From Fibrobacter sp. (GTDB lineage: Bacteria; Fibrobacterota; Fibrobacteria; Fibrobacterales; Fibrobacteraceae): DNA of 64,000 nucleotides. Each line of letters begins with the position of its first letter. The first letter of the stretch is position 1. The notes beneath the pieces were generated by a model. The model saw only the letters and a list, made by a program, of their open reading frames with translations. It made no database searches and was not told where the DNA came from. The position numbers were made by a program, and so were the translations under genes. Of the stretch, positions 1 to 64,000 are shown piece after piece. The stretch spans positions 1 through 64,000 of the forward strand of contig JAFVGH010000068.1 in NCBI GenBank assembly GCA_017475045.1, given 5' to 3'.

Positions 1-372
1 GATTCCTTGGGGCTCACGCAGCAAGATGTCGCCGACAAGATGGGCACGACGCAAAGCGCTATCTCGCGTATTGCATCCTTGAAAACGAACCCTTCGTACA
101 AGCAGTTGCTGAAGATGTCGGAGGCCGTCGGTGGCGAACTGCACATAACTCCGATGAAGAGCATGACCGTCCAGGTTCCTTACGACTTGCAAGAAACAGT
201 ACGAAAGTTGGCGACCGAGGCTGGCTCAAGTCCTAACGATTTTCTTACAAGCATTCTGCGCAACGCAATAGAGCTAGAACGCGCGAACTGCATGAACAAA
301 ACGCTAGCCTTGAACTGCGTTGGCGAACGCAAGATCGAATACAGGGCAAAAAGGAAGAACTCGCGGGGGTGA
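1..372 (+). CDS. XRE-type helix-turn-helix regulator, 5' end cut by window
   Basis: The reading frame is open from base 1 and ends at 370-372, so the true start lies outside the window. The first ~45 visible residues form a lambda-repressor-like HTH (LTQQDVADKMGTTQSAISRI). A middle segment resembles a small ribbon-helix-helix or antitoxin tail (VQVPYDLQETVRKLATEAG), and the end is basic. HTH proteins of this size often act as antitoxins or autorepressors (family knowledge). No toxin partner is visible because the upstream side is missing. The TTG at base 7 is only the first in-frame alternative start, in the middle of the HTH, and should not be taken as the real start. It converges with the GH5 gene, with 35 bp between the two stops. 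Confidence 0.6.
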   Translation, partial: DSLGLTQQDVADKMGTTQSAISRIASLKTNPSYKQLLKMSEAVGGELHITPMKSMTVQVPYDLQETVRKLATEAGSSPNDFLTSILRNAIELERANCMNKTLALNCVGERKIEYRAKRKNSRG

Positions 373-407
373 TAAAAAATCACGTTAGCCCTTATTCACC
401 CGTCTGT

Positions 408-2141
408 TCACCTAATACGGTGGCCCGTCAAATCGAAACGCTTTCCGTTCTTTTCGACAAAGAGCATGCCGCCCTGTTTGCGGAGTCGCGGAGCCACCGC
501 CTCGGGTGAAACAGCAGGTAAAATTTCACGGATACCCGCCGTTGCATCCTTTTTGTCTTCGTAAAAAACCTTTGCCGAGTCCTTCTTTTCATCTTCGTTA
601 AGATTCGGAGTAGAGCCACTCTTTTCTTTTTCGCCGAACCTGATCCAGTCCACATTCACATAGCTACCGGCAATGGCAAGTTTCAAAACATGTTCGCCTG
701 CAGCAAGGTCCACCGTGCCAATATCGATTTCTTTGTACACATCCCAGGTCGTGTCGATCTTTTCGAAAGCAACCGTATCGCCAATTGCCTCGTCATCGAC
801 AAGGAGCAGGATTTTCGAGGTTTCAGAAGCCGTGGCCACGTTTACGGAAACGTTGTATTGACCATCGGAAGCGACCTTCACGCTGTATTCCAGCCACTCG
901 TCCACCTCGGTATAGCCAACCGCATAGCCCTTGCAGGCAACACTGCCGCAAGTCGCATCTTCAAGGGAAACCACATCCACGGCATCTTCGCGATAGGACT
1001 TGCCCTTGTTTGCGGCGTCCCTATCGTAAAAAGTGAAACGGTTTCCGCCCTTGTCATAGTTTTCGGCTTCTATGACCCCCGGAATCGCAGCGGGTTCACC
1101 GCCAAAAGCCTCCCGCACCGGCGGAGTCGTCTCGACCGTATCGGCCCAGGCCATTTTCATCCGGTCAACACCCGACTGGTTCACGATTTCGAGCTTGATG
1201 TTCGCCCCTTCGCCGGTGCGCTTGGTCATGCTGTACCAGTCACCATCGCGAAGCCCCGGCCAGTAAAAGCTGCCCATTTCCCATTCGCGCAGCTGGTCCG
1301 ACATGCCGCGGATATAGGCCATAAAGTAGTTGGTCGGAGTGGAATTGTAGTCCATGTAGTCGTAATGCACACCGTTCTTGTCACCGGGGCTCATGGCGCC
1401 GCCCCACTCCGTACACACCGTACGGTCAATGTACTTGCCCACCTTGCCCTTGAAGCTGTCTTTCCAGCCCTGTTCGGTAGTGATGCTCATGTTCCAGAAT
1501 GTGTATTCGTGTACCGCGAAAAGACAACCTTCGAAGCGGGGGTCGTCGGCAACGTCGGGCACGTTCCAGGCAAGGCCAGAACCATCTAGCAGAATATGGT
1601 CGCGGGGCACATTCGGGAATTTTCCCAGCCATTCGGCATAAAGGTCGCGCAGTTCCGTTTTGCTGTACATGTGCGGTTCGTTAAAGACTTCAAAATACGC
1701 ATTCGGGTGGTCGCCGTACTTTTCGACAACCTTTGCCCACATGCTCCACCAGTCATTCATGTTCTTGGGGCCTGCAGGTTGTGCCGGGCCCCAGTAGCCC
1801 ATCACCACGCGCCCCTTAGAAAGAGCCATGTCGATAACGCCCGTGTAGGTACCCCAAAACTTGGAAACCGTGGGTTCGTTTACCGGGATGCGTACGCTGT
1901 TGGTGCCGAACAGTTCCTGGAACTGCCCGATAACGCGGTCCGCCACTACGGAGGCCGACTGGTAATTGTCCGAAAGGCTCATGCCCGAAAGCACCAGCAC
2001 GTCAGACACGAAATTGTCGCGCTTGTCGGCCCAGTTGACCCCGCGGAACTGACTCGTCACCGCAAAAGAATTCACTGTCGAAATAGCCGTTGCCGCCAAA
2101 ACGGAACAGGCAACCCGCCTAATGTTTAGTTTGAACATCAT
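408..2141 (-). CDS. Secreted GH5-like glycoside hydrolase with CBM6
   Basis: 577 aa. Residues 1-28 are a signal peptide ending near VNSFA. The catalytic domain (about 30-340) carries the clan GH-A signatures: FNEP with acid/base Glu155, HEY at 211-213, and TEWGG with nucleophile Glu245. That points to a retaining beta-glycanase acting on plant cell-wall polysaccharide. A CBM6-like module follows (about 353-502), starting IEAENYD and ending VDWIRFG. After an acidic, lysine-rich linker comes a basic C-terminal tail ending KRFDLTGHRIR. Such tails are common on Fibrobacter secreted enzymes and could be an export or anchoring signal (inference). There are tandem ATG codons at 2141 and 2138, with AAGG-like bases just upstream. 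The substrate cannot be read from sequence; endoglucanase, mannanase and related activities are all possible. Confidence 0.85.
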   Translation of the reverse strand: MMFKLNIRRVACSVLAATAISTVNSFAVTSQFRGVNWADKRDNFVSDVLVLSGMSLSDNYQSASVVADRVIGQFQELFGTNSVRIPVNEPTVSKFWGTYTGVIDMALSKGRVVMGYWGPAQPAGPKNMNDWWSMWAKVVEKYGDHPNAYFEVFNEPHMYSKTELRDLYAEWLGKFPNVPRDHILLDGSGLAWNVPDVADDPRFEGCLFAVHEYTFWNMSITTEQGWKDSFKGKVGKYIDRTVCTEWGGAMSPGDKNGVHYDYMDYNSTPTNYFMAYIRGMSDQLREWEMGSFYWPGLRDGDWYSMTKRTGEGANIKLEIVNQSGVDRMKMAWADTVETTPPVREAFGGEPAAIPGVIEAENYDKGGNRFTFYDRDAANKGKSYREDAVDVVSLEDATCGSVACKGYAVGYTEVDEWLEYSVKVASDGQYNVSVNVATASETSKILLLVDDEAIGDTVAFEKIDTTWDVYKEIDIGTVDLAAGEHVLKLAIAGSYVNVDWIRFGEKEKSGSTPNLNEDEKKDSAKVFYEDKKDATAGIREILPAVSPEAVAPRLRKQGGMLFVEKNGKRFDLTGHRIR

Positions 2142-2270
2142 TGGACACCTTCAATCCCATTAAATCCATCCAGATACAAATTACCTTATGGAGGGCAAGA
2201 AAAGAACCCCTAAAAAAGATTTACTATGGACATTATGTCAACGGGAAAAGTGTTTTACTATTTTTACAAT

Positions 2271-4100
2271 ATGCGCTTATCCAAGAACATTTTCCCCGCC
2301 CTGTGCCTTGCGGTTGCCACTTCTGCAAGCCTCGCAACTGCCGCAGAGCCCGTCTATTCCCCCTTCCAGAAAGACGCCTACCTCACCTCCTCTTTCGGCG
2401 AGAACCGCGGCACCCGCTACCACGCCGGCGTGGACTACTCCACCCTCATGGAAGAAGGCTGGGTCATCTACGCGCCCGAAGACGGCAAGGTAGAAGAAGT
2501 GCGGGTTTCCCCCTTCTTTTACGGCAAGGTCATGTTCTACAAGGGCGAAAGCGGCAAGACCTGGGTTTTTGCCCACCAGAGCAGCTTCGGCAAGCTGGAC
2601 AGTCTCGTTTTCGCGGAACAGTACAGCAAAAAGAGCAATGACGTCATCTTGAAACCGGGCGTTTCCTATAAGAAGGGCGACACCCTGACATTCTCCGGGA
2701 GTACCGGAATCGGCAACCCCCACCTGCATCTTGAAATCCGCCAGGGCAAGAACAACGTGATTTCGCCCTGCGGCATAGGCGTCTACTGCGGCGACACCCT
2801 GGACCCCCAGATTTTCGGCATGGCCGTCTGGCAGAAAGACGACCTTTCCGTCACAAGCCCCGAAGCTCTGGACAAGGGATGCGTAGAGTACCCGGGCTGG
2901 AAAAAGGAGAAGGCCTATCTCGCGGTAAAGATCGCCGACTACAGCCGCCACCCCAAAGAAAACCCCATGTCCATCCGCAGGCTCACCCTGTGGGACGGCA
3001 AGAAAAAGGTCTACAACAAGGTCCAGGACACCCTGAGCTACGGCAACATGCTCAAGATCCGCACAGAACTGCTCTGGGCTGAAGAAGCTGACACCGCCGG
3101 GGACTGGCACTTCGTAGACGCCGCCCTGAAAGCGGGCTCCAAATACCGCATCGAGGTAGAAGACATGGTAGGCCGCAAGGTCACCCGGGATTTCACCTTC
3201 CAGGATTCCTGCGCAGGGAACTCCCCCATTCCGCAGATGCAGGTGCAGGAGGCTCCCGTCTACAGCTTCTTGAGCCGGAGCATGCTAAACCTTACCCTCT
3301 GCGACAAGGGAGGGGCTTTCAGCGTTTTGGACGACTCGCAAAAGATTCTCGAAGAAGACCTCTGCAAAGTATTCCCCCACAAGGGCATCACCCTCGGAAG
3401 CATCATCGACAAGCATTCCAAGGCAAGGTTCATCAAGCATAGCGGCGGACTCATCGCCATGCACCCCGTCCACAAAGACGAAAAGACAGTCCGGTGGGAA
3501 ACCTCCCTAGACAGCATGGCCATTTCCCAGAAGGTCACCAAGCTCCGCGGTTCCTTCGGAAACGAGACCCAGGTGCTGGCCGTCACCAGGACACACACCG
3601 ACAGCCTGGACTTTTACGAGTTCCACCCCAAGGGCCTTCATTTTACCGGAACGTGGGAAGTCTGCCTAGACCCAGGCAAAGAATCCGCCCCGCTATACTG
3701 GCTGGGCGAAACTAGCCGCCGGTGGTTCATCTTCAGCAAGCAAGAGGGCACAGGCAAGCGTTGCGCCCAGATGAACGAACTCAGGGACCTGGCCAACATT
3801 TTGAACAAGAACGCCCCCACCCTGGGTACCCCCTACTGGGGCAAGTCATTCATCATGGGCAAGGAGCAAGACGTGCTCCGCATTCCCACCCTGTTCCGCT
3901 ACGACGGATTCGAGAACGGCAACTCTATCGTGACCACCGTGAACGGCAACTGGATAGCCACCGAATACGATTCCGAACCCCGGGAAATCGTGCTGGAAGG
4001 CAGCCGCCTCAAGAAGGGCGACAAGCTGCACATCCAGCTAGAGGACGAAGCCCACAACAAGGCGGAATACGACGTGGTTGTTCCGAAGAAGGAAAAATAA
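2271..4100 (+). CDS. Exported M23-family metallopeptidase-like protein
   Basis: 609 aa from ATG 2271, chosen because it opens directly into a signal peptide (MRLSKNIFPALCLAV, cleavage near ATAA). The frame is open upstream to 2226, but that stretch does not look like a leader. The LytM/M23 zinc-site residues are present: His51 and Asp55 in RYHAGVDY, His102 in AHQSS, and HLH at 151-153 (GNPHLHLE). This suggests a peptidoglycan endopeptidase in the periplasm. The remaining ~440 residues look beta-rich and Ig-like and I do not recognise them; they may position the enzyme in the envelope. The stop overlaps the next gene's start (TAATG at 4098-4102), so the two are probably translationally coupled. 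Confidence 0.8.
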   Translation: MRLSKNIFPALCLAVATSASLATAAEPVYSPFQKDAYLTSSFGENRGTRYHAGVDYSTLMEEGWVIYAPEDGKVEEVRVSPFFYGKVMFYKGESGKTWVFAHQSSFGKLDSLVFAEQYSKKSNDVILKPGVSYKKGDTLTFSGSTGIGNPHLHLEIRQGKNNVISPCGIGVYCGDTLDPQIFGMAVWQKDDLSVTSPEALDKGCVEYPGWKKEKAYLAVKIADYSRHPKENPMSIRRLTLWDGKKKVYNKVQDTLSYGNMLKIRTELLWAEEADTAGDWHFVDAALKAGSKYRIEVEDMVGRKVTRDFTFQDSCAGNSPIPQMQVQEAPVYSFLSRSMLNLTLCDKGGAFSVLDDSQKILEEDLCKVFPHKGITLGSIIDKHSKARFIKHSGGLIAMHPVHKDEKTVRWETSLDSMAISQKVTKLRGSFGNETQVLAVTRTHTDSLDFYEFHPKGLHFTGTWEVCLDPGKESAPLYWLGETSRRWFIFSKQEGTGKRCAQMNELRDLANILNKNAPTLGTPYWGKSFIMGKEQDVLRIPTLFRYDGFENGNSIVTTVNGNWIATEYDSEPREIVLEGSRLKKGDKLHIQLEDEAHNKAEYDVVVPKKEK

Positions 4101-4858
4101 TGCGTTTGTCGTTTACAAAAATCATCTTTACAGTAGCCCTTGCATGCTCCGGGGTCTTTGCCCAGGATCTGTGCCCCCATTTTCTTTTGGAAAAGGACCT
4201 GGTGGTAAATATCGAGGGACGTTTCGTAAACGAGACCAAGTCACGCACCAGCCTAGACGTCCAGTGGCGCCACCACCCGCAGGCACTGGACACCTTCTTC
4301 GTGACATTTCCTAACGAAAAGCCCTTCCATTTTGTCACCGCTGGCGAATACCGCTATATGGAATTCGAGAACCCCAGGGTCAAGCGCCAGCTGGGGCTGC
4401 ACCACCTGCGGGAAACCATCGGGCAGACCCCGCTCAAGCTAGACGACCTGGAACTACTCGCCAACGGAAGTTTTCTCTGCAAGGACACCACCGAACAGCC
4501 CGCCACTATCCTTTCTACGGCTTTTTCCAACATGTGGTGGTCCATGTCTACAAACCGCCTAGAAGAGCCCGACTCCATCGCCATGCGCGGGGCCTTCAAG
4601 GAATCAAGAACTTTCAGGGTCAGACAATGGAAAGACTTCTCGGGAACAAGGCTCCCCACATTGGTAAAGCTGTCAAGCGACAAGTACCAGGGTGAAATCT
4701 GGGTGCGTTCCGCCTACACCGCCGAGGCCCTGAAAGAAGACCCCATAAAGTCCCGCTACAAGAACGGGTTCAACGGCCTATTCCGAAAGGTCCCGGGAGA
4801 GGGGAAACGGAAAATACCCCTCATACTCAAGTTGAACCAGGAACTCCTGCGCAACTGA
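4100..4858 (+). CDS. Exported protein of unknown function, coupled to M23 gene
   Basis: 252 aa. The ATG at 4100 shares an A with the stop of the M23 gene, and the product begins with a clear signal peptide (MRLSFTKIIFTVALAC, ending GVFAQ). No domain is recognised. The mature part is mixed alpha/beta, has two Cys (CPHF near residue 27 and FLCKD further in) and a basic C-terminal end. The open frame extends back to 3722, but that part is a shadow of the M23 gene. The last 81 bp overlap the convergent gene on the other strand. Given the coupling, a role as partner of the peptidase is plausible but not shown. Confidence 0.7.
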   Translation: MRLSFTKIIFTVALACSGVFAQDLCPHFLLEKDLVVNIEGRFVNETKSRTSLDVQWRHHPQALDTFFVTFPNEKPFHFVTAGEYRYMEFENPRVKRQLGLHHLRETIGQTPLKLDDLELLANGSFLCKDTTEQPATILSTAFSNMWWSMSTNRLEEPDSIAMRGAFKESRTFRVRQWKDFSGTRLPTLVKLSSDKYQGEIWVRSAYTAEALKEDPIKSRYKNGFNGLFRKVPGEGKRKIPLILKLNQELLRN

Positions 4859-5761
4859 GCCGTCGTAGAACCTGGACTTGTGCCGTTTCCAACCGCCGAA
4901 CTGCAGCGTGACGCTGTTCAGACCTTTATTCCAGGAAAATTGCGGGCCAGCCTTGATTATCCCGTAACCCAGGGATTCCTTTTCTACGGAGCCGCCCTTG
5001 CGCAAGTAACCGGTGCGTAGGTAGTTCGTCTCGAAAACGCCCGCAAAGTATTCGTTGAAGGCCAGGCGACCGTAGAACTGCAGTTCCATCAAGAAATCCC
5101 TGTTGAATATGGGCATGTTCCTTTTGTAGTCGTAGCTCTTGGCTTCAAAGTCCGTAGTGATGTCCGACAGCACGTAATGGACGCCAACACCCAGCAGCGA
5201 TCCCGCCTTGAAGAAGTATTCCACCGAAGCGCCAAAGTCGAACAGCTGGGAGTAGTCCCAGGCCGCAGAATCGTTTTGCCGCACATTGTCGGAGATGTAG
5301 TCGGCATTCCAGGTTTCCGCAATTTTGCCGGACCCCGAAACATCCGATGTCACCATTTCCAGGTTGGAATTGAAGTAGAGGTAACTCTCGTACATGAAAG
5401 ACACCTCCAATTGGGGGTTCGTTTTTATGGGACGTAAACCGAGACCAGCCGTATATCCACCATAGAAGGGCGACACCTCTAGAGAAGCCTCCATCCTCAG
5501 GTAGGTGGGATTCATTCCAAGAGCAGCGCCATAATTCAAGCTGTCCAGTGGTTCGAGCCAGGTATACCGCAAGGAGCCCTCGGCCTGGGGCAACCACTGC
5601 CCCCATACAAAGGGTGTATTCCCCATGAGCCGCCACGATAGGTTGGGGCCATAGCGGAAGCCATTCTGGGCACTCTGGTTAAAGTCACCGGCAATAGCCG
5701 ATGCAGCCATCAACAAGAACACAACCAGAAATCGCGCCAATGTCATGCGAATCGCTGTCAT
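4778..5761 (-). CDS. Probable outer-membrane beta-barrel protein
   Basis: 327 aa. The signal peptide is MTAIRMTLARFLVVFLLMAASAIAG; ATG 5746 is an alternative start. The mature part alternates aromatic and polar residues in short strands (for example GYTAGLGLRPI, QFYGRLAFNEYFAGVF, SVTLQFGGWKRH), as in outer-membrane beta barrels or surface beta proteins. No specific family is recognised. The C-terminus (PFPLSRDLSE) lacks the usual terminal aromatic, and this end lies in the 81-bp overlap with the convergent gene. A shorter original end, or a shifted stop, is therefore possible. Confidence 0.6.
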   Translation of the reverse strand: MTAIRMTLARFLVVFLLMAASAIAGDFNQSAQNGFRYGPNLSWRLMGNTPFVWGQWLPQAEGSLRYTWLEPLDSLNYGAALGMNPTYLRMEASLEVSPFYGGYTAGLGLRPIKTNPQLEVSFMYESYLYFNSNLEMVTSDVSGSGKIAETWNADYISDNVRQNDSAAWDYSQLFDFGASVEYFFKAGSLLGVGVHYVLSDITTDFEAKSYDYKRNMPIFNRDFLMELQFYGRLAFNEYFAGVFETNYLRTGYLRKGGSVEKESLGYGIIKAGPQFSWNKGLNSVTLQFGGWKRHKSRFYDGSVAQEFLVQLEYEGYFPFPLSRDLSE

Positions 5762-5845
5762 TTACGTAAAAAATTAAAAATTTTTGTTCCTTTTCAATCA
5801 CAAATTCTTATTTTTATCGGCAAATAAATCTTTATAGGAGAATCT

Positions 5846-6286
5846 ATGAAATTTTCTTATTTGTGCCTCCTGGGGCTTTCGGCCATGATGTTCTGGAGCT
5901 GCGCCAGCCGCTATTCCTCTCCGGTTCTTATCGAACGTGGTGAAGGCCGCAAGGAATACGAACGTGAATATTTCGCCATCAAGGAGAGCATGGGCATCGA
6001 CAAGCGCCTCAAGGACGTGTTCAAGCAGGGCTACATCGAAGAGGGCATGACCAACGACATGGTGAACCTGCTGTGGGGCCCTCCTGACCATGAAAAGACC
6101 GACGATTCTACCAGCGTGTGGGAATACTACACCCGCGAAGGGGAGCTCATCACCCGCCTTTTCTGGAAGCACCCCGACGAAGCCCGTCTCAAGGGTTACG
6201 AAGAGGAATGGATTCTCGTGAAGATCGAGGGTGACCGCTACGGTGGCTCCCCGGCCCCCACCTCCAGCAAGTCCAGCAACTACTAA
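5846..6286 (+). CDS. BamE/SmpA-like small lipoprotein
   Basis: 146 aa. The N-terminus is a lipoprotein signal (LLGLSAMMFWSC, lipid-modified Cys19). The core contains the BamE/SmpA-type segment GMTNDMVNLLWGPPD followed by a predicted beta hairpin (VWEYYTREG, ITRLFW). This fold is used by small outer-membrane lipoproteins that assist beta-barrel assembly (family knowledge); the assignment to BamE itself is inference. The ribosome site AGGAG lies at 5836-5840. A strong hairpin terminator follows, so it is probably monocistronic. Confidence 0.65.
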   Translation: MKFSYLCLLGLSAMMFWSCASRYSSPVLIERGEGRKEYEREYFAIKESMGIDKRLKDVFKQGYIEEGMTNDMVNLLWGPPDHEKTDDSTSVWEYYTREGELITRLFWKHPDEARLKGYEEEWILVKIEGDRYGGSPAPTSSKSSNY

Positions 6287-6299
6287 TTTGTGCAATCGT

Positions 6300-6325
6300 C
6301 CCGGCCTAGAGGCCGGGGCTTTTTG
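6300..6325 (+). terminator. Intrinsic terminator after SmpA-like gene
   Basis: A 7-bp GC stem (CCCGGCC / GGCCGGG, 6300-6306 and 6311-6317, loop TAGA) is followed by GCTTTTT. It lies 13 bp after the stop of the lipoprotein gene. Confidence 0.85.
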
Positions 6326-6346
6326 CACCCACCGGCGACCTTTGTC

Positions 6347-6367
6347 ATGCCCGCCTTGAGCGGGCAT
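6347..6367. repeat. REP-like palindrome, CTTGA loop
   Basis: ATGCCCGC (6347-6354), loop CTTGA, GCGGGCAT (6360-6367). The loop and layout match the palindrome at 40542-40562, which has the same CTTGA loop when read on the other strand. This suggests a dispersed short palindromic family. Confidence 0.6.
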
Positions 6368-6465
6368 CGCCTTTTTTACAGCCAAATGCCACGCCGGACT
6401 ACCGATTGCGGTTGTTTTTTTCTACATTTACGCCCGTTAAATTTAAACCCTCTAAGGAGTATTCT

Positions 6466-7227
6466 ATGCGTCAGTATATCATCGCTGGTAACTGGAAAAT
6501 GAACAAGACCGTGAGCGAATCCGTGGAACTCGCCAAGGCCATCGTCGAAGCCGTCAAGGACGTGAAGAAGACCGAAGTGGTCATCGGCCCCACCTACCTC
6601 GCCGCCGCCAAGGTTGCCGACGTCATCAAGGGCTCTAACGTGAAGCTCGCCATCCAGGACATCCACTGGCAGGACCAGGGCGCATTCACCGGTAAGGTTT
6701 CCGTGGACATGGTCAAGGAAATCGGTGCCGACTACATCATCATCGGTCACTCCGAACAGCGCCAGTACTTCCATGAAACTGACGAAACCGTGAACCTGAA
6801 GGTCAAGAAGACACTCGCCGCCGGCATCAAGCCCATCATCTGCATCGGTGAAACCCTCGACGAACGCAATGGCGGCAAGCTCGAAGCCGTTCTCAGCACC
6901 CAGGTCAAGGGCGCCTTCAAGGACGTTTCCGCCGAAGACGCTGCCAAGTGCGTGCTGGCCTACGAACCCGTCTGGGCAATCGGCACCGGCGTTGTCGCTA
7001 CCGACGAACAGGCTCAGGACACCCAGGCTTTCGTCCGCTCCGTGGTCAAGGAAATCTACGGCGAAGCCGTTGCCGAAGGCATGCGCATCCAGTACGGTGG
7101 TTCCATGAAGCCGGGTAACGCAGCCGGCCTCCTGGCCCAGAAGGACATCGACGGTGGTCTCATCGGTGGTGCAGCCCTCAAGGCCGACACCTTCAAGGGT
7201 ATCATCGACGCTGCCGAAGCCCGCTAA
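6466..7227 (+). CDS. tpiA: Triosephosphate isomerase
   Basis: 253 aa, the usual length for the family. It interconverts dihydroxyacetone phosphate and glyceraldehyde 3-phosphate in the cytoplasm. Catalytic residues are in the expected places: Asn9 and Lys11 (GNWKMNK), His95 (IIGHSEQR) and Glu167 (AYEPVWAIGTG). The phosphate-binding loops YGGS and GGAALK are also present. I chose ATG 6466 because TAAGGAG sits about 5-11 bp upstream and the protein starts in register with the family. The frame is open upstream to 6406, but that part is not conserved in character. It lies just ahead of secG, with 38 bp between them, a pairing common in bacteria. Confidence 0.97.
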   Translation: MRQYIIAGNWKMNKTVSESVELAKAIVEAVKDVKKTEVVIGPTYLAAAKVADVIKGSNVKLAIQDIHWQDQGAFTGKVSVDMVKEIGADYIIIGHSEQRQYFHETDETVNLKVKKTLAAGIKPIICIGETLDERNGGKLEAVLSTQVKGAFKDVSAEDAAKCVLAYEPVWAIGTGVVATDEQAQDTQAFVRSVVKEIYGEAVAEGMRIQYGGSMKPGNAAGLLAQKDIDGGLIGGAALKADTFKGIIDAAEAR

Positions 7228-7265
7228 TCGGCAAGTCACAACCATTTAACCTAAGGTAATAGACT

Positions 7266-7676
7266 ATGACAACACTCTTTTGGATTGGAATCGTCCTCCA
7301 CGTGTTCCTCTGCCTGTTCCTCATGTTGCTCGTGCTCGTGCAGAACGACAAGATGGGCGGCCTCGCTGGCCTCGGCGGAATGACTTCCCAGTCTGCATTC
7401 TCCACCGCAGGTGCGGCCACCTTCATCCAGAAGCTGACCCGTGGTGTCGCAGTGCTGTTCTTCATCGTGGTTTTCGCTCTCGGCCTCATTACGGCCAAGC
7501 AGGACCAGGCCGTGGAAGAGTCCGCCATGCAGAAGGCTAACCGCGAAAGCGCCGCCCAGCAGGCTCCGACTATCCCGGCCCTTCCCGGTGACTTTGCCGC
7601 TCCCGCCGCTGACGCGCCTGCTGCAGAAGCCCCGGCTGCTCCGGCTGAAGCGCCTGCTGCCCCGGCCGCCGAGTAA
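7266..7676 (+). CDS. secG: SecG, protein translocase subunit
   Basis: 136 aa. Two membrane segments (about 4-24 and 59-78) flank a Gly-rich loop with the SecG signature LVLVQNDKMGGLAGLGG, followed by FIQKLTR. It stabilises the SecYEG channel in the inner membrane. The C-terminal ~45 residues are an Ala/Pro-rich tail (repeats of PAAEAPAA type) not found in short SecG proteins. A similar tail occurs on the FKBP protein at 36180-37355. TAAGGTAA lies just upstream of the ATG. The gene is followed by an intrinsic terminator. Confidence 0.92.
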   Translation: MTTLFWIGIVLHVFLCLFLMLLVLVQNDKMGGLAGLGGMTSQSAFSTAGAATFIQKLTRGVAVLFFIVVFALGLITAKQDQAVEESAMQKANRESAAQQAPTIPALPGDFAAPAADAPAAEAPAAPAEAPAAPAAE

Positions 7677-7697
7677 AGAAATCCAACCGCTTATGGA

Positions 7698-7731
7698 AGT
7701 CCGCTCTTGGAAACAAGCGCGGACTTTTTTC
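7698..7731 (+). terminator. Intrinsic terminator after secG
   Basis: AGTCCGC (7698-7704) pairs with GCGGACT (7719-7725), followed by six T. It ends the tpiA-secG unit. Confidence 0.85.
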
Positions 7732-7772
7732 GTTCCCGCTCTTAATTCTTAATTTTGTCACGAGGTTTTATC

Positions 7773-9134
7773 ATGCAGAATTCTCTAGTCGCACCTGTAG
7801 GCATTCTCGGCTTTGGCGTCGAGGGCCAGAGCACCTTCAACTATCTTGTACGCACGGGCATCAAGGACATCGTGGTCATGGACAAGAACCCGGTGACCTT
7901 GCCGGCCGTACCCGCCGGCGTGAACGTCAGGACTTTTGACGGCGAGGGCTACCTGGACGGTCTCAAGGACTGCGTCACCGTAGTGCGCTCCGCCGGGGTC
8001 TACCCCATGAGCAAGGAGCTGTTCCAGTTCCAGATGAACGGTGGGCTCATGACCAGCCAGATCCAGCTGTTTTTAGAACAAACTAAATCCAAGAAGACGG
8101 TAGGTGTCACCGGAACTCTCGGCAAGGGCTCCACCGTCAGCATGATAAGCCACATTTTGAACGCCGTAGGGGTCGCCAACGAAATCGGTGGAAACTTCGG
8201 CGTGCCTGCCCTGGACCTTCTGCAAACAGAAACTCCCGACCGCATAAGCATCCTGGAGCTTTCCAGCTTCCAGCTCATGACCCTTTCAGTTTCCCCTGAC
8301 GTGGCCGTAGTGCTCCGGGTTTCTACCGAGCACCTGGACTGGCACAAGTCCGTAGAGGAATACCGTGACGCCAAGGCCAACCTGGTCCGCTGGCAAAAGC
8401 GTGACGGGGCCTGCGTATTCCTGAAAGACGCAGCCCCCACCGCAAAGATTGCCTCTGAAAGCCCCGCCAAGACCAAGTACGCCGTCGCCCTCGCCGACGG
8501 CCAGAGCAACGGAGAGGGCGACGCCGTCATCGATGGAGCCACGCTTACCATCGATGGCGAAAAGCTGTTCCTTTCGGACTGCAAGGTCCGGGGAATCTAC
8601 CAGCTGGAGAACATGGCGGCGGCGACGCTTGCTTGCAAAGCCCTAGGCATACGGGTGGCCGACGCCTTTGCCGCCCTCAAGACCTACGACACCCTTCCCT
8701 TCCGCATGGAATTCAAGGGCGAAAAGGGCGGCATCGAGTTCTTCAACGACAGCTACGCCACCCGCCCCGACGCAACCATCGCCGCCACGGCCAGCATGGA
8801 CCGTCCCTTCGCCCTGATCCTCGGCGGCTCCGAAAAGAACGCCGACTTTACCGAGCTTTCCAAGATTCTCGTGACGGAGCGTCCGAACCTCAAGCGCATA
8901 GCCCTTATCGGAGCCACCGCGGAGCGCATGCTGGAATCCCTCGCGCAGGCCGGGCTTGATACGGCAAAGATCGCCGCCAAGATCTTCCCCACCCTAGAAG
9001 AAGCCTTCCAGGACAGCCTTTCCATCGGCAAGGGCGGCATCGTCATCATGAGCCCCGCCTGCGCAAGCTTTGGGCTGTTCAAGAACTACAAGGAGCGCGG
9101 AAAAGCCTTCGACAAGCTGGTAGAGGCGGTTTAA
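7773..9134 (+). CDS. murD: UDP-N-acetylmuramoylalanine--D-glutamate ligase
   Basis: 453 aa. It adds D-Glu to UDP-MurNAc-L-Ala in peptidoglycan precursor synthesis. It shows an N-terminal Rossmann-like domain (GILGFGVEGQS) and an ATP loop GVTGTLGKGSTV around residue 111 (Mur consensus GTNGKST, here with Leu and an extra Gly). The central domain has the STEHLDWH motif, and the C-terminal domain has NDSYATRPDATIAA and LGGSEKNADF, which is characteristic of MurD among Mur ligases. ATG 7773 is preferred over TTG 7755 because ACGAGG precedes it. The gene stands outside a dcw cluster. Confidence 0.93.
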   Translation: MQNSLVAPVGILGFGVEGQSTFNYLVRTGIKDIVVMDKNPVTLPAVPAGVNVRTFDGEGYLDGLKDCVTVVRSAGVYPMSKELFQFQMNGGLMTSQIQLFLEQTKSKKTVGVTGTLGKGSTVSMISHILNAVGVANEIGGNFGVPALDLLQTETPDRISILELSSFQLMTLSVSPDVAVVLRVSTEHLDWHKSVEEYRDAKANLVRWQKRDGACVFLKDAAPTAKIASESPAKTKYAVALADGQSNGEGDAVIDGATLTIDGEKLFLSDCKVRGIYQLENMAAATLACKALGIRVADAFAALKTYDTLPFRMEFKGEKGGIEFFNDSYATRPDATIAATASMDRPFALILGGSEKNADFTELSKILVTERPNLKRIALIGATAERMLESLAQAGLDTAKIAAKIFPTLEEAFQDSLSIGKGGIVIMSPACASFGLFKNYKERGKAFDKLVEAV

Positions 9135-9169
9135 CCCCGTTTTTTCACAAAAAAAGCCCCCATTCCCCC

Positions 9170-9200
9170 TTTACAAGCGGGTCACTTTAATCTAAATTTG
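9170..9200 (+). promoter_or_regulatory. Promoter of tRNA-Leu
   Basis: TTTACA at 9170-9175, then a 17-bp spacer, then TAAATT at 9193-9198. The latter also reads TAAATTTG (9193-9200), matching the Bacteroidota TAnnTTTG -7 element. The tRNA starts 21 bp downstream. Confidence 0.65.
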
Positions 9201-9221
9201 ACCCGTTCTGCTAAGGACCAC

Positions 9222-9305
9222 GCGGTCGTGGTGGAATTGGTAGACACGCTAGCTTGAGGTGCTAGTGGGAGCAATCTCATGACAGTTCAAGTCTGTCCGA
9301 CCGCA
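9222..9305 (+). tRNA. tRNA-Leu (anticodon GAG)
   Basis: The acceptor stem GCGGTCG (9222-9228) pairs with CGACCGC (9298-9304), with discriminator A at 9305. The anticodon stem CTAGC/GCTAG encloses loop TTGAGGT, so the anticodon is GAG (9256-9258), reading CUC/CUU. The long variable arm (about 9265-9282) and the GGTTC-like T arm (AGTTCAAGT) fit class II tRNA-Leu. CCA is not encoded. Confidence 0.95.
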
Positions 9306-9312
9306 GAAGAGA

Positions 9313-10492
<1,180 letters not shown>

Positions 10493-10511
10493 CCACCAGC
10501 CGGGCCCGGTC

Positions 10512-11411
10512 TTGCTCAACTCCATCTACATCGAGATTACCGACACCTGCAACCTGAATTGCAGTTTCTGCCCCTGCGGGAAACAGCCACAAGCCACCTC
10601 CCCCGCAAAAAAGCGCTCCTTCATGGACTCCGCCCTCTTTGAGCGATGCCTCCAGCAGGCGGAACTCCATGCCCAAAACGTCTATTTCCACATTCTAGGG
10701 GAACCCACACTCCACCCCGGATTTGTCCATTACCTAAAGGTCCTCGAAACGACTCCCTTAAAGCTGAATTTGACCACCAACGGCACCACCATTGCCCGGG
10801 TCGGCATGCACTTGCTACAAAGCCCGGCTCTCCGCCAGGTCAATTTTTCCACCCATGCTTACGGGGAACTAGAAGCCGCACACGCCGAAAAACACCTGCA
10901 AGACGTGCTGGACTTTTGCCAAATGGCACTTGCCGCAAGGCCTGACCTGTACATCAATCTTCGGCTCTGGAACGCGGGGGACTTCCCCGACGCCAACCGC
11001 CAAAAAGAATGGAACCAGTTCTTGATCGCGCAGGTCGCCCAGACATTCGACCTCGACGGAAACGCGGCACCAGACATAGACCACTTTTGCAGCCGTCACA
11101 AGAGCTTCCCCGTCAAGGGCAGGCTCTACCTGCACCAGGATTCCCGCTTCGAATGGCCAGGCAATGGCGAAAACAGCAATGTCGGCACGTGCCACGCCCT
11201 GGAAACCCATGTGGGAATCCTTCACGACGGGCGGGTAGTCCCCTGCTGCCTGGATTACCAGGGCAAAATCGCCATGGGGAACATCTTGAACCAGTCCCTG
11301 GACGAAATACTAAAAAGCCCTCTCGCCATATCTCTGCAAGAGGGGTTCCAAAAACGGGAGTTACGCCACCCGTTATGTCAAAAGTGCACTTTTTGCAAGC
11401 GTTTCGGGTAA
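10512..11411 (+). CDS. Radical SAM protein with SPASM-type C-terminal cluster site
   Basis: 299 aa. The CxxxCxxC motif (Cys13, Cys17, Cys20; CNLNCSFC) binds the SAM-cleaving 4Fe-4S cluster. HILGEPTLHP and NLTTNGT follow in the usual radical SAM order. The C-terminal part has a SPASM-like set of cysteines (GTCHALE, VVPCCLDYQGKIAMGN, CQKCTFCKRF), typical of enzymes that modify peptides or tRNA with an extra Fe-S cluster. The start is TTG 10512, 19 bp after tgt, so the two probably form an operon. No precursor peptide is obvious nearby. The substrate is unknown. Confidence 0.8.
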   Translation: MLNSIYIEITDTCNLNCSFCPCGKQPQATSPAKKRSFMDSALFERCLQQAELHAQNVYFHILGEPTLHPGFVHYLKVLETTPLKLNLTTNGTTIARVGMHLLQSPALRQVNFSTHAYGELEAAHAEKHLQDVLDFCQMALAARPDLYINLRLWNAGDFPDANRQKEWNQFLIAQVAQTFDLDGNAAPDIDHFCSRHKSFPVKGRLYLHQDSRFEWPGNGENSNVGTCHALETHVGILHDGRVVPCCLDYQGKIAMGNILNQSLDEILKSPLAISLQEGFQKRELRHPLCQKCTFCKRFG

Positions 11412-11416
11412 AATCC

Positions 11417-11560
11417 CTAGAGCGCAATCAGGCAGAGCATTAAGCCCGTAAAAACCACCATAAAATTTGCAAAAAACGCATTTGTGGCGAGATTTTTCAC
11501 AAAATCCGGTCCCATATTCCTCAATCCCATCGTGTTCCAATAATAGAAAGATTTACCCAT
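11417..11560 (-). CDS. Small membrane protein, 47 aa, missed by length cutoffs
   Basis: ATG at 11560-11558, TAG at 11419-11417. The product starts MGKSFYYWNTMGLRNMGPDF and continues into one uncharged stretch (about residues 24-47, FFANFMVVFTGLMLCLIAL) long enough to span a membrane. The sequence has a plausible amphipathic head plus a membrane tail and no rare composition. No strong ribosome site is visible. It lies divergent from the histidine kinase and convergent to the radical SAM gene. It could be a real small protein or chance; the function is unknown. Confidence 0.45.
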   Translation of the reverse strand: MGKSFYYWNTMGLRNMGPDFVKNLATNAFFANFMVVFTGLMLCLIAL

Positions 11561-11632
11561 TTTTCAATGTTGTGAAAAACACAGTGCGATTTGCGTCACA
11601 TTTTGCAAAATGGAATTATATTTTATGTTGAC

Positions 11633-14005
11633 ATGAACGAGACCCTTTTTATCCAATCGCCCATCACCCTGGTGCTCTCCCTGGTCGCAATTATCCTTGC
11701 CGCCTCGTATTCCACCATGATGGGACAAAAAATCAAAGTTTCATCGCTCCCTTTTGCTGTCCGCTACCTGGTAATCACCATCATCGCCTGGAACATACTT
11801 GCCTTTGTAGGCACCCTGTTCTTTAGCGGGAACCACCCCGGTCTTGGCGGGCAAATCGTATTCGGCCTACAGGCCATGATCTGGATACAGGCGGGCAATA
11901 CCATCTACAAGGTGGCCCTATTGAACCTCCATTCAAAATCCAACCTTCTCTGGAATATTTTCAATATTTTCGGCGTCGTTTTGGCAGCCGTTTCAACAGC
12001 AATTTTATGCCTGCACCCAGCCCTCATTACCGACTTTTCGCTGTTCGGGCACCAACCCTTTGCTCACCGGACGAATTTCGTACTGTTCAGCATCTTCTTT
12101 TTCATCTTCGTTTTCCCGGAACTGCTCCGCAGCATCTTTGTGTTGCTGCGGAATGCCCTGCGCACTAGCGACCAGGCCCAAAGCCAGATCAGCATCTACA
12201 TGACAGGCGCCCTCGCCTTCTTCGTCATCATCCCTCTGCTCTTCGACTTTTTTATTCCCTTCGTCCAGCGCGGACAGACTAGCCACTTTATGCTGTGGTA
12301 CCAGTTCTCGTACCTATTCCTTACCATTATCTGCGGGCAATACTACACCTCCATATCTTTCAGGAACAAGAGTGCCTCTTGGTTCTTGGACAAGTTGAGG
12401 AAAGACGTTGGCGACTGTTACTTTTCCTTCGACAACGATGGAAACATCCTCTCGGCAAACCCTGCGGCAGAAACCCTTTTCCGCATGACCGAAAGCGACA
12501 TGCAAAAAAAGAAAATCCAGGATCTGCTTCCCGAACTGGATATCAAACGCGAAGGCACAAAAAGCAATGTCAATGTCAAGATTTTGAACGAGCGGCACTC
12601 CTTCAACATGAGTGTCTACCGTATTCAAAAGTCCTTGACCACCTTCACCAACGTGCTTCTGCTCAGCGACCAGAGCAACTCCCTGCTTTACAAGCAGCGT
12701 ATCGAATCCCTGAACTCGCAGTTCGCCGAATACAAGCAGGATCTTTTACGCTACCAAGACCGCCTAGAAAGTTCCCAGAAAAAATCTAACGAAAACGAGA
12801 CCTTCCTCAACACCCTCATCAATGCACTTCCCTTCCAGTTCTGGGCAAAGAACGAGCATGGCGTCTACATGGCACAAAACCAGAAGGATTTGAGCCAACG
12901 CGGAAACCTGTTCCATACAACCGACGAGAACGAGAACATTTCAAGTTACGAACTTGACGCCAGGGAAAAGGGAAATCCCAACACCCATACTAGCTATGAG
13001 CTGCCTGGCGGCGAAGAAATTTCAGAAGACGAAGCCAACGTACAGATCAACTCCGGAAAGTTCGTCGCCATCTTTGAAAACATGTTTATCCCCATCCTCT
13101 CAAAACATTCGCCCTACAAGGTCATCGGTATCAAGATCGACATGACCGACCAGAAGCGTTTGGAGAGAGAAAAGAATATTCTCCAGGAGCAAAAAAACAT
13201 TCATTCCCGCCTAGAAGAATTGGGTACTCTCTGTGGTGCCTTCGCCCACGACTACAACAACATTCTTGGATCCCAGATCGGCTTCTGCCAGTTGGCAGAA
13301 GAAATGCTCGGCGCAGTACAATCAGAAACAACAAACGACGACATCAAGAAAAAGATCTCCACAGCAGGTGGCTTCGTATCCGAAGCCACCAAGGCCGCCC
13401 AACGTGGAAAAGTCTCCCTTGAAGAACTGCTGAACACAATCCGTGGCCAGGCAAAGAGCTCCGGCGACATCATCGTATTCGCCCCTTACATGATTATTGA
13501 CGATGTCAAGAAAAAACTTTCCCTGACATTACCGCCCAATATTTCTATAGCCTCCGATACCATAGACAAAACCCTCCGCATTTCCGGAATTCCGGCCGCA
13601 TTGGATAGGATCATAAGCAACCTGTCCAACAACGCCCTTTTCGCCATGAAGGAGATGGGAGGCACCCTTACCTTTAGTTTGGAACAGGAGACCCTCACCC
13701 AACAACGGATTACCCCGTACGCGCCTCCAATTCCACCCGGAAAATACGCAAAAATCACCATAGCCGACACCGGAACAGGCATGGATTCCAACACGCTGGA
13801 GCGTATTTTCTCTCCGTTCTTTACCACAAAAGCCCCCGGCGAGGGGCTTGGTCTTGGCCTATCGTCAGCCCTTAGACTCCTAAAAGAGGGCAATGGCTAT
13901 TTAACTGTACAAACAAGACTTGGCGAAGGAACCATTTTTAATCTATATTGGTCATTGTATAACGAATCTCAGGGGGAAACAAATGTCCACAGTTCTGATC
14001 ATTGA
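11633..14005 (+). CDS. Membrane PAS sensor histidine kinase
   Basis: 790 aa from ATG 11633. The first ~250 residues hold about seven hydrophobic segments, forming a membrane-embedded sensor resembling 7TM sensor modules. A PAS domain follows (YFSFDNDGNILSANPAAETLFRM), then a coiled coil, a second PAS-like region (PFQFWAKNEHGVYMAQN), and a kinase core. That core has the H-box FAHDYNNIL (His539), N-box SNLSNNALFAM, G1 ADTGTGM and G2 GEGLGLGLS. The H-box style is that of NtrB/CckA-type kinases. The gene overlaps the following receiver by 23 bp. A TATATTTT box at 11617-11624 sits 8 bp before the ATG and no Shine-Dalgarno is evident. Confidence 0.88.
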   Translation: MNETLFIQSPITLVLSLVAIILAASYSTMMGQKIKVSSLPFAVRYLVITIIAWNILAFVGTLFFSGNHPGLGGQIVFGLQAMIWIQAGNTIYKVALLNLHSKSNLLWNIFNIFGVVLAAVSTAILCLHPALITDFSLFGHQPFAHRTNFVLFSIFFFIFVFPELLRSIFVLLRNALRTSDQAQSQISIYMTGALAFFVIIPLLFDFFIPFVQRGQTSHFMLWYQFSYLFLTIICGQYYTSISFRNKSASWFLDKLRKDVGDCYFSFDNDGNILSANPAAETLFRMTESDMQKKKIQDLLPELDIKREGTKSNVNVKILNERHSFNMSVYRIQKSLTTFTNVLLLSDQSNSLLYKQRIESLNSQFAEYKQDLLRYQDRLESSQKKSNENETFLNTLINALPFQFWAKNEHGVYMAQNQKDLSQRGNLFHTTDENENISSYELDAREKGNPNTHTSYELPGGEEISEDEANVQINSGKFVAIFENMFIPILSKHSPYKVIGIKIDMTDQKRLEREKNILQEQKNIHSRLEELGTLCGAFAHDYNNILGSQIGFCQLAEEMLGAVQSETTNDDIKKKISTAGGFVSEATKAAQRGKVSLEELLNTIRGQAKSSGDIIVFAPYMIIDDVKKKLSLTLPPNISIASDTIDKTLRISGIPAALDRIISNLSNNALFAMKEMGGTLTFSLEQETLTQQRITPYAPPIPPGKYAKITIADTGTGMDSNTLERIFSPFFTTKAPGEGLGLGLSSALRLLKEGNGYLTVQTRLGEGTIFNLYWSLYNESQGETNVHSSDH

Positions 14006-14357
14006 TGACGACACCCAATTCAATCTGATGCTCAAGTCCGCACTGGAAATCAAGGGTTACGAGGTGTCCACTGCCGCCAACGGAAAAGAAGGCAAGGCTC
14101 TTTATCAAAACAAGAAATTCGATGTTATCATTACCGATATCATCATGCCCGACGTCGATGGTTACGAGGTTATTCTGGACCTGCGCCGTATGGGTATGAG
14201 CGACAGGACCATCGCCGTGAGCGGTGGTGGACGTACCGCTGCCGACGACTACCTGGTGACCGCCCAGCATTTTGATGTTGCCGCCACTTTCAACAAGCCC
14301 ATAGATTTGCAGGCCCTCCGCGACAAGGTAGACGAAATCATCAAGAGCCACAGCTAA
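13983..14357 (+). CDS. Single-domain response regulator (CheY-like)
   Basis: 124 aa, receiver only. It has the acidic pocket DDD at 8-10, phospho-acceptor Asp52 (VIITDIIMPD), Ser80 (AVSGGG) and Lys105 (NKPID), so it is a complete phosphorylatable receiver. ATG 13983 starts the family-conserved N-terminus (MSTVLIIDDD) and lies inside the end of the kinase gene; GGGGGAAA precedes it. It most likely takes phosphate from the upstream kinase. It may pass this on or act by protein contact, possibly on the neighbouring sigma-54 activator, which cannot be phosphorylated normally (inference). Confidence 0.9.
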   Translation: MSTVLIIDDDTQFNLMLKSALEIKGYEVSTAANGKEGKALYQNKKFDVIITDIIMPDVDGYEVILDLRRMGMSDRTIAVSGGGRTAADDYLVTAQHFDVAATFNKPIDLQALRDKVDEIIKSHS

Positions 14358-14360
14358 TCT

Positions 14361-15782
14361 ATGAATATCCTGATCGCCGATTTAGACGATTCCTTTATCA
14401 GCGACATCCGACGTTCCTGGTCTCTAAACGACACGGAGCTTATCCTCTGTAGTGATCGGGAATCCTTAATGCCCCTCATCAAGAAGGACTCTATAGACCT
14501 AGCGTTTATAGAGGTTCCCTTGCTGACGCATTCCAACATGGACATGGTCAGCTTCTTGAAAGAGAAAAATCCGGGCATCGAGATTTTTGTACTCTGCGAC
14601 AACAAGAACTGGCCCGGCGCCACCAGCGCTATCGCAAGGGGCGCCAACAGTTTCTTGATGAAACCCGCTACGGTGGAGCAGCTGGAAGACATTGCCAAGA
14701 AAATCCAGGCCCAGCAGCAGAACCAGTCCACCCACCAGCTTATGGAATCCCAGGTCTTGGACAGCCTCCTGGGAGACACCCCCGAGATGCGGAAAATCCT
14801 CAAGACGGTCTACAAGATTGCCCCTACCACGAGTACCGTCTTGATTACCGGCGAATCCGGCTCCGGCAAGGAATTCTTGGCCAACGTGATTCACCGCTAC
14901 AGCAAGCGAGCCAATTCTCCCTTTGTAGCCGTAAACTGCGGAGCCATTCCCGAAAACCTTATTGAAAGCGAACTTTTCGGAAGCAAGAAGGGTTCTTATA
15001 CGGGTTCCACCGCCGACAAGAAAGGGCTTTTCGAATCGGCCAACGGCGGCACCCTCTTCCTGGACGAAGTCGGTGAACTTTCCCCCTCCACCCAGGTCAA
15101 GCTTCTGCGTTTTCTACAGAGCCACGAAATCCGCAGGGTGGGCGAAACCGAGGCCCGCTATCTGGATGTGCGGATCGTGGCGGCCACCAACCGCGACTTG
15201 CAACTGGCTATGGAGGACGGACGGTTCCGCGAAGACCTTTACTATAGGTTGAACACGTTCCACCTGCACCTTCCGCCACTCAGGGAACGCCGCCCCGTCA
15301 TTCCGACCCTGGTCCATTACTTTGTCTTAAAGAACAAGGAAATAACCGGGAAAGAAATTACCGAGCTGGAACCCGCTGCACAGTACGCCCTTTCCAAGTA
15401 CGCCTACCCCGGAAACATCCGCGAACTGGAAAACATCGTGGAGCATGCCATTGTGCTTTCCGAAGGCGGAGTTATCCGGCTCGAAGACCTACCCGAAAAC
15501 GTGCAAGAAGAGGCCCGCGAAAAGACCCTAGCCATTCCCCACCAGAAATCGGAAACGTCCGAAGTGGCAGCCATTCCGATGCCCGAAACCAGCCGCGAAA
15601 AAGCCGACTCCGACGAATCCGACCACGAGATTCTTTCCCTAGAAGAAATGGAACGCAGGCACATTCTCCACGCCCTAAGCGTTTGCAAGAACAACAAGAC
15701 CGAAGTCTGCAAAAAGCTGGGAATCAGCCGCGCCACCCTATGGCGCAAACTCAAGGAACTGCAAATCGCCGTAGAAGACTAA
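14361..15782 (+). CDS. Sigma-54 activator with degenerate receiver domain
   Basis: 473 aa with NtrC-like architecture. The receiver-like domain (1-115) keeps the acidic pocket (LADLDD) and Lys101. At the phospho-acceptor position it has Glu51 (AFIEVPLL), so it is probably not phosphorylated in the usual way. The AAA+ domain has Walker A GESGSGKE (164-171), Walker B TLFLDEVGEL (231-240) and an arginine-rich sensor region. The sigma-54 contact loop reads GSYTGS (211-216) instead of GAFTGA; the Thr-Gly is kept. The C-terminal Fis-type HTH is KTEVCKKLGISRATLWRKL. It starts 3 bp after the single receiver and overlaps the convergent methyltransferase by 4 bp. Confidence 0.9.
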   Translation: MNILIADLDDSFISDIRRSWSLNDTELILCSDRESLMPLIKKDSIDLAFIEVPLLTHSNMDMVSFLKEKNPGIEIFVLCDNKNWPGATSAIARGANSFLMKPATVEQLEDIAKKIQAQQQNQSTHQLMESQVLDSLLGDTPEMRKILKTVYKIAPTTSTVLITGESGSGKEFLANVIHRYSKRANSPFVAVNCGAIPENLIESELFGSKKGSYTGSTADKKGLFESANGGTLFLDEVGELSPSTQVKLLRFLQSHEIRRVGETEARYLDVRIVAATNRDLQLAMEDGRFREDLYYRLNTFHLHLPPLRERRPVIPTLVHYFVLKNKEITGKEITELEPAAQYALSKYAYPGNIRELENIVEHAIVLSEGGVIRLEDLPENVQEEAREKTLAIPHQKSETSEVAAIPMPETSREKADSDESDHEILSLEEMERRHILHALSVCKNNKTEVCKKLGISRATLWRKLKELQIAVED

Positions 15783-16729
15783 ACTTCTACAAGGGTGGCC
15801 ACCAGAGCGCTCTCTTTGCTAAGGCCGGAACCGGCAAAGTCAATTCCCTGAGAACGGCTCCAGGCCGTTTTGGCACCGGGACAGACCTGGCGGACAGCTG
15901 CAAGAACATCTGCCGAGAACTTTTCCAATACGAATTCGCTGTAGTTGGAACTCACCATAAAAAAGGCTCCAGCATTCAGCAATCCGGCGCACTGTTTTAC
16001 CAAGGGCATCAAATGCTCGCGAACATTGAAGTTGCCGCCCTTGAACCGCGCAAAGCTAGGCGGATCCAATACGACACCGTCGAATTTCAAGCCTTTCTTT
16101 AAAGCCCACTGCACGTATTCTAGGGCCGAGCCCCTAAAGAACTCTCCGGGCCGCAAGTCCAGACCGTTCAACGCATAATTCTCGCGACCCTTATCCAGTA
16201 TCTTTCCGCTAATGTCAGCGTTGGTCGCAATTTCGGCTCCGCCTAGGCGAGCGTGTACAGAAAAAGAGCAAGTGTAGCTGAACAGGTTCAAAAACCTCAG
16301 TCCAGTACGCTCACCCACCTCCAGGCGCACGTCCCGCATGTCCAGGAACAGCCCCGGGTTTACCGTGTCCAAAAGGTCCACCCGAAAACGGGCCTTGCCC
16401 TCGCGGACAATACCTACGGCCTGCTCCGGCGTACCAACCAGCACATCCATGCGGGGGTGTTCCAGAGAGCGGCCCGAAGGATCGGTGCGGAATTTCGCTA
16501 CCAAAAATTCTGGCTGGAACAGTTCTTGAACTGCAGACTTAATTTGTTCGTAACCCTTCAACGCATCTGCAGAGAAAAATTGCAGCTGGTAACGTTCGCC
16601 AAAGCGATCCAGGGTGACGCCCGCAAGGCCGTCCCCAACGCCATTAAAAAGGCGGCAAGCGTCGGTCACCTCTTCTAGAGGAACCCTTAAGCTCGCCGCC
16701 CTGCGGAAAATGTCAATTATACTTGCCAA
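15779..16729 (-). CDS. Class I SAM-dependent methyltransferase, RlmI-like
   Basis: 316 aa. An N-terminal RNA-binding-like part (LFNGVGDGLAGVTLDRFG) is followed by a Rossmann methyltransferase. SAM motifs include FLNLFSYTCSFSVHA and LDPPSFARF (motif IV NPPY-like, here DPPS), as in the 23S rRNA cytosine-5 methyltransferase family of RlmI. It is shorter than E. coli RlmI because the PUA domain is missing or reduced. The start is TTG 16729 with TAAGGT 5-10 bp upstream. Its stop shares 4 bp with the convergent sigma-54 activator gene. The exact rRNA target cannot be read from sequence. Confidence 0.8.
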   Translation of the reverse strand: MASIIDIFRRAASLRVPLEEVTDACRLFNGVGDGLAGVTLDRFGERYQLQFFSADALKGYEQIKSAVQELFQPEFLVAKFRTDPSGRSLEHPRMDVLVGTPEQAVGIVREGKARFRVDLLDTVNPGLFLDMRDVRLEVGERTGLRFLNLFSYTCSFSVHARLGGAEIATNADISGKILDKGRENYALNGLDLRPGEFFRGSALEYVQWALKKGLKFDGVVLDPPSFARFKGGNFNVREHLMPLVKQCAGLLNAGAFFMVSSNYSEFVLEKFSADVLAAVRQVCPGAKTAWSRSQGIDFAGSGLSKESALVATLVEV

Positions 16730-16741
16730 CAGACCTTAATA

Positions 16742-16885
16742 TAAATTTTTCCAGGTCATTAGCCGTGGGACTTTCGTCCTTCGGGCTCAAGTTCCTGCGA
16801 CACTCGCCTCCCCGTGAGCCACGTAGCCCCAGGCGTTAAGCTGGGGCGGTGGCGAGAGGGCGGGCCAGCCCTACAAGTTTTTTTA
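16742..16885 (+). ncRNA. Structured intergenic RNA candidate (or IS200/IS605-type end)
   Basis: A GC-rich block between divergent and convergent genes folds strongly. AGCC/GGCT (16761-16764, 16784-16787) encloses GGAC/GTCC (16768-16771, 16776-16779). CTCGCC/GGCGAG (16803-16808, 16851-16856) encloses a 7-bp stem GCCCCAG/CTGGGGC (16826-16832, 16841-16847). A terminator-like hairpin AGGGC/GCCCT (16857-16861, 16868-16872) is followed by a run of seven T. A TAAATTTT box lies at 16742-16749. The order promoter-like box, folded core, terminator suits a small RNA. The central hairpin also resembles right-end hairpins of IS200/IS605 elements with guide RNA, although no tnpB is left. No known RNA family was recognised. 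Confidence 0.4.
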
Positions 16886-16904
16886 ACTCTAGCCCGCCCG
16901 GTCG

Positions 16905-17846
16905 TTAGTCATTCATCATATGGTCGTAGAACTTACGATACATATCCTTTTCCGGAGTCTTGCGAACAGCGATGGCATCTTGCGGATGGCGGTTCAGCAT
17001 ACCCGTAATCATCTGCGGAATAATGTAACCCCACTCGTACTTGTCGCGGAGCGGCAAGAACAGTTCCTGGATAGCATCCAGCACCGGACGCAGGTCATAC
17101 TTCGGATTCTTGAGGAAGCTGAGCAGCAGTTCCGTGGTGCAGTTACCCGCGCCGCGACCCATGCCAGAAACAGAACCGTCCAGGTAATCCACATGGTTGA
17201 TGATAGCCTGGATGGTGTTACTGAAGGCCAGCTGCTGGTTGTTATGACCATGGAAACCGAACTTCTTGTTCTTCACGATACTCTTGTAGCGAGCCAGTTC
17301 CTTGTCGATGTCTTCTTGATAGAACGCACCGAAACTATCAACCAGGTAAAGCACGTCGGCCTTGCATTCTTCTTGCACCTGGTGGAGCGCCTCGTCCAGT
17401 TCCGGGCCACGGTCACGGCTCACCGCCATGATGTTCAGGGTAGTCTCATAGCCCATTTCGTGGAAGGTGTTCACCATGTCAATACCCTTGTCGATATTCT
17501 TCACGTAGCTTGCCACGCGGAACATCTGGTAGGGGCTTTCGCTGGCGGGCTTCACGGCATCCATGTTCACGCGGCCCACGTCGGCCATCACGGCCATCTT
17601 TATATTGGACTCGATACCGTCCTTCACCTTCCAGAGCAGATCGTCATCGCAGAACTTCCACGGGCCATACTCCTTGGGGTCGAACAGGTCAGGGGAATTC
17701 TTGTAACCCATTTCCATGTAGTCGATGCCTGCGGCAGAGAGGAGGGTGTAAAGGCGGCGCACAAATTCCAGGGAGAAGTCGTGCTTGTTGACCAGCCCGC
17801 CGTCGCGGATGGTGCAGTCGAGAACTTTGATGCTTTCGTAGTACAT
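16905..17846 (-). CDS. DRE-TIM metallolyase (HMG-CoA lyase/aldolase-like)
   Basis: 313 aa TIM-barrel enzyme. It shows the family start LDCTIRDGGLVN (Arg14-Asp15, catalytic and metal site) and the HxH metal motif in FGFHGHNNQQLAFSNT. The loop GMGRGAGNCTTE near the end resembles the GxGxxxGN signature of 4-hydroxy-2-oxovalerate aldolases. Family members make or break C-C bonds next to a carbonyl. The substrate is not readable here; proteins annotated only as 'aldolase catalytic domain' look like this. It is divergent from mqnC across 338 bp that contain two operator-like repeats. Plausible cytoplasmic enzyme in small-molecule metabolism. Confidence 0.75.
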   Translation of the reverse strand: MYYESIKVLDCTIRDGGLVNKHDFSLEFVRRLYTLLSAAGIDYMEMGYKNSPDLFDPKEYGPWKFCDDDLLWKVKDGIESNIKMAVMADVGRVNMDAVKPASESPYQMFRVASYVKNIDKGIDMVNTFHEMGYETTLNIMAVSRDRGPELDEALHQVQEECKADVLYLVDSFGAFYQEDIDKELARYKSIVKNKKFGFHGHNNQQLAFSNTIQAIINHVDYLDGSVSGMGRGAGNCTTELLLSFLKNPKYDLRPVLDAIQELFLPLRDKYEWGYIIPQMITGMLNRHPQDAIAVRKTPEKDMYRKFYDHMMND

Positions 17847-17953
17847 GATAAATTAGGGGTTAGGGGTTGTTTTTTGTTCGCAGGGGAATTTAGAATAAGG
17901 AAAACTCCAATTCAACGGGCCGCGCAAACTTTGATTATTTTTCTTTAATTTTA

Positions 17954-18096
17954 ACGCTATATTTGCGTAGATAATAGTAAAATGTCCAATTTACAAGCCA
18001 TTTCCACATGCGTTTCGGTATAATGAGGGCCAAATACAAACAAGAATCCTACTTTGGCGTCCTGCACCGCGTTTAAGTTTTACGCATTTATTGCGT
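17954..18096. promoter_or_regulatory. Two operator-like inverted repeats, ACGC-N7-GCGT
   Basis: ACGC (17954-17957), 7 A/T bases, GCGT (17965-17968); and ACGC (18082-18085), 7 A/T bases, GCGT (18093-18096). The same half-sites and spacing occur twice in the divergent region between the aldolase-like gene and mqnC. The second copy extends to a 9-bp palindrome arm (TTTTACGCA). Between them is a 22-codon ORF (18008-18076, MRFGIMRAKYK...) of doubtful reality. The rest of 17847-18184 is A/T-rich, with a CA-rich tract at 18126-18159. Confidence 0.4.
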
Positions 18097-18184
18097 AAAA
18101 AACATTCATCACTAGTCACTATATACCCACACTACACATTACACACCCCACACTCAACAATCCTCTTTTCTATCTTTTCGTCCC

Positions 18185-19219
18185 ATGAGCCCCTTATTGC
18201 AAAAGGTAATAGACGGCAACCGCCTCTCCCCCACCGAAGCGCTGGATATCCTAAGGAATCTCCCGTGGACCCAAGTGGCAGAGGCCGCCAACACCGTGCG
18301 CCACCGCATAAACCCCGGCAACAAGGTAGGCTACACGGCATTCCGCATCGTGAACTACACCAACGTGTGCGAAGTCACCTGCAGCTTCTGTAGCTTTTGC
18401 AGGCCCGCCAAGAGCCCCGAAGCCTACGTGCTCAGCTTGGACGAAATCCGGCAGAAAACTTTAGAGGCAAAGGCGAGGGGCGCAGACCAGATCTTTTTGC
18501 AGGGTGGCGTGAACAGGGACATTCCGCTTAGCTACTACACCGATGTCTTGAAAATGCTCACCCTGGAGCTGGGCGTAAAGGTCCGCGGTTTCTCGCCGGT
18601 AGAGCTTGCGCGTATCGCCGAATTCAACGGCATGCCCCTGGAACAACTGCTTGACATTTTGAAAGACGCCGGACTATCATCCGTTCCCGGCGCCGGTGCC
18701 GAAATCCTCAGCGACCGCATGCGCCAAATGCTGAGCCCCAAAAAACTCCCCGCACAGCAATGGTGCGACACGCTGGCCGCCTGCCACAAGAAGGGGCTGC
18801 CCGGAAGCGCGAACATCGTGTTCGGCAGCGTGGAAACGCCCGAAGAAATTATCGAGCACCTGAACTACGTCCGCAAAACACAAGACGTTGCACAGGGTTT
18901 CAAGAGTTTCGTGGTGTGGACCTTCCAGCCGCAAACGGACAAGTTCCCCATTAGGCATGTGCGTGGCGACGAATACCTTAAACTTCTCGCCCTTTCACGC
19001 CTGTTCCTCGACAACATCCCCCATATCGAAGTCTCGCTTCTAGGCATGGGACTTTCCCTGGGCGAGCTTGGGCTTCACGCCGGTGCCGACGACATCAACA
19101 GCATCGTCATCGAAGAGAACGTGCTCAAGAACCACGGCCTCACCACCATCGAAGAGGCGGAAGCCTTCATCAGGAATGCAGGGTTTATACCATACCGCCG
19201 TTCTTTAAACTTTGACTAA
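18185..19219 (+). CDS. mqnC: Dehypoxanthine futalosine cyclase (MqnC-type radical SAM)
   Basis: 344 aa. Radical SAM Cys62, Cys66 and Cys69 (VCEVTCSFCSFCR) follow NYTNVC, the hallmark of the MqnC/MqnE/CofH group. Segments DAGLSSVPGAGAEILSDRMR, SPKK, FGSVETPEEIIEHL, VVWTFQP and IEENV match MqnC better than MqnE. It would cyclise dehypoxanthine futalosine in the futalosine route to menaquinone. Other mqn genes are not in the window. No Shine-Dalgarno is visible; TATCTTTT (18171-18178) ends six bases before the ATG, so the message may be leaderless. Confidence 0.8.
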   Translation: MSPLLQKVIDGNRLSPTEALDILRNLPWTQVAEAANTVRHRINPGNKVGYTAFRIVNYTNVCEVTCSFCSFCRPAKSPEAYVLSLDEIRQKTLEAKARGADQIFLQGGVNRDIPLSYYTDVLKMLTLELGVKVRGFSPVELARIAEFNGMPLEQLLDILKDAGLSSVPGAGAEILSDRMRQMLSPKKLPAQQWCDTLAACHKKGLPGSANIVFGSVETPEEIIEHLNYVRKTQDVAQGFKSFVVWTFQPQTDKFPIRHVRGDEYLKLLALSRLFLDNIPHIEVSLLGMGLSLGELGLHAGADDINSIVIEENVLKNHGLTTIEEAEAFIRNAGFIPYRRSLNFD

Positions 19220-19260
19220 AAATCCCACACTCCTCACGTCACATTCCACATCCCACACTA

Positions 19261-19294
19261 AAAAAAAGCCGGCCCGCATTTTCAGCGGAACCGG
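19261..19294 (-). terminator. Intrinsic terminator of the 20-aa gene (possibly also mqnC)
   Basis: Read on -, CCGG-TT-CCGC pairs with GCGG-G-CCGG across a 7-base loop (arms 19285-19294 and 19269-19277), followed by C and a run of eight T (19260-19267). It lies 32 bp after the stop of the small gene. Confidence 0.75.
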
Positions 19295-19325
19295 ATAAAG
19301 AGAGAGTTGAAAAATCTTGGGCTTA

Positions 19326-19388
19326 TTAGGCGCGCTTGGTGCGCTTTCTGAAGCTCTTGACCAACAGGGCGGCGAGAATGCAGTACAT
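19326..19388 (-). CDS. 20-aa hydrophobic-basic peptide gene
   Basis: MYCILAALLVKSFRKRTKRA, stop TAA. A ribosome site AAGGA (19398-19394) lies 5 bases before the ATG. A sigma-70-like promoter (TTGTCA, 17 bp, TATCAT) and a downstream hairpin terminator complete a self-contained gene. The peptide has a short hydrophobic head and a strongly basic tail (seven Lys/Arg in the last ten residues). This is the composition of small membrane-active peptides, type I toxins or ribosome-bound miniproteins. It matches none that I recognise. An independent transcription unit this well formed argues against chance. Confidence 0.6.
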   Translation of the reverse strand: MYCILAALLVKSFRKRTKRA

Positions 19389-19439
19389 TTTTTTCCTTTT
19401 TTTGGCGTTTTTTGCCCGTTTTCCTAATCGAGCGACCCA

Positions 19440-19468
19440 ATGATAACAAAATTTTACCCTTATGACAA
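19440..19468 (-). promoter_or_regulatory. Promoter of the 20-aa gene
   Basis: On -, TTGTCA (19468-19463), exact 17-bp spacer, TATCAT (19445-19440). The predicted transcript would start about 45 nt before the ATG at 19388. Confidence 0.55.
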
Positions 19469-19542
19469 GGGTCTTGTTAAATATTTTTAACGTTATTTTT
19501 CTTACAATTCTCGCCCCACTTTCATTCATCGCATCGCCCCTC

Positions 19543-19582
19543 CCTTGAGCCTGCCCCGGGCTTGACCCGGGGTCATCCTCGC
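19543..19582. repeat. Dispersed palindromic repeat, copy 1
   Basis: A 40-base stretch that recurs exactly, in opposite orientation, inside scpA (40446-40485). Its core is CCCCGGG-CTTGA-CCCGGGG. The remainder of 19220-19607 holds the 20-aa gene with its promoter and terminator and an A/T-rich stretch. Confidence 0.85.
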
Positions 19583-19607
19583 CCTTCAATTTTGTAAATT
19601 TGGGGCC

Positions 19608-21416
19608 ATGAAAAGACTGTTGTTGATCCTTCTCTGCCTTGCCGCCTGCGCCATGGCCCGCATGTCGCTCCAGGTGGACAAGGACCGCGTAGAAGCCGGC
19701 AAGACATTCAAGCTGATGCTCATCGTTCCCCTGCAGGAACTCCCTGGAGAAAGGGGCGTCCCGCAGCTAGAAACCCGCAACGGGTTTACCTTCCTCAGCC
19801 TAGATAGCGCAGAACAGGTCATACGTCCCGATTTCGAGGACATGTTCAATTCCTTCTTCGGAGGCGGCGGCAGGGCCTACAAGGCCCGGGTCTACAGCTT
19901 CAACATCCGCGCCCCGAAAAAGACAGGCACCCTAGACGTAGGGCAAATCGAATGGAACATCAACGGCAGTGTCCACACCATCAGCGGAAACATTCCCATA
20001 AATATCCAGCGATCCTATAGCGACGAGGCGGTATCCGTAAGCCTCACCCCCAGTAAAAAGACCATCTACGAAGGGGAACAGTTCTACGTCACCCTAGGGT
20101 TCCACACTTACGAGCATTTTGAAGGCGGCCTGCAGGCTACCGACATGAGCACAGGTAACGACTTTATCGTGCACCGCGGCGACCTTTCTACCATGGAATT
20201 CAAGCCTGTCGAAGGCGCCCGCCGCGAAATGCAGGCCAGCGCCAAGTTCGCCTGGCTTTCCCCCACCAAGAACGGCAACCTACAGATTCCGCCCTTCAAA
20301 TTCAAGTACACCAAGCGGGGCGAACCGAAGATTGTCGAAGAAAAGAAGCAGATGGGCGGCATGTCCTTCCATTCCCAGTCTATAAAGCAGGAATCCGTCG
20401 AAGCCGAAACCCAGACGCCCACCGTCACCATCAACGTAAAGCCTCTCCCCGCCCAGGGCAAGCCCACCGACTTCAGCGGCATGGTGGGCGACTACAAGTT
20501 TACCGCCGAATTCGACCGCACAAACCTGAAGGTGGGCGAAGCCCTGACCCTTTCCGTAAACATCAAGGGCGACGGAACCCCGGGCACCATTACAGACCCC
20601 AAGCTCCCTGACTTCAGCGAGTTCCGTTCCGTACCACCGGAGAACAACATCTCAAAAAAGGTTTCCGGAAACAAGGTCATCACCACCAAGGACATCAAGG
20701 TTTTCCTCTACCCCAAAAAGAAAGGAACCTTCGAAATCCCGGCCATTAGTTATTCCTGGTTCAACCCCGCCAAGAAAAAGTACGAAACAGCAACGGCAGG
20801 CCCCTGGACCATCGAGGTAGAAAAGGGCGACGCCGGTGCCGAGGCCGCATTCCAGGGCCCCGTGGCTGGAGCAACAGGCCCCAGCGCCGTGCAAAAGCAA
20901 GAAATCGAATCTCTCGGTTCCGACATCCGGTTCATCCACCCGGACATGGGCAAGGCGCAATCCAGCGCACCCTACAGGAACATTTTGTTCTGGGTCCTGT
21001 TTATCGCAGCCATTCCCTTCTACTTCATCGCCACCCTCGCCATCAGAATCCGCCGCAAGCGCAGCAGCAATGCGGCACTGGTCCGCAAAGGCCAAGCGAA
21101 CAAGCAATTGCGCGAAAGATTCGCCCAGGCCAGGGCTGCTCTCGAAAAGGGCGACGGCAAGGGATTCTTCGCCGCCCTCGAAAACGGGCTCGTGAATTAC
21201 CTCAGCGACCAGACCAACCTGGAATTCAAGGGCATGACCCGGGCGCAAATGAAAACGGAACTTGCAAAAATCGGCGTGAACGAAGAAACAATCGTCGCCA
21301 TCGACAGTTGGCTCGAAAAGTGCGCCTTCGTGCGCTATGCGCCTGTAACGGCCACGCCAGAAGAACAAAAGCTGATGCTCGCTGACGTAGAAAAGCTTTG
21401 CGAAAAGTTGAGGTAG
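19608..21416 (+). CDS. batD: BatD-like membrane-anchored protein
   Basis: 602 aa. A signal peptide (MKRLLLILLCLAACAMA) is followed by tandem beta-sandwich regions (VDKDRVEAGKTFKLML; SLTPSKKTIYEGEQFYVTLG; AEFDRTNLKVGEALTLSVNI). These are repeated domains typical of BatD ('oxygen tolerance' family). A membrane segment lies near 461-482 and a helical cytoplasmic end near 490-602. BatD works with VWA-domain proteins BatA/BatB and TPR protein BatE in envelope stress or aerotolerance (family knowledge). Only BatE is adjacent here. TAAATTTG (19595-19602) lies five bases before the ATG, and no Shine-Dalgarno is visible. Confidence 0.78.
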   Translation: MKRLLLILLCLAACAMARMSLQVDKDRVEAGKTFKLMLIVPLQELPGERGVPQLETRNGFTFLSLDSAEQVIRPDFEDMFNSFFGGGGRAYKARVYSFNIRAPKKTGTLDVGQIEWNINGSVHTISGNIPINIQRSYSDEAVSVSLTPSKKTIYEGEQFYVTLGFHTYEHFEGGLQATDMSTGNDFIVHRGDLSTMEFKPVEGARREMQASAKFAWLSPTKNGNLQIPPFKFKYTKRGEPKIVEEKKQMGGMSFHSQSIKQESVEAETQTPTVTINVKPLPAQGKPTDFSGMVGDYKFTAEFDRTNLKVGEALTLSVNIKGDGTPGTITDPKLPDFSEFRSVPPENNISKKVSGNKVITTKDIKVFLYPKKKGTFEIPAISYSWFNPAKKKYETATAGPWTIEVEKGDAGAEAAFQGPVAGATGPSAVQKQEIESLGSDIRFIHPDMGKAQSSAPYRNILFWVLFIAAIPFYFIATLAIRIRRKRSSNAALVRKGQANKQLRERFAQARAALEKGDGKGFFAALENGLVNYLSDQTNLEFKGMTRAQMKTELAKIGVNEETIVAIDSWLEKCAFVRYAPVTATPEEQKLMLADVEKLCEKLR

Positions 21417-21419
21417 CTC

Positions 21420-22190
21420 GTGAACATGAAAAACTTTTTATTTGTTTTGGTCGCTATTATAACGGCATTCACGACTTCTAATGCGGCAGAACCTTGCACA
21501 GGTCTCGAAGCGGGCACAAAGGCCTATAAACAGGGCGACTACGAGCGTTCCATCGACGAATGGCGTTCCTGCGCCGACAACGGCCTTTCCGACGCAGACC
21601 TTTTCTACAATCTTGGCAACGCCTATTTCAGAAACGGCAAGCTCGGGTTTGCCATCTTCTATTACAAGAAGGCCCTGCGTCTTCGGGCAAACGACGAAGA
21701 CATACTGCACAACCTGAAATACGCCCAGGCCATGACCCGTGACAAGGTAGACGAAGACGAAGAAGAGAACCCGATCCTGACTACCCTTTTCCGCCTGCAC
21801 CACGCGATTCCTCTAAAGGCTCAGCTCTGGATCATGCTTGGCATTTTCTGGACCATCGCCTTTGCCGCTGTCGCCATCATGTTCTCTCTGCGTGAGAAGC
21901 TGAAAAACATCTTCACCGGAATCATCTTTGCGCTGACAATTGTGTTGTGCGTTTTCGGTGCCAGTGCCGGCTACAAGATTTTTGTGATGGAAACCGACAT
22001 TACAGGCGTTGTCACAGCCGCAAATGCCGATGTAACCAGCGCTCCCGACGAAAAGTCCCAAACATTAAACACCCTTTCCGAAGGAACATCCTTCCAAGTG
22101 CTTTCCACCCAAGGGAACTACGCCGAAATCAAGTTGGGCGAAAAAATCAAGGGCTTTGTCCGGCTTTCTGACGTAGGGATCGTGGAGTAA
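21420..22190 (+). CDS. batE: BatE-like TPR and SH3 membrane protein
   Basis: About 256 aa. A signal peptide is followed by two to three TPR units (GTKAYKQGDYERSIDEW; DLFYNLGNAYFRNGKLGFAIFYYKKALRL). Two membrane segments (about 138-158 and 165-185) and a C-terminal bacterial SH3 domain (TGVVTAANADVTSAPDEKSQ...GFVRLSDVGIVE) follow. This order fits BatE and other TPR-SH3 partners of BatD. GTG 21420 sits 6-7 bases after GAGGT; ATG 21426 is the alternative. It is 3 bp after batD, so the two are co-transcribed. Its stop is 10 bp from the convergent sprA stop. Confidence 0.72.
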   Translation: MNMKNFLFVLVAIITAFTTSNAAEPCTGLEAGTKAYKQGDYERSIDEWRSCADNGLSDADLFYNLGNAYFRNGKLGFAIFYYKKALRLRANDEDILHNLKYAQAMTRDKVDEDEEENPILTTLFRLHHAIPLKAQLWIMLGIFWTIAFAAVAIMFSLREKLKNIFTGIIFALTIVLCVFGASAGYKIFVMETDITGVVTAANADVTSAPDEKSQTLNTLSEGTSFQVLSTQGNYAEIKLGEKIKGFVRLSDVGIVE

Positions 22191-22200
22191 TTCCGATCTA

Positions 22201-25200
22201 TTAATCAAACCGTAGCATCAACGCTATTTCGAACTGCAGTATCTGCCGCAGGTGCGGGGTCTCGTCGTCCAGCTTCTCGTGAATCTGGCGATACTCGATG
22301 TAGCTGCTCATAGAGGCGATGCGGTTGAACTGGTAGCCTGCGCTAGGCCGCACGAACCATTCGTGGGTTCTCGAAGGCACCGTGCGGTCCGTCTTGTGGA
22401 GCTCCGGCTTGTAGACCACATAGTCGTAACCATCGATACTCCACTGTCTGAACACGCCGTCGGTACCGCTAGCCTTGTTCCACATGTCGTAACCCGGATC
22501 CGGGTCGTATTCCTTACGGATGGTCTTGTTGTAGTCGTAACCCGCCGTAAACTTCAGGTCAATATCGTTATCCAGCTTGAAATACCATTTCCAAAGCTGG
22601 AACCCGCGTTTGGTCTTTAGCGGGTAAGAAATAGTCAGGTCGTTTCCGATATTGATGGCAAAATCATTGTACAGCGACGTATGGATCCAGGGGGTATCCC
22701 AGAAATAATCCGTGGTATCCCTAATATCGCCATCCTGGTCTGGCCAGCAGGGGCTATTGATCACCTCTTCCTTGGGCCGCCTGTCCGTAGATTCAATCTT
22801 CAGGCGCACGGCATTGTCAATTCTCATGTTGCTCTGGGTCAAGAAGGACACACGGACCAGCGGGTTAAAGTTCCACTGATGGGCCCAAGAATCTTCGGCA
22901 CTCTGGAACGGCCGCACCACGACGGTCCTGGTATAGTCAAAGCGGTGCGACGTACTGACACTCTTGAAACCGTTCAAGAAAGACACGCGCTGAGAGAAAT
23001 TCGGCACAGTCACGCCAATACCAATCTTCGGCCAAACCGTGGTGGTATCCAGGTATAGCGGGTATTCACGGGACTGGTTGAACTCTTCACGCCACATCAG
23101 GTCTCCGGTAACGCCGATATCCCAGAAGGGCAGCGTAATGCCCGTACCAACCTGGAACTGGCGAGAAACAGAATGGCGGAAATTACCCTGGTAGACAAGG
23201 GTGTCTACATGGTGGTTGCGGTACTGGGCAAATCGTGTAAAGTCATCACGATGGTCTAGCCCCATATCGCCGGTAACAATATTCCAGAAACCCCGATTGC
23301 GGTAACCATTTCCTAAGCCAAGGCCATACAGGTAGTACTCCATGGGGGTCACGCCCTGTTCTTCGTACAACTGCGAAAGGGTAAAGTTCTCACCTACCGT
23401 ATTGGTAGAGGTCTGCCAGCTCATCCGAATTTCGCTCCACTTAATCTTATCCAAAGACGTGGCGACCACATTGTCTTTCCCGAAATTCTGGAAGAAATCG
23501 ATAATCCTAAACGTGGGGCTAAATTCGAAACGGTTTGTCTGGGAAATAGTCCAATAATTTTTCTCTATGTCCGTAGCATCCAGAATATCATATTCGTCGG
23601 GAATAGTCTTTTGCTGGTTAAAGTCCGAAGTAAAGGTGGTATTGAACGGGATAAAGGGTATAAGCCTCGGGTTGAAACCTATCTTGAACTGCTGGGTACG
23701 AGCACGTTCATTACGCAGAATACCATAGGACCTACCATATTCACGGGTACCCACGCTATCTACCCGATAGAACGAAGAGGTGTCGTAGAGAATCTCGTAC
23801 GAATCCGGGTTCTGCATGTCAATCGCCCACTCCGATCCGTCGGCCATAGTTTTGGCCACCGTATCCCTAGGAACAATCACCACGCTATCCCTGGACACAT
23901 AGACCTTGCGGTCCGTATGGTCATAGTCGAACACATAATCGCTGGCAAAGAGGCCGCCCTCTTTCGTGGTAAAGAAGTTTTCTTTCACGAACCCTTCACG
24001 GTCACCGCCACCCTGCATGTCACGAGAAATATTCAAGGAATAAGAAGTGTTCAACCAGCTCAGGATATTCCACCGCATATTCAATTTGTGATTCAAGTCT
24101 GCCGTGTAGGTCACCACCTTGTCTACCTGCGGCTCCACAAAATCCGGGTCCCTATCCTGGTCCACATAACGCACGTAGTTAAAGTCAAACAGGGTCAAGT
24201 CAAAAGTCTGGGGCCAGGGTTCAAATTCCGTCTTGGCCAGTACCTTGCTGAAAGCATTGTCATACTTGTTAAGGCCCTCGAAAGGTTTCATCTTGAACAA
24301 GGTGAATGTGCCCAACTTATATTCCAAAATGGTCCTGTAAGAATAGGTGGAATCGGCACTGGTGGTAGCCCGGCCTTCGGATTCCGCATAGGAGTAACTG
24401 GCCGCAGGGCGTTCCAAAAGGATTTGCGAAAGAGCCTCCCCTATCTTTGTATCGGCAGCCTTGTAATCCTTGCTATAGCTTACACTGAAACTCTTTTCGC
24501 GCACATAAGATTCATAGCCCTTAGATTTAGCCTCGTCACGCAGTTTCTGTTCCTTAGAATTAGAGGTCACCGCAAGTTCATTCTGGAACATGTCCTTGGT
24601 CAAGTTCGAAAAACTGCTCTTCTTAAGAAGCAGGTCATCGGTGGGCTTCATGTAGGGGCGTTTGGTAGTGCTGTTGTAACCGAAGTTCATGGGAATATGG
24701 AACCCGAGGCTGTCATGCAAGAACTTGTTCAGGCTGATATTCAGGTCTCCGGCAACATCCAACTGCGAAGCCGCATCAGAGAGTTTCGGTTTCGGCGAGC
24801 CTCCCGTAGTAGAGAGGGTGGCAAAGTTTCCATCCTGGTAACGCACCGCACCAGACAGAGAAATAAAGTCAGCAAATTCAACCTGGGCAGAAGTTCTAGC
24901 CGCATAGCCCCACTCTGTATCCATGTCAGACAGACGCAAGTCATCAATCCAGAATGTACCCTTCAGGTCAGCAGCAGAAGCATCCGCATCGGCGATAATA
25001 ACAAAGCGGATCCAGTCAATGCGGGTCACAGAGGGGTTACCCACCAAGCGAATCTGTTCTTCTCTGGCGCTACCGTCAATCTTTTTCACCGTAGGTTCCA
25101 AGAAGGGCGGCTTACGGCCACGCTTCATATCCGAGAAATCAGACAGGTCCATGGCAAAAGCATTGGAAAGCCAGTTTTCCTCATGACAGTCCTGGGGACG

Positions 25201-28200
25201 GTCGCCAGAAGTACAGTTGTACTTGGTCGGACGGAAGCTCCATTCGTAGTAGTCGCTGGAACCTTCCAGGGAACCTTCACCAAACTGGATAGCAAAACGC
25301 ACCGGAACCTTGTCCGCTTCCGTTTCGTAATGGATTTCCATCTTAATGGACTTGTAGCTCGACAGATCCTTAATGTCGTTTTCAAATATACGGGTCACCC
25401 CAACTTCTTGGCCAGGGCTCATATTCTGGTAATCCAGCACCAAGGCCGTTTCCTTCATGGGGGCGTTGGTTTCAGAGTCCCGCTCTGTCTTGGTGTTGGG
25501 AGACTTGGTATAAATATTGGAATCTTCGCGGTTGTTGATGGTGGTGACCTTGATGCGGCTCGTGTCGCGGGTATCCATAGATTCCTGTACCTGGGTCGGC
25601 ATGCCGTTCACTTCCACCACCTGGGAGTTTTCCGTGGAGCTGGTCTTGTAAAGGTCCGCCACCGTCGTCTCTTCCCAGGAGTTTCCTACCACGGCCAGGC
25701 TTACAATCTGCACCTTGGACTCGGCGACACCCGGATTCAAACTTCCAAGCCAGACCCTGGAATAAAGGGCTTCTGCCAAGATGGTCTTGTAGTCGCTTCC
25801 CGAAGGCGATACAATGGTATCGTACTGGTTCAAGGGAATACGCCACTTACGCCAGCCGTTCTTCAGATCCTCGTAATCCATGTGGTCTGTCTTGGACAGG
25901 TCAATACGGTAGCGAACAAAACTAATGTCCGTGTCCAGGGAGCCGTTCTTGTTGATATCTTCCGTATCGTAGAGGCGCTCGCCAGAGTTATCTTCGGTAC
26001 CGTTGATGTGTACCGACGGGTCACTTTCGTCTTCCAGGTCCTCATCGTAGTCATCCTGAGCGATATCCGTAGCAGAGGCATCCGAATTGGCCATGGTGAT
26101 TTCAGAAGAAATACAGCCCGAAATGCGGCAGTCCCACACAAGCCTGGTTTCATCGGAACCGCTAAGACCGTCTATACCCTTGTCATGAAGCGCCGTCGTA
26201 GTTCCCAGGTCATTTTCACCATCGTAGTTTCCGTTAGGCTCGTAACCGTTAATCGAAATGTCTTCACTGATCAAGCCCAAGTCCAAGTAGATGGAACCCA
26301 CGTTACCGCGAGCCACCACTTCCAGGTATTTCATTTCACTCAGATCCTGATAGTAAGAACTGTTGGGCCGCATAATACCGCCCCAAGAATTCCCCACCAG
26401 GTTGTCGTTAGCGCGGAGCGTCATCTTGAGCACCGTCAGATGCTGGTTGTCCACATCGGAGTTACCCACACTCGGGTAGATGTACTTGTACAGCTCCGTA
26501 GTGTTACTATGCCAAATAAACTCGCCCTTGTGACGATAGTCCTGATTCTCGATGTAGGTAGAAGGCTGGCTTGCGATACCGCCCGGAGGCGATGCCGGGT
26601 ACCAAGAAAGCCTAGTCAAGGGATAAGTCAAACCGGACACCGTGGATTCAAAGTCTTCCACCAAGGCTTCGTTATCTCCGCTGGTATTGGCGTTATGACG
26701 GCTGGCCGCAAATTCCGCTTCGAACCTCCAGCTAGACTTTGCATCCGTCTCGATTCCGGGAATCATGTTTACAAGGTCGGTCAGCACTTGCACAGTATCT
26801 TGCAGTCGCAGGTTCATGCCCCACAGCACGCTGGAGAAAGGCTCGTTGCCAAGGGTCGGAGTCTTGGCCGTGGTGCTCTGGCTCTTGTACAGCGCCGTCA
26901 CACCGAACAGAGATCCCGCACCGAATCCGTAACGATCCAGCGGAAGTTCCGCACGGGCGCCCAACAACAGCTTGTTGTCTATCTCGAAAAGCGGTTCACA
27001 TTCAAAGGTGACCTTAATTTCCTTGTTGGGGTCCAGGGCACGTTCACTCAAAAGTTCAATCTGGCCCAGTTCATAGTTCACCTCGTAGTCCGTACCACGG
27101 ATAAGGGTAGTAGAACCGGCGGTCAACTTTTCGGTACCCGGAGAGATATCCATACAAGAGCCAGCACTTACAGAATAGCTGGAGTTCGGGTCGCGAACGC
27201 TGATAATCGAATTGCGCCTCTTACCCACAGACTCAAAATAGAACCGGCTGGTAAAGCGGTTAAGCTTGTAAACCGGCAGCGTATAAAGCTGGGCCATGGC
27301 TCCCGTGGAATCCAGCAGGCGAAGCGGTTCCAGGCAGTTCTCGCGGGCACGTTCCGTAGCACCGGCACCGGAATACTGGGAGAGCGGCTTACAAGGGAGC
27401 CACATTTCACCGGTGTAGTTTCCAGAGGCGTCCTTCTTGAAGATGGTAGCGTCATTCACCAGCGGGCTTCCGGTACTCGTGTCCGCCACCCCAAGAGTCT
27501 TGAGGTAGGTACCGGTCATGCCGGACTTGTTCTTTAGGCGAAGCACAAAGCTACTGGAACTTCCATCCGAAATTCCCACGGAGTACACGTTGCGGAGCAT
27601 CAACTTTTCAATGTCGGTCAATTCCGAAAGGGTAGCGTCCCACTGGATCAGCACCATCCTGGAACCATGCCTGATGGTGGTTCCCGTACGTCCGGTGCCG
27701 TCGTTACTCCAGCTGGCGGCCACCAGCGTGTTGCGGTTCACCCCATTGATTTTCAAGATACCCGTCTTGGAATCGTAAGTGTAATCGTTAGAAGGGATTT
27801 CCACCATGCGTTCCACCAACTTTTCGACGGTCTTGCCCGAGGGGGTCTTGTAGACCACCGTAATGTTATCCACCACATCCTTGGAGTTATTCAGGTTACT
27901 ACGCTTGAACAGTTTCAGGTTCGTAGCAGGATAGTTGGCAGTCGAACGGCCGGCGATGGCAGAGCTAATGTAGTTGTTCCTGGCATCGTGATTCAAGAAA
28001 TAGTACCGGTAGGCAACAAACTGCTTATCCAGGATTTGGAATTCTGTCGTGGACTCGTTGGCGTTGATGGTATATTCTTCCTGGGAACCTCCATCCTGGG
28101 AGGCAATGGTGGTCAGGCGCCAGTCGCCCAGCTTCCAGTCGGCCTTGATACCGAAAAGTCCCTGGTGGTTCTCGGAATAACCCGTCAGCTCCGTACCAGA

Positions 28201-29037
28201 AAGAGAAAGAGACGTGGTACCGGCTTCCACCCTTTGGAGTATGTAGTCCTCAAATTCATCTTTGTACGATTCCTCGTACACAACCCTCACCTGGTTCTGG
28301 ATACCGAGCCCTGTCTCTACGTTGTTGATTTCCACCGTAATGTAGGGTCCAATCTTTCCCTTGACCATGAAGCTCGGGTCGTAGTGCAAAGAAAGGGAGG
28401 GCACTAGGCTCGTATTGGTACTCCCCTGAGCGTCATCCTTTTCACCATAGCCCTTTAGACGAATGTCCATGGTTCCCTGCAGCATCAGCTTAGGCTTGTC
28501 CAGGCCAAAATCCTTCATCCAGGCAGGCATGGTCACCGGCACCGTAATATCGAACACGGACCCCGTCTCGGGGGTATCATAGCCACCGTCTTTCTGCCCC
28601 ACCAGGCCGTTCAACCACAGGTTCTTGCGGCCGATGTCGTACATGTCGGCCACGTAATCCGTAAGTTCGGGATAGTGCGCCGTCCAAAGGGTGGTGGTAT
28701 CGCGGGAGATGCTATTGACCCGTTTTTCGCTCACATCCATTTCGCGGGTAGCGATATCGATGTCATGACTGTACACCTGGCCCCGGTTGGTCTGCATAAG
28801 GCTAGGCGACGCACCGACCCCTCCAAAAGGAAGCATACCGTTCAAGGGAGTGGCCGAAGGAGGCAAAGGCATGTACTGGTAGGTAGGCTGCCACTCCGTT
28901 TCCGCCGGGTCGGGCTCCTTTGTCTGGGGCCCATAGCCACTAGAGTCTGCCTGCGCCCACAGGGAGACACTTGCCCACAGGATGGACAAGCCAAAAGAGA
29001 ACAACCCCAAAGGGGTTCTATGCAAGAACCTTTTCAA
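22201..29037 (-). CDS. sprA: SprA-like giant outer-membrane protein of type 9 secretion
   Basis: 2278 aa, the largest gene here and near the usual ~2400 aa of SprA. A TTG start gives a good signal peptide (MKRFLHRTPLGLFSFGLSIL, ending LWAQA). The product is beta-strand-rich throughout, with aromatic-alternating strands, and has the SprA-type segment GLFGIKADWKLGDWRLTTIASQ-like in the N-terminal third. SprA (Sov) forms the outer-membrane channel of the type 9 secretion system in Bacteroidota and relatives. Its presence implies that some of the large surface proteins in this window use that route (inference). It is transcribed in the same direction as the AIPR gene but separated by a terminator. 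No other T9SS genes are in view. Confidence 0.82.
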   Translation of the reverse strand: MKRFLHRTPLGLFSFGLSILWASVSLWAQADSSGYGPQTKEPDPAETEWQPTYQYMPLPPSATPLNGMLPFGGVGASPSLMQTNRGQVYSHDIDIATREMDVSEKRVNSISRDTTTLWTAHYPELTDYVADMYDIGRKNLWLNGLVGQKDGGYDTPETGSVFDITVPVTMPAWMKDFGLDKPKLMLQGTMDIRLKGYGEKDDAQGSTNTSLVPSLSLHYDPSFMVKGKIGPYITVEINNVETGLGIQNQVRVVYEESYKDEFEDYILQRVEAGTTSLSLSGTELTGYSENHQGLFGIKADWKLGDWRLTTIASQDGGSQEEYTINANESTTEFQILDKQFVAYRYYFLNHDARNNYISSAIAGRSTANYPATNLKLFKRSNLNNSKDVVDNITVVYKTPSGKTVEKLVERMVEIPSNDYTYDSKTGILKINGVNRNTLVAASWSNDGTGRTGTTIRHGSRMVLIQWDATLSELTDIEKLMLRNVYSVGISDGSSSSFVLRLKNKSGMTGTYLKTLGVADTSTGSPLVNDATIFKKDASGNYTGEMWLPCKPLSQYSGAGATERARENCLEPLRLLDSTGAMAQLYTLPVYKLNRFTSRFYFESVGKRRNSIISVRDPNSSYSVSAGSCMDISPGTEKLTAGSTTLIRGTDYEVNYELGQIELLSERALDPNKEIKVTFECEPLFEIDNKLLLGARAELPLDRYGFGAGSLFGVTALYKSQSTTAKTPTLGNEPFSSVLWGMNLRLQDTVQVLTDLVNMIPGIETDAKSSWRFEAEFAASRHNANTSGDNEALVEDFESTVSGLTYPLTRLSWYPASPPGGIASQPSTYIENQDYRHKGEFIWHSNTTELYKYIYPSVGNSDVDNQHLTVLKMTLRANDNLVGNSWGGIMRPNSSYYQDLSEMKYLEVVARGNVGSIYLDLGLISEDISINGYEPNGNYDGENDLGTTTALHDKGIDGLSGSDETRLVWDCRISGCISSEITMANSDASATDIAQDDYDEDLEDESDPSVHINGTEDNSGERLYDTEDINKNGSLDTDISFVRYRIDLSKTDHMDYEDLKNGWRKWRIPLNQYDTIVSPSGSDYKTILAEALYSRVWLGSLNPGVAESKVQIVSLAVVGNSWEETTVADLYKTSSTENSQVVEVNGMPTQVQESMDTRDTSRIKVTTINNREDSNIYTKSPNTKTERDSETNAPMKETALVLDYQNMSPGQEVGVTRIFENDIKDLSSYKSIKMEIHYETEADKVPVRFAIQFGEGSLEGSSDYYEWSFRPTKYNCTSGDRPQDCHEENWLSNAFAMDLSDFSDMKRGRKPPFLEPTVKKIDGSAREEQIRLVGNPSVTRIDWIRFVIIADADASAADLKGTFWIDDLRLSDMDTEWGYAARTSAQVEFADFISLSGAVRYQDGNFATLSTTGGSPKPKLSDAASQLDVAGDLNISLNKFLHDSLGFHIPMNFGYNSTTKRPYMKPTDDLLLKKSSFSNLTKDMFQNELAVTSNSKEQKLRDEAKSKGYESYVREKSFSVSYSKDYKAADTKIGEALSQILLERPAASYSYAESEGRATTSADSTYSYRTILEYKLGTFTLFKMKPFEGLNKYDNAFSKVLAKTEFEPWPQTFDLTLFDFNYVRYVDQDRDPDFVEPQVDKVVTYTADLNHKLNMRWNILSWLNTSYSLNISRDMQGGGDREGFVKENFFTTKEGGLFASDYVFDYDHTDRKVYVSRDSVVIVPRDTVAKTMADGSEWAIDMQNPDSYEILYDTSSFYRVDSVGTREYGRSYGILRNERARTQQFKIGFNPRLIPFIPFNTTFTSDFNQQKTIPDEYDILDATDIEKNYWTISQTNRFEFSPTFRIIDFFQNFGKDNVVATSLDKIKWSEIRMSWQTSTNTVGENFTLSQLYEEQGVTPMEYYLYGLGLGNGYRNRGFWNIVTGDMGLDHRDDFTRFAQYRNHHVDTLVYQGNFRHSVSRQFQVGTGITLPFWDIGVTGDLMWREEFNQSREYPLYLDTTTVWPKIGIGVTVPNFSQRVSFLNGFKSVSTSHRFDYTRTVVVRPFQSAEDSWAHQWNFNPLVRVSFLTQSNMRIDNAVRLKIESTDRRPKEEVINSPCWPDQDGDIRDTTDYFWDTPWIHTSLYNDFAINIGNDLTISYPLKTKRGFQLWKWYFKLDNDIDLKFTAGYDYNKTIRKEYDPDPGYDMWNKASGTDGVFRQWSIDGYDYVVYKPELHKTDRTVPSRTHEWFVRPSAGYQFNRIASMSSYIEYRQIHEKLDDETPHLRQILQFEIALMLRFD

Positions 29038-29109
29038 AATATTCTGTCACAAAATACTGAATTCGGGGGGCCCAAATCCACTATTTTTTCAAGATTTTTG
29101 GGGAAATTA

Positions 29110-29139
29110 GAAAAAAAAGCCCAGGGCATAGGGCCCCGG
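29110..29139 (-). terminator. Intrinsic terminator after AIPR gene
   Basis: On -, CCGGGGC (29139-29133) pairs with GCCCTGG (29127-29121) including one G-T pair, loop CCTAT, followed by GCTTTTTTTT. It separates the AIPR gene from sprA. Confidence 0.75.
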
Positions 29140-29170
29140 ACTTTCAATAGCGTGGGTTTGAGGACTAAAC

Positions 29171-31063
29171 CTAGATAAAGGCCTCGATGCCGCCGCGGCA
29201 CTTTTCCCAAGTGCGGCTCTTCTTGCACAGAAGATCCATCATCTTGTCGTAAGTAGCCGTGTTGGCAAAGCCCTTCCACAGGCGGCGTTCCACCGATTCG
29301 CCACTATCCTTGTCGATGGTGGTGATGGTGTCGTAGTAAGCCGGATTGTCCTTGAACTCAGAAATCAAGATTCCCTTCAGGTCTTCCGTATAGATACGGG
29401 AAGCATACTTGAGGATAGAATCGTTGAAGTTCAGCTCGTTTTCCACCAGCCATTCGAAATCCTGAATGGGGTCGCCATAAACAAGCCAATGCTTGAGGGC
29501 GAGAGCCACCACCAGGTCCTTCACTGCACTACGGAAGATAAACTTGTCTTCCAAGCGGCCATTGAAGGTAATCTTGGTCAGCGGGTTATCATCGTTAGCC
29601 TCGATAGACACGCCCTTACCCGGGGTAACGCGGCGGATCTTGATGGGCAAACGGCTAAGGAGCTGCCAGGCCTTGGTAAAGGCGATGGTCTTACGCACAA
29701 AATCCTTTTCCTTTTCAGGGGCTACGCGCACAAAGGCACCGAAGCAACGCTGGTACAGGGTTTCTTTGTCGAAAATGCAGTCGCTGGAGCGGCATTCAGA
29801 GAGCTTGCCGTCCATCATGAACAGGGTCTTGGCCAGTTCGGGGCGCATACGAACTTCGAGCTTACGGGTACGAGCCTTGAGGCGCACGCCGTCCTTATAA
29901 ACGTAGGTAAAGCCTTCTTCCTGATAACGCTGCCAAATAAAGAACTGCAGGTCGTCAGCGGCACGCAGGTGATAGCTGAACACCGGGTTCTGACGGTTGT
30001 TGGCCATGGTCACCTGGTTCAAGAAGTTGTCGGCACCGGGGTACGGCACCACCACCTTCACCAGCACCTTGGGGTTCACCGGCTTCTTGCTCTTCTTGGC
30101 GTAATGTTCGTAGGTAAACAGGGACTGGGCACCGTTAATGATCTTCGGGCGTTCAATGTAGAGCACCTTCTTGCCATCGCGTTCCTTAAGACGCAGGTCA
30201 TCGCCCGTAAGGGTCATACCGTTGTGCAGGAACGGGAAGTCATCCACATTCACGTTCTGGTCGTCGTTACGTTCCATGGTCTGGAAGGCATCGATCAGGG
30301 CCGCGTTGGTATGGGTCAGGTTACCCAGGTAAGTACGGATGTTACTAGAAACAATGGCCATGTTGTGCTTGGTCTTGAGGCGCTTCCCAAGGTTTACATG
30401 GTAGTCAAAAATGGTGCGGATCGGGCAGAAACCGAGGAAAAGTTCGCCATGATCGCTAGTGAGGTGGAGCGGATCGGAATCCATTACGATTTCCAGCTTG
30501 TCATCGGCGCTGCGGAAATCGCGGGTCAGGTCGTCGTGTTCAGCAATGATATCTAGCTTGGCCTTGACCTCGTTCTTCCAAATAGTGAGCTTACGACGCA
30601 TATCCTTGAGGGTACGTTCCAGTTCGCTATCGGTAATGTCGCGAGTAGCACGGGTGCGGAGCACGGTGATTTCGAGGGTCTCCATGTAGGGGCGGCTGGC
30701 GGGTGCGTCGTCGTCCTCTTCCTCGTCGTCGTCACTAATCTTATTGACAGCCCAGGGGTCGGCTTCTTCACGGAGAGACATGAAGAAGGGGTTGGTGGGG
30801 TCGCTAGTACGGAAAACGGCAATCTGGAGCTGTTTTAGGTCGGCATTCAGGTGAGAGACAACCTTTTCAAGAGGGGTATCCTCGTCCAGGAATATGAAGA
30901 ATTCCATGAAGCCCTGGGAGTACTGGAAACCATGAAAGCATCCGTTCTCGTCCAGATTCAAGTGCCGTAGAGCCTTGATACGGTCATTAGGGTCATTGGG
31001 GTTCAAACTCAAGAGGCTAGCCACAAATGCTAAGCGTCGTTCCTGGGATTTTGTCAGTTCCAT
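29171..31063 (-). CDS. AIPR-family (abortive infection type) protein
   Basis: 630 aa, no signal peptide. The middle has the order seen in AIPR proteins: SSNIRTYLGN (about 240-250), then FLHNGMTLTGDDL (about 278-290), then IERPKIINGAQSLFTY (about 302-317), then VKVVVP and an asparagine-rich NNRQNPV segment. An acidic stretch with repeated Asp/Glu lies near 109-119. AIPR proteins were named for plasmid-borne phage-resistance by abortive infection; their biochemical action is poorly known. The start has GAGGA 6 bp upstream. The gene stands alone between sprA and an LRR gene, not inside a recognisable defence island. Assignment rests on motif order only. Confidence 0.65.
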   Translation of the reverse strand: MELTKSQERRLAFVASLLSLNPNDPNDRIKALRHLNLDENGCFHGFQYSQGFMEFFIFLDEDTPLEKVVSHLNADLKQLQIAVFRTSDPTNPFFMSLREEADPWAVNKISDDDEEEDDDAPASRPYMETLEITVLRTRATRDITDSELERTLKDMRRKLTIWKNEVKAKLDIIAEHDDLTRDFRSADDKLEIVMDSDPLHLTSDHGELFLGFCPIRTIFDYHVNLGKRLKTKHNMAIVSSNIRTYLGNLTHTNAALIDAFQTMERNDDQNVNVDDFPFLHNGMTLTGDDLRLKERDGKKVLYIERPKIINGAQSLFTYEHYAKKSKKPVNPKVLVKVVVPYPGADNFLNQVTMANNRQNPVFSYHLRAADDLQFFIWQRYQEEGFTYVYKDGVRLKARTRKLEVRMRPELAKTLFMMDGKLSECRSSDCIFDKETLYQRCFGAFVRVAPEKEKDFVRKTIAFTKAWQLLSRLPIKIRRVTPGKGVSIEANDDNPLTKITFNGRLEDKFIFRSAVKDLVVALALKHWLVYGDPIQDFEWLVENELNFNDSILKYASRIYTEDLKGILISEFKDNPAYYDTITTIDKDSGESVERRLWKGFANTATYDKMMDLLCKKSRTWEKCRGGIEAFI

Positions 31064-31287
31064 TTTTTCCTCAATTTAGGCTTCTGCCATATTTTGCCAT
31101 TAAAAATAGTTTCAAAAGCCCTACTTTGGACATAAAAAATAGTAAATCTTAAAAAAAAATTCCACTCAGCACCAAAAGTAGTGAACAAAAGAGCAAAATT
31201 TTACGTTTTTAACTATATTTTACTGGCCCAAACCCTTTTTTTTCACAAAAATGCTATGATTTATGGTGTATAAATAGGAGAGTCGTT

Positions 31288-32040
31288 ATGAACCTGCTCG
31301 ATATTATTAATAAAGCCAAGGCCGAAAAAGCCAAAACCCTGGACCTTTCCCAGCAGGGACTCCGCCTGTTACCCCCTGAACTTTTCGAAATCCAGTCTCT
31401 AGAAGAACTGAACCTGGACCGTAACAAACTGGTAGAACTCCCCGACGACATCGGGCTGCTCAAAAACCTGAAAAGCCTTTCCGTCAGCGAAAACGACCTG
31501 ATGGAGCTCCCCGATACCATCGGCAAGCTTACCAAGCTCGAAAACCTCTACCTGGGTTACAACAGCCTCTCGGAGCTCCCCGCCACTGTCGGGAACCTCA
31601 CAAACCTCCACACGGTGAACATTGCCAAAAACCAGCTTCTGGAACTGCCTGTGGAAATAGGCAACTGGGGCAAGGTGGTAAAGCTTTCCCTCCATGACAA
31701 CATGCTTTCGTCCATTCCGGCATCTATCGGCAAGCTGAAAAGCTTGGTGAAACTCTACCTGGACAACAACGACCTGACCGAGATTCCCGCCACCCTAGGG
31801 AACCTCGAGAATCTCGAAATTCTCATGATTTCTGGAAACCAGCTGAGCGTTATCCCCCAGGAATTCGGCAAGCTTTCCAAGCTCCGCGAACTGGTGCTTG
31901 ATGCAAACCAGCTGGAAACACTCCCTGAAACTCTGGCCGACTGCACCTCCCTAGAGACCATCTCCATCAACGAGAACCCCATGGAAGACGGTCTGCCCCG
32001 GGCACTCACCGACAAGAAGGGACTAAAGATAGACCAGTAG
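31288..32040 (+). CDS. Cytoplasmic leucine-rich repeat protein
   Basis: 250 aa made almost entirely of 23-residue leucine-rich repeats of the LPxxIGxLxxLxxLxLxxNxL type, about nine copies from residue 17 to 235. A short N-terminal helix (MNLLDIINKAKAEKAK) caps it. No signal peptide or membrane segment is seen, so it is probably an intracellular protein-binding solenoid. The repeats resemble the bacterial 'plant-intracellular-like' LRR class. TAGGAG lies 7-12 bp before the ATG. The 224-bp region upstream is A/T-rich with no ORF, but has promoter-like TATATTTT and TATAAAT boxes. Confidence 0.85.
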   Translation: MNLLDIINKAKAEKAKTLDLSQQGLRLLPPELFEIQSLEELNLDRNKLVELPDDIGLLKNLKSLSVSENDLMELPDTIGKLTKLENLYLGYNSLSELPATVGNLTNLHTVNIAKNQLLELPVEIGNWGKVVKLSLHDNMLSSIPASIGKLKSLVKLYLDNNDLTEIPATLGNLENLEILMISGNQLSVIPQEFGKLSKLRELVLDANQLETLPETLADCTSLETISINENPMEDGLPRALTDKKGLKIDQ

Positions 32041-32056
32041 TGCGCCGAGGCGCAAT

Positions 32057-33364
32057 GTGATTCCACATTCCACACTCCACATAGCCTTTCTCGCCCTCTT
32101 CCTGCTAGCCGCCTGTGGCGACTTTATGGAGCCGGTGGAAAGCACGCCTAGTCCCACCGAGTACGAGTTCAATTATTGGCTCCTAAACCGTGTATACCTT
32201 TACGAGGACGAACTTAAGAATTTGCCCCCAGAAGGGGACAGCGTTCCTCTATTGTATAATTCGCTGAGCGACAAATACAGCCGATACTACCCTCCTTCAA
32301 AAAGCGAAGCTGCCGAAAACCAGATGAATACCTCTATCGTGGAAGGAGACCTGGGTATGGAATACATGGTCCTCTACACGGAGGCCGAATCAAAATTTTA
32401 CCCCATTATGATTTCCAGGGTTTATGCCGACAGCCCGGCCGGCAGGGCAAAAATCCCCCGTTACGGACGTATCATAGAGGCAAACGGAATATCCCTTGAT
32501 GGTTACAACGCCAAGGCTGTATACGACTCCATTGTAGACTACAGTACCGACATATCCCTTACCATCTTTTCTGACGACAGCCTGCATCGTTACGACCTAG
32601 TCAAGGAAACCGTTTACGCCCCCACAGTCTTCTTGGACACCGTTTCAGGAATAACATTCGTAACCATTACCGAATTCAGGTTATCAACGGCAGACCGCGA
32701 AAACGGGACCTTTGGCGAACTAAAGGCATACCTGGATTCTACAACCACCGAAAAAAATCCCCGCGTGCTAGACCTGCGGAGCAACCCTGGCGGATTGATA
32801 GACCAGTGCCTGCCTGCAGCAGACCTGTTCATAAAAGACGGACTTATGTCCACCCGAAAAATTGTGGCATTCTCCGCTGACGGGCAAAGGACCCATCAAA
32901 CCACAACCTCATTTGCCAAGCCGGGCGATTCCGGTGAAAACGGCAAGTTTGTGGTTCTCGCTAATCGAGCAACAGCATCCTGCGCCGAAATCTTCATCGC
33001 AGCCATCACAGAACAGGGGGGCATTCCCTTCGTTGGCGAAACGACCTTCGGCAAGGGCATCGGGCAAGGCCAGTGGAAAACTGTAGACGGGGGCCTCGCC
33101 GTTATCACCAACCTGGAATTTTACACACCCAAGAACCACAGCTACCATAAAACGGGTATCAGCCCAGACATTGCGTGCCCAGAAGGTGCATCAAGGACAT
33201 GCGCACTAGAGGCCATCAATACCATTTATGGTTATACCATGCCCAACACCGCAAAAGCATCGCTTTTAGCCCCAATGGAAACAGAGCCCATCACCCGGAG
33301 TAAAGACGTTGGAGGGGCTCTAGACACTGCCATCAATTTTGTAAATTATTCCCTAACCCCATAG
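32057..33364 (+). CDS. S41-family peptidase lipoprotein, copy 1
   Basis: 435 aa. The GTG start gives a lipoprotein signal with lipobox LLAAC (Cys20). A PDZ-like region (YPIMISRVYADSPAGRAKI) is followed by a tail-specific protease core with catalytic Ser308 (ATASCAEIF) and Lys333 (TFGKGIGQ), 25 residues apart as usual. DLRSNPGG is the conserved S41 strand. It probably cleaves C-terminal tails of periplasmic or surface proteins. It lies 16 bp after the LRR gene and 6 bp before a paralogue, suggesting a three-gene unit. The start region overlaps a CA-rich tract (32060-32081), so the exact start is less certain. Confidence 0.82.
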   Translation: MIPHSTLHIAFLALFLLAACGDFMEPVESTPSPTEYEFNYWLLNRVYLYEDELKNLPPEGDSVPLLYNSLSDKYSRYYPPSKSEAAENQMNTSIVEGDLGMEYMVLYTEAESKFYPIMISRVYADSPAGRAKIPRYGRIIEANGISLDGYNAKAVYDSIVDYSTDISLTIFSDDSLHRYDLVKETVYAPTVFLDTVSGITFVTITEFRLSTADRENGTFGELKAYLDSTTTEKNPRVLDLRSNPGGLIDQCLPAADLFIKDGLMSTRKIVAFSADGQRTHQTTTSFAKPGDSGENGKFVVLANRATASCAEIFIAAITEQGGIPFVGETTFGKGIGQGQWKTVDGGLAVITNLEFYTPKNHSYHKTGISPDIACPEGASRTCALEAINTIYGYTMPNTAKASLLAPMETEPITRSKDVGGALDTAINFVNYSLTP

Positions 33365-33370
33365 GTTCTT

Positions 33371-34792
33371 ATGAAACACTACAGACTTTTTTATTGCGCT
33401 CTGAGCATGTGCCTTTTGACACTTTGGACAGCCTGCACCGTTGAAAACGCTGACAACGAAATAGCCATGCCAGGCGAAGAAAAACCAAGCAACACGGATA
33501 GTACCCAAACGCTCACCGTCGCCGAAAAGGAACTGCAGGAAAATTACGAAATGCTTTATTTCTACTTCATCGACGCAGCCCAAAAACTTGGCGACATTCA
33601 CAGTTATATGGGACATGGAGAGGAGGCCGGTTATTCTCCGAGTCGATTCGAGTATCCTGACGTATACTACATGTACAGCAAAATGGGGGATTCCTACACA
33701 TTTTACGTAGGTCCATACTACGTAGGCAAATACGACCTCGACATGGAATCCGATCCGTCGTACAACCTCGCCGTTTCCGTAGAGAAAGCAGAATCCCAAT
33801 TGGTGATTACCCAAGTCTTTCCTAATGGCCCGGGTAGCAAGGCCGGGCTCAAAGAAAAGGATACCATCCTCTACGTAGGTAGCAGCAATCCCGGAAGCGC
33901 AAAAGACTTTGAGATGCTCACCACCGGCAGCGAAGGGGACAGCATATCCTTGAAAATTCTGAGAGGCCCCGACACACTAGACATTTCCGCAAAGCTATTC
34001 TGCTACCTGAACCCGACCGTTTTCCTCAGCTACCGAGACTCCATTCCCGTCATCAAAATTACCGGATTCGAAAACTTCAGTGCAACAAGTTGCAGCGATG
34101 CAAATAATGCAAACGATGTCAATAGCTTCAAGGGAACAAAAGATGAGATCAGTACCGTTCTCAAGGCAACCAAGGGACAAACAATCATCGACCTTAGGGG
34201 AAATCCCGGAGGTTCAATTGATGCCTGTTTCAGCGCTGCCGAATTGTTCCTTTCTAAGGGCGACACCATTGCACGTCTTGAATATACCGATGTTGCTCCA
34301 GACAACGCCCACCAGATGATTATCAATCAAAGCGTGGTAGCCTCTGAAGACGGCGTTGGCAAAGGCCGCTACTTTGTATTTTTAGCAGACAGCAATAGCG
34401 CCAGTTGTGCAGAAACCATGCTCATGGGTGTCACAAACACCACAAAATCTCCCATTGTCGGAATGCTGACCTATGGAAAAGGTATCGGACAATACTATAT
34501 CCCCACCAGCGCAGGGGGCTACAGCATTATTACGGCCATGAGGGTGTACGACAAGAACGGATTTTTCTATCACGATAAGGGAATCGTCCCCGACTATAAC
34601 ATTGCAGATTCCACAAAGGCACTGGACAAAGCGGTAGAAATCGCTAAACTCGCAAAAGAAAAGCGCACCCAAGGTTACGGCACCAAGGAACTGGGGCACT
34701 TCAACAACTCCCTCGCCAAGAAAGCATCGTTCAGCAACGAACCTTTCAAGGGCGGAGCATACAGGATTATAAAGAATCCGTTCGCGAAGTAA
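33371..34792 (+). CDS. S41-family peptidase lipoprotein, copy 2
   Basis: 473 aa, paralogue of the preceding gene. Lipobox TLWTAC places the lipid-modified Cys at 22. The PDZ-like part (ITQVFPNGPGSKAGLKEKD) is clearer than in copy 1. The catalytic pair Ser345 (SASCAETM) and Lys370 (TYGKGIGQ) and strand DLRGNPGG are intact. A C-terminal ~50-residue extension (KRTQGYGTKELGHFNNS) has no counterpart in copy 1. There is a 6-bp gap to copy 1, and its stop abuts the stop of the convergent M23 lipoprotein. The two tandem enzymes may differ in substrate. Confidence 0.85.
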   Translation: MKHYRLFYCALSMCLLTLWTACTVENADNEIAMPGEEKPSNTDSTQTLTVAEKELQENYEMLYFYFIDAAQKLGDIHSYMGHGEEAGYSPSRFEYPDVYYMYSKMGDSYTFYVGPYYVGKYDLDMESDPSYNLAVSVEKAESQLVITQVFPNGPGSKAGLKEKDTILYVGSSNPGSAKDFEMLTTGSEGDSISLKILRGPDTLDISAKLFCYLNPTVFLSYRDSIPVIKITGFENFSATSCSDANNANDVNSFKGTKDEISTVLKATKGQTIIDLRGNPGGSIDACFSAAELFLSKGDTIARLEYTDVAPDNAHQMIINQSVVASEDGVGKGRYFVFLADSNSASCAETMLMGVTNTTKSPIVGMLTYGKGIGQYYIPTSAGGYSIITAMRVYDKNGFFYHDKGIVPDYNIADSTKALDKAVEIAKLAKEKRTQGYGTKELGHFNNSLAKKASFSNEPFKGGAYRIIKNPFAK

Positions 34793-36118
34793 TCAGTTAA
34801 TCACACGCATGTGAACCATCACGTCGGTGGTGTCGTTGGCACGAACCGCCGGGGCCGCCTGCGTGAGCTCTATCTGCTTGCGGATTTCAGCCACCTGCTT
34901 CTTGAGGCGGGCCAGGCGGGCGCCTTCTAGCTTGGGCGTCGCAATCATGGTCTTGCTCAGGGGGTTTATCCAGGCACCATTTGCATCCTTGAATCCAAAA
35001 TGCAGGTGAGGGCCAGTGCTACGGCCCGTGGAGCCTACACGCCCGATGGCCTGACCCGGCGAGACCTTGGCCCCGACGGCCACACCCCGAGACTGGAGAT
35101 GCATATACCAGCTTACAGAATTGTCCCTGTGCTTAATGGCAATCTTGTTTCCACTCAGGTCATCATAACCCGAAACAGTCACGTTACCTTCGGCCACGGC
35201 ATGAACCACCGTTCCCGTCGGAGCGCCATAGTCAACTCCATAGTGGACCTTGCGCTGGCCCGTAATCGGGTGTATTCGGGAACCGAATGAACTGGTAATG
35301 CGCAGGTGCTCCAGCGGGTAGCGGAGCCCGTCAAAGACCAGGGCGTCTCCCGCTTCGGTATAATGGGCGTTATAGGAACTCTTGGGGTCTTCGTCTTCGT
35401 AGCGGAAAGCCTCGTGATGGCCCACGTTCCTTCCGTCAAATTCGGCATAGATGACCTTTCCGCTCACCCAGATAGAATCCTGGTAGTAAGAATCTTCCAG
35501 AAGCACGCGGAACCTGTCTCCCGGACGGGCCAACGGGAATGCCACCTTGCATTGTAGCACCCCACTCACGATACCAACCATACGGCCAGGAATACCCACC
35601 TTGAAAAGGATGCCGTTCAGAGTGCTGTTCTCTTCGAGCATACCCTCGTAAAAGGACTGTTTCTTGACTACCGGTTTTTCGATAAGCTGATAGGTAAAGC
35701 CCGTATCTGTCTTGCTCACCAAATGAACCGTTATGGGGTTAGGCGCATAGCGGAAACGCTGAACCCTGTTGGTAGAATCTACAGAGACATAAAAAATTTC
35801 GCCTACACGGAGCTTGAATTCCACACTGTCCTGCATAGCGGCATAGACGCGGCCCAAATCTTCTTCACCATGGCTTACCTGGGCCTTGAGCCTTGTGAAC
35901 AGGTGGAAAGGCCCCTCCCCTGCGCGGACCGTATCCCGAATGACCCTGACATTTTTGACAAGGGCTTCGGCCGAGGCAATTTCTGCATTCAGGGAATCTA
36001 CCCGACTGCGGAGAACTTCCCGTTCCGCCTTTAGATTCTGGATTACTTCCTCTTCGTTACAGGCGATTAACGGAAGAATAAAGAATATGGAAAGAGCGAT
36101 GCGCAGGAAATAGGTCAT
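34793..36118 (-). CDS. M23-family peptidase lipoprotein
   Basis: 441 aa. The lipobox is LPLIAC (Cys20). Residues 21-60 form a coiled coil (LKAEREVLRSRVDSLNAEI). The C-terminal M23/LytM domain has SSFGSRIHPITGQ, HYGVDYGAPTGT, YMHLQS and GPHLHFGF, a full zinc and catalytic set. The architecture (coiled coil plus M23) resembles peptidoglycan hydrolases or their activators in cell separation. TATATTTA (36130-36123) lies four bases upstream of the ATG, with no Shine-Dalgarno. It is downstream of the FKBP gene but separated by a terminator. Confidence 0.87.
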   Translation of the reverse strand: MTYFLRIALSIFFILPLIACNEEEVIQNLKAEREVLRSRVDSLNAEIASAEALVKNVRVIRDTVRAGEGPFHLFTRLKAQVSHGEEDLGRVYAAMQDSVEFKLRVGEIFYVSVDSTNRVQRFRYAPNPITVHLVSKTDTGFTYQLIEKPVVKKQSFYEGMLEENSTLNGILFKVGIPGRMVGIVSGVLQCKVAFPLARPGDRFRVLLEDSYYQDSIWVSGKVIYAEFDGRNVGHHEAFRYEDEDPKSSYNAHYTEAGDALVFDGLRYPLEHLRITSSFGSRIHPITGQRKVHYGVDYGAPTGTVVHAVAEGNVTVSGYDDLSGNKIAIKHRDNSVSWYMHLQSRGVAVGAKVSPGQAIGRVGSTGRSTGPHLHFGFKDANGAWINPLSKTMIATPKLEGARLARLKKQVAEIRKQIELTQAAPAVRANDTTDVMVHMRVIN

Positions 36119-36130
36119 GAATTAAATATA

Positions 36131-36156
36131 AAAAATCCCCTGCGAAACGCAGGGGA
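36131..36156 (-). terminator. Intrinsic terminator after FKBP gene
   Basis: A 9-bp stem TCCCCTGCG (36136-36144) / CGCAGGGGA (36148-36156) with loop AAA, then on - a run of five T. It lies 24 bp after the FKBP stop and overlaps the promoter region of the M23 lipoprotein gene. Confidence 0.85.
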
Positions 36157-36179
36157 ATTCAAATCGTCACGAAATGCGA

Positions 36180-37355
36180 TTACTGGGCAGCGGCCGGGGC
36201 AGGTGCGGCAGGTGCGGGCTGAGCAGCCGGAGCAGCGGCTGCAGGAGCGGCAGGCTGTGCAGCCGGGGCAGCGGCGGGCTTAGCAGCAGGGGCAGCAGCT
36301 GCGGGAGCAGCGGCAGGCTGTGCAGCCGGGGCAGCGGCGGGAGCTGCGGCAGCAGGCTGAGCTGCGGGGGCGGCGGCGGGCTTAGCAGCAGGTGCGGCAG
36401 CAGGAGCAGCGGCCTTCGGAGCAGCTGCAGGCTTAGCTTCGGCCTTAGCAGGAGCGGCCTTCGGAGCAGCGGGCTTTTCGGCGGCCGGCTTGGCTTCGGC
36501 CTTAGCTGCGGGAGCAGCCTTTTCAGCAGGCTTGGCTTCGGGCTTTGTTTCGGCCTTAGCAGGTTCAGCCTTGGCTTCTTCCTTAGCGGGTTCAGCAGCG
36601 GCGATGGCGTTGGAAGGTGCACCCGGAGCGTGGGTGTCGATCAGTTCCATTTCGAAAATCAGCATGCTGTTACCCGGAATCTGCGGGCCACGGCCACGGG
36701 GACCGTAAGCAAGGTCGCTAGGAATCCAAGCGGTGACCTTCTCACCCACCTTCATGAGCTTGAGCATTTCGGTCCAACCCGGAATCACGGCACCGATGGG
36801 GAACTCCAGAGGTTCGCCACGATCAACGGAGCTATCGAACTTGGTACCGTCCAGAAGCGTGCCTGTATAGTGGACCTTGACCACGTCGGTATCGGAAGGC
36901 GTTACACCGGTACCTTCAGTAATCACCTTGTACTGGAGACCACTTTCAGTGGTCACGACGCCTTCGGCAGTCTTGTTCTGAGCGAGGAAAGCTTCGCCCT
37001 TGGCCTTGTTCTCGGCAGCAGCGACGCTATCCTTTCTGGCCTTTTCGGCCTGGCGGGACTGGGAAAGTTCGGTAAGGGTCTGGAAAATGGTAGAATCGGC
37101 CATGAGATACTTGGCACTATCCTGTTTGTAGCGTTCGACAAAGGCCTGAATAAAGAGGTCCAAATCCAAATCAATGGAATCACGGGCTACAAGCTGGAAC
37201 TGGGCCTGGTTACCAAAATGGGCACCCAGGGCGTAGCTATACTTATCCTTTTCGGTAACCAGGGCGGTCTTGGTCTTCGGGCCCTGGCACATCTGATCAC
37301 AACCTGTCAAAAGCAGGGCAAGGGCACCTGCAGCAACAATCACTTTCTTATTCAT
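36180..37355 (-). CDS. FKBP-type peptidyl-prolyl isomerase lipoprotein with Ala/Pro tail
   Basis: 391 aa from ATG 37355, preceded by GAGGAC. Lipobox LLLTGC. A Mip-like N-terminal helical region (KYSYALGAHFGNQAQF) is followed by the FKBP domain (about 155-250): VKVHYTGTLLDGTKFDSS, PGWTEMLKLMKVGEK, LAYGPRG, LIFEMELI. The last ~140 residues are Ala/Pro/Lys-rich low complexity, first KAEPAKAE-like then PAAAPAAQ-like, probably an extended spacer in the periplasm. The coding DNA there has perfect direct repeats. The long open frame on the other strand is an artefact of this composition. Confidence 0.88.
   Translation of the reverse strand: MNKKVIVAAGALALLLTGCDQMCQGPKTKTALVTEKDKYSYALGAHFGNQAQFQLVARDSIDLDLDLFIQAFVERYKQDSAKYLMADSTIFQTLTELSQSRQAEKARKDSVAAAENKAKGEAFLAQNKTAEGVVTTESGLQYKVITEGTGVTPSDTDVVKVHYTGTLLDGTKFDSSVDRGEPLEFPIGAVIPGWTEMLKLMKVGEKVTAWIPSDLAYGPRGRGPQIPGNSMLIFEMELIDTHAPGAPSNAIAAAEPAKEEAKAEPAKAETKPEAKPAEKAAPAAKAEAKPAAEKPAAPKAAPAKAEAKPAAAPKAAAPAAAPAAKPAAAPAAQPAAAAPAAAPAAQPAAAPAAAAPAAKPAAAPAAQPAAPAAAAPAAQPAPAAPAPAAAQ
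36248..36341. repeat. Direct repeats in the FKBP Ala/Pro tail
   Basis: A 31-base unit occurs exactly at 36248-36278 and 36311-36341, period 63 bp (21 codons). This suggests tail length can change by slippage or recombination. Confidence 0.85.
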
Positions 37356-37483
37356 AAGTTGTCCTCTTCTTTTTGAATTGACCCTCATAAAATAGCAAAT
37401 CCTGCGAAAAAAGGAACCTAAAATGCTAAATTTTACTTATAAGTTTTCATATATTATGGAAAAAGAGTTTTTCAAGGATTCTT

Positions 37484-39313
37484 ATGTGCGGAATAGTCGC
37501 CTATATCGGTCAAAGTGAAGCCCTGCCCGTCCTCGTGGGCGGTTTGAAGAAATTGGAGTACCGTGGCTACGATAGTTCGGGAGTCTCCCTTATCGACCAT
37601 GGAAAAATCTCCACCGTCCGCGCCTCTGGGAAAATCAGTGCCCTAGAAGCCAAACTCAAGGAGAATCCCGTACAGGGAACCATCGGTATCGCCCATACCC
37701 GCTGGGCAACCCACGGAGCCCCCACCGAACAGAATGCTCACCCCCATGTAAGTTTTGACGGCAAGATTTCCATCGTCCACAACGGGATTATCGAAAACTA
37801 CGCAAGCCTCAAGGCAAAGCTCATCGAGAAGGGCATTACCTTCAAATCCGAAACCGATACCGAAGTGGTGGCCCACCTGATCGCCAGGAATTACAACGGC
37901 GACCTGAAAGACGCCGTCCTAAAGACCCTCTCCCTCATCGAGGGAACCTTCGGCCTTGCCGTCATCTGCAGCGACGACCCCGATACAATGATTGGCGCCC
38001 GTCGCGGAAGCCCCCTGATTCTCGGTATCGGAAACGACAAGGACTTTTTCCTGGCCAGCGACGTGTCTGCCATCATCAACCACACCCAAAAGGTGGTATA
38101 CCTGGATGACAACGACGTGGTACAGATTAAGCGCGACGGCTACTCCATCGTAAACATGAACAGCCACGAGGTAACCCGCGACATCCAGGACATCGACTTT
38201 GACGCCGAATCCATCGCCAAGGGCGGATTCGCCCACTTCATGCTGAAAGAGATTTTCGAGCAGCCCGAGGTGCTCAAGAACACCATGCGCGGCCGCCTGC
38301 TCATTGCCGAAGGGAACGCAAAACTGGCGGGCCTTGACACCAACATCAAGGAACTGCGAAACATCAACCGCATCATCATTACCGCTTGTGGCACAAGCTA
38401 CTATGCCGGCATGGTGGGCGAATACATGATCGAAGACCTGGCAGGGGTACCCGTAGAAGTGGAATACGCTTCGGAGTTCCGTTACAGAAACCCCATCATC
38501 AAGCCCGGGACTCTGGTCCTTGCCATCTCGCAGTCCGGCGAAACCGCCGACACGCTGGCGGCCCTGAAAGAAGCCCAACAGAAGGGCGCCACTGCCCTTG
38601 CCATCTGTAACGGCGTAGGTTCCACCATTGCCCGCACCAGCGATGGCGGCGTGTACCTGCACGCAGGCCCCGAAATCGGCGTGGCCTCAACAAAGGCTTT
38701 CACAAGCCAGGTAACTGTGCTTGCCATGATTGCCCTTTTGCTCGGACGCCAGCGCAGGCTTTCTTTCGAGGCCGGAGCCGACATCGCCCGAGCCCTCACG
38801 GAATTGCCCGCTTTGGTAGAAGAAACTCTCAAGCTTTCGGACAGCATTGCCGCAATCGCGAAGCAATACGTAAAGGCCAACAACTTCTTGTACCTGGGCC
38901 GTCACTTCAACTACCCTGTGGCCATGGAAGGCGCCCTGAAGCTGAAAGAAATCAGTTACATCCACGCCGAGGGTTACCCTGCCGCCGAAATGAAGCACGG
39001 CCCCATCGCCCTGATCGACGAGAACATGCCCGTGGTGGTTATCGCCCCCAAGGATGCCCTGTTCGACAAGGTCATCAGCAACGTCCGCGAAATCAAGGCC
39101 CGCGGTGGCCGGGTCATTGCGGTCACTACCGAAGACTGCAAGCCCCTGGATGAGTTTGCAGACCACCTTATCAAGGTGCCCAAAACCATCCCGATGCTTA
39201 TGCCTATCCTCACCTGCATACCGCTGCAGCTAATGGCTTACCACATCGCCGTGCTCCGTGGAAACGACGTGGACCAACCCCGCAACCTGGCAAAGAGCGT
39301 GACCGTGGAATAA
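37484..39313 (+). CDS. glmS: Glucosamine-6-phosphate synthase (isomerising)
   Basis: 609 aa, full length. It makes glucosamine 6-phosphate from fructose 6-phosphate and glutamine for wall synthesis. The N-terminal Ntn amidotransferase has nucleophile Cys2 (MCGIVAYIG) and the RWATHG, HNG and ETDTE motifs. Two SIS domains follow (ACGTSYYAGM, ISQSGETADT, then YLGRHFNYPVAMEGALKLKE), and it ends NLAKSVTVE as in the family. AAGGA lies 8-12 bases before the ATG. No glmS ribozyme is evident in the 128-bp upstream region. Confidence 0.97.
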   Translation: MCGIVAYIGQSEALPVLVGGLKKLEYRGYDSSGVSLIDHGKISTVRASGKISALEAKLKENPVQGTIGIAHTRWATHGAPTEQNAHPHVSFDGKISIVHNGIIENYASLKAKLIEKGITFKSETDTEVVAHLIARNYNGDLKDAVLKTLSLIEGTFGLAVICSDDPDTMIGARRGSPLILGIGNDKDFFLASDVSAIINHTQKVVYLDDNDVVQIKRDGYSIVNMNSHEVTRDIQDIDFDAESIAKGGFAHFMLKEIFEQPEVLKNTMRGRLLIAEGNAKLAGLDTNIKELRNINRIIITACGTSYYAGMVGEYMIEDLAGVPVEVEYASEFRYRNPIIKPGTLVLAISQSGETADTLAALKEAQQKGATALAICNGVGSTIARTSDGGVYLHAGPEIGVASTKAFTSQVTVLAMIALLLGRQRRLSFEAGADIARALTELPALVEETLKLSDSIAAIAKQYVKANNFLYLGRHFNYPVAMEGALKLKEISYIHAEGYPAAEMKHGPIALIDENMPVVVIAPKDALFDKVISNVREIKARGGRVIAVTTEDCKPLDEFADHLIKVPKTIPMLMPILTCIPLQLMAYHIAVLRGNDVDQPRNLAKSVTVE

Positions 39314-39319
39314 AACAAA

Positions 39320-40534
39320 ATGGCAGCAATCGAAGAACAGGAAGATTACGAAGTACGCATTGGATCCTTTAACGGACCCATGGACTTGCTTCTGTACCTG
39401 GTCCAGAAAAAGGAAATGTCCCTGGACCAGATTCCTATTGCCGAAATTGCCGACGATTTCTTGATGTGGGTCAACAAGATTGGAGTCACCGACCTTTCAA
39501 AGGCGGGCGACTTCCTTTACATGGCAAGCCGCCTTATGGCCCTGAAGGTCCAGGAACTGCTACCTGCCGAAGAACGGGACCCCGAGCTCATCGAAGAATA
39601 CAATGAAGACCGCGAGCAGCTCATGCGCGAGATGCTGGAGTACCAGCGTTACAAGCAGGTGGCCGGCGGCCTCCAGGAAATGGAAAGCGAGAACTACGGC
39701 ACCTACAGTCGCGGCCGTCTGGAAAAGACCCAGAACGACGACGAGACTCTGGCCGACGCCAATATCTGGCAGCTGTTCCGCGCTTACCAGAAAAGCCTAA
39801 AGACCAAGATTTCAGAGACCATCCACCATATCGAACTGGACTACGTGACCATCCAGGACCGTCAACAGGCCATCAACAACTACCTGAACGTCCACGGCCG
39901 CGCACTTTTCGAAGATTTGCTGGATAACGACTCACACCCCATTGTCGCGGCCGTGACATTCATGGCCCTGCTGGAGATGATCAAGACCGACGAGCTGGTG
40001 TTCCGCCAGAGCGAACTGTTCGGCCCCATCTGGATCTACCGTAAAAAGAACAACGAGGAATACGCCGAAGAAATGGCCCACGAGACGGTATTCCTCTCCA
40101 AGGATCCCGACGTGAAGCCCGGCCTTGTAGAAGAAATTCGCAGAGAGGCCACGGCACGCTCCCAGGCCGGGAGCGTTGGCGACATCGCTGCCGTGATGCG
40201 CGAGGCCCTGCTATGGGCCAGCCGTGGCCAAGACGTCACCGAAGACGACCTGATGGCCATGCTGGAAGGTCGCGAAGACCTGAGCGAAGTCCAGGAAGAC
40301 CCCTTCGGAGACAAAGACGAGGAGCCGGCACCGGCCCCCGAGCCGGAATCTAGTGGCATCGAACCCACCACAGAACAAGCGTCTGCTGCAGAACCGACAC
40401 CCTCTGCCGAGCAAACAGAGGCGCAAGCTCTAGATCCTCGCCTTCGCGAGGATGACCCCGGGTCAAGCCCGGGGCAGGCTCAAGGAAAGGGCGCAGACGA
40501 CGAAGGCCCCGTCATCTACGGAGCCCAGGATTAA
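39320..40534 (+). CDS. scpA: ScpA, segregation and condensation protein, with extended tail
   Basis: 404 aa; typical ScpA is about 250. The kleisin core (1-250) has FNGPMDLLLYLVQKKEMSLDQI, IAEIADDFL, ASRLMALKVQELLP and a C-terminal winged-helix-like part (VTFMALLEMIKTDELVF). It bridges SMC heads in chromosome condensation. Beyond about 270 is a long acidic extension, and near 372-390 the protein reads DPRLREDDPGSSPGQAQ, which is a translated dispersed palindromic repeat. The gene starts 6 bp after glmS, so the two are co-transcribed. scpB is not in the window. Confidence 0.9.
   Translation: MAAIEEQEDYEVRIGSFNGPMDLLLYLVQKKEMSLDQIPIAEIADDFLMWVNKIGVTDLSKAGDFLYMASRLMALKVQELLPAEERDPELIEEYNEDREQLMREMLEYQRYKQVAGGLQEMESENYGTYSRGRLEKTQNDDETLADANIWQLFRAYQKSLKTKISETIHHIELDYVTIQDRQQAINNYLNVHGRALFEDLLDNDSHPIVAAVTFMALLEMIKTDELVFRQSELFGPIWIYRKKNNEEYAEEMAHETVFLSKDPDVKPGLVEEIRREATARSQAGSVGDIAAVMREALLWASRGQDVTEDDLMAMLEGREDLSEVQEDPFGDKDEEPAPAPEPESSGIEPTTEQASAAEPTPSAEQTEAQALDPRLREDDPGSSPGQAQGKGADDEGPVIYGAQD
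40434..40485. repeat. Dispersed palindromic repeat inserted in scpA, copy 2
   Basis: Two hairpins: ATCCTCGC-CTTC-GCGAGGAT (40434-40453) and CCCCGGG-TCAAG-CCCGGGG (40456-40474). Bases 40446-40485 repeat exactly, reversed, at 19543-19582. The insertion keeps the scpA frame. Confidence 0.85.
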
Positions 40535-40541
40535 ATGCTAG

Positions 40542-40562
40542 ATGGCGGCTCAAGGCCGCCAT
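40542..40562. repeat. REP-like palindrome between scpA and CotH gene
   Basis: ATGGCGGC (40542-40549), TCAAG, GCCGCCAT (40555-40562). It sits between convergent stops without a T run. It shares the loop with 6347-6367 when read on the other strand. Confidence 0.65.
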
Positions 40563-40567
40563 GACGT

Positions 40568-42613
40568 TTACTGGAACTTGGCGGTAAACTTGTCGCCGTC
40601 TTCTGGAGAAACTAGTCTCGGATTCTCCCTGACTCCATCCGACCAACCGACAAACGTGGCTCCTGCCGACGCAACCGCCGTCAGCAGCATATCGTTTCCG
40701 GCAAAGAACGTGCCAGTATAGTTCGTACTGGGAAGTTGCATGTCATCAACAAGAACTTTGCCACTCCCCTGAACGCCAATGGTGACACTGATATCAGCGC
40801 CTAGGCCAAATTCGGTACGATATTCACCCCTTACCGTCGCCGTTCGCGTAGAAGCGTAGGCAACCAGGTTGCTGCCACTTCTATCAAAAGGCAAATTATA
40901 ACCAGGACGAACAAATGTTCTCAAATCACGATCCATCTCTGCTGAAGAGAGCTGGCTATTGATACGGGCAACAGCATCACTCACTTTTTGGCTCGTCAAA
41001 TAACTGGTAAACAGCACAGCGGCATGGTTAATAAACATCCGTCTAAAATCTGGATTTTTAATCAGCTTGAGGTACATCCCAGCGATACAATTATCACCAC
41101 TGCATCCGCTATGCCCACCCTGTTTCATCCAGCTAAACATATTAGTACGGGCACCGAACCCCGCAACAGCCCACTCCCATTCAAAGCCATGGTCCACATC
41201 AAAAATCATGTATCTGAACGGCTCATCCGGAGATCTCCACGCACGAACATTGTTGTCGGGCCAGTCTCCATTATGGATATAAAATTCCATAGTTACGTAA
41301 TCAGCAAAATTCCCCAAATTCAACATGGTCTGCGCTTTCGCATAATTGCTTCGGGCAATCTGAGCCTCCGTTGCATTGGACGTATCCGTCTTAAAATGAT
41401 TTTTTTCTGCAAAGAGCGCCAACATGTTATTATACGAATCTACAGTTCCCCCAGTGGCTGTAACTTCCAATCCAAGATGTTTCACCAAATCCACCTGCTT
41501 GGAATCAATGCCATAATTAGTCTCTACGAAATGTTCATTCAGCCTTTCACGCATGTCGTGAATACCATAGTACCTGCCATTGTAAAACACAACCACCATG
41601 CGGCTCCGTTGATAATCGACAGAAGTACCTTCTGCAAGGCTTGTAAGGGCCGGATCCCCCACATAGTCCGACACATAACGGTTCCCTCCATTACGCAAAT
41701 TGAATCCCTTGAACTTGTTCGCCTCCGGGCGCGTTTCAAACAAGCTGTATTTCAAACGGCCATCTTCATAAATACTCTTCATCTTCACAGACACCGACTT
41801 CTTTTCGTAGGTACGGCTCCAGCCACCCATTAGCGAGATTCCCGCGTCAATTTGCCAGGTTTTCTTGGCACTCAAGCTACCATTCTCAAAATATTCCACA
41901 TGCACCGGGTATTCAGCCTCGGCCATCAGCCCCGGAGTACAATACTTGGGGTCTCCGCCAGCACAACCCGCTTGATAGACATAGTTATTCTGGAAAAATT
42001 TCGGATCCACGCTAATTGCCACCACCGGCATAGAAACCGTCTCATTGATAAAGAAGGTATGGCTAGACGAGCGAACCGCCTCGCCCCCCACAAATTCTGC
42101 ACAGCGTACCGGAGTATTTGATGTCACTGTATAAGGTTCAATAAATTTCCACGAATTTTCCGTAGGTGCAGAACCATCGAACGTACAATGAATCTCGCCT
42201 CCATTCACAGCTTCAGGCACAGGAAGCGTCAGGCCGTCACTATAAAATCCTGCCGGAGGAAGCATCCGCACTTTCTCGTCTTCTTTTTCCTCTCCGTCAT
42301 CACCGGTGATATCCTTCTCGCCACCATTTTCTTTTCCTACGTTTCCAGAACTACTTGACTTTGAGGAATCTTTTTCTCCGGAATCACTAGAATACAGAGG
42401 GTTGCCCCCATTGGCCAACTGATCCAAGTACCAAGTATAAAGAGAATCCGACATCAAGATACTATCGGGAATCACCTTGCCATCAGGACCAATTACCGTC
42501 CCCATCTCCTCGGGTTTACTAGTAGACCCGTCATCACCGCAAGCCGAAAAAACAAGCAGGACGAACGGAACAAGCAGCACAAAAAAAGAACTATACAAGC
42601 TTTTGCTGTTCAT
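40568..42613 (-). CDS. CotH-kinase-like lipoprotein, copy 1
   Basis: 681 aa from ATG 42613, preceded by AGGAGAG. Lipobox LVFSAC. An acidic, Ser-rich linker (near 60-100) leads to a beta module of chitobiase C-terminal type (FYSDGLTLPVP...HCTFDGSAPTE). The CotH domain (about 190-560) follows, with ERLNEHFVETNYGID, a catalytic-loop-like NGDWPDNN (Asp450) and a metal-site-like FDVDHGF (Asp472, Asp474). The C-terminal ~70 residues form a beta repeat ending GATFVGWSDG. CotH proteins are atypical kinases that phosphorylate Ser-rich coat proteins in Bacillus; whether this one does so outside the cytoplasm is open. It starts 8 bp after its partner lipoprotein gene. Confidence 0.78.
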   Translation of the reverse strand: MNSKSLYSSFFVLLVPFVLLVFSACGDDGSTSKPEEMGTVIGPDGKVIPDSILMSDSLYTWYLDQLANGGNPLYSSDSGEKDSSKSSSSGNVGKENGGEKDITGDDGEEKEDEKVRMLPPAGFYSDGLTLPVPEAVNGGEIHCTFDGSAPTENSWKFIEPYTVTSNTPVRCAEFVGGEAVRSSSHTFFINETVSMPVVAISVDPKFFQNNYVYQAGCAGGDPKYCTPGLMAEAEYPVHVEYFENGSLSAKKTWQIDAGISLMGGWSRTYEKKSVSVKMKSIYEDGRLKYSLFETRPEANKFKGFNLRNGGNRYVSDYVGDPALTSLAEGTSVDYQRSRMVVVFYNGRYYGIHDMRERLNEHFVETNYGIDSKQVDLVKHLGLEVTATGGTVDSYNNMLALFAEKNHFKTDTSNATEAQIARSNYAKAQTMLNLGNFADYVTMEFYIHNGDWPDNNVRAWRSPDEPFRYMIFDVDHGFEWEWAVAGFGARTNMFSWMKQGGHSGCSGDNCIAGMYLKLIKNPDFRRMFINHAAVLFTSYLTSQKVSDAVARINSQLSSAEMDRDLRTFVRPGYNLPFDRSGSNLVAYASTRTATVRGEYRTEFGLGADISVTIGVQGSGKVLVDDMQLPSTNYTGTFFAGNDMLLTAVASAGATFVGWSDGVRENPRLVSPEDGDKFTAKFQ
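40641..40714. repeat. Near-identical 74-bp segment shared by the two CotH genes (copy 1)
   Basis: Matches 44863-44936 with a single mismatch by eye, although the genes differ clearly just outside. It encodes the C-terminal beta repeat (GTFFAGNDMLLTAVASAGAT). Confidence 0.85.
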
Positions 42614-42621
42614 ACTCTCTC

Positions 42622-44763
42622 CTAGTAACAATGCGGTATTTTCATCGATTTTCCATCAGGAATATTCAGCTTTACTGGATAACGAACAGTAAGCTTCCCG
42701 GTATAGTCCCAATCACTACCAATTGTTACAGATGATTCAAACCATTCAACAATCTCGCTAGAATATGACGAACCATATTCCCAAGTTGCAGCCTCCCCCA
42801 TATATTGCTGGCATCCATTGACAATATACTTTCCTGCCCCAAGCGTTTCGGATAGGCTGGCCAGGTCACTGAGATAATCAAACTCAAGATATCCCGAGTT
42901 ACATTCTCTGACATTCAATCTAGAGCACGTCAGATTCGACTCCGTGCTCAACCCAGCATCCAGTTTCAGTGTAGCGGAAACTTCCCCTATTTCATCTGGC
43001 ACAAATTCAGGAACAGCTTCATCGCTGGTCCAAATAACTTTTCCACTTTTGTCGGTAAAAGTCCACTGATAAGAATTCGCCTCAACCGGCAGATCACCCT
43101 TTAGCAAACGCCACGACATCGACCTTTCGCTACAGGAAAGAGGATAAGACGGGCCACATTTCGAAGCAGCAGCCGTACATACCGTATCACCCTCGAACAA
43201 CATGGCATACAATGCATAATCCGACGGACTGATTGTCACAGACGGTCCTGATGTCCAAGACCACATATAGCGGTCTTCGTAATCAAAATACGGCGCACTA
43301 GCCGTAACTTTTTTTGACACATTGTCACTTGCGGAAACAAGGGTTAATTCAACAAATTGAATCTTGTCCGAAATTCCAACGAGAGAGCCTGTGTAAAAAT
43401 AATATCCAGAACTTGATTTAAGAATGGAGCAACTTGCCGACACAGGGGTCATCACCGGCACCGTTTTGCAAGCGGGTTCCATGGTCCCACCATCGCTGTT
43501 GGTCACCGTCAATGTCGGAGCATAGTCACCCGCAGCCGCTGGAGTACCCACAGCCGAGATCCCTGTACCCGAGGCCCCGTTATTCCATTCGTAGGTAAAG
43601 GGGGGGGCCCCAGAGCAACCGGACACGGTCCAGGTGGCACTTACGTCTTGTCCTTCGCGAAGAACCAATTTGGTAGCATCCGTTGTACAAACGCACCCTG
43701 TCACGGGAGTGGCTTCTACAGTCACCACAGAGCAAACAATCTCGTCACTCTCCGACTTGCGTCCCTTGTTCAGCACAAGCTTCGCCCTGTAGGTTCCGCT
43801 ACTACCATAGCTCACTTCAGGAGACGAAGCGTCGCTTGTAGCAATCGATGCATTTTCATCAAAATTCCACGAGTAGGAAACCACAGTGCCGCCCATATTG
43901 TAAAAGGAATAAGTCACCGATTCTCCCTTTTCAACAACACTTTTGGAAACGGTGCACACTCCGCGTACCTTGGTTTCGTCATTTTCAGCAGTCGAGGACG
44001 ATGCCGGCTTGCCCGACGAAGAAGAACTGCCTGGCATCACCTCCGACGACGAGGAACCGGCCGGTTTCGTTCCCGACGAAGACGACTTCGGCTGCGAAGA
44101 CGTCACCGCCTTGCCGTTACCGTACCATACACCATCCTTACACTGATACACTGCCATCTTGCCCATTACATAGATATATCCATTACCAGAGCAGTCGGGC
44201 AAGTCACTTTCAGAGACTACACCGCCAGGAATTTCCACCCATTTTCTTGCAAGGCAGGCTACCATATTTTTTCCCGCAACAAAGATATCACCTTCCCTGT
44301 TTTCGGTGCAAGCCTTCAAGTCTTCTTCCGAACCGACGGTATCCTGGACTAAGGCGTTCATAAAGCAACCAACAAATTCAAGTTCATCAAAAAGGTTTCC
44401 CTTTACATCTTTCCACAAACCCGACTTACACTGATAGGGTTTCTCTTCGGAATAAACATAAACCCACTGACCGTCCAAAGCCTTGTCACAGGGGCGAACG
44501 TTGCATATTCCTCTTGCCACCTCCACCACTTTTTCCCAATTCTGCGACACACAGGCATAGTACATTCCATCTACAACAGCGAGGGTTCCACCATTATCAG
44601 CCGCGCATTCCGGCAAATCATCCAGCGAGGCCGCCTCCACAATACGGCCATTTTCCTCACAATCCTGACACCCCACCTCTGTAGACCCATCACCACCACA
44701 GGCAACGAGAATAAGCAACGCAAGAACTCCCAAAAGGGCAAAGGGATTTTTGAAAGTATTCAT
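42622..44763 (-). CDS. Poly-Ser, PKD-like lipoprotein, CotH partner copy 1
   Basis: 713 aa. Lipobox LLILVAC. Four short Cys-pair units follow (each C...Y/V-x-C-x5-W, about residues 50-210). A Ser-rich linker comes next (about 225-262), then PKD-like beta domains (VSYSWNFDENASIATSDASSPEVSYGSSG; FTYEWNNGASGTG...YAPTLTVTNSDGG). The C-terminal region is Cys-containing and unrecognised. Probably displayed on the outer membrane, binding carbohydrate or protein. It lies third in a four-gene operon, 26 bp after the upstream CotH gene and 8 bp before the downstream one. Its N-terminal layout matches the gene at 46744-49110. Confidence 0.72.
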   Translation of the reverse strand: MNTFKNPFALLGVLALLILVACGGDGSTEVGCQDCEENGRIVEAASLDDLPECAADNGGTLAVVDGMYYACVSQNWEKVVEVARGICNVRPCDKALDGQWVYVYSEEKPYQCKSGLWKDVKGNLFDELEFVGCFMNALVQDTVGSEEDLKACTENREGDIFVAGKNMVACLARKWVEIPGGVVSESDLPDCSGNGYIYVMGKMAVYQCKDGVWYGNGKAVTSSQPKSSSSGTKPAGSSSSEVMPGSSSSSGKPASSSTAENDETKVRGVCTVSKSVVEKGESVTYSFYNMGGTVVSYSWNFDENASIATSDASSPEVSYGSSGTYRAKLVLNKGRKSESDEIVCSVVTVEATPVTGCVCTTDATKLVLREGQDVSATWTVSGCSGAPPFTYEWNNGASGTGISAVGTPAAAGDYAPTLTVTNSDGGTMEPACKTVPVMTPVSASCSILKSSSGYYFYTGSLVGISDKIQFVELTLVSASDNVSKKVTASAPYFDYEDRYMWSWTSGPSVTISPSDYALYAMLFEGDTVCTAAASKCGPSYPLSCSERSMSWRLLKGDLPVEANSYQWTFTDKSGKVIWTSDEAVPEFVPDEIGEVSATLKLDAGLSTESNLTCSRLNVRECNSGYLEFDYLSDLASLSETLGAGKYIVNGCQQYMGEAATWEYGSSYSSEIVEWFESSVTIGSDWDYTGKLTVRYPVKLNIPDGKSMKIPHCY

Positions 44764-44789
44764 AAATTATTTCCCAGAACTATATTCTC

Positions 44790-46742
44790 TTATCGGAAAT
44801 TAGCCGTAAACTTGTCGCCATCCTTTGGCGATACAAGCCGTGGGTTATTCGTTTTACCATCTGACCAACCGACAAACGTGGCCCCTGCCGACGCAACCGC
44901 CGTCAGCAGCATATCGTTTCCGGCAAAGAACGTGCCGGTATAGCTTGCAGCAGGAAGTTTCATACCGTCAACAAGGACCCGGCCACTTCCCTGAGCGGAA
45001 ATGGTGACACTAATATCGCTGCCTAAGCCAAATTCTTCGCGGTATTCCTCACGGGTCCCTTGGGTTCTGGTCTTTGCGTAAGAAACCACATAAGCACCAG
45101 TGCGATCAAAAGCATACGGACCGCTCGGACGCACCAGGGTCTTTAAGTCCCTATCCATTTCTGTCGACGGAATCTCGGAATTTATCCTATTTACGGCCGC
45201 AACAATACGATCGTATGTCAAGTAGCTAGAAAGCATCACCGCACCGTGGTTGACAAACATTCTGCAAAAGTCAGGATTCTCCCGCAATTTAATAAAAATA
45301 TGGGCAAAGAACTTGGGACCAGTCCGCCCCGACTCCCTGTCATTTCTAATCCAGTCAAACATGGATACAGAACCGGCCCGCCATAAGGCGCTCCATTCCC
45401 AACCAAAGCCCTGATCCACATCAAATAAAATGAATCGGTATGGCTGGTCAGTCGAACGCCAGGCACGTACATTGTTGCTGGGCCAGTCCCCATTCCGCAG
45501 GTAAATTTGTGCAGCCATGTAGTCGGCATAGTTACCCACATCCAGCAAGGTCTGCACTTTCTTGTAGTTTTCTACGGCCTTCTTTGCTTCACTGGCATCG
45601 GAAGTATCTGTTTTAAAATGGTTATCCCCGATAAATTTTAGCATGTTGATGTAGGAATCGGCCGTCCCTCCATTGGCGGTAACAGAATCCTTCACCTGCT
45701 TAATCATATCAACTTCTTTGGAATCGATTCCATGGTTGGTTTCTACAAAATGCTCATTCAGGCGTTCCCGCAAGTCGTGAATTCCCTTATACACTCCGTT
45801 ATAAAACACCACCACTTGGCGGCTACGCTGGTAATCCACCGTAGACCCTTCCACTACACTAGTCATGGCAGGGTCTGCCACAAAGTCACCCACATAGCGG
45901 TTTCCGCCGTTACGCAGGTTGAATCCCTTAAACTTGTTATCTTCGGGGCGGGTAGAGAACAGACTATACTTTAAACGGCCATCCTGGTATTCCTTTTTCA
46001 TCTTGATGGCCACGGGCTTCTTTTCATAGGTACGGCTGTAGTTACCCGTCAAGGAAATTCCCGCATCAATTTGCCAGTCTTTCTTGACGCTAGCGCTTCC
46101 CTTTTCGAAAAACTCCACATGCACGGGATACTCCGCTTCTTCCATAATGGGAACTTTGCAGCTATATGGATTTGCACCATAGCAATCCGAAGTATTGCCG
46201 TACCGCTCTCTGAAGAACACGGAATCCACACTGATGGCTACCACCGGCATGGCAACAGTCTCGTTGATAAAGAACGTATGGCTAGACTCACGGGCAATAG
46301 AGTCCCCGATAAATTCTGCGCAACGAATCGGCGTATTACGGGTCACCTTGTAAGGTTCTGTGAACTCCGTCGATTCCGTAGTCGGCTTAGAGCCGTTGTA
46401 AGTACAGCGAATTTTCCCGCCATACAGAGGGGCCGGCACTGGGATGGTCAGCTCAGAATAAAATCCGGCTGGAGGCAAGAGACGAACCTTGCCCTCATCA
46501 TCATCCTCCTCATCATTCTCATCATTGTCACCGTTCTTTCCATCTTTGCCAGGATCCAACGAATCTTTTCCATCACCAAGTTCATCCAGGTACCAGGAAT
46601 ACAAAGAATCCGACGACAAGGCACCATCAGGAAATTCTTCGGGCCCCCTGACGGAATCAGAAGAATCACAGGCCGTCATAGCGAGGGCCGATATTGCAAG
46701 TACAAAAGAAAATGGCAAAAATAGGAATCTCTTTTTCATCAT
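44790..46742 (-). CDS. CotH-kinase-like lipoprotein, copy 2
   Basis: About 650 aa. The start is either of two adjacent ATGs (46742 or 46739), just after GGAG. Lipobox ALAMTAC. It has the same layout as copy 1: acidic linker (here near-pure Asp/Glu/Asn), chitobiase-C-like beta module, then a CotH domain. That domain has ERLNEHFVETNHGID, NGDWPSNN (Asp419) and FDVDQGF (Asp441, Asp443). It ends with a beta repeat finishing GATFVGWSDG. A 74-bp stretch coding for that end is nearly identical to copy 1. The gene begins 1 bp from the stop of the upstream lipoprotein gene, so translation is almost certainly coupled. Confidence 0.78.
   Translation of the reverse strand: MMKKRFLFLPFSFVLAISALAMTACDSSDSVRGPEEFPDGALSSDSLYSWYLDELGDGKDSLDPGKDGKNGDNDENDEEDDDEGKVRLLPPAGFYSELTIPVPAPLYGGKIRCTYNGSKPTTESTEFTEPYKVTRNTPIRCAEFIGDSIARESSHTFFINETVAMPVVAISVDSVFFRERYGNTSDCYGANPYSCKVPIMEEAEYPVHVEFFEKGSASVKKDWQIDAGISLTGNYSRTYEKKPVAIKMKKEYQDGRLKYSLFSTRPEDNKFKGFNLRNGGNRYVGDFVADPAMTSVVEGSTVDYQRSRQVVVFYNGVYKGIHDLRERLNEHFVETNHGIDSKEVDMIKQVKDSVTANGGTADSYINMLKFIGDNHFKTDTSDASEAKKAVENYKKVQTLLDVGNYADYMAAQIYLRNGDWPSNNVRAWRSTDQPYRFILFDVDQGFGWEWSALWRAGSVSMFDWIRNDRESGRTGPKFFAHIFIKLRENPDFCRMFVNHGAVMLSSYLTYDRIVAAVNRINSEIPSTEMDRDLKTLVRPSGPYAFDRTGAYVVSYAKTRTQGTREEYREEFGLGSDISVTISAQGSGRVLVDGMKLPAASYTGTFFAGNDMLLTAVASAGATFVGWSDGKTNNPRLVSPKDGDKFTANFR
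44863..44936. repeat. Near-identical 74-bp segment shared by the two CotH genes (copy 2)
   Basis: Counterpart of 40641-40714 (one mismatch seen), in the same orientation and at the same place within the paralogous gene. Confidence 0.85.
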
Positions 46743-46743
46743 T

Positions 46744-49110
46744 CTACTCCACCACATCTTTCACACAACGCACAGAAAACATGACCTCAGTCGCAGTTTC
46801 AACCGAAGCGTCCAGATTCATTCCATCACTATCGTAGGCGACTTTGTACGCCTCCCCATCACTAACCCAAAAACGGGTTTCGTCATCGCTGTAGCAGTTA
46901 CCATTCCAACAGCACCCTGCCGGCAACGCTGAAAAACCAAAGAGATTACTACCTGCAGCAACGGCAACTCTTGTTCCGCTATGTTTGGTCTGTACCGCAG
47001 TTCCTTCAGCCATCCAGCCTTCTTCTGCCTTAAGGCTCTTGCCTATACCCTCCAATCCATTATTCTCATCTACATAGGCAAACAGTTCACTCCAATCAGA
47101 TAGGGTAGGAACATGCCAACCACTGGGGCACAATGTCGCAGATGGGCCACTATACAATCTGCCATATTTTTCGCAATAAGAATCCAGCCCCAACGGGCAA
47201 ACAGAACCATCCTCTGCATAATTCAAATTTTGCGCCATCCAAGTCTGCGAACCGATATTGATTATTCCGTACGTTTGATCATCACGACTATCCACCAGCA
47301 CCGTCGCCGGGTCCGCAACCGTCAAATCCGAACATGTCAGCTCGTTTTCAGAAGCCAAGCCCTTATCCAAAACAAGGGTCGCCTTGACCTTCCCATAATT
47401 CAACGCTGTGAATTGCGGTGACACCAACGTACTTGTCGAAATAACAGATCCACTCTTATTCGTAAATGTCCACGAATAGGAATTCGGAGTTGCCGTCGAA
47501 TAATCGGACGAACTCAAATTCCAGGTAACTACCCCACCATTGTCCACAACCTTCTCCGAAGGGGCGCAAGAAGCCTTGGTGGCTGTGCAAATTGTATCGC
47601 CTGCATAAACTAGGGCATACACGGCGTAGGCAGAAATCCCAGATTCCACCTCTTTGTAATAACGCGTTATGGAGTAATCATAGTAGTACTCATATGCATC
47701 AACATTCCACCGAGACAGTTGATAGCCCTCTATCGGCCATTCCAAAGAAACACCGTCACCCGCCGACACAAGGGTACCTGCAATGGACGATATATTATCG
47801 GCTATTCCGCTAATGCGGTCTATCTGGAAACGATCCATCAATATCGAACACTCCGCACGGACCCCTTCCATCACCGTTACCGTCTGGCATACAGGTTCCA
47901 TAGTTCCGCCATCACTATTGATTACCGTCACCGTCGGGGCATATTTACCCGCAACAGCAGTTTGCCCTTTTGCAAATGCTCCCGTTCCAGAGGCTCCGTC
48001 ACTCCATTCGTATGTAAACGGAGATCCACCAGTACATCCCGAAACGCGCCACACCGCTTCAGCAGGCTTATCACCCCGAAGAATAAGACTCTCGGTGGTC
48101 GTAGTGCACTCGCATCCTGTCACCGGAAGAGCATTTATCAATACTCCGGTACATTCCACCTCATCACTTTCCGATGCCAGCCCCTTATTCAGTACCAGCT
48201 TTGCCTTGTGAACCCCACCACGGCTATAGCTTATAGTCGGAGAAGCCTCGATACTTGTGGCTGCCGACGCATTCGCTCCAAAATCCCAGGAATACGAAAC
48301 GATAGTACCACCCAGGTTGTAGAAAGAGTACGACACCTCCTCGCCCTTCGACGCCTCTTTCAGCGAAGCAACGCACACTCCCCTAACCTTGGTTCCATCA
48401 TCTACGGGTGGCTCTGCCGAAGAAGAAGACTCAACCGACGCTGACGATTCCGGCAGCACCACGGCCTTGCCGTCCCTGTACCAGAGGTCACCTGTACATT
48501 GATAAGCGGCCATTTTGCCCAGCACATAAACCAGTTTCCCATTCATCTTACATTCCGGTAAATCGGCCTCGGAAAGAACGTAATTAAACACCTCGGCCCA
48601 ATTTTTCGAAGAACAAACCATCAGGCTCCCCGCCACAACAGCCAGGGCCCCTTCGTCGTTCTGAGTACAACTTCCCAACTCGCCTATAGCGTCCACAGTA
48701 TCCCGGACTAGCGAATTCAGAAAACATCCAACGAAGCTACTTTCTGCAAAGCCCCTACCGAAGGCATCTTTCCAGGAACCCGACTTGCACTGATAAGCCT
48801 TTCCATCTGATTTAGAAAGAACAACCTTTCCCTCTTGAGCATTGTCACAGGCAGGAATGTTACAAACGCCAGCCACCGCGCTTTCTACGGCCAGCCAATC
48901 GTTGAACATGCAGGCATAGTTTTTTCCGTCTACTATCGACAGCTTTCCGGAGATATCCGACATGCAATCAGGCAGGTCTTCTAAGCTTGCATAAACGACG
49001 CCTTCACAATCCTGGCACTTCGCCTCTGTAGAACCACCAGAAGAACACGCTGCAAGAAACAGCGTCTGCAAGCACGCCAAAAAGAACGTAACCAAACCTT
49101 TACGTCTCAT
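46744..49110 (-). CDS. Poly-Ser, PKD-like lipoprotein with Fib_succ_major domain
   Basis: 788 aa from ATG 49110 (the longer frame to 49155 runs through the upstream terminator). Lipobox TLFLAAC. Cys-pair units (about 30-210), a short Ser-rich linker (SSASVESSSSAEPP) and PKD-like domains follow, as in the paralogue at 42622-44763. The last ~170 residues are the Fibrobacter 'major paralogous domain': YGIINIGSQTWMAQNLNY, SGWHVPTLSDWSELF, GFSALPAGC, FWVSD, VRCVKD. That domain occurs in many Fibrobacter surface proteins; its role is unknown. It is the first gene of the four-gene operon, with the promoter expected in 49111-49126. Confidence 0.8.
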   Translation of the reverse strand: MRRKGLVTFFLACLQTLFLAACSSGGSTEAKCQDCEGVVYASLEDLPDCMSDISGKLSIVDGKNYACMFNDWLAVESAVAGVCNIPACDNAQEGKVVLSKSDGKAYQCKSGSWKDAFGRGFAESSFVGCFLNSLVRDTVDAIGELGSCTQNDEGALAVVAGSLMVCSSKNWAEVFNYVLSEADLPECKMNGKLVYVLGKMAAYQCTGDLWYRDGKAVVLPESSASVESSSSAEPPVDDGTKVRGVCVASLKEASKGEEVSYSFYNLGGTIVSYSWDFGANASAATSIEASPTISYSRGGVHKAKLVLNKGLASESDEVECTGVLINALPVTGCECTTTTESLILRGDKPAEAVWRVSGCTGGSPFTYEWSDGASGTGAFAKGQTAVAGKYAPTVTVINSDGGTMEPVCQTVTVMEGVRAECSILMDRFQIDRISGIADNISSIAGTLVSAGDGVSLEWPIEGYQLSRWNVDAYEYYYDYSITRYYKEVESGISAYAVYALVYAGDTICTATKASCAPSEKVVDNGGVVTWNLSSSDYSTATPNSYSWTFTNKSGSVISTSTLVSPQFTALNYGKVKATLVLDKGLASENELTCSDLTVADPATVLVDSRDDQTYGIINIGSQTWMAQNLNYAEDGSVCPLGLDSYCEKYGRLYSGPSATLCPSGWHVPTLSDWSELFAYVDENNGLEGIGKSLKAEEGWMAEGTAVQTKHSGTRVAVAAGSNLFGFSALPAGCCWNGNCYSDDETRFWVSDGEAYKVAYDSDGMNLDASVETATEVMFSVRCVKDVVE

Positions 49111-49126
49111 AATAATGAATATATAT

Positions 49127-49150
49127 AAAAATCCCCGCAAAAGCGGGGAT
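49127..49150 (-). terminator. Intrinsic terminator after fibro-slime gene
   Basis: ATCCCCGC (49131-49138), AAAA, GCGGGGAT (49143-49150), then on - TTTTATATATA. It lies 31 bp after the stop of the fibro-slime gene; its T/A run merges with the promoter region of the next operon. Confidence 0.85.
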
Positions 49151-49181
49151 TTCATTCTAATTATCTAAACACGCTTCTTTT

Positions 49182-52100
49182 TTACTTTACAACGCCCTTG
49201 CCGCGCTTGGCACCCCACATGTCGGTTTCCTCCGCCTTACTGGACTTGGCCTTGCCAAGCTGAGCCAGTTTCACGTAAGAGGAAAGCTTGGCGATGTAGG
49301 CACCGGTACCCACCAGGCGCTTCTTATCCGAAAGCATGTTCCAAGAGATGTAGAAGTTGCCCTGCACCGAGCGGCAGTCCTTACCACCGAAGAATTCCTT
49401 ACCCAGCTTCTGCTTGTTGACTTCGTCCAGGCAGTAAATCTTCTGGCTCTTGCCGGCAACATAGTTACCCAGGTTGGTGTAGAACTTCACATCATACTGG
49501 AAATACACATCGGCAATGGCCTCAGGGTGTTCATTGAAGAACTTTTCCGTCACAGAGTCCTTACTCATGAACGAAGCCATGTCGGACTTGACGATAAAGC
49601 CCAAGGTGTTGGGATAAAGTTTAGCGATTTCATCCTTACCCATGGTAGTAGGAATCGTAAACACTTCTACCGCAGGCGTATTCTTGGCATCAATATCCTT
49701 GTTCATGGTTGCAAGCTTGATAGCGGAAACTTCTACAGAGTAGTCACCCACGATAGTCACCCACGGAGACGGAAGTCTCTTGGTGGAGTTGTAGTCCGTG
49801 GGAGAATTCCAATGCATGGTGCTATCGGTGGCAAGACGCTTAGTAACATCGCTAGCGATGTTCGCCGTATCGCTCCACATCCAGGAATCAGCACGGAAGC
49901 GGATAAAGTCACCCAGACGCGGTGTGGGGTTCTTGGTACTCTGGGTCTTGTCGAACACCAGGGTCAGTTTTTCAGAACCAAGTCCACCGGGGGCAGCGTT
50001 CGCCGTAGACGAGGCATAGCGTTTAGCCTCGGCAACTTCTGTTGCCGAATTCATGTAGAAGGTGAAGGGGGCCTTGCTGTTAGTCTGGTCAAGCAGTTTC
50101 ACCGGCTCAGAGAGGGTCACCGTCAAGCGGTTCAACTGATCGGAGAAGTTATCCACACGGGCACTTACAATCACAGGAGCGATACGGTCTGTAACGCTAC
50201 CGTCGAAATGTCCCTTAGTCACCTTCTTACGGTCTTCGTAAGTAGCAAAGTTCAGCACCTTACCACGGCCGGCCGTCTTCACCAAAGAGGAGAATGCGGA
50301 GTCGGCCGCGAATGTCAGCACGCTATCGCTCTTGTTGCCATTGGCCTTATAGCGAGCCATGAAGGTATTGTAGATTGTCAAGGAGTCAATCATGTAAGAG
50401 CAGGCCACAGCGGTATCCTTCTTCGTCTTGGAGAACGGGAGGGTATCCGACGGGGCAGCCGTCTTCTTGTACACCTTCATCTTGGTGAAGTCAATCTTTT
50501 CAAAGACGGTCTCGTCCCAATCAAGGCAAATCAAGAACGGCAAGGAATCTTTGTATGCACCCTGCGGGTTGGGAGCGAAAGGCCTATCGTAATGAATGGC
50601 AATAGAGTCGCCCTTACCGTCCAGGTATTCCTTAGTGGCAGAATAATACGGAGAAGGAATGCTTAGATTACCCAGGGATTCGCCACGAACATCGAACATG
50701 TCCACAAGCTGCGGATACGGTACTGGCGGCTTACGGAAATGCATGTTGACATAAGAAGACAAGCTAAGTCCCTTTGCATCTTCGGCCGTAGAAATCGTGA
50801 TGTAGGCCGTGGAGTCCGGATAGTATTCCTTACGGGAACGGATAGAAATCACGTATGTACCTTCACCGAGGAAAATCGGATCTCCTGGCATCGTCACACC
50901 AGCAGAAGCGTCTACCAGGGTCAAGGTCATCTGGCAATCCTTACAGATTTCGTTGGTCGCGGGGTTCACGATCAAAACATACATGTCTACATCGGAACCA
51001 ATCCAGTGGAAATACTCATCGCCATCCAAGGAGTCCGGGTCACCCGACAACGGATGCTTCCAGGCAGTCACCTTACCGGCAGAATCTACCGACACAGGTT
51101 CAGCAAAGTCCAGACGCGGGGCGTAGAACTTAATCTTCGCAGCGGTCTTCAAGGACACAGACTTTTCTTCGGGGCTTGCATTCAAACCATCAAGGCCCTG
51201 GTAAATCCAGATAGTGTCGATACCCGTGGCACCCACAGCCTTGGGCCAAGTCACCTTGGTATCGCCCGTCTTTGACGTATAAGCAGTCATACCCTTATCC
51301 AACACCAGGGTATACTTCTGACCAACTGCGCTCAGCAGGTCAACACCGCCATCAGCAAAGGCAGACACATACACAGGCACGCGAGATCCGGCAAGGCCCT
51401 TGTCCACAAAGGTCCACTTGGTTCCAGATGTGTAATAGGGACTCTTCTCGTCACCGGTGTTCACCGTATAGGTAGAATTCTGGGTCATCACATCCAAGTT
51501 ACCCTTGATGCGGAAGTTGATATAGGTACGGGCCTTTTCATCAGGTGTAGACGATCCTTTTTCATAGAAGTCGATAACCAGACGGTAGCTTCCCGGTGCA
51601 AGGCCGCTAATCTTGTCGGCGTTCACAATGGGCTTGAAGGGGTTACTGATATCGATACCGCCATACTGCCAACCCGACTTTCCGGATTCCAGAGTAGCGA
51701 CTTCCTGACCCGCCCTGGTGGTAATCTTATACTTCAGAGTACCGTACTGCTTGATGGCGTCATCGCAAGCGTGGATGGTTCCACCATCAGTGCCAGCCTG
51801 ACCAAGAGCAACAGATGCGCAAGAGCCGTCTCCGCTCTTGTCGTAGCAGACGCTATACTTCGTTGTACCGTCAGAGTTCTTCTTACCGTTGGCATTCAAG
51901 CCACTGGTCTGCTTAATGAACATGTTGGTCTTGATAATCACGTTACTCATGGTAGTTCTGCGGTCGCAGAAGAAGATATCCAGAGAATAGTCCTTACCCG
52001 CTTCCAGGAACTTTGCACCATACTTGTTATTCAAGTTCTTAAGCACCACATGTCCGGGTGCGGCAAGGTGGGCACCGCCATTATCCACAGCAAGCCTCTT

Positions 52101-53699
52101 GTTGATGAACACCCAAATATCGTCGTCACCACGGAAAGTGAATTCCTGGTCTTCGCTATAGGTAAAGGTAGCATGGGACTCAAAGCAGAAGTGCTGGTTA
52201 CGAGTCTGGGCAGGCTGCTCACCAGCACCCCAACGGGCACCACCACCGGCACCAATATCCCAGTTCCATTTAACGTAGCCGGCATCGTCAGAAACAAACA
52301 TGCCTTCACAGTCCACACCACCAGACCAACCAGGGCCGTTGCACAGGTAGTCAAGGTTCGTGATTCCCGGATACTCCACCGTATACGTCACGGGGCCTTC
52401 GGCTTTGCGCTTTTTACGGCAACCTGGGCATTTTGTCGGACTTATGGAGGTAATCACATCATTACCGGCAGTGCTCTCAGTTTCGTCTTCGCGAGGGGAG
52501 AATCCTCCTATTACAGTTCCATTCTTGACATGGTCGGAATCAAAAGCCCAACGGCCATCGGCGGCACGGGAGAAGGGCATATTGTAGCACACCACCTCGT
52601 TCTTATTAGCGGTGTAGTTGAACAGCGTAGAGAAGGTTTTGTCGTCAGTAAAGCATTTCGGGCCGTTGGTTCCCTTCGTGTTGAGGTGGGGTTTGTTGTC
52701 TTTACCCAAGCTATCCTCCACAATGCCATGGTGCACACCCACGCAGTTCTCCGCCTGCTGGGTTGAACTGCCTTGGTACTCAGAGAACAAATCATTCTTT
52801 TCTACATCGGAGTCATAGATAATAGCGGCAAGGTCAAAGGAGCAGACACCACTTACACCGGGGTCCGTCACAAAAAGTCCCTGGGCATCTTCCATTCCTT
52901 CCGGCCATTGGGAATCGTCAGGCATAAAGTAAAGGCGGTCTGTACCCAAGGCTTCAAGAATAGACTTCAAAGGAAGCGGAGTCGGTTCGGCCTCGTTGCC
53001 CCACAGGCCCGTGGCACCCAACTTCTCCTCGGGTTTGTTCTTGAGGTACACCAGCACTTCGTCCGGGACCTTGCTTTCTTCATAGACCATCATCATCCAG
53101 CCGCACATATTCGGGGCTGTCGTCATCTGCACACCGGCACCACCGTTGGCGCTGACCATCATGTTGTCAGACTGCCACTCCTTGTCGTCGGGAGTAAGCA
53201 CGTAGAAGTACTTGGCGGAGGGAGGCACAGAACCTATGTAGGTCTTAGCCGTGGCACTCAGAGGATCCTGTGCTATATAAATGGTACTGTCTACACCCGG
53301 ACAGCCAAAAACAGCATTATTCGTAAGAGCATTCTTAGGCTCTTCGCCACCATTTACTGAGCCCACCCACCCAGTTTTGGTTATTACCGACATGCTGCCT
53401 TTTGTAACGCTATTGAGAATACTAAAGTTATTTCCTCCGTTTTCTTGATGGCCTATAGTGCTCAAGTCAAACGTAAAGTATCCGTCAGCATCCAAGGTAG
53501 TAGCATGACCTGCTTCCGTCGCATCACAATTTCGCGTACCAAAATACGCTTGAGTCCAACCAGTAGGCGGCTTAAAGCGCACGGTTCCCGCACACTGTGC
53601 ATCCGCCATGCTGCTAAATGCACCAACAGCGACCAGCAGTGCCGGTAAGAACTTTCCAAACACGTTCCCTAGACCCGAAATGGAAAACCTTTTTGACAT
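49182..53699 (-). CDS. Fibro-slime domain surface protein
   Basis: 1505 aa. Signal peptide of about 34 residues (LPALLVAVGAFSSMADA). The middle (about 440-600) is a PA14-like 'fibro-slime' domain: ESHATFTYSEDQEFTFRGDD, DIWVFINKRLAVDNGGAHL, DYSLDIFFCDRRTTMSNV. The N-terminal part has Cys-containing beta modules and the C-terminal ~800 residues are repeated beta sandwiches. Fibro-slime proteins of F. succinogenes are linked to surface adhesion on cellulose (family knowledge). Large and probably exported via T9SS or a similar route (inference). AAGGTG precedes the ATG. Own terminator; 216 bp of A/T-rich DNA upstream hold the promoter, with no ORF. Confidence 0.85.
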   Translation of the reverse strand: MSKRFSISGLGNVFGKFLPALLVAVGAFSSMADAQCAGTVRFKPPTGWTQAYFGTRNCDATEAGHATTLDADGYFTFDLSTIGHQENGGNNFSILNSVTKGSMSVITKTGWVGSVNGGEEPKNALTNNAVFGCPGVDSTIYIAQDPLSATAKTYIGSVPPSAKYFYVLTPDDKEWQSDNMMVSANGGAGVQMTTAPNMCGWMMMVYEESKVPDEVLVYLKNKPEEKLGATGLWGNEAEPTPLPLKSILEALGTDRLYFMPDDSQWPEGMEDAQGLFVTDPGVSGVCSFDLAAIIYDSDVEKNDLFSEYQGSSTQQAENCVGVHHGIVEDSLGKDNKPHLNTKGTNGPKCFTDDKTFSTLFNYTANKNEVVCYNMPFSRAADGRWAFDSDHVKNGTVIGGFSPREDETESTAGNDVITSISPTKCPGCRKKRKAEGPVTYTVEYPGITNLDYLCNGPGWSGGVDCEGMFVSDDAGYVKWNWDIGAGGGARWGAGEQPAQTRNQHFCFESHATFTYSEDQEFTFRGDDDIWVFINKRLAVDNGGAHLAAPGHVVLKNLNNKYGAKFLEAGKDYSLDIFFCDRRTTMSNVIIKTNMFIKQTSGLNANGKKNSDGTTKYSVCYDKSGDGSCASVALGQAGTDGGTIHACDDAIKQYGTLKYKITTRAGQEVATLESGKSGWQYGGIDISNPFKPIVNADKISGLAPGSYRLVIDFYEKGSSTPDEKARTYINFRIKGNLDVMTQNSTYTVNTGDEKSPYYTSGTKWTFVDKGLAGSRVPVYVSAFADGGVDLLSAVGQKYTLVLDKGMTAYTSKTGDTKVTWPKAVGATGIDTIWIYQGLDGLNASPEEKSVSLKTAAKIKFYAPRLDFAEPVSVDSAGKVTAWKHPLSGDPDSLDGDEYFHWIGSDVDMYVLIVNPATNEICKDCQMTLTLVDASAGVTMPGDPIFLGEGTYVISIRSRKEYYPDSTAYITISTAEDAKGLSLSSYVNMHFRKPPVPYPQLVDMFDVRGESLGNLSIPSPYYSATKEYLDGKGDSIAIHYDRPFAPNPQGAYKDSLPFLICLDWDETVFEKIDFTKMKVYKKTAAPSDTLPFSKTKKDTAVACSYMIDSLTIYNTFMARYKANGNKSDSVLTFAADSAFSSLVKTAGRGKVLNFATYEDRKKVTKGHFDGSVTDRIAPVIVSARVDNFSDQLNRLTVTLSEPVKLLDQTNSKAPFTFYMNSATEVAEAKRYASSTANAAPGGLGSEKLTLVFDKTQSTKNPTPRLGDFIRFRADSWMWSDTANIASDVTKRLATDSTMHWNSPTDYNSTKRLPSPWVTIVGDYSVEVSAIKLATMNKDIDAKNTPAVEVFTIPTTMGKDEIAKLYPNTLGFIVKSDMASFMSKDSVTEKFFNEHPEAIADVYFQYDVKFYTNLGNYVAGKSQKIYCLDEVNKQKLGKEFFGGKDCRSVQGNFYISWNMLSDKKRLVGTGAYIAKLSSYVKLAQLGKAKSSKAEETDMWGAKRGKGVVK

Positions 53700-53850
53700 A
53701 GATTTTTCACCTTTTTAATATGCAACTAAATGCAGCAGGCATGGGCCCGCTACATAATACCCCCCAAAATCTATTCTTTTATTATTGAAAAAGCAAACGA
53801 AAAATTGAAAAAAAAGCCAAATTTCAAAAAAATGTGACCGAATACAACGC

Positions 53851-53879
53851 AAAAAGCTCCCAGCAATAACTGCGGGAGC
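53851..53879 (-). terminator. Intrinsic terminator after LLNYG lipoprotein 1
   Basis: GCTCCC (53856-53861) / GGGAGC (53874-53879), with inner GCA/TGC pairing, then on - TTTTT. It lies 36 bp after the stop at 53916. Confidence 0.8.
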
Positions 53880-53915
53880 CTGTTTGTAAAAATCCGTTAA
53901 CCAAAGCCGTTCGGA

Positions 53916-55766
53916 TTACTCAACTTCGTATTCTACTTCGCACACCGTGTTACCGTGGTAATCCAGCCTGTAGGTGTACGTACCCGGCTCCGTGGGCAAG
54001 GTGACCTGCTGCCACTGGGGGGTATTGTATCCATTGGTAACATCCTGGTTTTCAACAAGGATTTCATCACCAAAATAGAGTGTCATTTTTTGCGGGCTTG
54101 GAGCACTTCCCCACCCACTAAAGGAATTTGCGCCGGGGGTAAAGAAGTCTTTTCCGCTATTCCAAACATTTTTCCCTATAGCACAACCAGTTGAAGTGAT
54201 TGCAGGGTACTCCACCTTCATCGTAGCCTTGCAAACCTGGTTCCCGCCATAGGTAAGAGTGTATTCGTAGCTTCCCAGCTCAGTGGGAGCTGTTATACTA
54301 AAGCCTCCATTGTAGCTGCGGTTTACCGTAATATTTTGGCTAGAGCCGTTTCCATTCAAAGTCATGGACACATTATCACCCATAGCGTCAGTCCAACCGC
54401 TAAGCGATCCTACATTAAACTTGACGCTTCCACCAGGCAAAACAGAACTTGCAAAAGAACAACTTGCCGTCACCTTCGGATATTCCACCGTTAGGCTGGC
54501 TGAGCACACTTCTTCGCCGTCCGCAGAAAGCGTTATCGGATACGTTTTCAGCTCAGACGGTGCCTTCAGCGACGTCTCGTTCTTTCCCCAGTTATTATCA
54601 GAAATAATTGTAACTTCTTTAGGGGTCCCATTTCCAATAGTCAGATCCATTGTCATAGAACCACTAACTCCCGTAACAGACTTCGCCTTAAAGACGAAAG
54701 ACTGACCGGGCATAGTACTAATAGAACCTGAATTTGAGTTGTTTACCGCATTTTGGTCAGCGCCCACGACACATTGTGCCCCCGGCAATTCCGATGCAGT
54801 CACCGAGTTGCATGTGGGGCTCATGGTCATGCCGTCGCTGTTGGTGACGGTCACCGTCGGGGTATACGTACCCTTTGCCGAGATAGTCATGGTGCCCGAG
54901 GTACCCGTTCCAGAGATTCCGCCACCCCACGCATAGGTAAAGGGTTCCGCTCCCGTGCAGCCGCTCACCGTCCAGGTTGCCTCCTTGGACTTAGAAGAAG
55001 ACACGACCAGGGATTTCGTAGGCGTGGTACAGGTACAGCCGCTCACCTTAATTCCGGTCACCTCTACCTTGGACTGGCACTTGACCTCTTTTTCCGTGGC
55101 GAGTCCCTTGTTTATCACCACCGCCGCTCCGTAAGAGCCCTTGGCGGCGTAGGTTACGGCAGGGGTGGCATCCTTGCTCGAGGCGATAGAGCTCCCTTCG
55201 TCAAAGGTCCAGTCGTAACTTTCAATGGTGACGCTGGAATTGATGGCCACGTACTTCCAGGTGGTAGGACCTCCCCTCTCTACACTGGCCGGGGTCGGAC
55301 TGCAGATGCCGTTGACAATGGGCGTAGTGGACTTGGAAGAAGACGATACAACAGCAACGCTGCTGCTTGAACCACCAGCGCTGTCGCTGGAACTTGTCGG
55401 TGTAATATCAGGTATTATCGCCGAAGAACTGGCAATTACCGGGCCCTTCGGGGTAGACGAGGAACTCACAGTTTGGGCAGAAGAGTCTGCACCGGAACCG
55501 GATCCATCTTGTTGACCTTCGCTAGAACTGAAAATTTCACCGCCCTCACCTGCCGCACGCTCCATGGCGGCGACACATTGAGGGTCCTCGTTACAGGCAG
55601 CCATCGCAGCCGGAATAAGGTTCGACATGCCGTCTTCGTTGAACTCGCCATAGTTCAACAGGGCCATTTCGTCTTCGAGGCCCTTGGCTTCCACGGCACC
55701 ATAATCACAGCTCCACAATAAAGCTGCAAGACACGTGAAAAATGCGCTTAAAAACACCCGTTTCAT
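53916..55766 (-). CDS. 'LLNYG' poly-Ser lipoprotein 1 with Ig-like repeats
   Basis: 616 aa. Lipobox ALLWSC. A conserved N-terminal segment reads DEMALLNYGEF, followed by a small Cys-paired helix (AACNEDPQCVAAMERAA). A long Ser-rich linker (about 78-150) leads to PKD-like domains (SYDWTFDEGSSIASSKDATPAV; FTYAWGGGISGTGTSG). Three tandem ~85-residue Ig-like repeats follow, each ending in a pattern like YxLxYxGNxVCxxxxxVEY. Paralogues are at 57142 and 58543. No enzymatic motif; probably a surface binding or structural protein. Confidence 0.72.
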   Translation of the reverse strand: MKRVFLSAFFTCLAALLWSCDYGAVEAKGLEDEMALLNYGEFNEDGMSNLIPAAMAACNEDPQCVAAMERAAGEGGEIFSSSEGQQDGSGSGADSSAQTVSSSSTPKGPVIASSSAIIPDITPTSSSDSAGGSSSSVAVVSSSSKSTTPIVNGICSPTPASVERGGPTTWKYVAINSSVTIESYDWTFDEGSSIASSKDATPAVTYAAKGSYGAAVVINKGLATEKEVKCQSKVEVTGIKVSGCTCTTPTKSLVVSSSKSKEATWTVSGCTGAEPFTYAWGGGISGTGTSGTMTISAKGTYTPTVTVTNSDGMTMSPTCNSVTASELPGAQCVVGADQNAVNNSNSGSISTMPGQSFVFKAKSVTGVSGSMTMDLTIGNGTPKEVTIISDNNWGKNETSLKAPSELKTYPITLSADGEEVCSASLTVEYPKVTASCSFASSVLPGGSVKFNVGSLSGWTDAMGDNVSMTLNGNGSSQNITVNRSYNGGFSITAPTELGSYEYTLTYGGNQVCKATMKVEYPAITSTGCAIGKNVWNSGKDFFTPGANSFSGWGSAPSPQKMTLYFGDEILVENQDVTNGYNTPQWQQVTLPTEPGTYTYRLDYHGNTVCEVEYEVE

Positions 55767-55873
55767 AAGCTACTCCATACCCCTGTAGTATTACACCTAT
55801 CCACTAATATATACTTTTTTTTACCAATGTAAACAAAAAATTTCATTTCGTTGATAAAAAACACGAAAAAACG

Positions 55874-55896
55874 CAAAAAAAAGCCCTCCCGGGAGG
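55874..55896 (-). terminator. Intrinsic terminator after intact Rpn gene
   Basis: Perfect palindrome CCCTCCCGGGAGGG (55883-55896) followed on - by CTTTTTTTT. It lies 28 bp after the Rpn stop. Confidence 0.8.
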
Positions 55897-55923
55897 GAGG
55901 GGGCGTCTAGCTATATGGCGTTG

Positions 55924-56967
55924 CTACGGTTTGCCAGGAGATTCCTTGGCCTTTCCCGCTACGATTTTCCGAGCTTTTTCGATTAGGTTGGCCGGCACGC
56001 CAAGGGACTCCAGAATGTCGATTCCTTCGGCACGACCTTTGGTAAGACCTTCGGCACGACCTTTGGCAAGACCTTTGGCAAGACCTTCAGCACTAGCTTT
56101 CTCACAGGCTTCGGCACAGGCTTTTTCCGTGCCACGACGTATGCCGCTGGCAATAATCGTATCTATCTCTTCCCGCGTTACCATGTCCTTCTCCTGCCTC
56201 GTCAAGAGTTCGTCGTCTGCGTTGTCCACCCGGATGCGTTCCAGGGCCTCCTCCAGAATCTCGTTGCCAAAATGCGGCAGTTCCTTGCCATCGCCGGCGT
56301 GGTTCAGCAGGTACAGCCAGGCGTCCACGGATCCTGAGACTTCGCTTTCGGATTTCTTGAACTTGGGCAGACTAATCATAATATACTTATTTTTCCCGAA
56401 AACGGGTGCCGCACTGCCGTTTTTCAGCGCATTGCGACTATATAGCGCCCATTCGTCTATGTATTCGTCATCTCTGGAGCTGGACAGGTCAAAGTCGCAA
56501 ATCCAGATGGAGACCGTTTCCGGAAGCTCGTACCGCTTGCTTTCTCGTATATCCCTGGGAAGTGCCTGGAACTCCTTGGTCCGTTCCATCTCCTGCTTGC
56601 CCTTGATAATCAAGAAAGCCTTGTAAAGGACAGCCCTGTCGGTAAAGAAGTCGTGTTCTGCCTTCTGCATCTCTATGTCGATAAAGCGTCCTGTGCCCGT
56701 GGTGGCGAAGATATCCAGGATCACCTTCTTGCTGCGGGCGGAACGCATCGTTATGGTCTTGTCGAAGGTGAAGGTGAGGTTCTTTATTCTGTCGTCGCCC
56801 TCCAGATGCAGGATTCCGTCCAAAAAATCCTTGAGGGCACTTTCGCTGTCAAAGAGTTCCTTGAAGCCGGTGTCGTATCTAGGGTCCAGATAGACTTGCC
56901 CCTGCAGCGATTCGGGGATAGGTCTCTTGCGGATGGGTTTGGCTTTTCTTTGCTTGTTTTTTCTCAT
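55924..56967 (-). CDS. Rpn/PD-(D/E)XK nuclease-family transposase-like protein, intact
   Basis: 347 aa. A basic N-terminus is followed by YLDPRYDTGFKELFDSE and LKDFLDGIL, the typical Rpn entry. The nuclease core has Asp85 (VILDIFATT) and Glu99 in DIEMQKAEHDFFTDRAVLY, the D...ExQ/K pattern. A later WICDFDLS and YIMISLPKF lead to a C-terminal run of Ala-Glu/Lys-Gly-Arg heptads (about 285-310) and the end ESLGVPANLIEKARKIVAG. E. coli Rpn proteins are DNA endonucleases that promote RecA-independent recombination. This is the only intact member of four here. It carries the shared leader upstream and its own terminator. Confidence 0.82.
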   Translation of the reverse strand: MRKNKQRKAKPIRKRPIPESLQGQVYLDPRYDTGFKELFDSESALKDFLDGILHLEGDDRIKNLTFTFDKTITMRSARSKKVILDIFATTGTGRFIDIEMQKAEHDFFTDRAVLYKAFLIIKGKQEMERTKEFQALPRDIRESKRYELPETVSIWICDFDLSSSRDDEYIDEWALYSRNALKNGSAAPVFGKNKYIMISLPKFKKSESEVSGSVDAWLYLLNHAGDGKELPHFGNEILEEALERIRVDNADDELLTRQEKDMVTREEIDTIIASGIRRGTEKACAEACEKASAEGLAKGLAKGRAEGLTKGRAEGIDILESLGVPANLIEKARKIVAGKAKESPGKP

Positions 56968-56969
56968 AG

Positions 56970-57066
56970 CGTCTTAATCCGGGTGCGCCCCGGTGTACGG
57001 CGAGGCGGAATACCCCGTACTGTATAAGACGTTTTTTTGAAACGAAAAAGGCCCTGTAAAGTTTCT
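56970..57066 (-). promoter_or_regulatory. Conserved Rpn leader, copy A
   Basis: On -: CAAAAAAACGTCTTATACA box (ends 57021), hairpin GTACGG/CCGTAC, then hairpin CGGG-N5-CCCG, then the Rpn start at 56967. The same order and box occur before three other Rpn copies. Confidence 0.6.
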
Positions 57067-57086
57067 TTTTACAGACTTACAAGGCA

Positions 57087-57114
57087 AAAAAAAAGCCCTC
57101 CCGGAAGGGAGGGC
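57087..57114 (-). terminator. Intrinsic terminator after LLNYG lipoprotein 2
   Basis: GCCCTCCC (57095-57102), GGAA, GGGAGGGC (57107-57114), then on - a run of nine T. Confidence 0.85.
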
Positions 57115-57141
57115 TAAAAAAATCAAATGAAATAGAATCGA

Positions 57142-58401
57142 TTAATACACACCACATTTTCCAGCCGCAGTCAAATTGACCACAACCGCACTCGAGTTGC
57201 ACGACACCGCAAAATACCACCCACTGTTGTTATTTCCAGTAGTCGCATTCGCATAAGTATTGCTGCCACAAGTAACTGAGGAGCCGGACATATCAGATCC
57301 ACCATTCTCACAATAGAAGAAGGAATAAGAACCAACACTCACCATAAGCGTATTTTCCCCTGCAGGAACAGGCATTTTACCATTCATCTCACTAATTTCA
57401 TATTTAGGATGATCCGAATCAATCACAGCTGGCGACGTACAGGTAATTGTTGAATCTGTTTCAGCGGTACTAACAGTCACCTTGGGCGTAAGTGGGGTTT
57501 CTGCCTTAACGCCACTAAGGCTCATGGTCCCCGTTGCTCCTGTTCCCGTCGCACCACTCCAAGAATATTTCGTAACAGCTGACTTACAGGACACATTCCA
57601 GCTAGCAGAGGCATCCTTAGCCACATCTACGGTTTCCGAAGTGGGCTTGCAGGAGCATCCTTCAATGGGGTCCCCGTTCACCCTGACAGAACCGCAGTTA
57701 ATGACCTTGTCCCTAATCTTCAGGGTCGCAGAATACGAGTTGGGCGTGGTATAGGTGGCAGTCACCGTCTTTGTCTTACAAGGCTGACTGGCGGTTCCTT
57801 CGCTAGACCCGGTCAAGGTCCATTCGCATGTAGCAGCGTTCACCATTTCGTTGTAATCCATTATCTGCCTTGCAGTGGAACCAGAAGGCAGAGAGGCCAC
57901 CGTGAAGGTCCAGGTTACAGGATTACCCTTCCGGACAGAGGTCGGGCTTGGTGCGCAAGAGCCATCGGGAGTAGAACCGTCCGAAACGACAGCGCTAGAA
58001 GCGGGAGTCGTGTTGCTGCCGGAGCCCGAACTGCCGGTGGGGGTCACCGATGCAGAAGACGTATTGACCACCGGGCCCTGGTTGTGGTTCGTAGAACCGC
58101 TACCACTGCTGGCCGGAGTATCGCCATTCTCGCCGGTACTGTCGGGCGGAATCACGTCTACGGCACCTTCCATCTTGGCCGCACAGCCACCCGGGGTCGT
58201 GTCGGCCATACATTCGGCCACGGCCTGGTTCACGAGAGTCTTCATGTTGCCCTCGTCGCCTTCGGCAAACGGGGGACCGTAGTTCAACAGGGCAAGTTCG
58301 TCGTCACCGCCCCTCACAATCACATCACCGTCACCGCAGGCCCAAAAAGCCGCAGCGGCAACGCTCAAAACAGAAAATCCTACAAGAAATTTCTTGTTCA
58401 T
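57142..58401 (-). CDS. 'LLNYG' lipoprotein 2
   Basis: 419 aa. Lipobox AAAAFWAC. The N-terminal motif DELALLNYGPPFAEGDEGNM is followed by a Cys-paired helical stretch. A Ser/Thr/Gly-rich linker, less pure in Ser than in its paralogues, precedes PKD-like domains (TWTFTVASLPSG; TKYSWSGATGTGATG). The C-terminal Cys-rich end has FFYCENGG and AVSCNSSAV. AGAGGT lies 8-13 bp before the ATG. No catalytic motif; function unknown, probably surface-exposed. Confidence 0.7.
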   Translation of the reverse strand: MNKKFLVGFSVLSVAAAAFWACGDGDVIVRGGDDELALLNYGPPFAEGDEGNMKTLVNQAVAECMADTTPGGCAAKMEGAVDVIPPDSTGENGDTPASSGSGSTNHNQGPVVNTSSASVTPTGSSGSGSNTTPASSAVVSDGSTPDGSCAPSPTSVRKGNPVTWTFTVASLPSGSTARQIMDYNEMVNAATCEWTLTGSSEGTASQPCKTKTVTATYTTPNSYSATLKIRDKVINCGSVRVNGDPIEGCSCKPTSETVDVAKDASASWNVSCKSAVTKYSWSGATGTGATGTMSLSGVKAETPLTPKVTVSTAETDSTITCTSPAVIDSDHPKYEISEMNGKMPVPAGENTLMVSVGSYSFFYCENGGSDMSGSSVTCGSNTYANATTGNNNSGWYFAVSCNSSAVVVNLTAAGKCGVY

Positions 58402-58542
58402 AATAAACCTCTTTGAGGTAAATATATGCTTTTTTGTGGGGATTTTCTAGTAAAAAGCCGTTAAATGACGCAATTTAGGTTGATTTTACAATTTTGCGTG
58501 ATAAACCTAGCCGTTTCTCGTAACGATATGTTTACGCAAGCG

Positions 58543-59831
58543 CTACCAACAGCCTCCATGCCATTTGAAATCACTTGTGCCCTCAGGGATGGTCAATACC
58601 AAGGGGAATGATGCATTTATCTGTCCAGAGAAATGCTGGGGATCTTCGTACCATGTAGCATCCGTAGAACTGTAAGTACTGAACATGGCCTTGGCCTCTG
58701 CACTGCTAATGCCATGAATTTGGAACTGAATCGCCCGCATTCCCGTATTACCATTGCACTTGGCAATCTCATAAATACCCGGACCCGTTATTTGCGTCTG
58801 TGATTCACTAGGCTGGAAATTTTCGATCTGGGTGTTCGGATTGTTTGCGTCGACAACGGTGACCTTTTCGCATGTAACCACAGCCGTCTTTCCATCTTGG
58901 TTTGTCACTGTCGCCGAGGCACCGTAGATTCCCTTGGCGGTATAGCTGCCGGTACCTGTTTCAGAGGATCCCTTTGCATCGCCAGCCCATTGATAAGAAA
59001 GGGGTTCTGAGCCTTCGCTTGAACACCCTGAAATGGTCCAGGTGTAAACAACTGGATTGTTATCAGCGAGATCGTTCGAAGTCGTGACAGGAGCCCCGCA
59101 GGTGCACCCAGTAACCTCCGGGCCCACCACGGTCAGCTTGTTGCAGGTAATGGGCTTTGACTCCCCGTCAATGGTCAGCGTAGGCGTGTAGACGCCCGTT
59201 TCTGCGAATACGGTAGTGGGCGTAGCTTCGCCACTGGTTGCAATGTCGGCCCCCGTAAAGCTCCAGCTATAACTCTTGGCGGCTTCACCATTGGTCCTAA
59301 ACTGCCACTGGACAGGCGTCCCCTTGACCACGGTGGTCACTCCACCCACAGGCTGGCAATACTTGAGCACTACGCTCGGGATGGTGGAGCTTCCGCTGGA
59401 GGTGGCGCTTGAGGCGGACGTCGTTTCAACAGCGCCCGACCCGCCCTGGGAGTCTGAACTGACCGTAGATATAACAGGAACTCCCGCAGAGTTGATAACG
59501 ATGGCACGGGAAGAACTGGACCGTGATTCCGTCGCGGCGCTGCTCTCTCCGGTGACCGCTCCCGAGTTGCTGCTTTCGTCGGGAATGTCCAACGTGCCGC
59601 TTGCTTTTTCCATGGCGGCCTTGCAGGCGTCGTCGGCCTCGCAATCCTTGATGGCATTGCTCCTGAGGGTCCACATGTTGCCGGAATCGCCCTCCACAAA
59701 TGGCGGTCCGTAATTCAACAAGGCGAGCTCGTCTTCACCACCGCGAGCATCTACGGTGCCATCTCCGCAAGCCCAAAAGGTTGCGGTAGCCATAACTATA
59801 AGGAAAAAATGATAAGAGAATTCTTACCCAT
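58543..59831 (-). CDS. 'LLNYG' lipoprotein 3, signal peptide out of frame
   Basis: The continuous frame (58543-59793, 416 aa) begins MATATFWACGDG, too short a leader for a lipoprotein although the lipobox FWAC is present. Immediately upstream, ATG 59831 opens MGKNSLIIFSL and then hits TAG. One extra T in the six-T tract (59809-59804) would join the two into a perfect 22-residue lipoprotein signal ending ATFWAC. The rest matches its paralogues: DELALLNYGPPFVEGDSGNM, Cys-paired helix, Ser-rich linker, PKD-like domains (YSWSFTGADIATSGEATP; YTWTISGCSSEGSEPLSYQW). Either a real off-state or decay, or an assembly error. The ribosome site GGGAG precedes 59831. Confidence 0.6.
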
Positions 59832-59981
59832 AACCCATACTCCCTAAATTACCCAACCACAAATATATATTTTTTTTTACGAACAGGGAATCTTTTTTGG
59901 GAAAAAAAATGGGGCTTCTTGCCTTGGCGGCCCGCCCCGGAACGCAGTCCGGGGTAAACTCCGGCGAGGATCCGCTATCAT

Positions 59982-60090
59982 CTGTAAAATTCGCACGTAA
60001 ACAAATTTTTCAGGCATATTTCGCCTCAAAAAAGCGTCTTATACATAGACGAGGACCTTTCCCGTCTGCGATACGGGCGCGTTCCCGGAA
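59982..60090 (+). promoter_or_regulatory. Conserved Rpn leader, copy B
   Basis: CGTCTTATACA box at 60035-60045, hairpin AGACG/CGTCT around 60047-60066, then CGGG-N6-CCCG near 60074-60087. The Rpn ATG is at 60107. Close in sequence to copy C. Confidence 0.6.
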
Positions 60091-60106
60091 AAAAGAGAAA
60101 TACGCA

Positions 60107-61057
60107 ATGACCAAAGAACAGTACGCGGAAATGCTCCGCGATATCAACGAAACACATAAGAGCGGAGGAGACACCGCCGCCTGTATCGCAAAATACCGCA
60201 AGCGGTACAAGTTCGTCTACATATACAACGACACCATCTTCAAGCAGATCTTCGGCAACCCCGAAAACATGGACATCACGGCGAACTTCCTGAACGCCAT
60301 ACTCAAGCTGGATGGCGGCGACTGCATCGACAAGCTCACCTTCGTGAACCCCGCAGTGGAAGGAACCTTGAGCAAGACGGTCATCTCGGACGTGGTTGTA
60401 GAGAGCGAGCACCTTGAGCGCATCGTGATGGAAGTCCAACATGTAAAGGGCGACGCCTACAACGACAGGCTCGTCTACTACGTCGCAAAACGCACCGTGG
60501 CAAGCAAGGCTCATGGCGAAAGCTACTAGCTAAGGAACCTGAACCTCATCAGCCTCCAGATGTTCGACGGATTCCCTGAATCCAGGAACTACAGGCACAG
60601 CATACGCCTCAAGAACCAGGAGAACGACGAGTTTTTCAAGAAGCAGACCATTACCCTCGTCGAGATTCCCAAGTTCCTGGAGGGGGACTACAGCTCCGAC
60701 AACAGCATGCTGGCCCAGTGGCTCCGCGTAATCGACGGGCTAAACAAGGAAAAGCCTGTTCCCGTGCCCGAGGGCTCGATATTCGCCCGCTTGCAGGAGA
60801 AAGCGAAATTGAGTATATTTACCGAGGAGTTCCTAGTAAGCGAGGCCATGAACATGAGCGACCGCCAATACGAAATGTACGTAGAAAAGAAGCAAGCCCG
60901 CGCAGAGGGACTGGCCGAAGGACGCGCAGAAGGACGTGCAGAAGGACGTGCAGAGGGAATTGATATTCTGGAGTCCCTCGGCGTGTCAAGTGATTTAATT
61001 GAGAAAGCTCGGAAAATCGCTGCGGAGAAGCTCAAGGAATCTCCTAGCAAGCCATAG
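60107..61057 (+). pseudogene. Rpn-family gene split by one nonsense codon
   Basis: ATG 60107 reads MTKEQYAEMLRDINETH and a typical Rpn core (FKQIFGNPENMDITANFLNAIL; VISDVVVESEHLERIVMEVQ). The frame meets TAG at 60527-60529 just after SKAHGESY. The same frame continues without a shift (ISLQMFDGFPESRNYRH, VEIPKFLEGD) to a C-terminal Arg-Ala-Glu-Gly repeat and the end ESLGVSSDLIEKARKIAAE at 61057. A single codon therefore separates this from a full ~316-aa protein. It could be a recent inactivation, an amber readthrough, or a sequencing error. Confidence 0.75.
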
Positions 61058-61081
61058 CAAGGCTCCCTAACTAGACATTCA

Positions 61082-61107
61082 ACCCCCGTGGATGGTTCCG
61101 CGGGGGT
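61082..61107 (+). terminator. Hairpin after Rpn copy B
   Basis: ACCCCCG (61082-61088) pairs with CGGGGGT (61101-61107), followed by GTGTTTGT. The weak T run makes it only a probable terminator. Confidence 0.45.
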
Positions 61108-61140
61108 GTGTTTGTATGTGAACTTATAAAAGCCATGTAA

Positions 61141-61232
61141 CCAAAATTTTCAGGCATATCTCGCCTCAAAAAAACGTCTATACATGTAGACGGGGCTCTT
61201 TCCTGTCTGCGATACGGGCGCGTTCCCGCCAT
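61141..61232 (+). promoter_or_regulatory. Conserved Rpn leader, copy C
   Basis: CGTCTATACA box at 61175-61184, hairpin AGACG/TGTCT, then CGGG-N6-CCCG. The gene starts at 61245. Very similar to copy B across about 90 bp. Confidence 0.6.
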
Positions 61233-61244
61233 AAATGGATTAAA

Positions 61245-62083
61245 ATGACAGAAAATGAAAACCTTGTAGAGTCGGATATCCGCGACATCGCTCACGAATT
61301 CAACGTGATTGTGGACTCCGTGAAAGATGACAAGAGCAATTTCGTTCACGAAATCCCTCGCTCAAGGCATTCCTAGACACCATCGACCTTGCAAGCTTGC
61401 GAGGATCGAGCGAAAACCTTTCCAGTGACAAGCATGCAGGCTCCGCGGACCTCGTTTTCGAGGCGAATCTCAAGGATGGCGGCATCACCGATGTATTTCT
61501 CCAGATTTCGGAGTATTATCACCACCTGTTCCTGGAGCGCGAAAAGGACGTGCCCGTGGTGGCATTCATCGTCTATAACGGAGAGGATGGCTGGGATCCG
61601 CTCAGCGAAACGCGGTTTCCGAACTATCCCGAATATTACCACGACATCGGATTTCCTTTCAAAGTGGAATTCTTGGATGTGGGACACGCCATCGACGATG
61701 CAGAATTGAAGGCTCTTTCGCCCATTACCCTTGTCGCTCTTACTGCAATGAAGTATATTTTTGATGTCGAGAAATTCTCGGTTTCTTTCCGTGAGGCAGC
61801 ACTGCACTTGCTCAAGATGCAGAATACCGATGAGGGGAAGGATTTTATCAAACAGTCGCTTTCGTATTTCTTTTGGAAGTGGCCCTACAAGAGCGAGGTA
61901 ATCAAGATGGATAGTCCGGAAGCCATTGCGAACAAGGGTTACGAAACCTTCGGTGAGCATTTCTTCAATGCAGGCGAGGCAAAAGGCGAGTCCAACGCTA
62001 TCAGTGTCTTAGAGAAACTGGGTGCTTCTCCAGAAATGATTGCCGAGGCGAAGGCGATGCTTGCAGCGCTTGCGAACAAATAA
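61245..62083 (+). pseudogene. Rpn-family (PD-(D/E)XK transposase-like) gene with frameshift
   Basis: ATG 61245 opens MTENENLVESDIRDIAHEF and ends at TAG 61374-61376. From about 61352 another frame continues NPSLKAFLDTIDLASL and runs unbroken to 62083. A one-base loss in the short A run at 61351-61353 explains it. The second part has the layout of 'Rpn/YhgA-like' proteins: LVFEANLKDGG, VVAFIVYNGEDGWDP, LSPITLVALTAMKYIF, and a C-terminal AGEAKGESNAISVLEKLG. It belongs to a different subfamily from its neighbours despite sharing their leader. Confidence 0.7.
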
Positions 62084-62094
62084 CCACCATCGAC

Positions 62095-62114
62095 ATCCTC
62101 GCGGAGGCGAGGAT
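62095..62114. repeat. REP-like palindrome, ATCCTCGC type
   Basis: ATCCTCGC (62095-62102), GGAG, GCGAGGAT (62107-62114). Related to 63275-63294 and to the first hairpin of the scpA repeat (40434-40453). Confidence 0.75.
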
Positions 62115-62137
62115 CCGCTGGAATCAATTTAACGGCA

Positions 62138-62172
62138 AAAGCCCCGGACGGTGTGTCCTGGGGCTTTGGTTG
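62138..62172 (+). terminator. Terminator after Rpn copy C
   Basis: AAAGCCCC (62138-62145) / GGGGCTTT (62160-62167) with inner GGAC/GTCC pairing, then GGTTGTTTT. Duplicated almost exactly at 63321-63350. Confidence 0.75.
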
Positions 62173-62181
62173 TTTTCACAA

Positions 62182-62288
62182 TGTAAAATCCGCACTGTAA
62201 ACAAAATTTTCGGGCAAGTTTCCCCTCAAAAAAACGTCTTATACAATGTAGGGCCTTTCCACCCTGCCGTTTAACGGGACGCACCCGA
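62182..62288 (+). promoter_or_regulatory. Conserved Rpn leader, copy D
   Basis: CGTCTTATACA box at 62235-62245, hairpin GTAGGG/CCCTGC, then CGGG-N5-CCCG. The gene starts at 62297. Confidence 0.6.
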
Positions 62289-62296
62289 TCATAGAT

Positions 62297-63258
62297 ATGG
62301 ATAATACAAACAACGAAATCAGCCCCGAGTTCACCATCGCTACCTCGCAGGAATTCTGGGTGCAGAGGACCTATGAAGAAATCAAAAAGCGGACCTACAT
62401 CGACCCGCTCTACGACACCGGATAACTTCTGTCACCGTCAAGAATACCGAGGTGAACATCATCTTCCCGCAGGTAAAATCCTTTAGGCTCGATATCCGTG
62501 CCACCACTTCCAACGGGCTAAGCGTGAACATCGAGATGCAAAAGGCAAAGCACAGTCGATTCATCGACCGCATTCTGCTGCAGCACAGCGCATTCTTGCT
62601 CCAGAGCAAGTACGAGTGGGATCACGAGTTTTTCAAGGACCCGCAAAAGGACCTTACCGACGAAGAACGGGCACGTCGCGAAGAACGCCGCTACGAAATC
62701 CCTCCCACCTATGCTATCTGGATTTGCGATTTTGCAGTAGAACAGCAGGACAGCTATCGCGGCACTTGGGCAATTCGTAACGAGAAGGGGTTGACATTGA
62801 CAAGTAAGGCGAGCATGTGGCCATGCTTGCATGGACTTTTGCGAGCCGCTTAGTCAAGGGCCTTGCCAATCACGGACAAGGTGAAGTATATTTTGTATGA
62901 CCTGACACGGTTCAACAAGACGCTCGATTCCGTCCGGACCACCGAAGACCGCTGGCTGTACCTGCTCAAACATGCGGGCAAGGCCGATGACCTTCCGGAT
63001 TTTGGCGATGACGTGATTTCGCAGGCGATCAAGCGCATCTTGGTAGAAAACGCGTCGGACATGCTTATCAAGGAACAGGCACGAGATATGGTTTTCACGG
63101 AAGAAGAGCTGGACCACTTGGCTGCGATGAAGGTGCGGATCCGCAAGGAAGGTGAATCCAAGGGGCACAGCGATGCCATCGCCGTGCTGCAGGGCATGGA
63201 CTTGTCGCCCGAACAGATTTCCGAATTCAAGGCAAAATTGGCTGCATTGAGTAAATAA
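62297..63258 (+). pseudogene. Rpn-family gene broken by deletion and insertion
   Basis: Three fragments of one gene. 62297-62425 (MDNTNNEISPEF... ending YIDPLYDTG, then TAA) corresponds to the entry segment of the intact copy at 55924. About 35 codons are missing, and the core resumes near 62426 (FRLDIRATTSNGLSVNIEMQKAKH, WICDFAVEQQ). At about 62805 some 65 bp of unrelated sequence interrupt the frame (TAG at 62851-62853). The end resumes from about 62870 (ITDKVKYILYDL, WLYLLKHAGKADDLPDFG, then AVLQGMDLSPEQI). Clearly non-functional as it stands. Confidence 0.8.
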
Positions 63259-63274
63259 ATCCCCCCCCATCGTC

Positions 63275-63294
63275 ATCCTCGCGCAGGCGGGGAT
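63275..63294. repeat. REP-like palindrome, ATCCTCGC type
   Basis: ATCCTCGC (63275-63282), GCAG, GCGGGGAT (63287-63294) with one T-G pair. It sits after Rpn copy D as the 62095 palindrome sits after copy C. Confidence 0.7.
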
Positions 63295-63320
63295 CCGCTA
63301 GTGGCCCTCCCTTATCAGCA

Positions 63321-63356
63321 AAAGCCCCGGACGGTGTGTCCTGGGGCTTTGATTGT
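63321..63356 (+). terminator. Terminator after Rpn copy D
   Basis: AAAGCCCC (63321-63328) / GGGGCTTT (63343-63350), followed by GATTGTTT. Nearly identical to 62138-62167. Confidence 0.75.
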
Positions 63357-63427
63357 TTAAGGGTAAAGGGAAGGCTCCCCGATGAAGGGGAACCGGTGTT
63401 ATCAATAGATTAACTCACTTATTTTTA

Positions 63428-64000
63428 TCACCACCCAATAGCACAACAAATCTTAGAAACATCCCCAGTGACATGGAGAATGTCGTTAACAGCAGGAGGC
63501 GGTTCAATGCTGTTGTTAGATGTATTATCGCCACCACTTACTGGAGTTCCATCATTCACTTGAACAGAACAACCACCGCCTCCATAAGGACAATTAAACT
63601 TAATAGATTTACATGATCCAACCGCTGTAACCTTATAATCCTTTCCATCTGCAAGAGACTCATGTGTGAGCTCATTTTTATTACAATCCTTTGTTAGTGA
63701 CAAATTCGTAGGTGGATCCGGAGCCGAATATGTCACGGAGAACGCGCAAGGAGTTTCAGCAGAACCCGCAGAATTCCTTAACGCAAGTGTATAATTATAC
63801 GTTCCCGGTTCACTTTCCCCAATAAACGTTATATCACCACCATAGTAGGTATCTGATCTGTCATTTGTCCCTGATGCAGAAATCGTATAAATACATCCTC
63901 CAGGCACGGAACAATTAGTAACAGACGGGGACACCTTTATTACTTTGCCCGTTTTGGCAGTAGAAGGAGCGGAACAGGAAGGTACCGTCGGCTTACTAAC
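63428..64000 (-). CDS. Surface protein with Cys-containing Ig-like repeats, cut by window
   Basis: The frame is open to the right edge, so the N-terminus is outside the window. Internal GTG codons such as 63934 are not credible starts. The visible ~190 residues contain Ig-like repeats with the pattern GTYNYTLALRN...PCAFSVTYS, close to the VCxxxxxVEY repeats of the lipoprotein at 53916-55766. A Gly/Cys-rich end (CPYGGGGCSVQV) is followed by KICCAIGW. Probably another exported lipoprotein of the same family. No terminator with a T run is seen downstream. Confidence 0.65.
   Translation of the reverse strand, partial: VSKPTVPSCSAPSTAKTGKVIKVSPSVTNCSVPGGCIYTISASGTNDRSDTYYGGDITFIGESEPGTYNYTLALRNSAGSAETPCAFSVTYSAPDPPTNLSLTKDCNKNELTHESLADGKDYKVTAVGSCKSIKFNCPYGGGGCSVQVNDGTPVSGGDNTSNNSIEPPPAVNDILHVTGDVSKICCAIGW

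Follow-up and report, generated by a model that had tools for sequence, protein, structure and literature searches.

A conserved Fibrobacter gene pair encoding a PKD-type lipoprotein and a putative CotH-family envelope kinase

Among the described systems that resemble the locus reported here is CotH of Bacillus with CotB and CotG, in which the kinase gene lies next to genes for envelope proteins rich in Ser. The known substrates of Bacillus CotH are Ser/Lys/Arg repeats; these phosphorylated regions are disordered, Ser-rich and encoded close to the kinase gene, and the residues D228 and D251 of the B. subtilis protein are required for activity (PMC7821199). Secreted CotH proteins also occur in the cellulosomes of bacterial and anaerobic-fungal cellulose degraders, some of them from the rumen, and provide a precedent for an extracellular CotH (PMC12484212). 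A further CotH is part of the VTC-DUF4956-CotH module, which adjoins Pel genes in Gram-positives (PMC7112168). Fibrobacter also carries fibro-slime and FISUMP surface proteins, which are in general not paired with a kinase. Our literature search, which covered part of the journals, found no report on a Fibrobacter CotH.

The gene pair described here, designated A-B, resembles the Bacillus system in that B has the same five CotH active-site residues and its gene adjoins that of a Ser-rich envelope protein. Unlike Bacillus CotH, B is a predicted exported Gram-negative lipoprotein that carries a DSLYxW motif as well as CHB_HEX_C_1 and InlB-like domains, and no spores are involved; its partner A is a PKD/FISUMP lipoprotein and not a Ser/Lys/Arg repeat coat protein. 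In contrast to the cellulosomal CotHs, no dockerin domain was detected in B1 or B2 by the Pfam scan, and B is predicted to be lipid anchored and is paired with a dedicated lipoprotein. The CotH-VTC-DUF4956 operons include two in class-level relatives within the Fibrobacterota (L084 and L085) whose CotH has the domain architecture of B, whereas A-B has no neighbouring VTC or DUF4956 gene. The A-B pair is thus regarded as a variant of the CotH kind, found in this analysis only in Fibrobacter.

The window, the whole 64,000-nucleotide stretch that was analysed, comes from contig C53 of a Fibrobacter draft genome of 3.39 Mb. The initial annotation had placed two tandem A-B pairs in it, with 1–8 bp between the genes of a pair, and four ORFs on the minus strand were found there, in the order A2, B2, A1, B1 (Table 1). 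Calculated from the likely start codons, the gaps are about 1 nt between A2 and B2, 26 nt between B2 and A1, and 8 nt between A1 and B1. Since start and stop codons nearly touch within the pairs and the B2–A1 gap is so short, a single transcript for the four genes is likely. The promoter scan of this operon gave matches at chance level only. A2 is preceded by a fibro-slime protein gene and a hairpin terminator, and the fibro-slime gene is likely to form a transcript separate from A-B; at the other end, B1 lies tail to tail with the ScpA gene. Clustering of the fibro-slime gene with A-B is restricted to part of the genus. On its other side, the fibro-slime gene adjoins three more lipoprotein genes, two of them with PKD domains (53916–59793, minus strand), among which sits a PDDEXK_2 family transposase gene (55924–56967). 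Comparable groups of lipoprotein genes are also present elsewhere in Fibrobacter, in L087, L095, L140 and L150 from other genomes. Elsewhere in the window, a 2278-aa SprA_N protein (PF14349), which we take to be a gliding or type IX secretion component, is encoded on the minus strand at 22201–29037.

Table 1. Features of the duplicated A-B locus; positions are those of the window
Feature	Coordinates	Strand	Basis or remark
Fibro-slime protein gene, upstream of A2	49182..53699	-	TIGR02148, 108.6 bits
Hairpin terminator, between fibro-slime gene and A2	49128..49153	-	11 pairs plus T tract
A2 lipoprotein	46744..49110 (ORF 46744-49155; likely start ATG 49110, just past the terminator)	-	
Short Ser-rich linker of A2	48409..48450 (approximate)	-	Ser count
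B2 CotH-family lipoprotein	44790..46757 (likely start ATG 46742)	-	CotH profile, 103 bits
SDSLYSWYL motif of B2	46587..46613	-	sequence search
CotH kinase domain of B2	45060..46055	-	K246, E331, D424, N429, D446
A1 lipoprotein	42622..44763	-	domain scan and structure model
Poly-Ser linker of A1	43990..44100 (approximate)	-	Ser count; low pLDDT at 223-258
B1 CotH-family lipoprotein	40568..42631 (likely start ATG 42613)	-	CotH profile, 86 bits
SDSLYTWYL motif of B1	42425..42451	-	sequence search
CotH kinase domain of B1	40838..41833	-	profile match and alignment
3' end of B1	40568..40825	-	79% identical to B2 44790-45047; holds the 53-nt identical tract

Each A protein has a lipobox and combines about four Cys/Trp modules with a Ser linker and PKD domains. 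Their earlier description as Cys-pair/poly-Ser/PKD lipoproteins fits A1, whose linker has 18 Ser in 52 aa; for A2 it fits less well, the poly-Ser being weak (7 in 31), and it had missed the FISUMP domain at the A2 C-terminus (143 bits, with PKD_4 at 37 bits), which A1 does not have. The window genome contains 83 FISUMP domain matches. The structure model of A1 (pLDDT 67.6) is usable as a beta-rod, with beta repeats, a disordered linker at 223–258 and a chain of beta-sandwiches; its Foldseek matches are generic multi-domain beta proteins. Besides a lipobox and a linker, the B proteins contain CHB_HEX_C_1 ahead of the CotH domain, and an InlB-repeat-like C-terminus.

The association of A with B was surveyed in 80 Fibrobacter genomes, the named records behind the A-B loci being Fibrobacter MAGs. 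Full-length-type A is encoded by 21 genes in 19 of the 80 genomes; B lies directly downstream of 20 of these and, in the reversed locus L138, directly upstream of the remaining one. This recurrence shows that the arrangement in the window is not due to chance, and the pairing of a CotH gene with a poly-Ser lipoprotein gene noted there is conserved within the genus. No viral contigs were found in the survey. The pairing is confined to one subclass of A, since more remote A-like paralogues (those of the type encoded at 53916 in the window, and those in G058 and G059) have no CotH neighbour. In the phylogenetic tree, the paired Bs form one clade with a support of 100/99, and the paired and unpaired labels change once, compared with about 12 times when shuffled. 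Because the paired Bs are a single clade, co-occurrence counted genome by genome is not independent evidence of a functional link. This clade structure, the restriction of all cases to one genus and the existence of one solo B (L136) would also be expected if A and B were neighbours only because they descend from one hitch-hiking cassette, their products having no functional interaction. We consider this highly improbable. The pair is maintained in two types of genomic setting, either next to ScpA/glmS or at other sites, where A is longer (about 1100 aa); it has persisted through duplication, loss and recombination with its genes mostly overlapping or near-touching, and A and motif-bearing B fully co-occur over the 80 genomes. 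This survival through rearrangement and in two settings is a better argument than the co-occurrence by genome, and the A-B gene link is real.

The two pairs in the window are not products of a recent tandem duplication, which is ruled out by their divergence (47% identity between A1 and A2, 59% between B1 and B2) and by the tree. One subclade places B1 together with L102, L105 and a broken copy in L103; that of B2 is a different one and includes L101, L103 and L110–L113. As both contain other species, the duplication predates these. The intact A-B-A-B arrangement was found only in the window genome. The order in L103 is B1-type, A2-type, B2-type, and its B frames look interrupted, through either decay or draft error. 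L101 is a mosaic of an A1-type A and a B with a B1-type N-terminus and a B2-type CotH domain, as expected from unequal recombination between tandem copies. In the window itself, the 3′ ends of B1 and B2 share an identical tract of 53 nt and are 93% identical over the last 90 nt, compared with 46–76% elsewhere, which is probably the trace of a recent gene conversion limited to the B 3′ ends. In sum, the cassette was duplicated long ago, and related species have since seen losses, changes of gene order and conversion.

The CotH assignment of the initial annotation was confirmed: both B1 and B2 contain the NGDWPxNN and FDVDxGF motifs and score above the curated cut-off of 23.8 bits for profile PF08757. 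Single-sequence and profile searches of the PDB with B found no CotH structure, while canonical CotHs of the window genome do match 5jd9/5jda. The B2 model, built from 14 sequences, is poor (pLDDT 51.6) and gave no fold-search match at E<=0.001. As profile–profile comparison of B with canonical CotH aligned the N-lobe only, the catalytic residues were mapped by multiple alignment. In this alignment to Bacillus CotH 5jd9, the catalytic K, E, D, N and D (B2 numbering in Table 1) are intact in all 14 paired Bs included, and 11 of 12 further Bs gave a full match in active-site motif searches. On our reading of the alignment, D228 and D251 of B. subtilis CotH would correspond to D424 and D446 of B2. 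Conservation of these positions is not automatic, since other CotHs of the window genome (L016, L017 and L026) deviate at the catalytic columns. The CotH domain plus C-terminus of B is under strong purifying selection, with a dN/dS of 0.05–0.08 in the four species pairs that allowed an estimate; the values for A are 0.15–0.36. The complete active site and the purifying selection support the view that the paired B is a working enzyme, as judged from sequence. Both also argue against the view that B has no catalytic function and serves, by means of its CotH fold, as a scaffold or assembly chaperone that keeps A or the cell surface matrix together. The scaffold role would agree with the accessory CHB_HEX_C_1 and InlB-like domains and with the structural or regulatory function proposed for cellulosomal CotH proteins (PMC12484212); we regard it as unlikely, though credible enough to be kept in mind. 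The CotH family is expanded in this lineage, with 4–18 genes in each Fibrobacter genome and mostly 0–2 in the other members of the phylum sampled (7 in G030). One group in the window genome (L018, contig C110, 8291–11994) consists of three tandem canonical CotH lipoproteins of 410–416 aa in what looks like a polysaccharide biosynthesis cluster.

Paired Bs carry the motif (S)DSLYxW(Y/F)(L/M) just after the lipobox. Across eight of them, S49, D50, L52, Y53 and W55 are the sole invariant columns between the lipid Cys C30 and K90. In a motif comparison, (S/T)DSLYxW was absent from unpaired Bs and from all other ORFs of the loci fetched. A DNA pattern for the motif matched at 22 places in 19 of the 80 genomes, identical to the 19 that encode A, and a backwards control pattern had no match in the 80. 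One of the 22 matches (TDSLYSWFL) belongs to the solo B of L136, which has no A neighbour; the A-paired B of the same genome has the variant QDSLYSWFM and was missed by the pattern. The solo B adjoins a 263-aa lipoprotein gene and a subtilase gene (L136, 4734–9333), whose products are possible alternative partners. The motif could also reflect plain ancestry within one clade.

It had further been proposed that the CotH proteins may phosphorylate poly-Ser tracts, either in the linker of the respective partner A or in other surface proteins. Several observations are in agreement with this: the A-B pairing is conserved, Ser-rich linkers are present in nearly all A homologues, and these linkers use both TCN and AGY codons for Ser, which may reflect selection on the amino acid as such. 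The mixed codons also speak against slippage as the only origin of the poly-Ser runs. The activity of Bacillus CotH on Ser-rich repeats encoded nearby is also in line with the proposal (PMC7821199). However, the number of Ser in the A linkers varies about 5-fold, from 7 to 33, with little in A2, and the A of L137 has no Ser run at the linker and instead an acidic SSSSEE stretch further along the protein. An SSSS run occurs in 45 of 89 putative lipoproteins of the fetched loci, a sample biased to these loci, and many of them lack a CotH neighbour. B1 itself has one SSSS run; B2 has none and an Asp/Glu/Gly/Asn-rich linker, and B2 relatives do carry poly-Ser. The A linkers are Ser-rich and variable in length, unlike the Lys/Arg-rich tandem repeats that serve as Bacillus substrates (PMC7821199). 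The variable Ser count, the displacement in L137 and the many poly-Ser lipoproteins without CotH make it most likely that poly-Ser is a spacer in general use in Fibrobacter, as opposed to a dedicated substrate. The proposal has thus gained no support, and we consider it distinctly unlikely; a poly-Ser tract may still be phosphorylated, but its presence does not identify the partner.

Both A and B have a lipobox, and most homologues start with acidic residues after the lipid Cys (CGDD/CSDD-like). These starts resemble a lipoprotein export signal, polar and then acidic residues behind the Cys, that is defined in Bacteroidetes only (PMC5080379). By analogy, A and B may be surface-exposed, with the caveat that the signal may not be that of Fibrobacter. 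We know of no ATP source outside the cytoplasm. The ATP-supply problem raised at the outset for an extracytoplasmic CotH therefore still stands, and it also counts in favour of the scaffold role. B might instead use another donor, e.g. polyphosphate, or catalyze another transfer, such as the nucleotide transfer of some kinase-fold enzymes. Polyphosphate is a conceivable donor because CotHs with the architecture of B occur in the VTC operons of L084 and L085 and because one VTC gene is present in 24 of 25 Fibrobacter genomes, in G013 and G018 about 8 kb from A-B. Yet VTC adjoins A-B in none of the genomes examined and is on another contig in the window genome. We rate a different donor or transfer as very unlikely, and polyphosphate as the donor of B is speculation.

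We propose, at slightly less than even confidence, that A and B are co-translated and form an envelope complex in which B is an active CotH kinase and the Ser linker is not its specific target. The two proteins would be the subunits of a single envelope module, produced in step from one transcript and held in the outer membrane by their anchors, probably on its outward side. A would form a rod, built of beta modules and PKD domains, and would present or bind a ligand. B would dock on A through DSLYxW and phosphorylate A or envelope proteins nearby, much as CotH phosphorylates coat proteins, with extracellular ATP or something else as the donor. A broader claim would be that B is a dedicated extracytoplasmic protein kinase of a Gram-negative bacterium: the short motif near its lipobox would dock it on the adhesin-like lipoprotein encoded with it, and it would phosphorylate the cell surface, perhaps from a source other than the ATP of the cytoplasm. 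As a whole, this seems to us rather unlikely. Fibrobacter is a main cellulose degrader of the rumen, and its attachment machinery is poorly understood. As the A-B pair provides a defined putative kinase together with a defined partner candidate and a possible docking motif, it makes the phosphorylation of surface proteins outside the cytoplasm directly testable.
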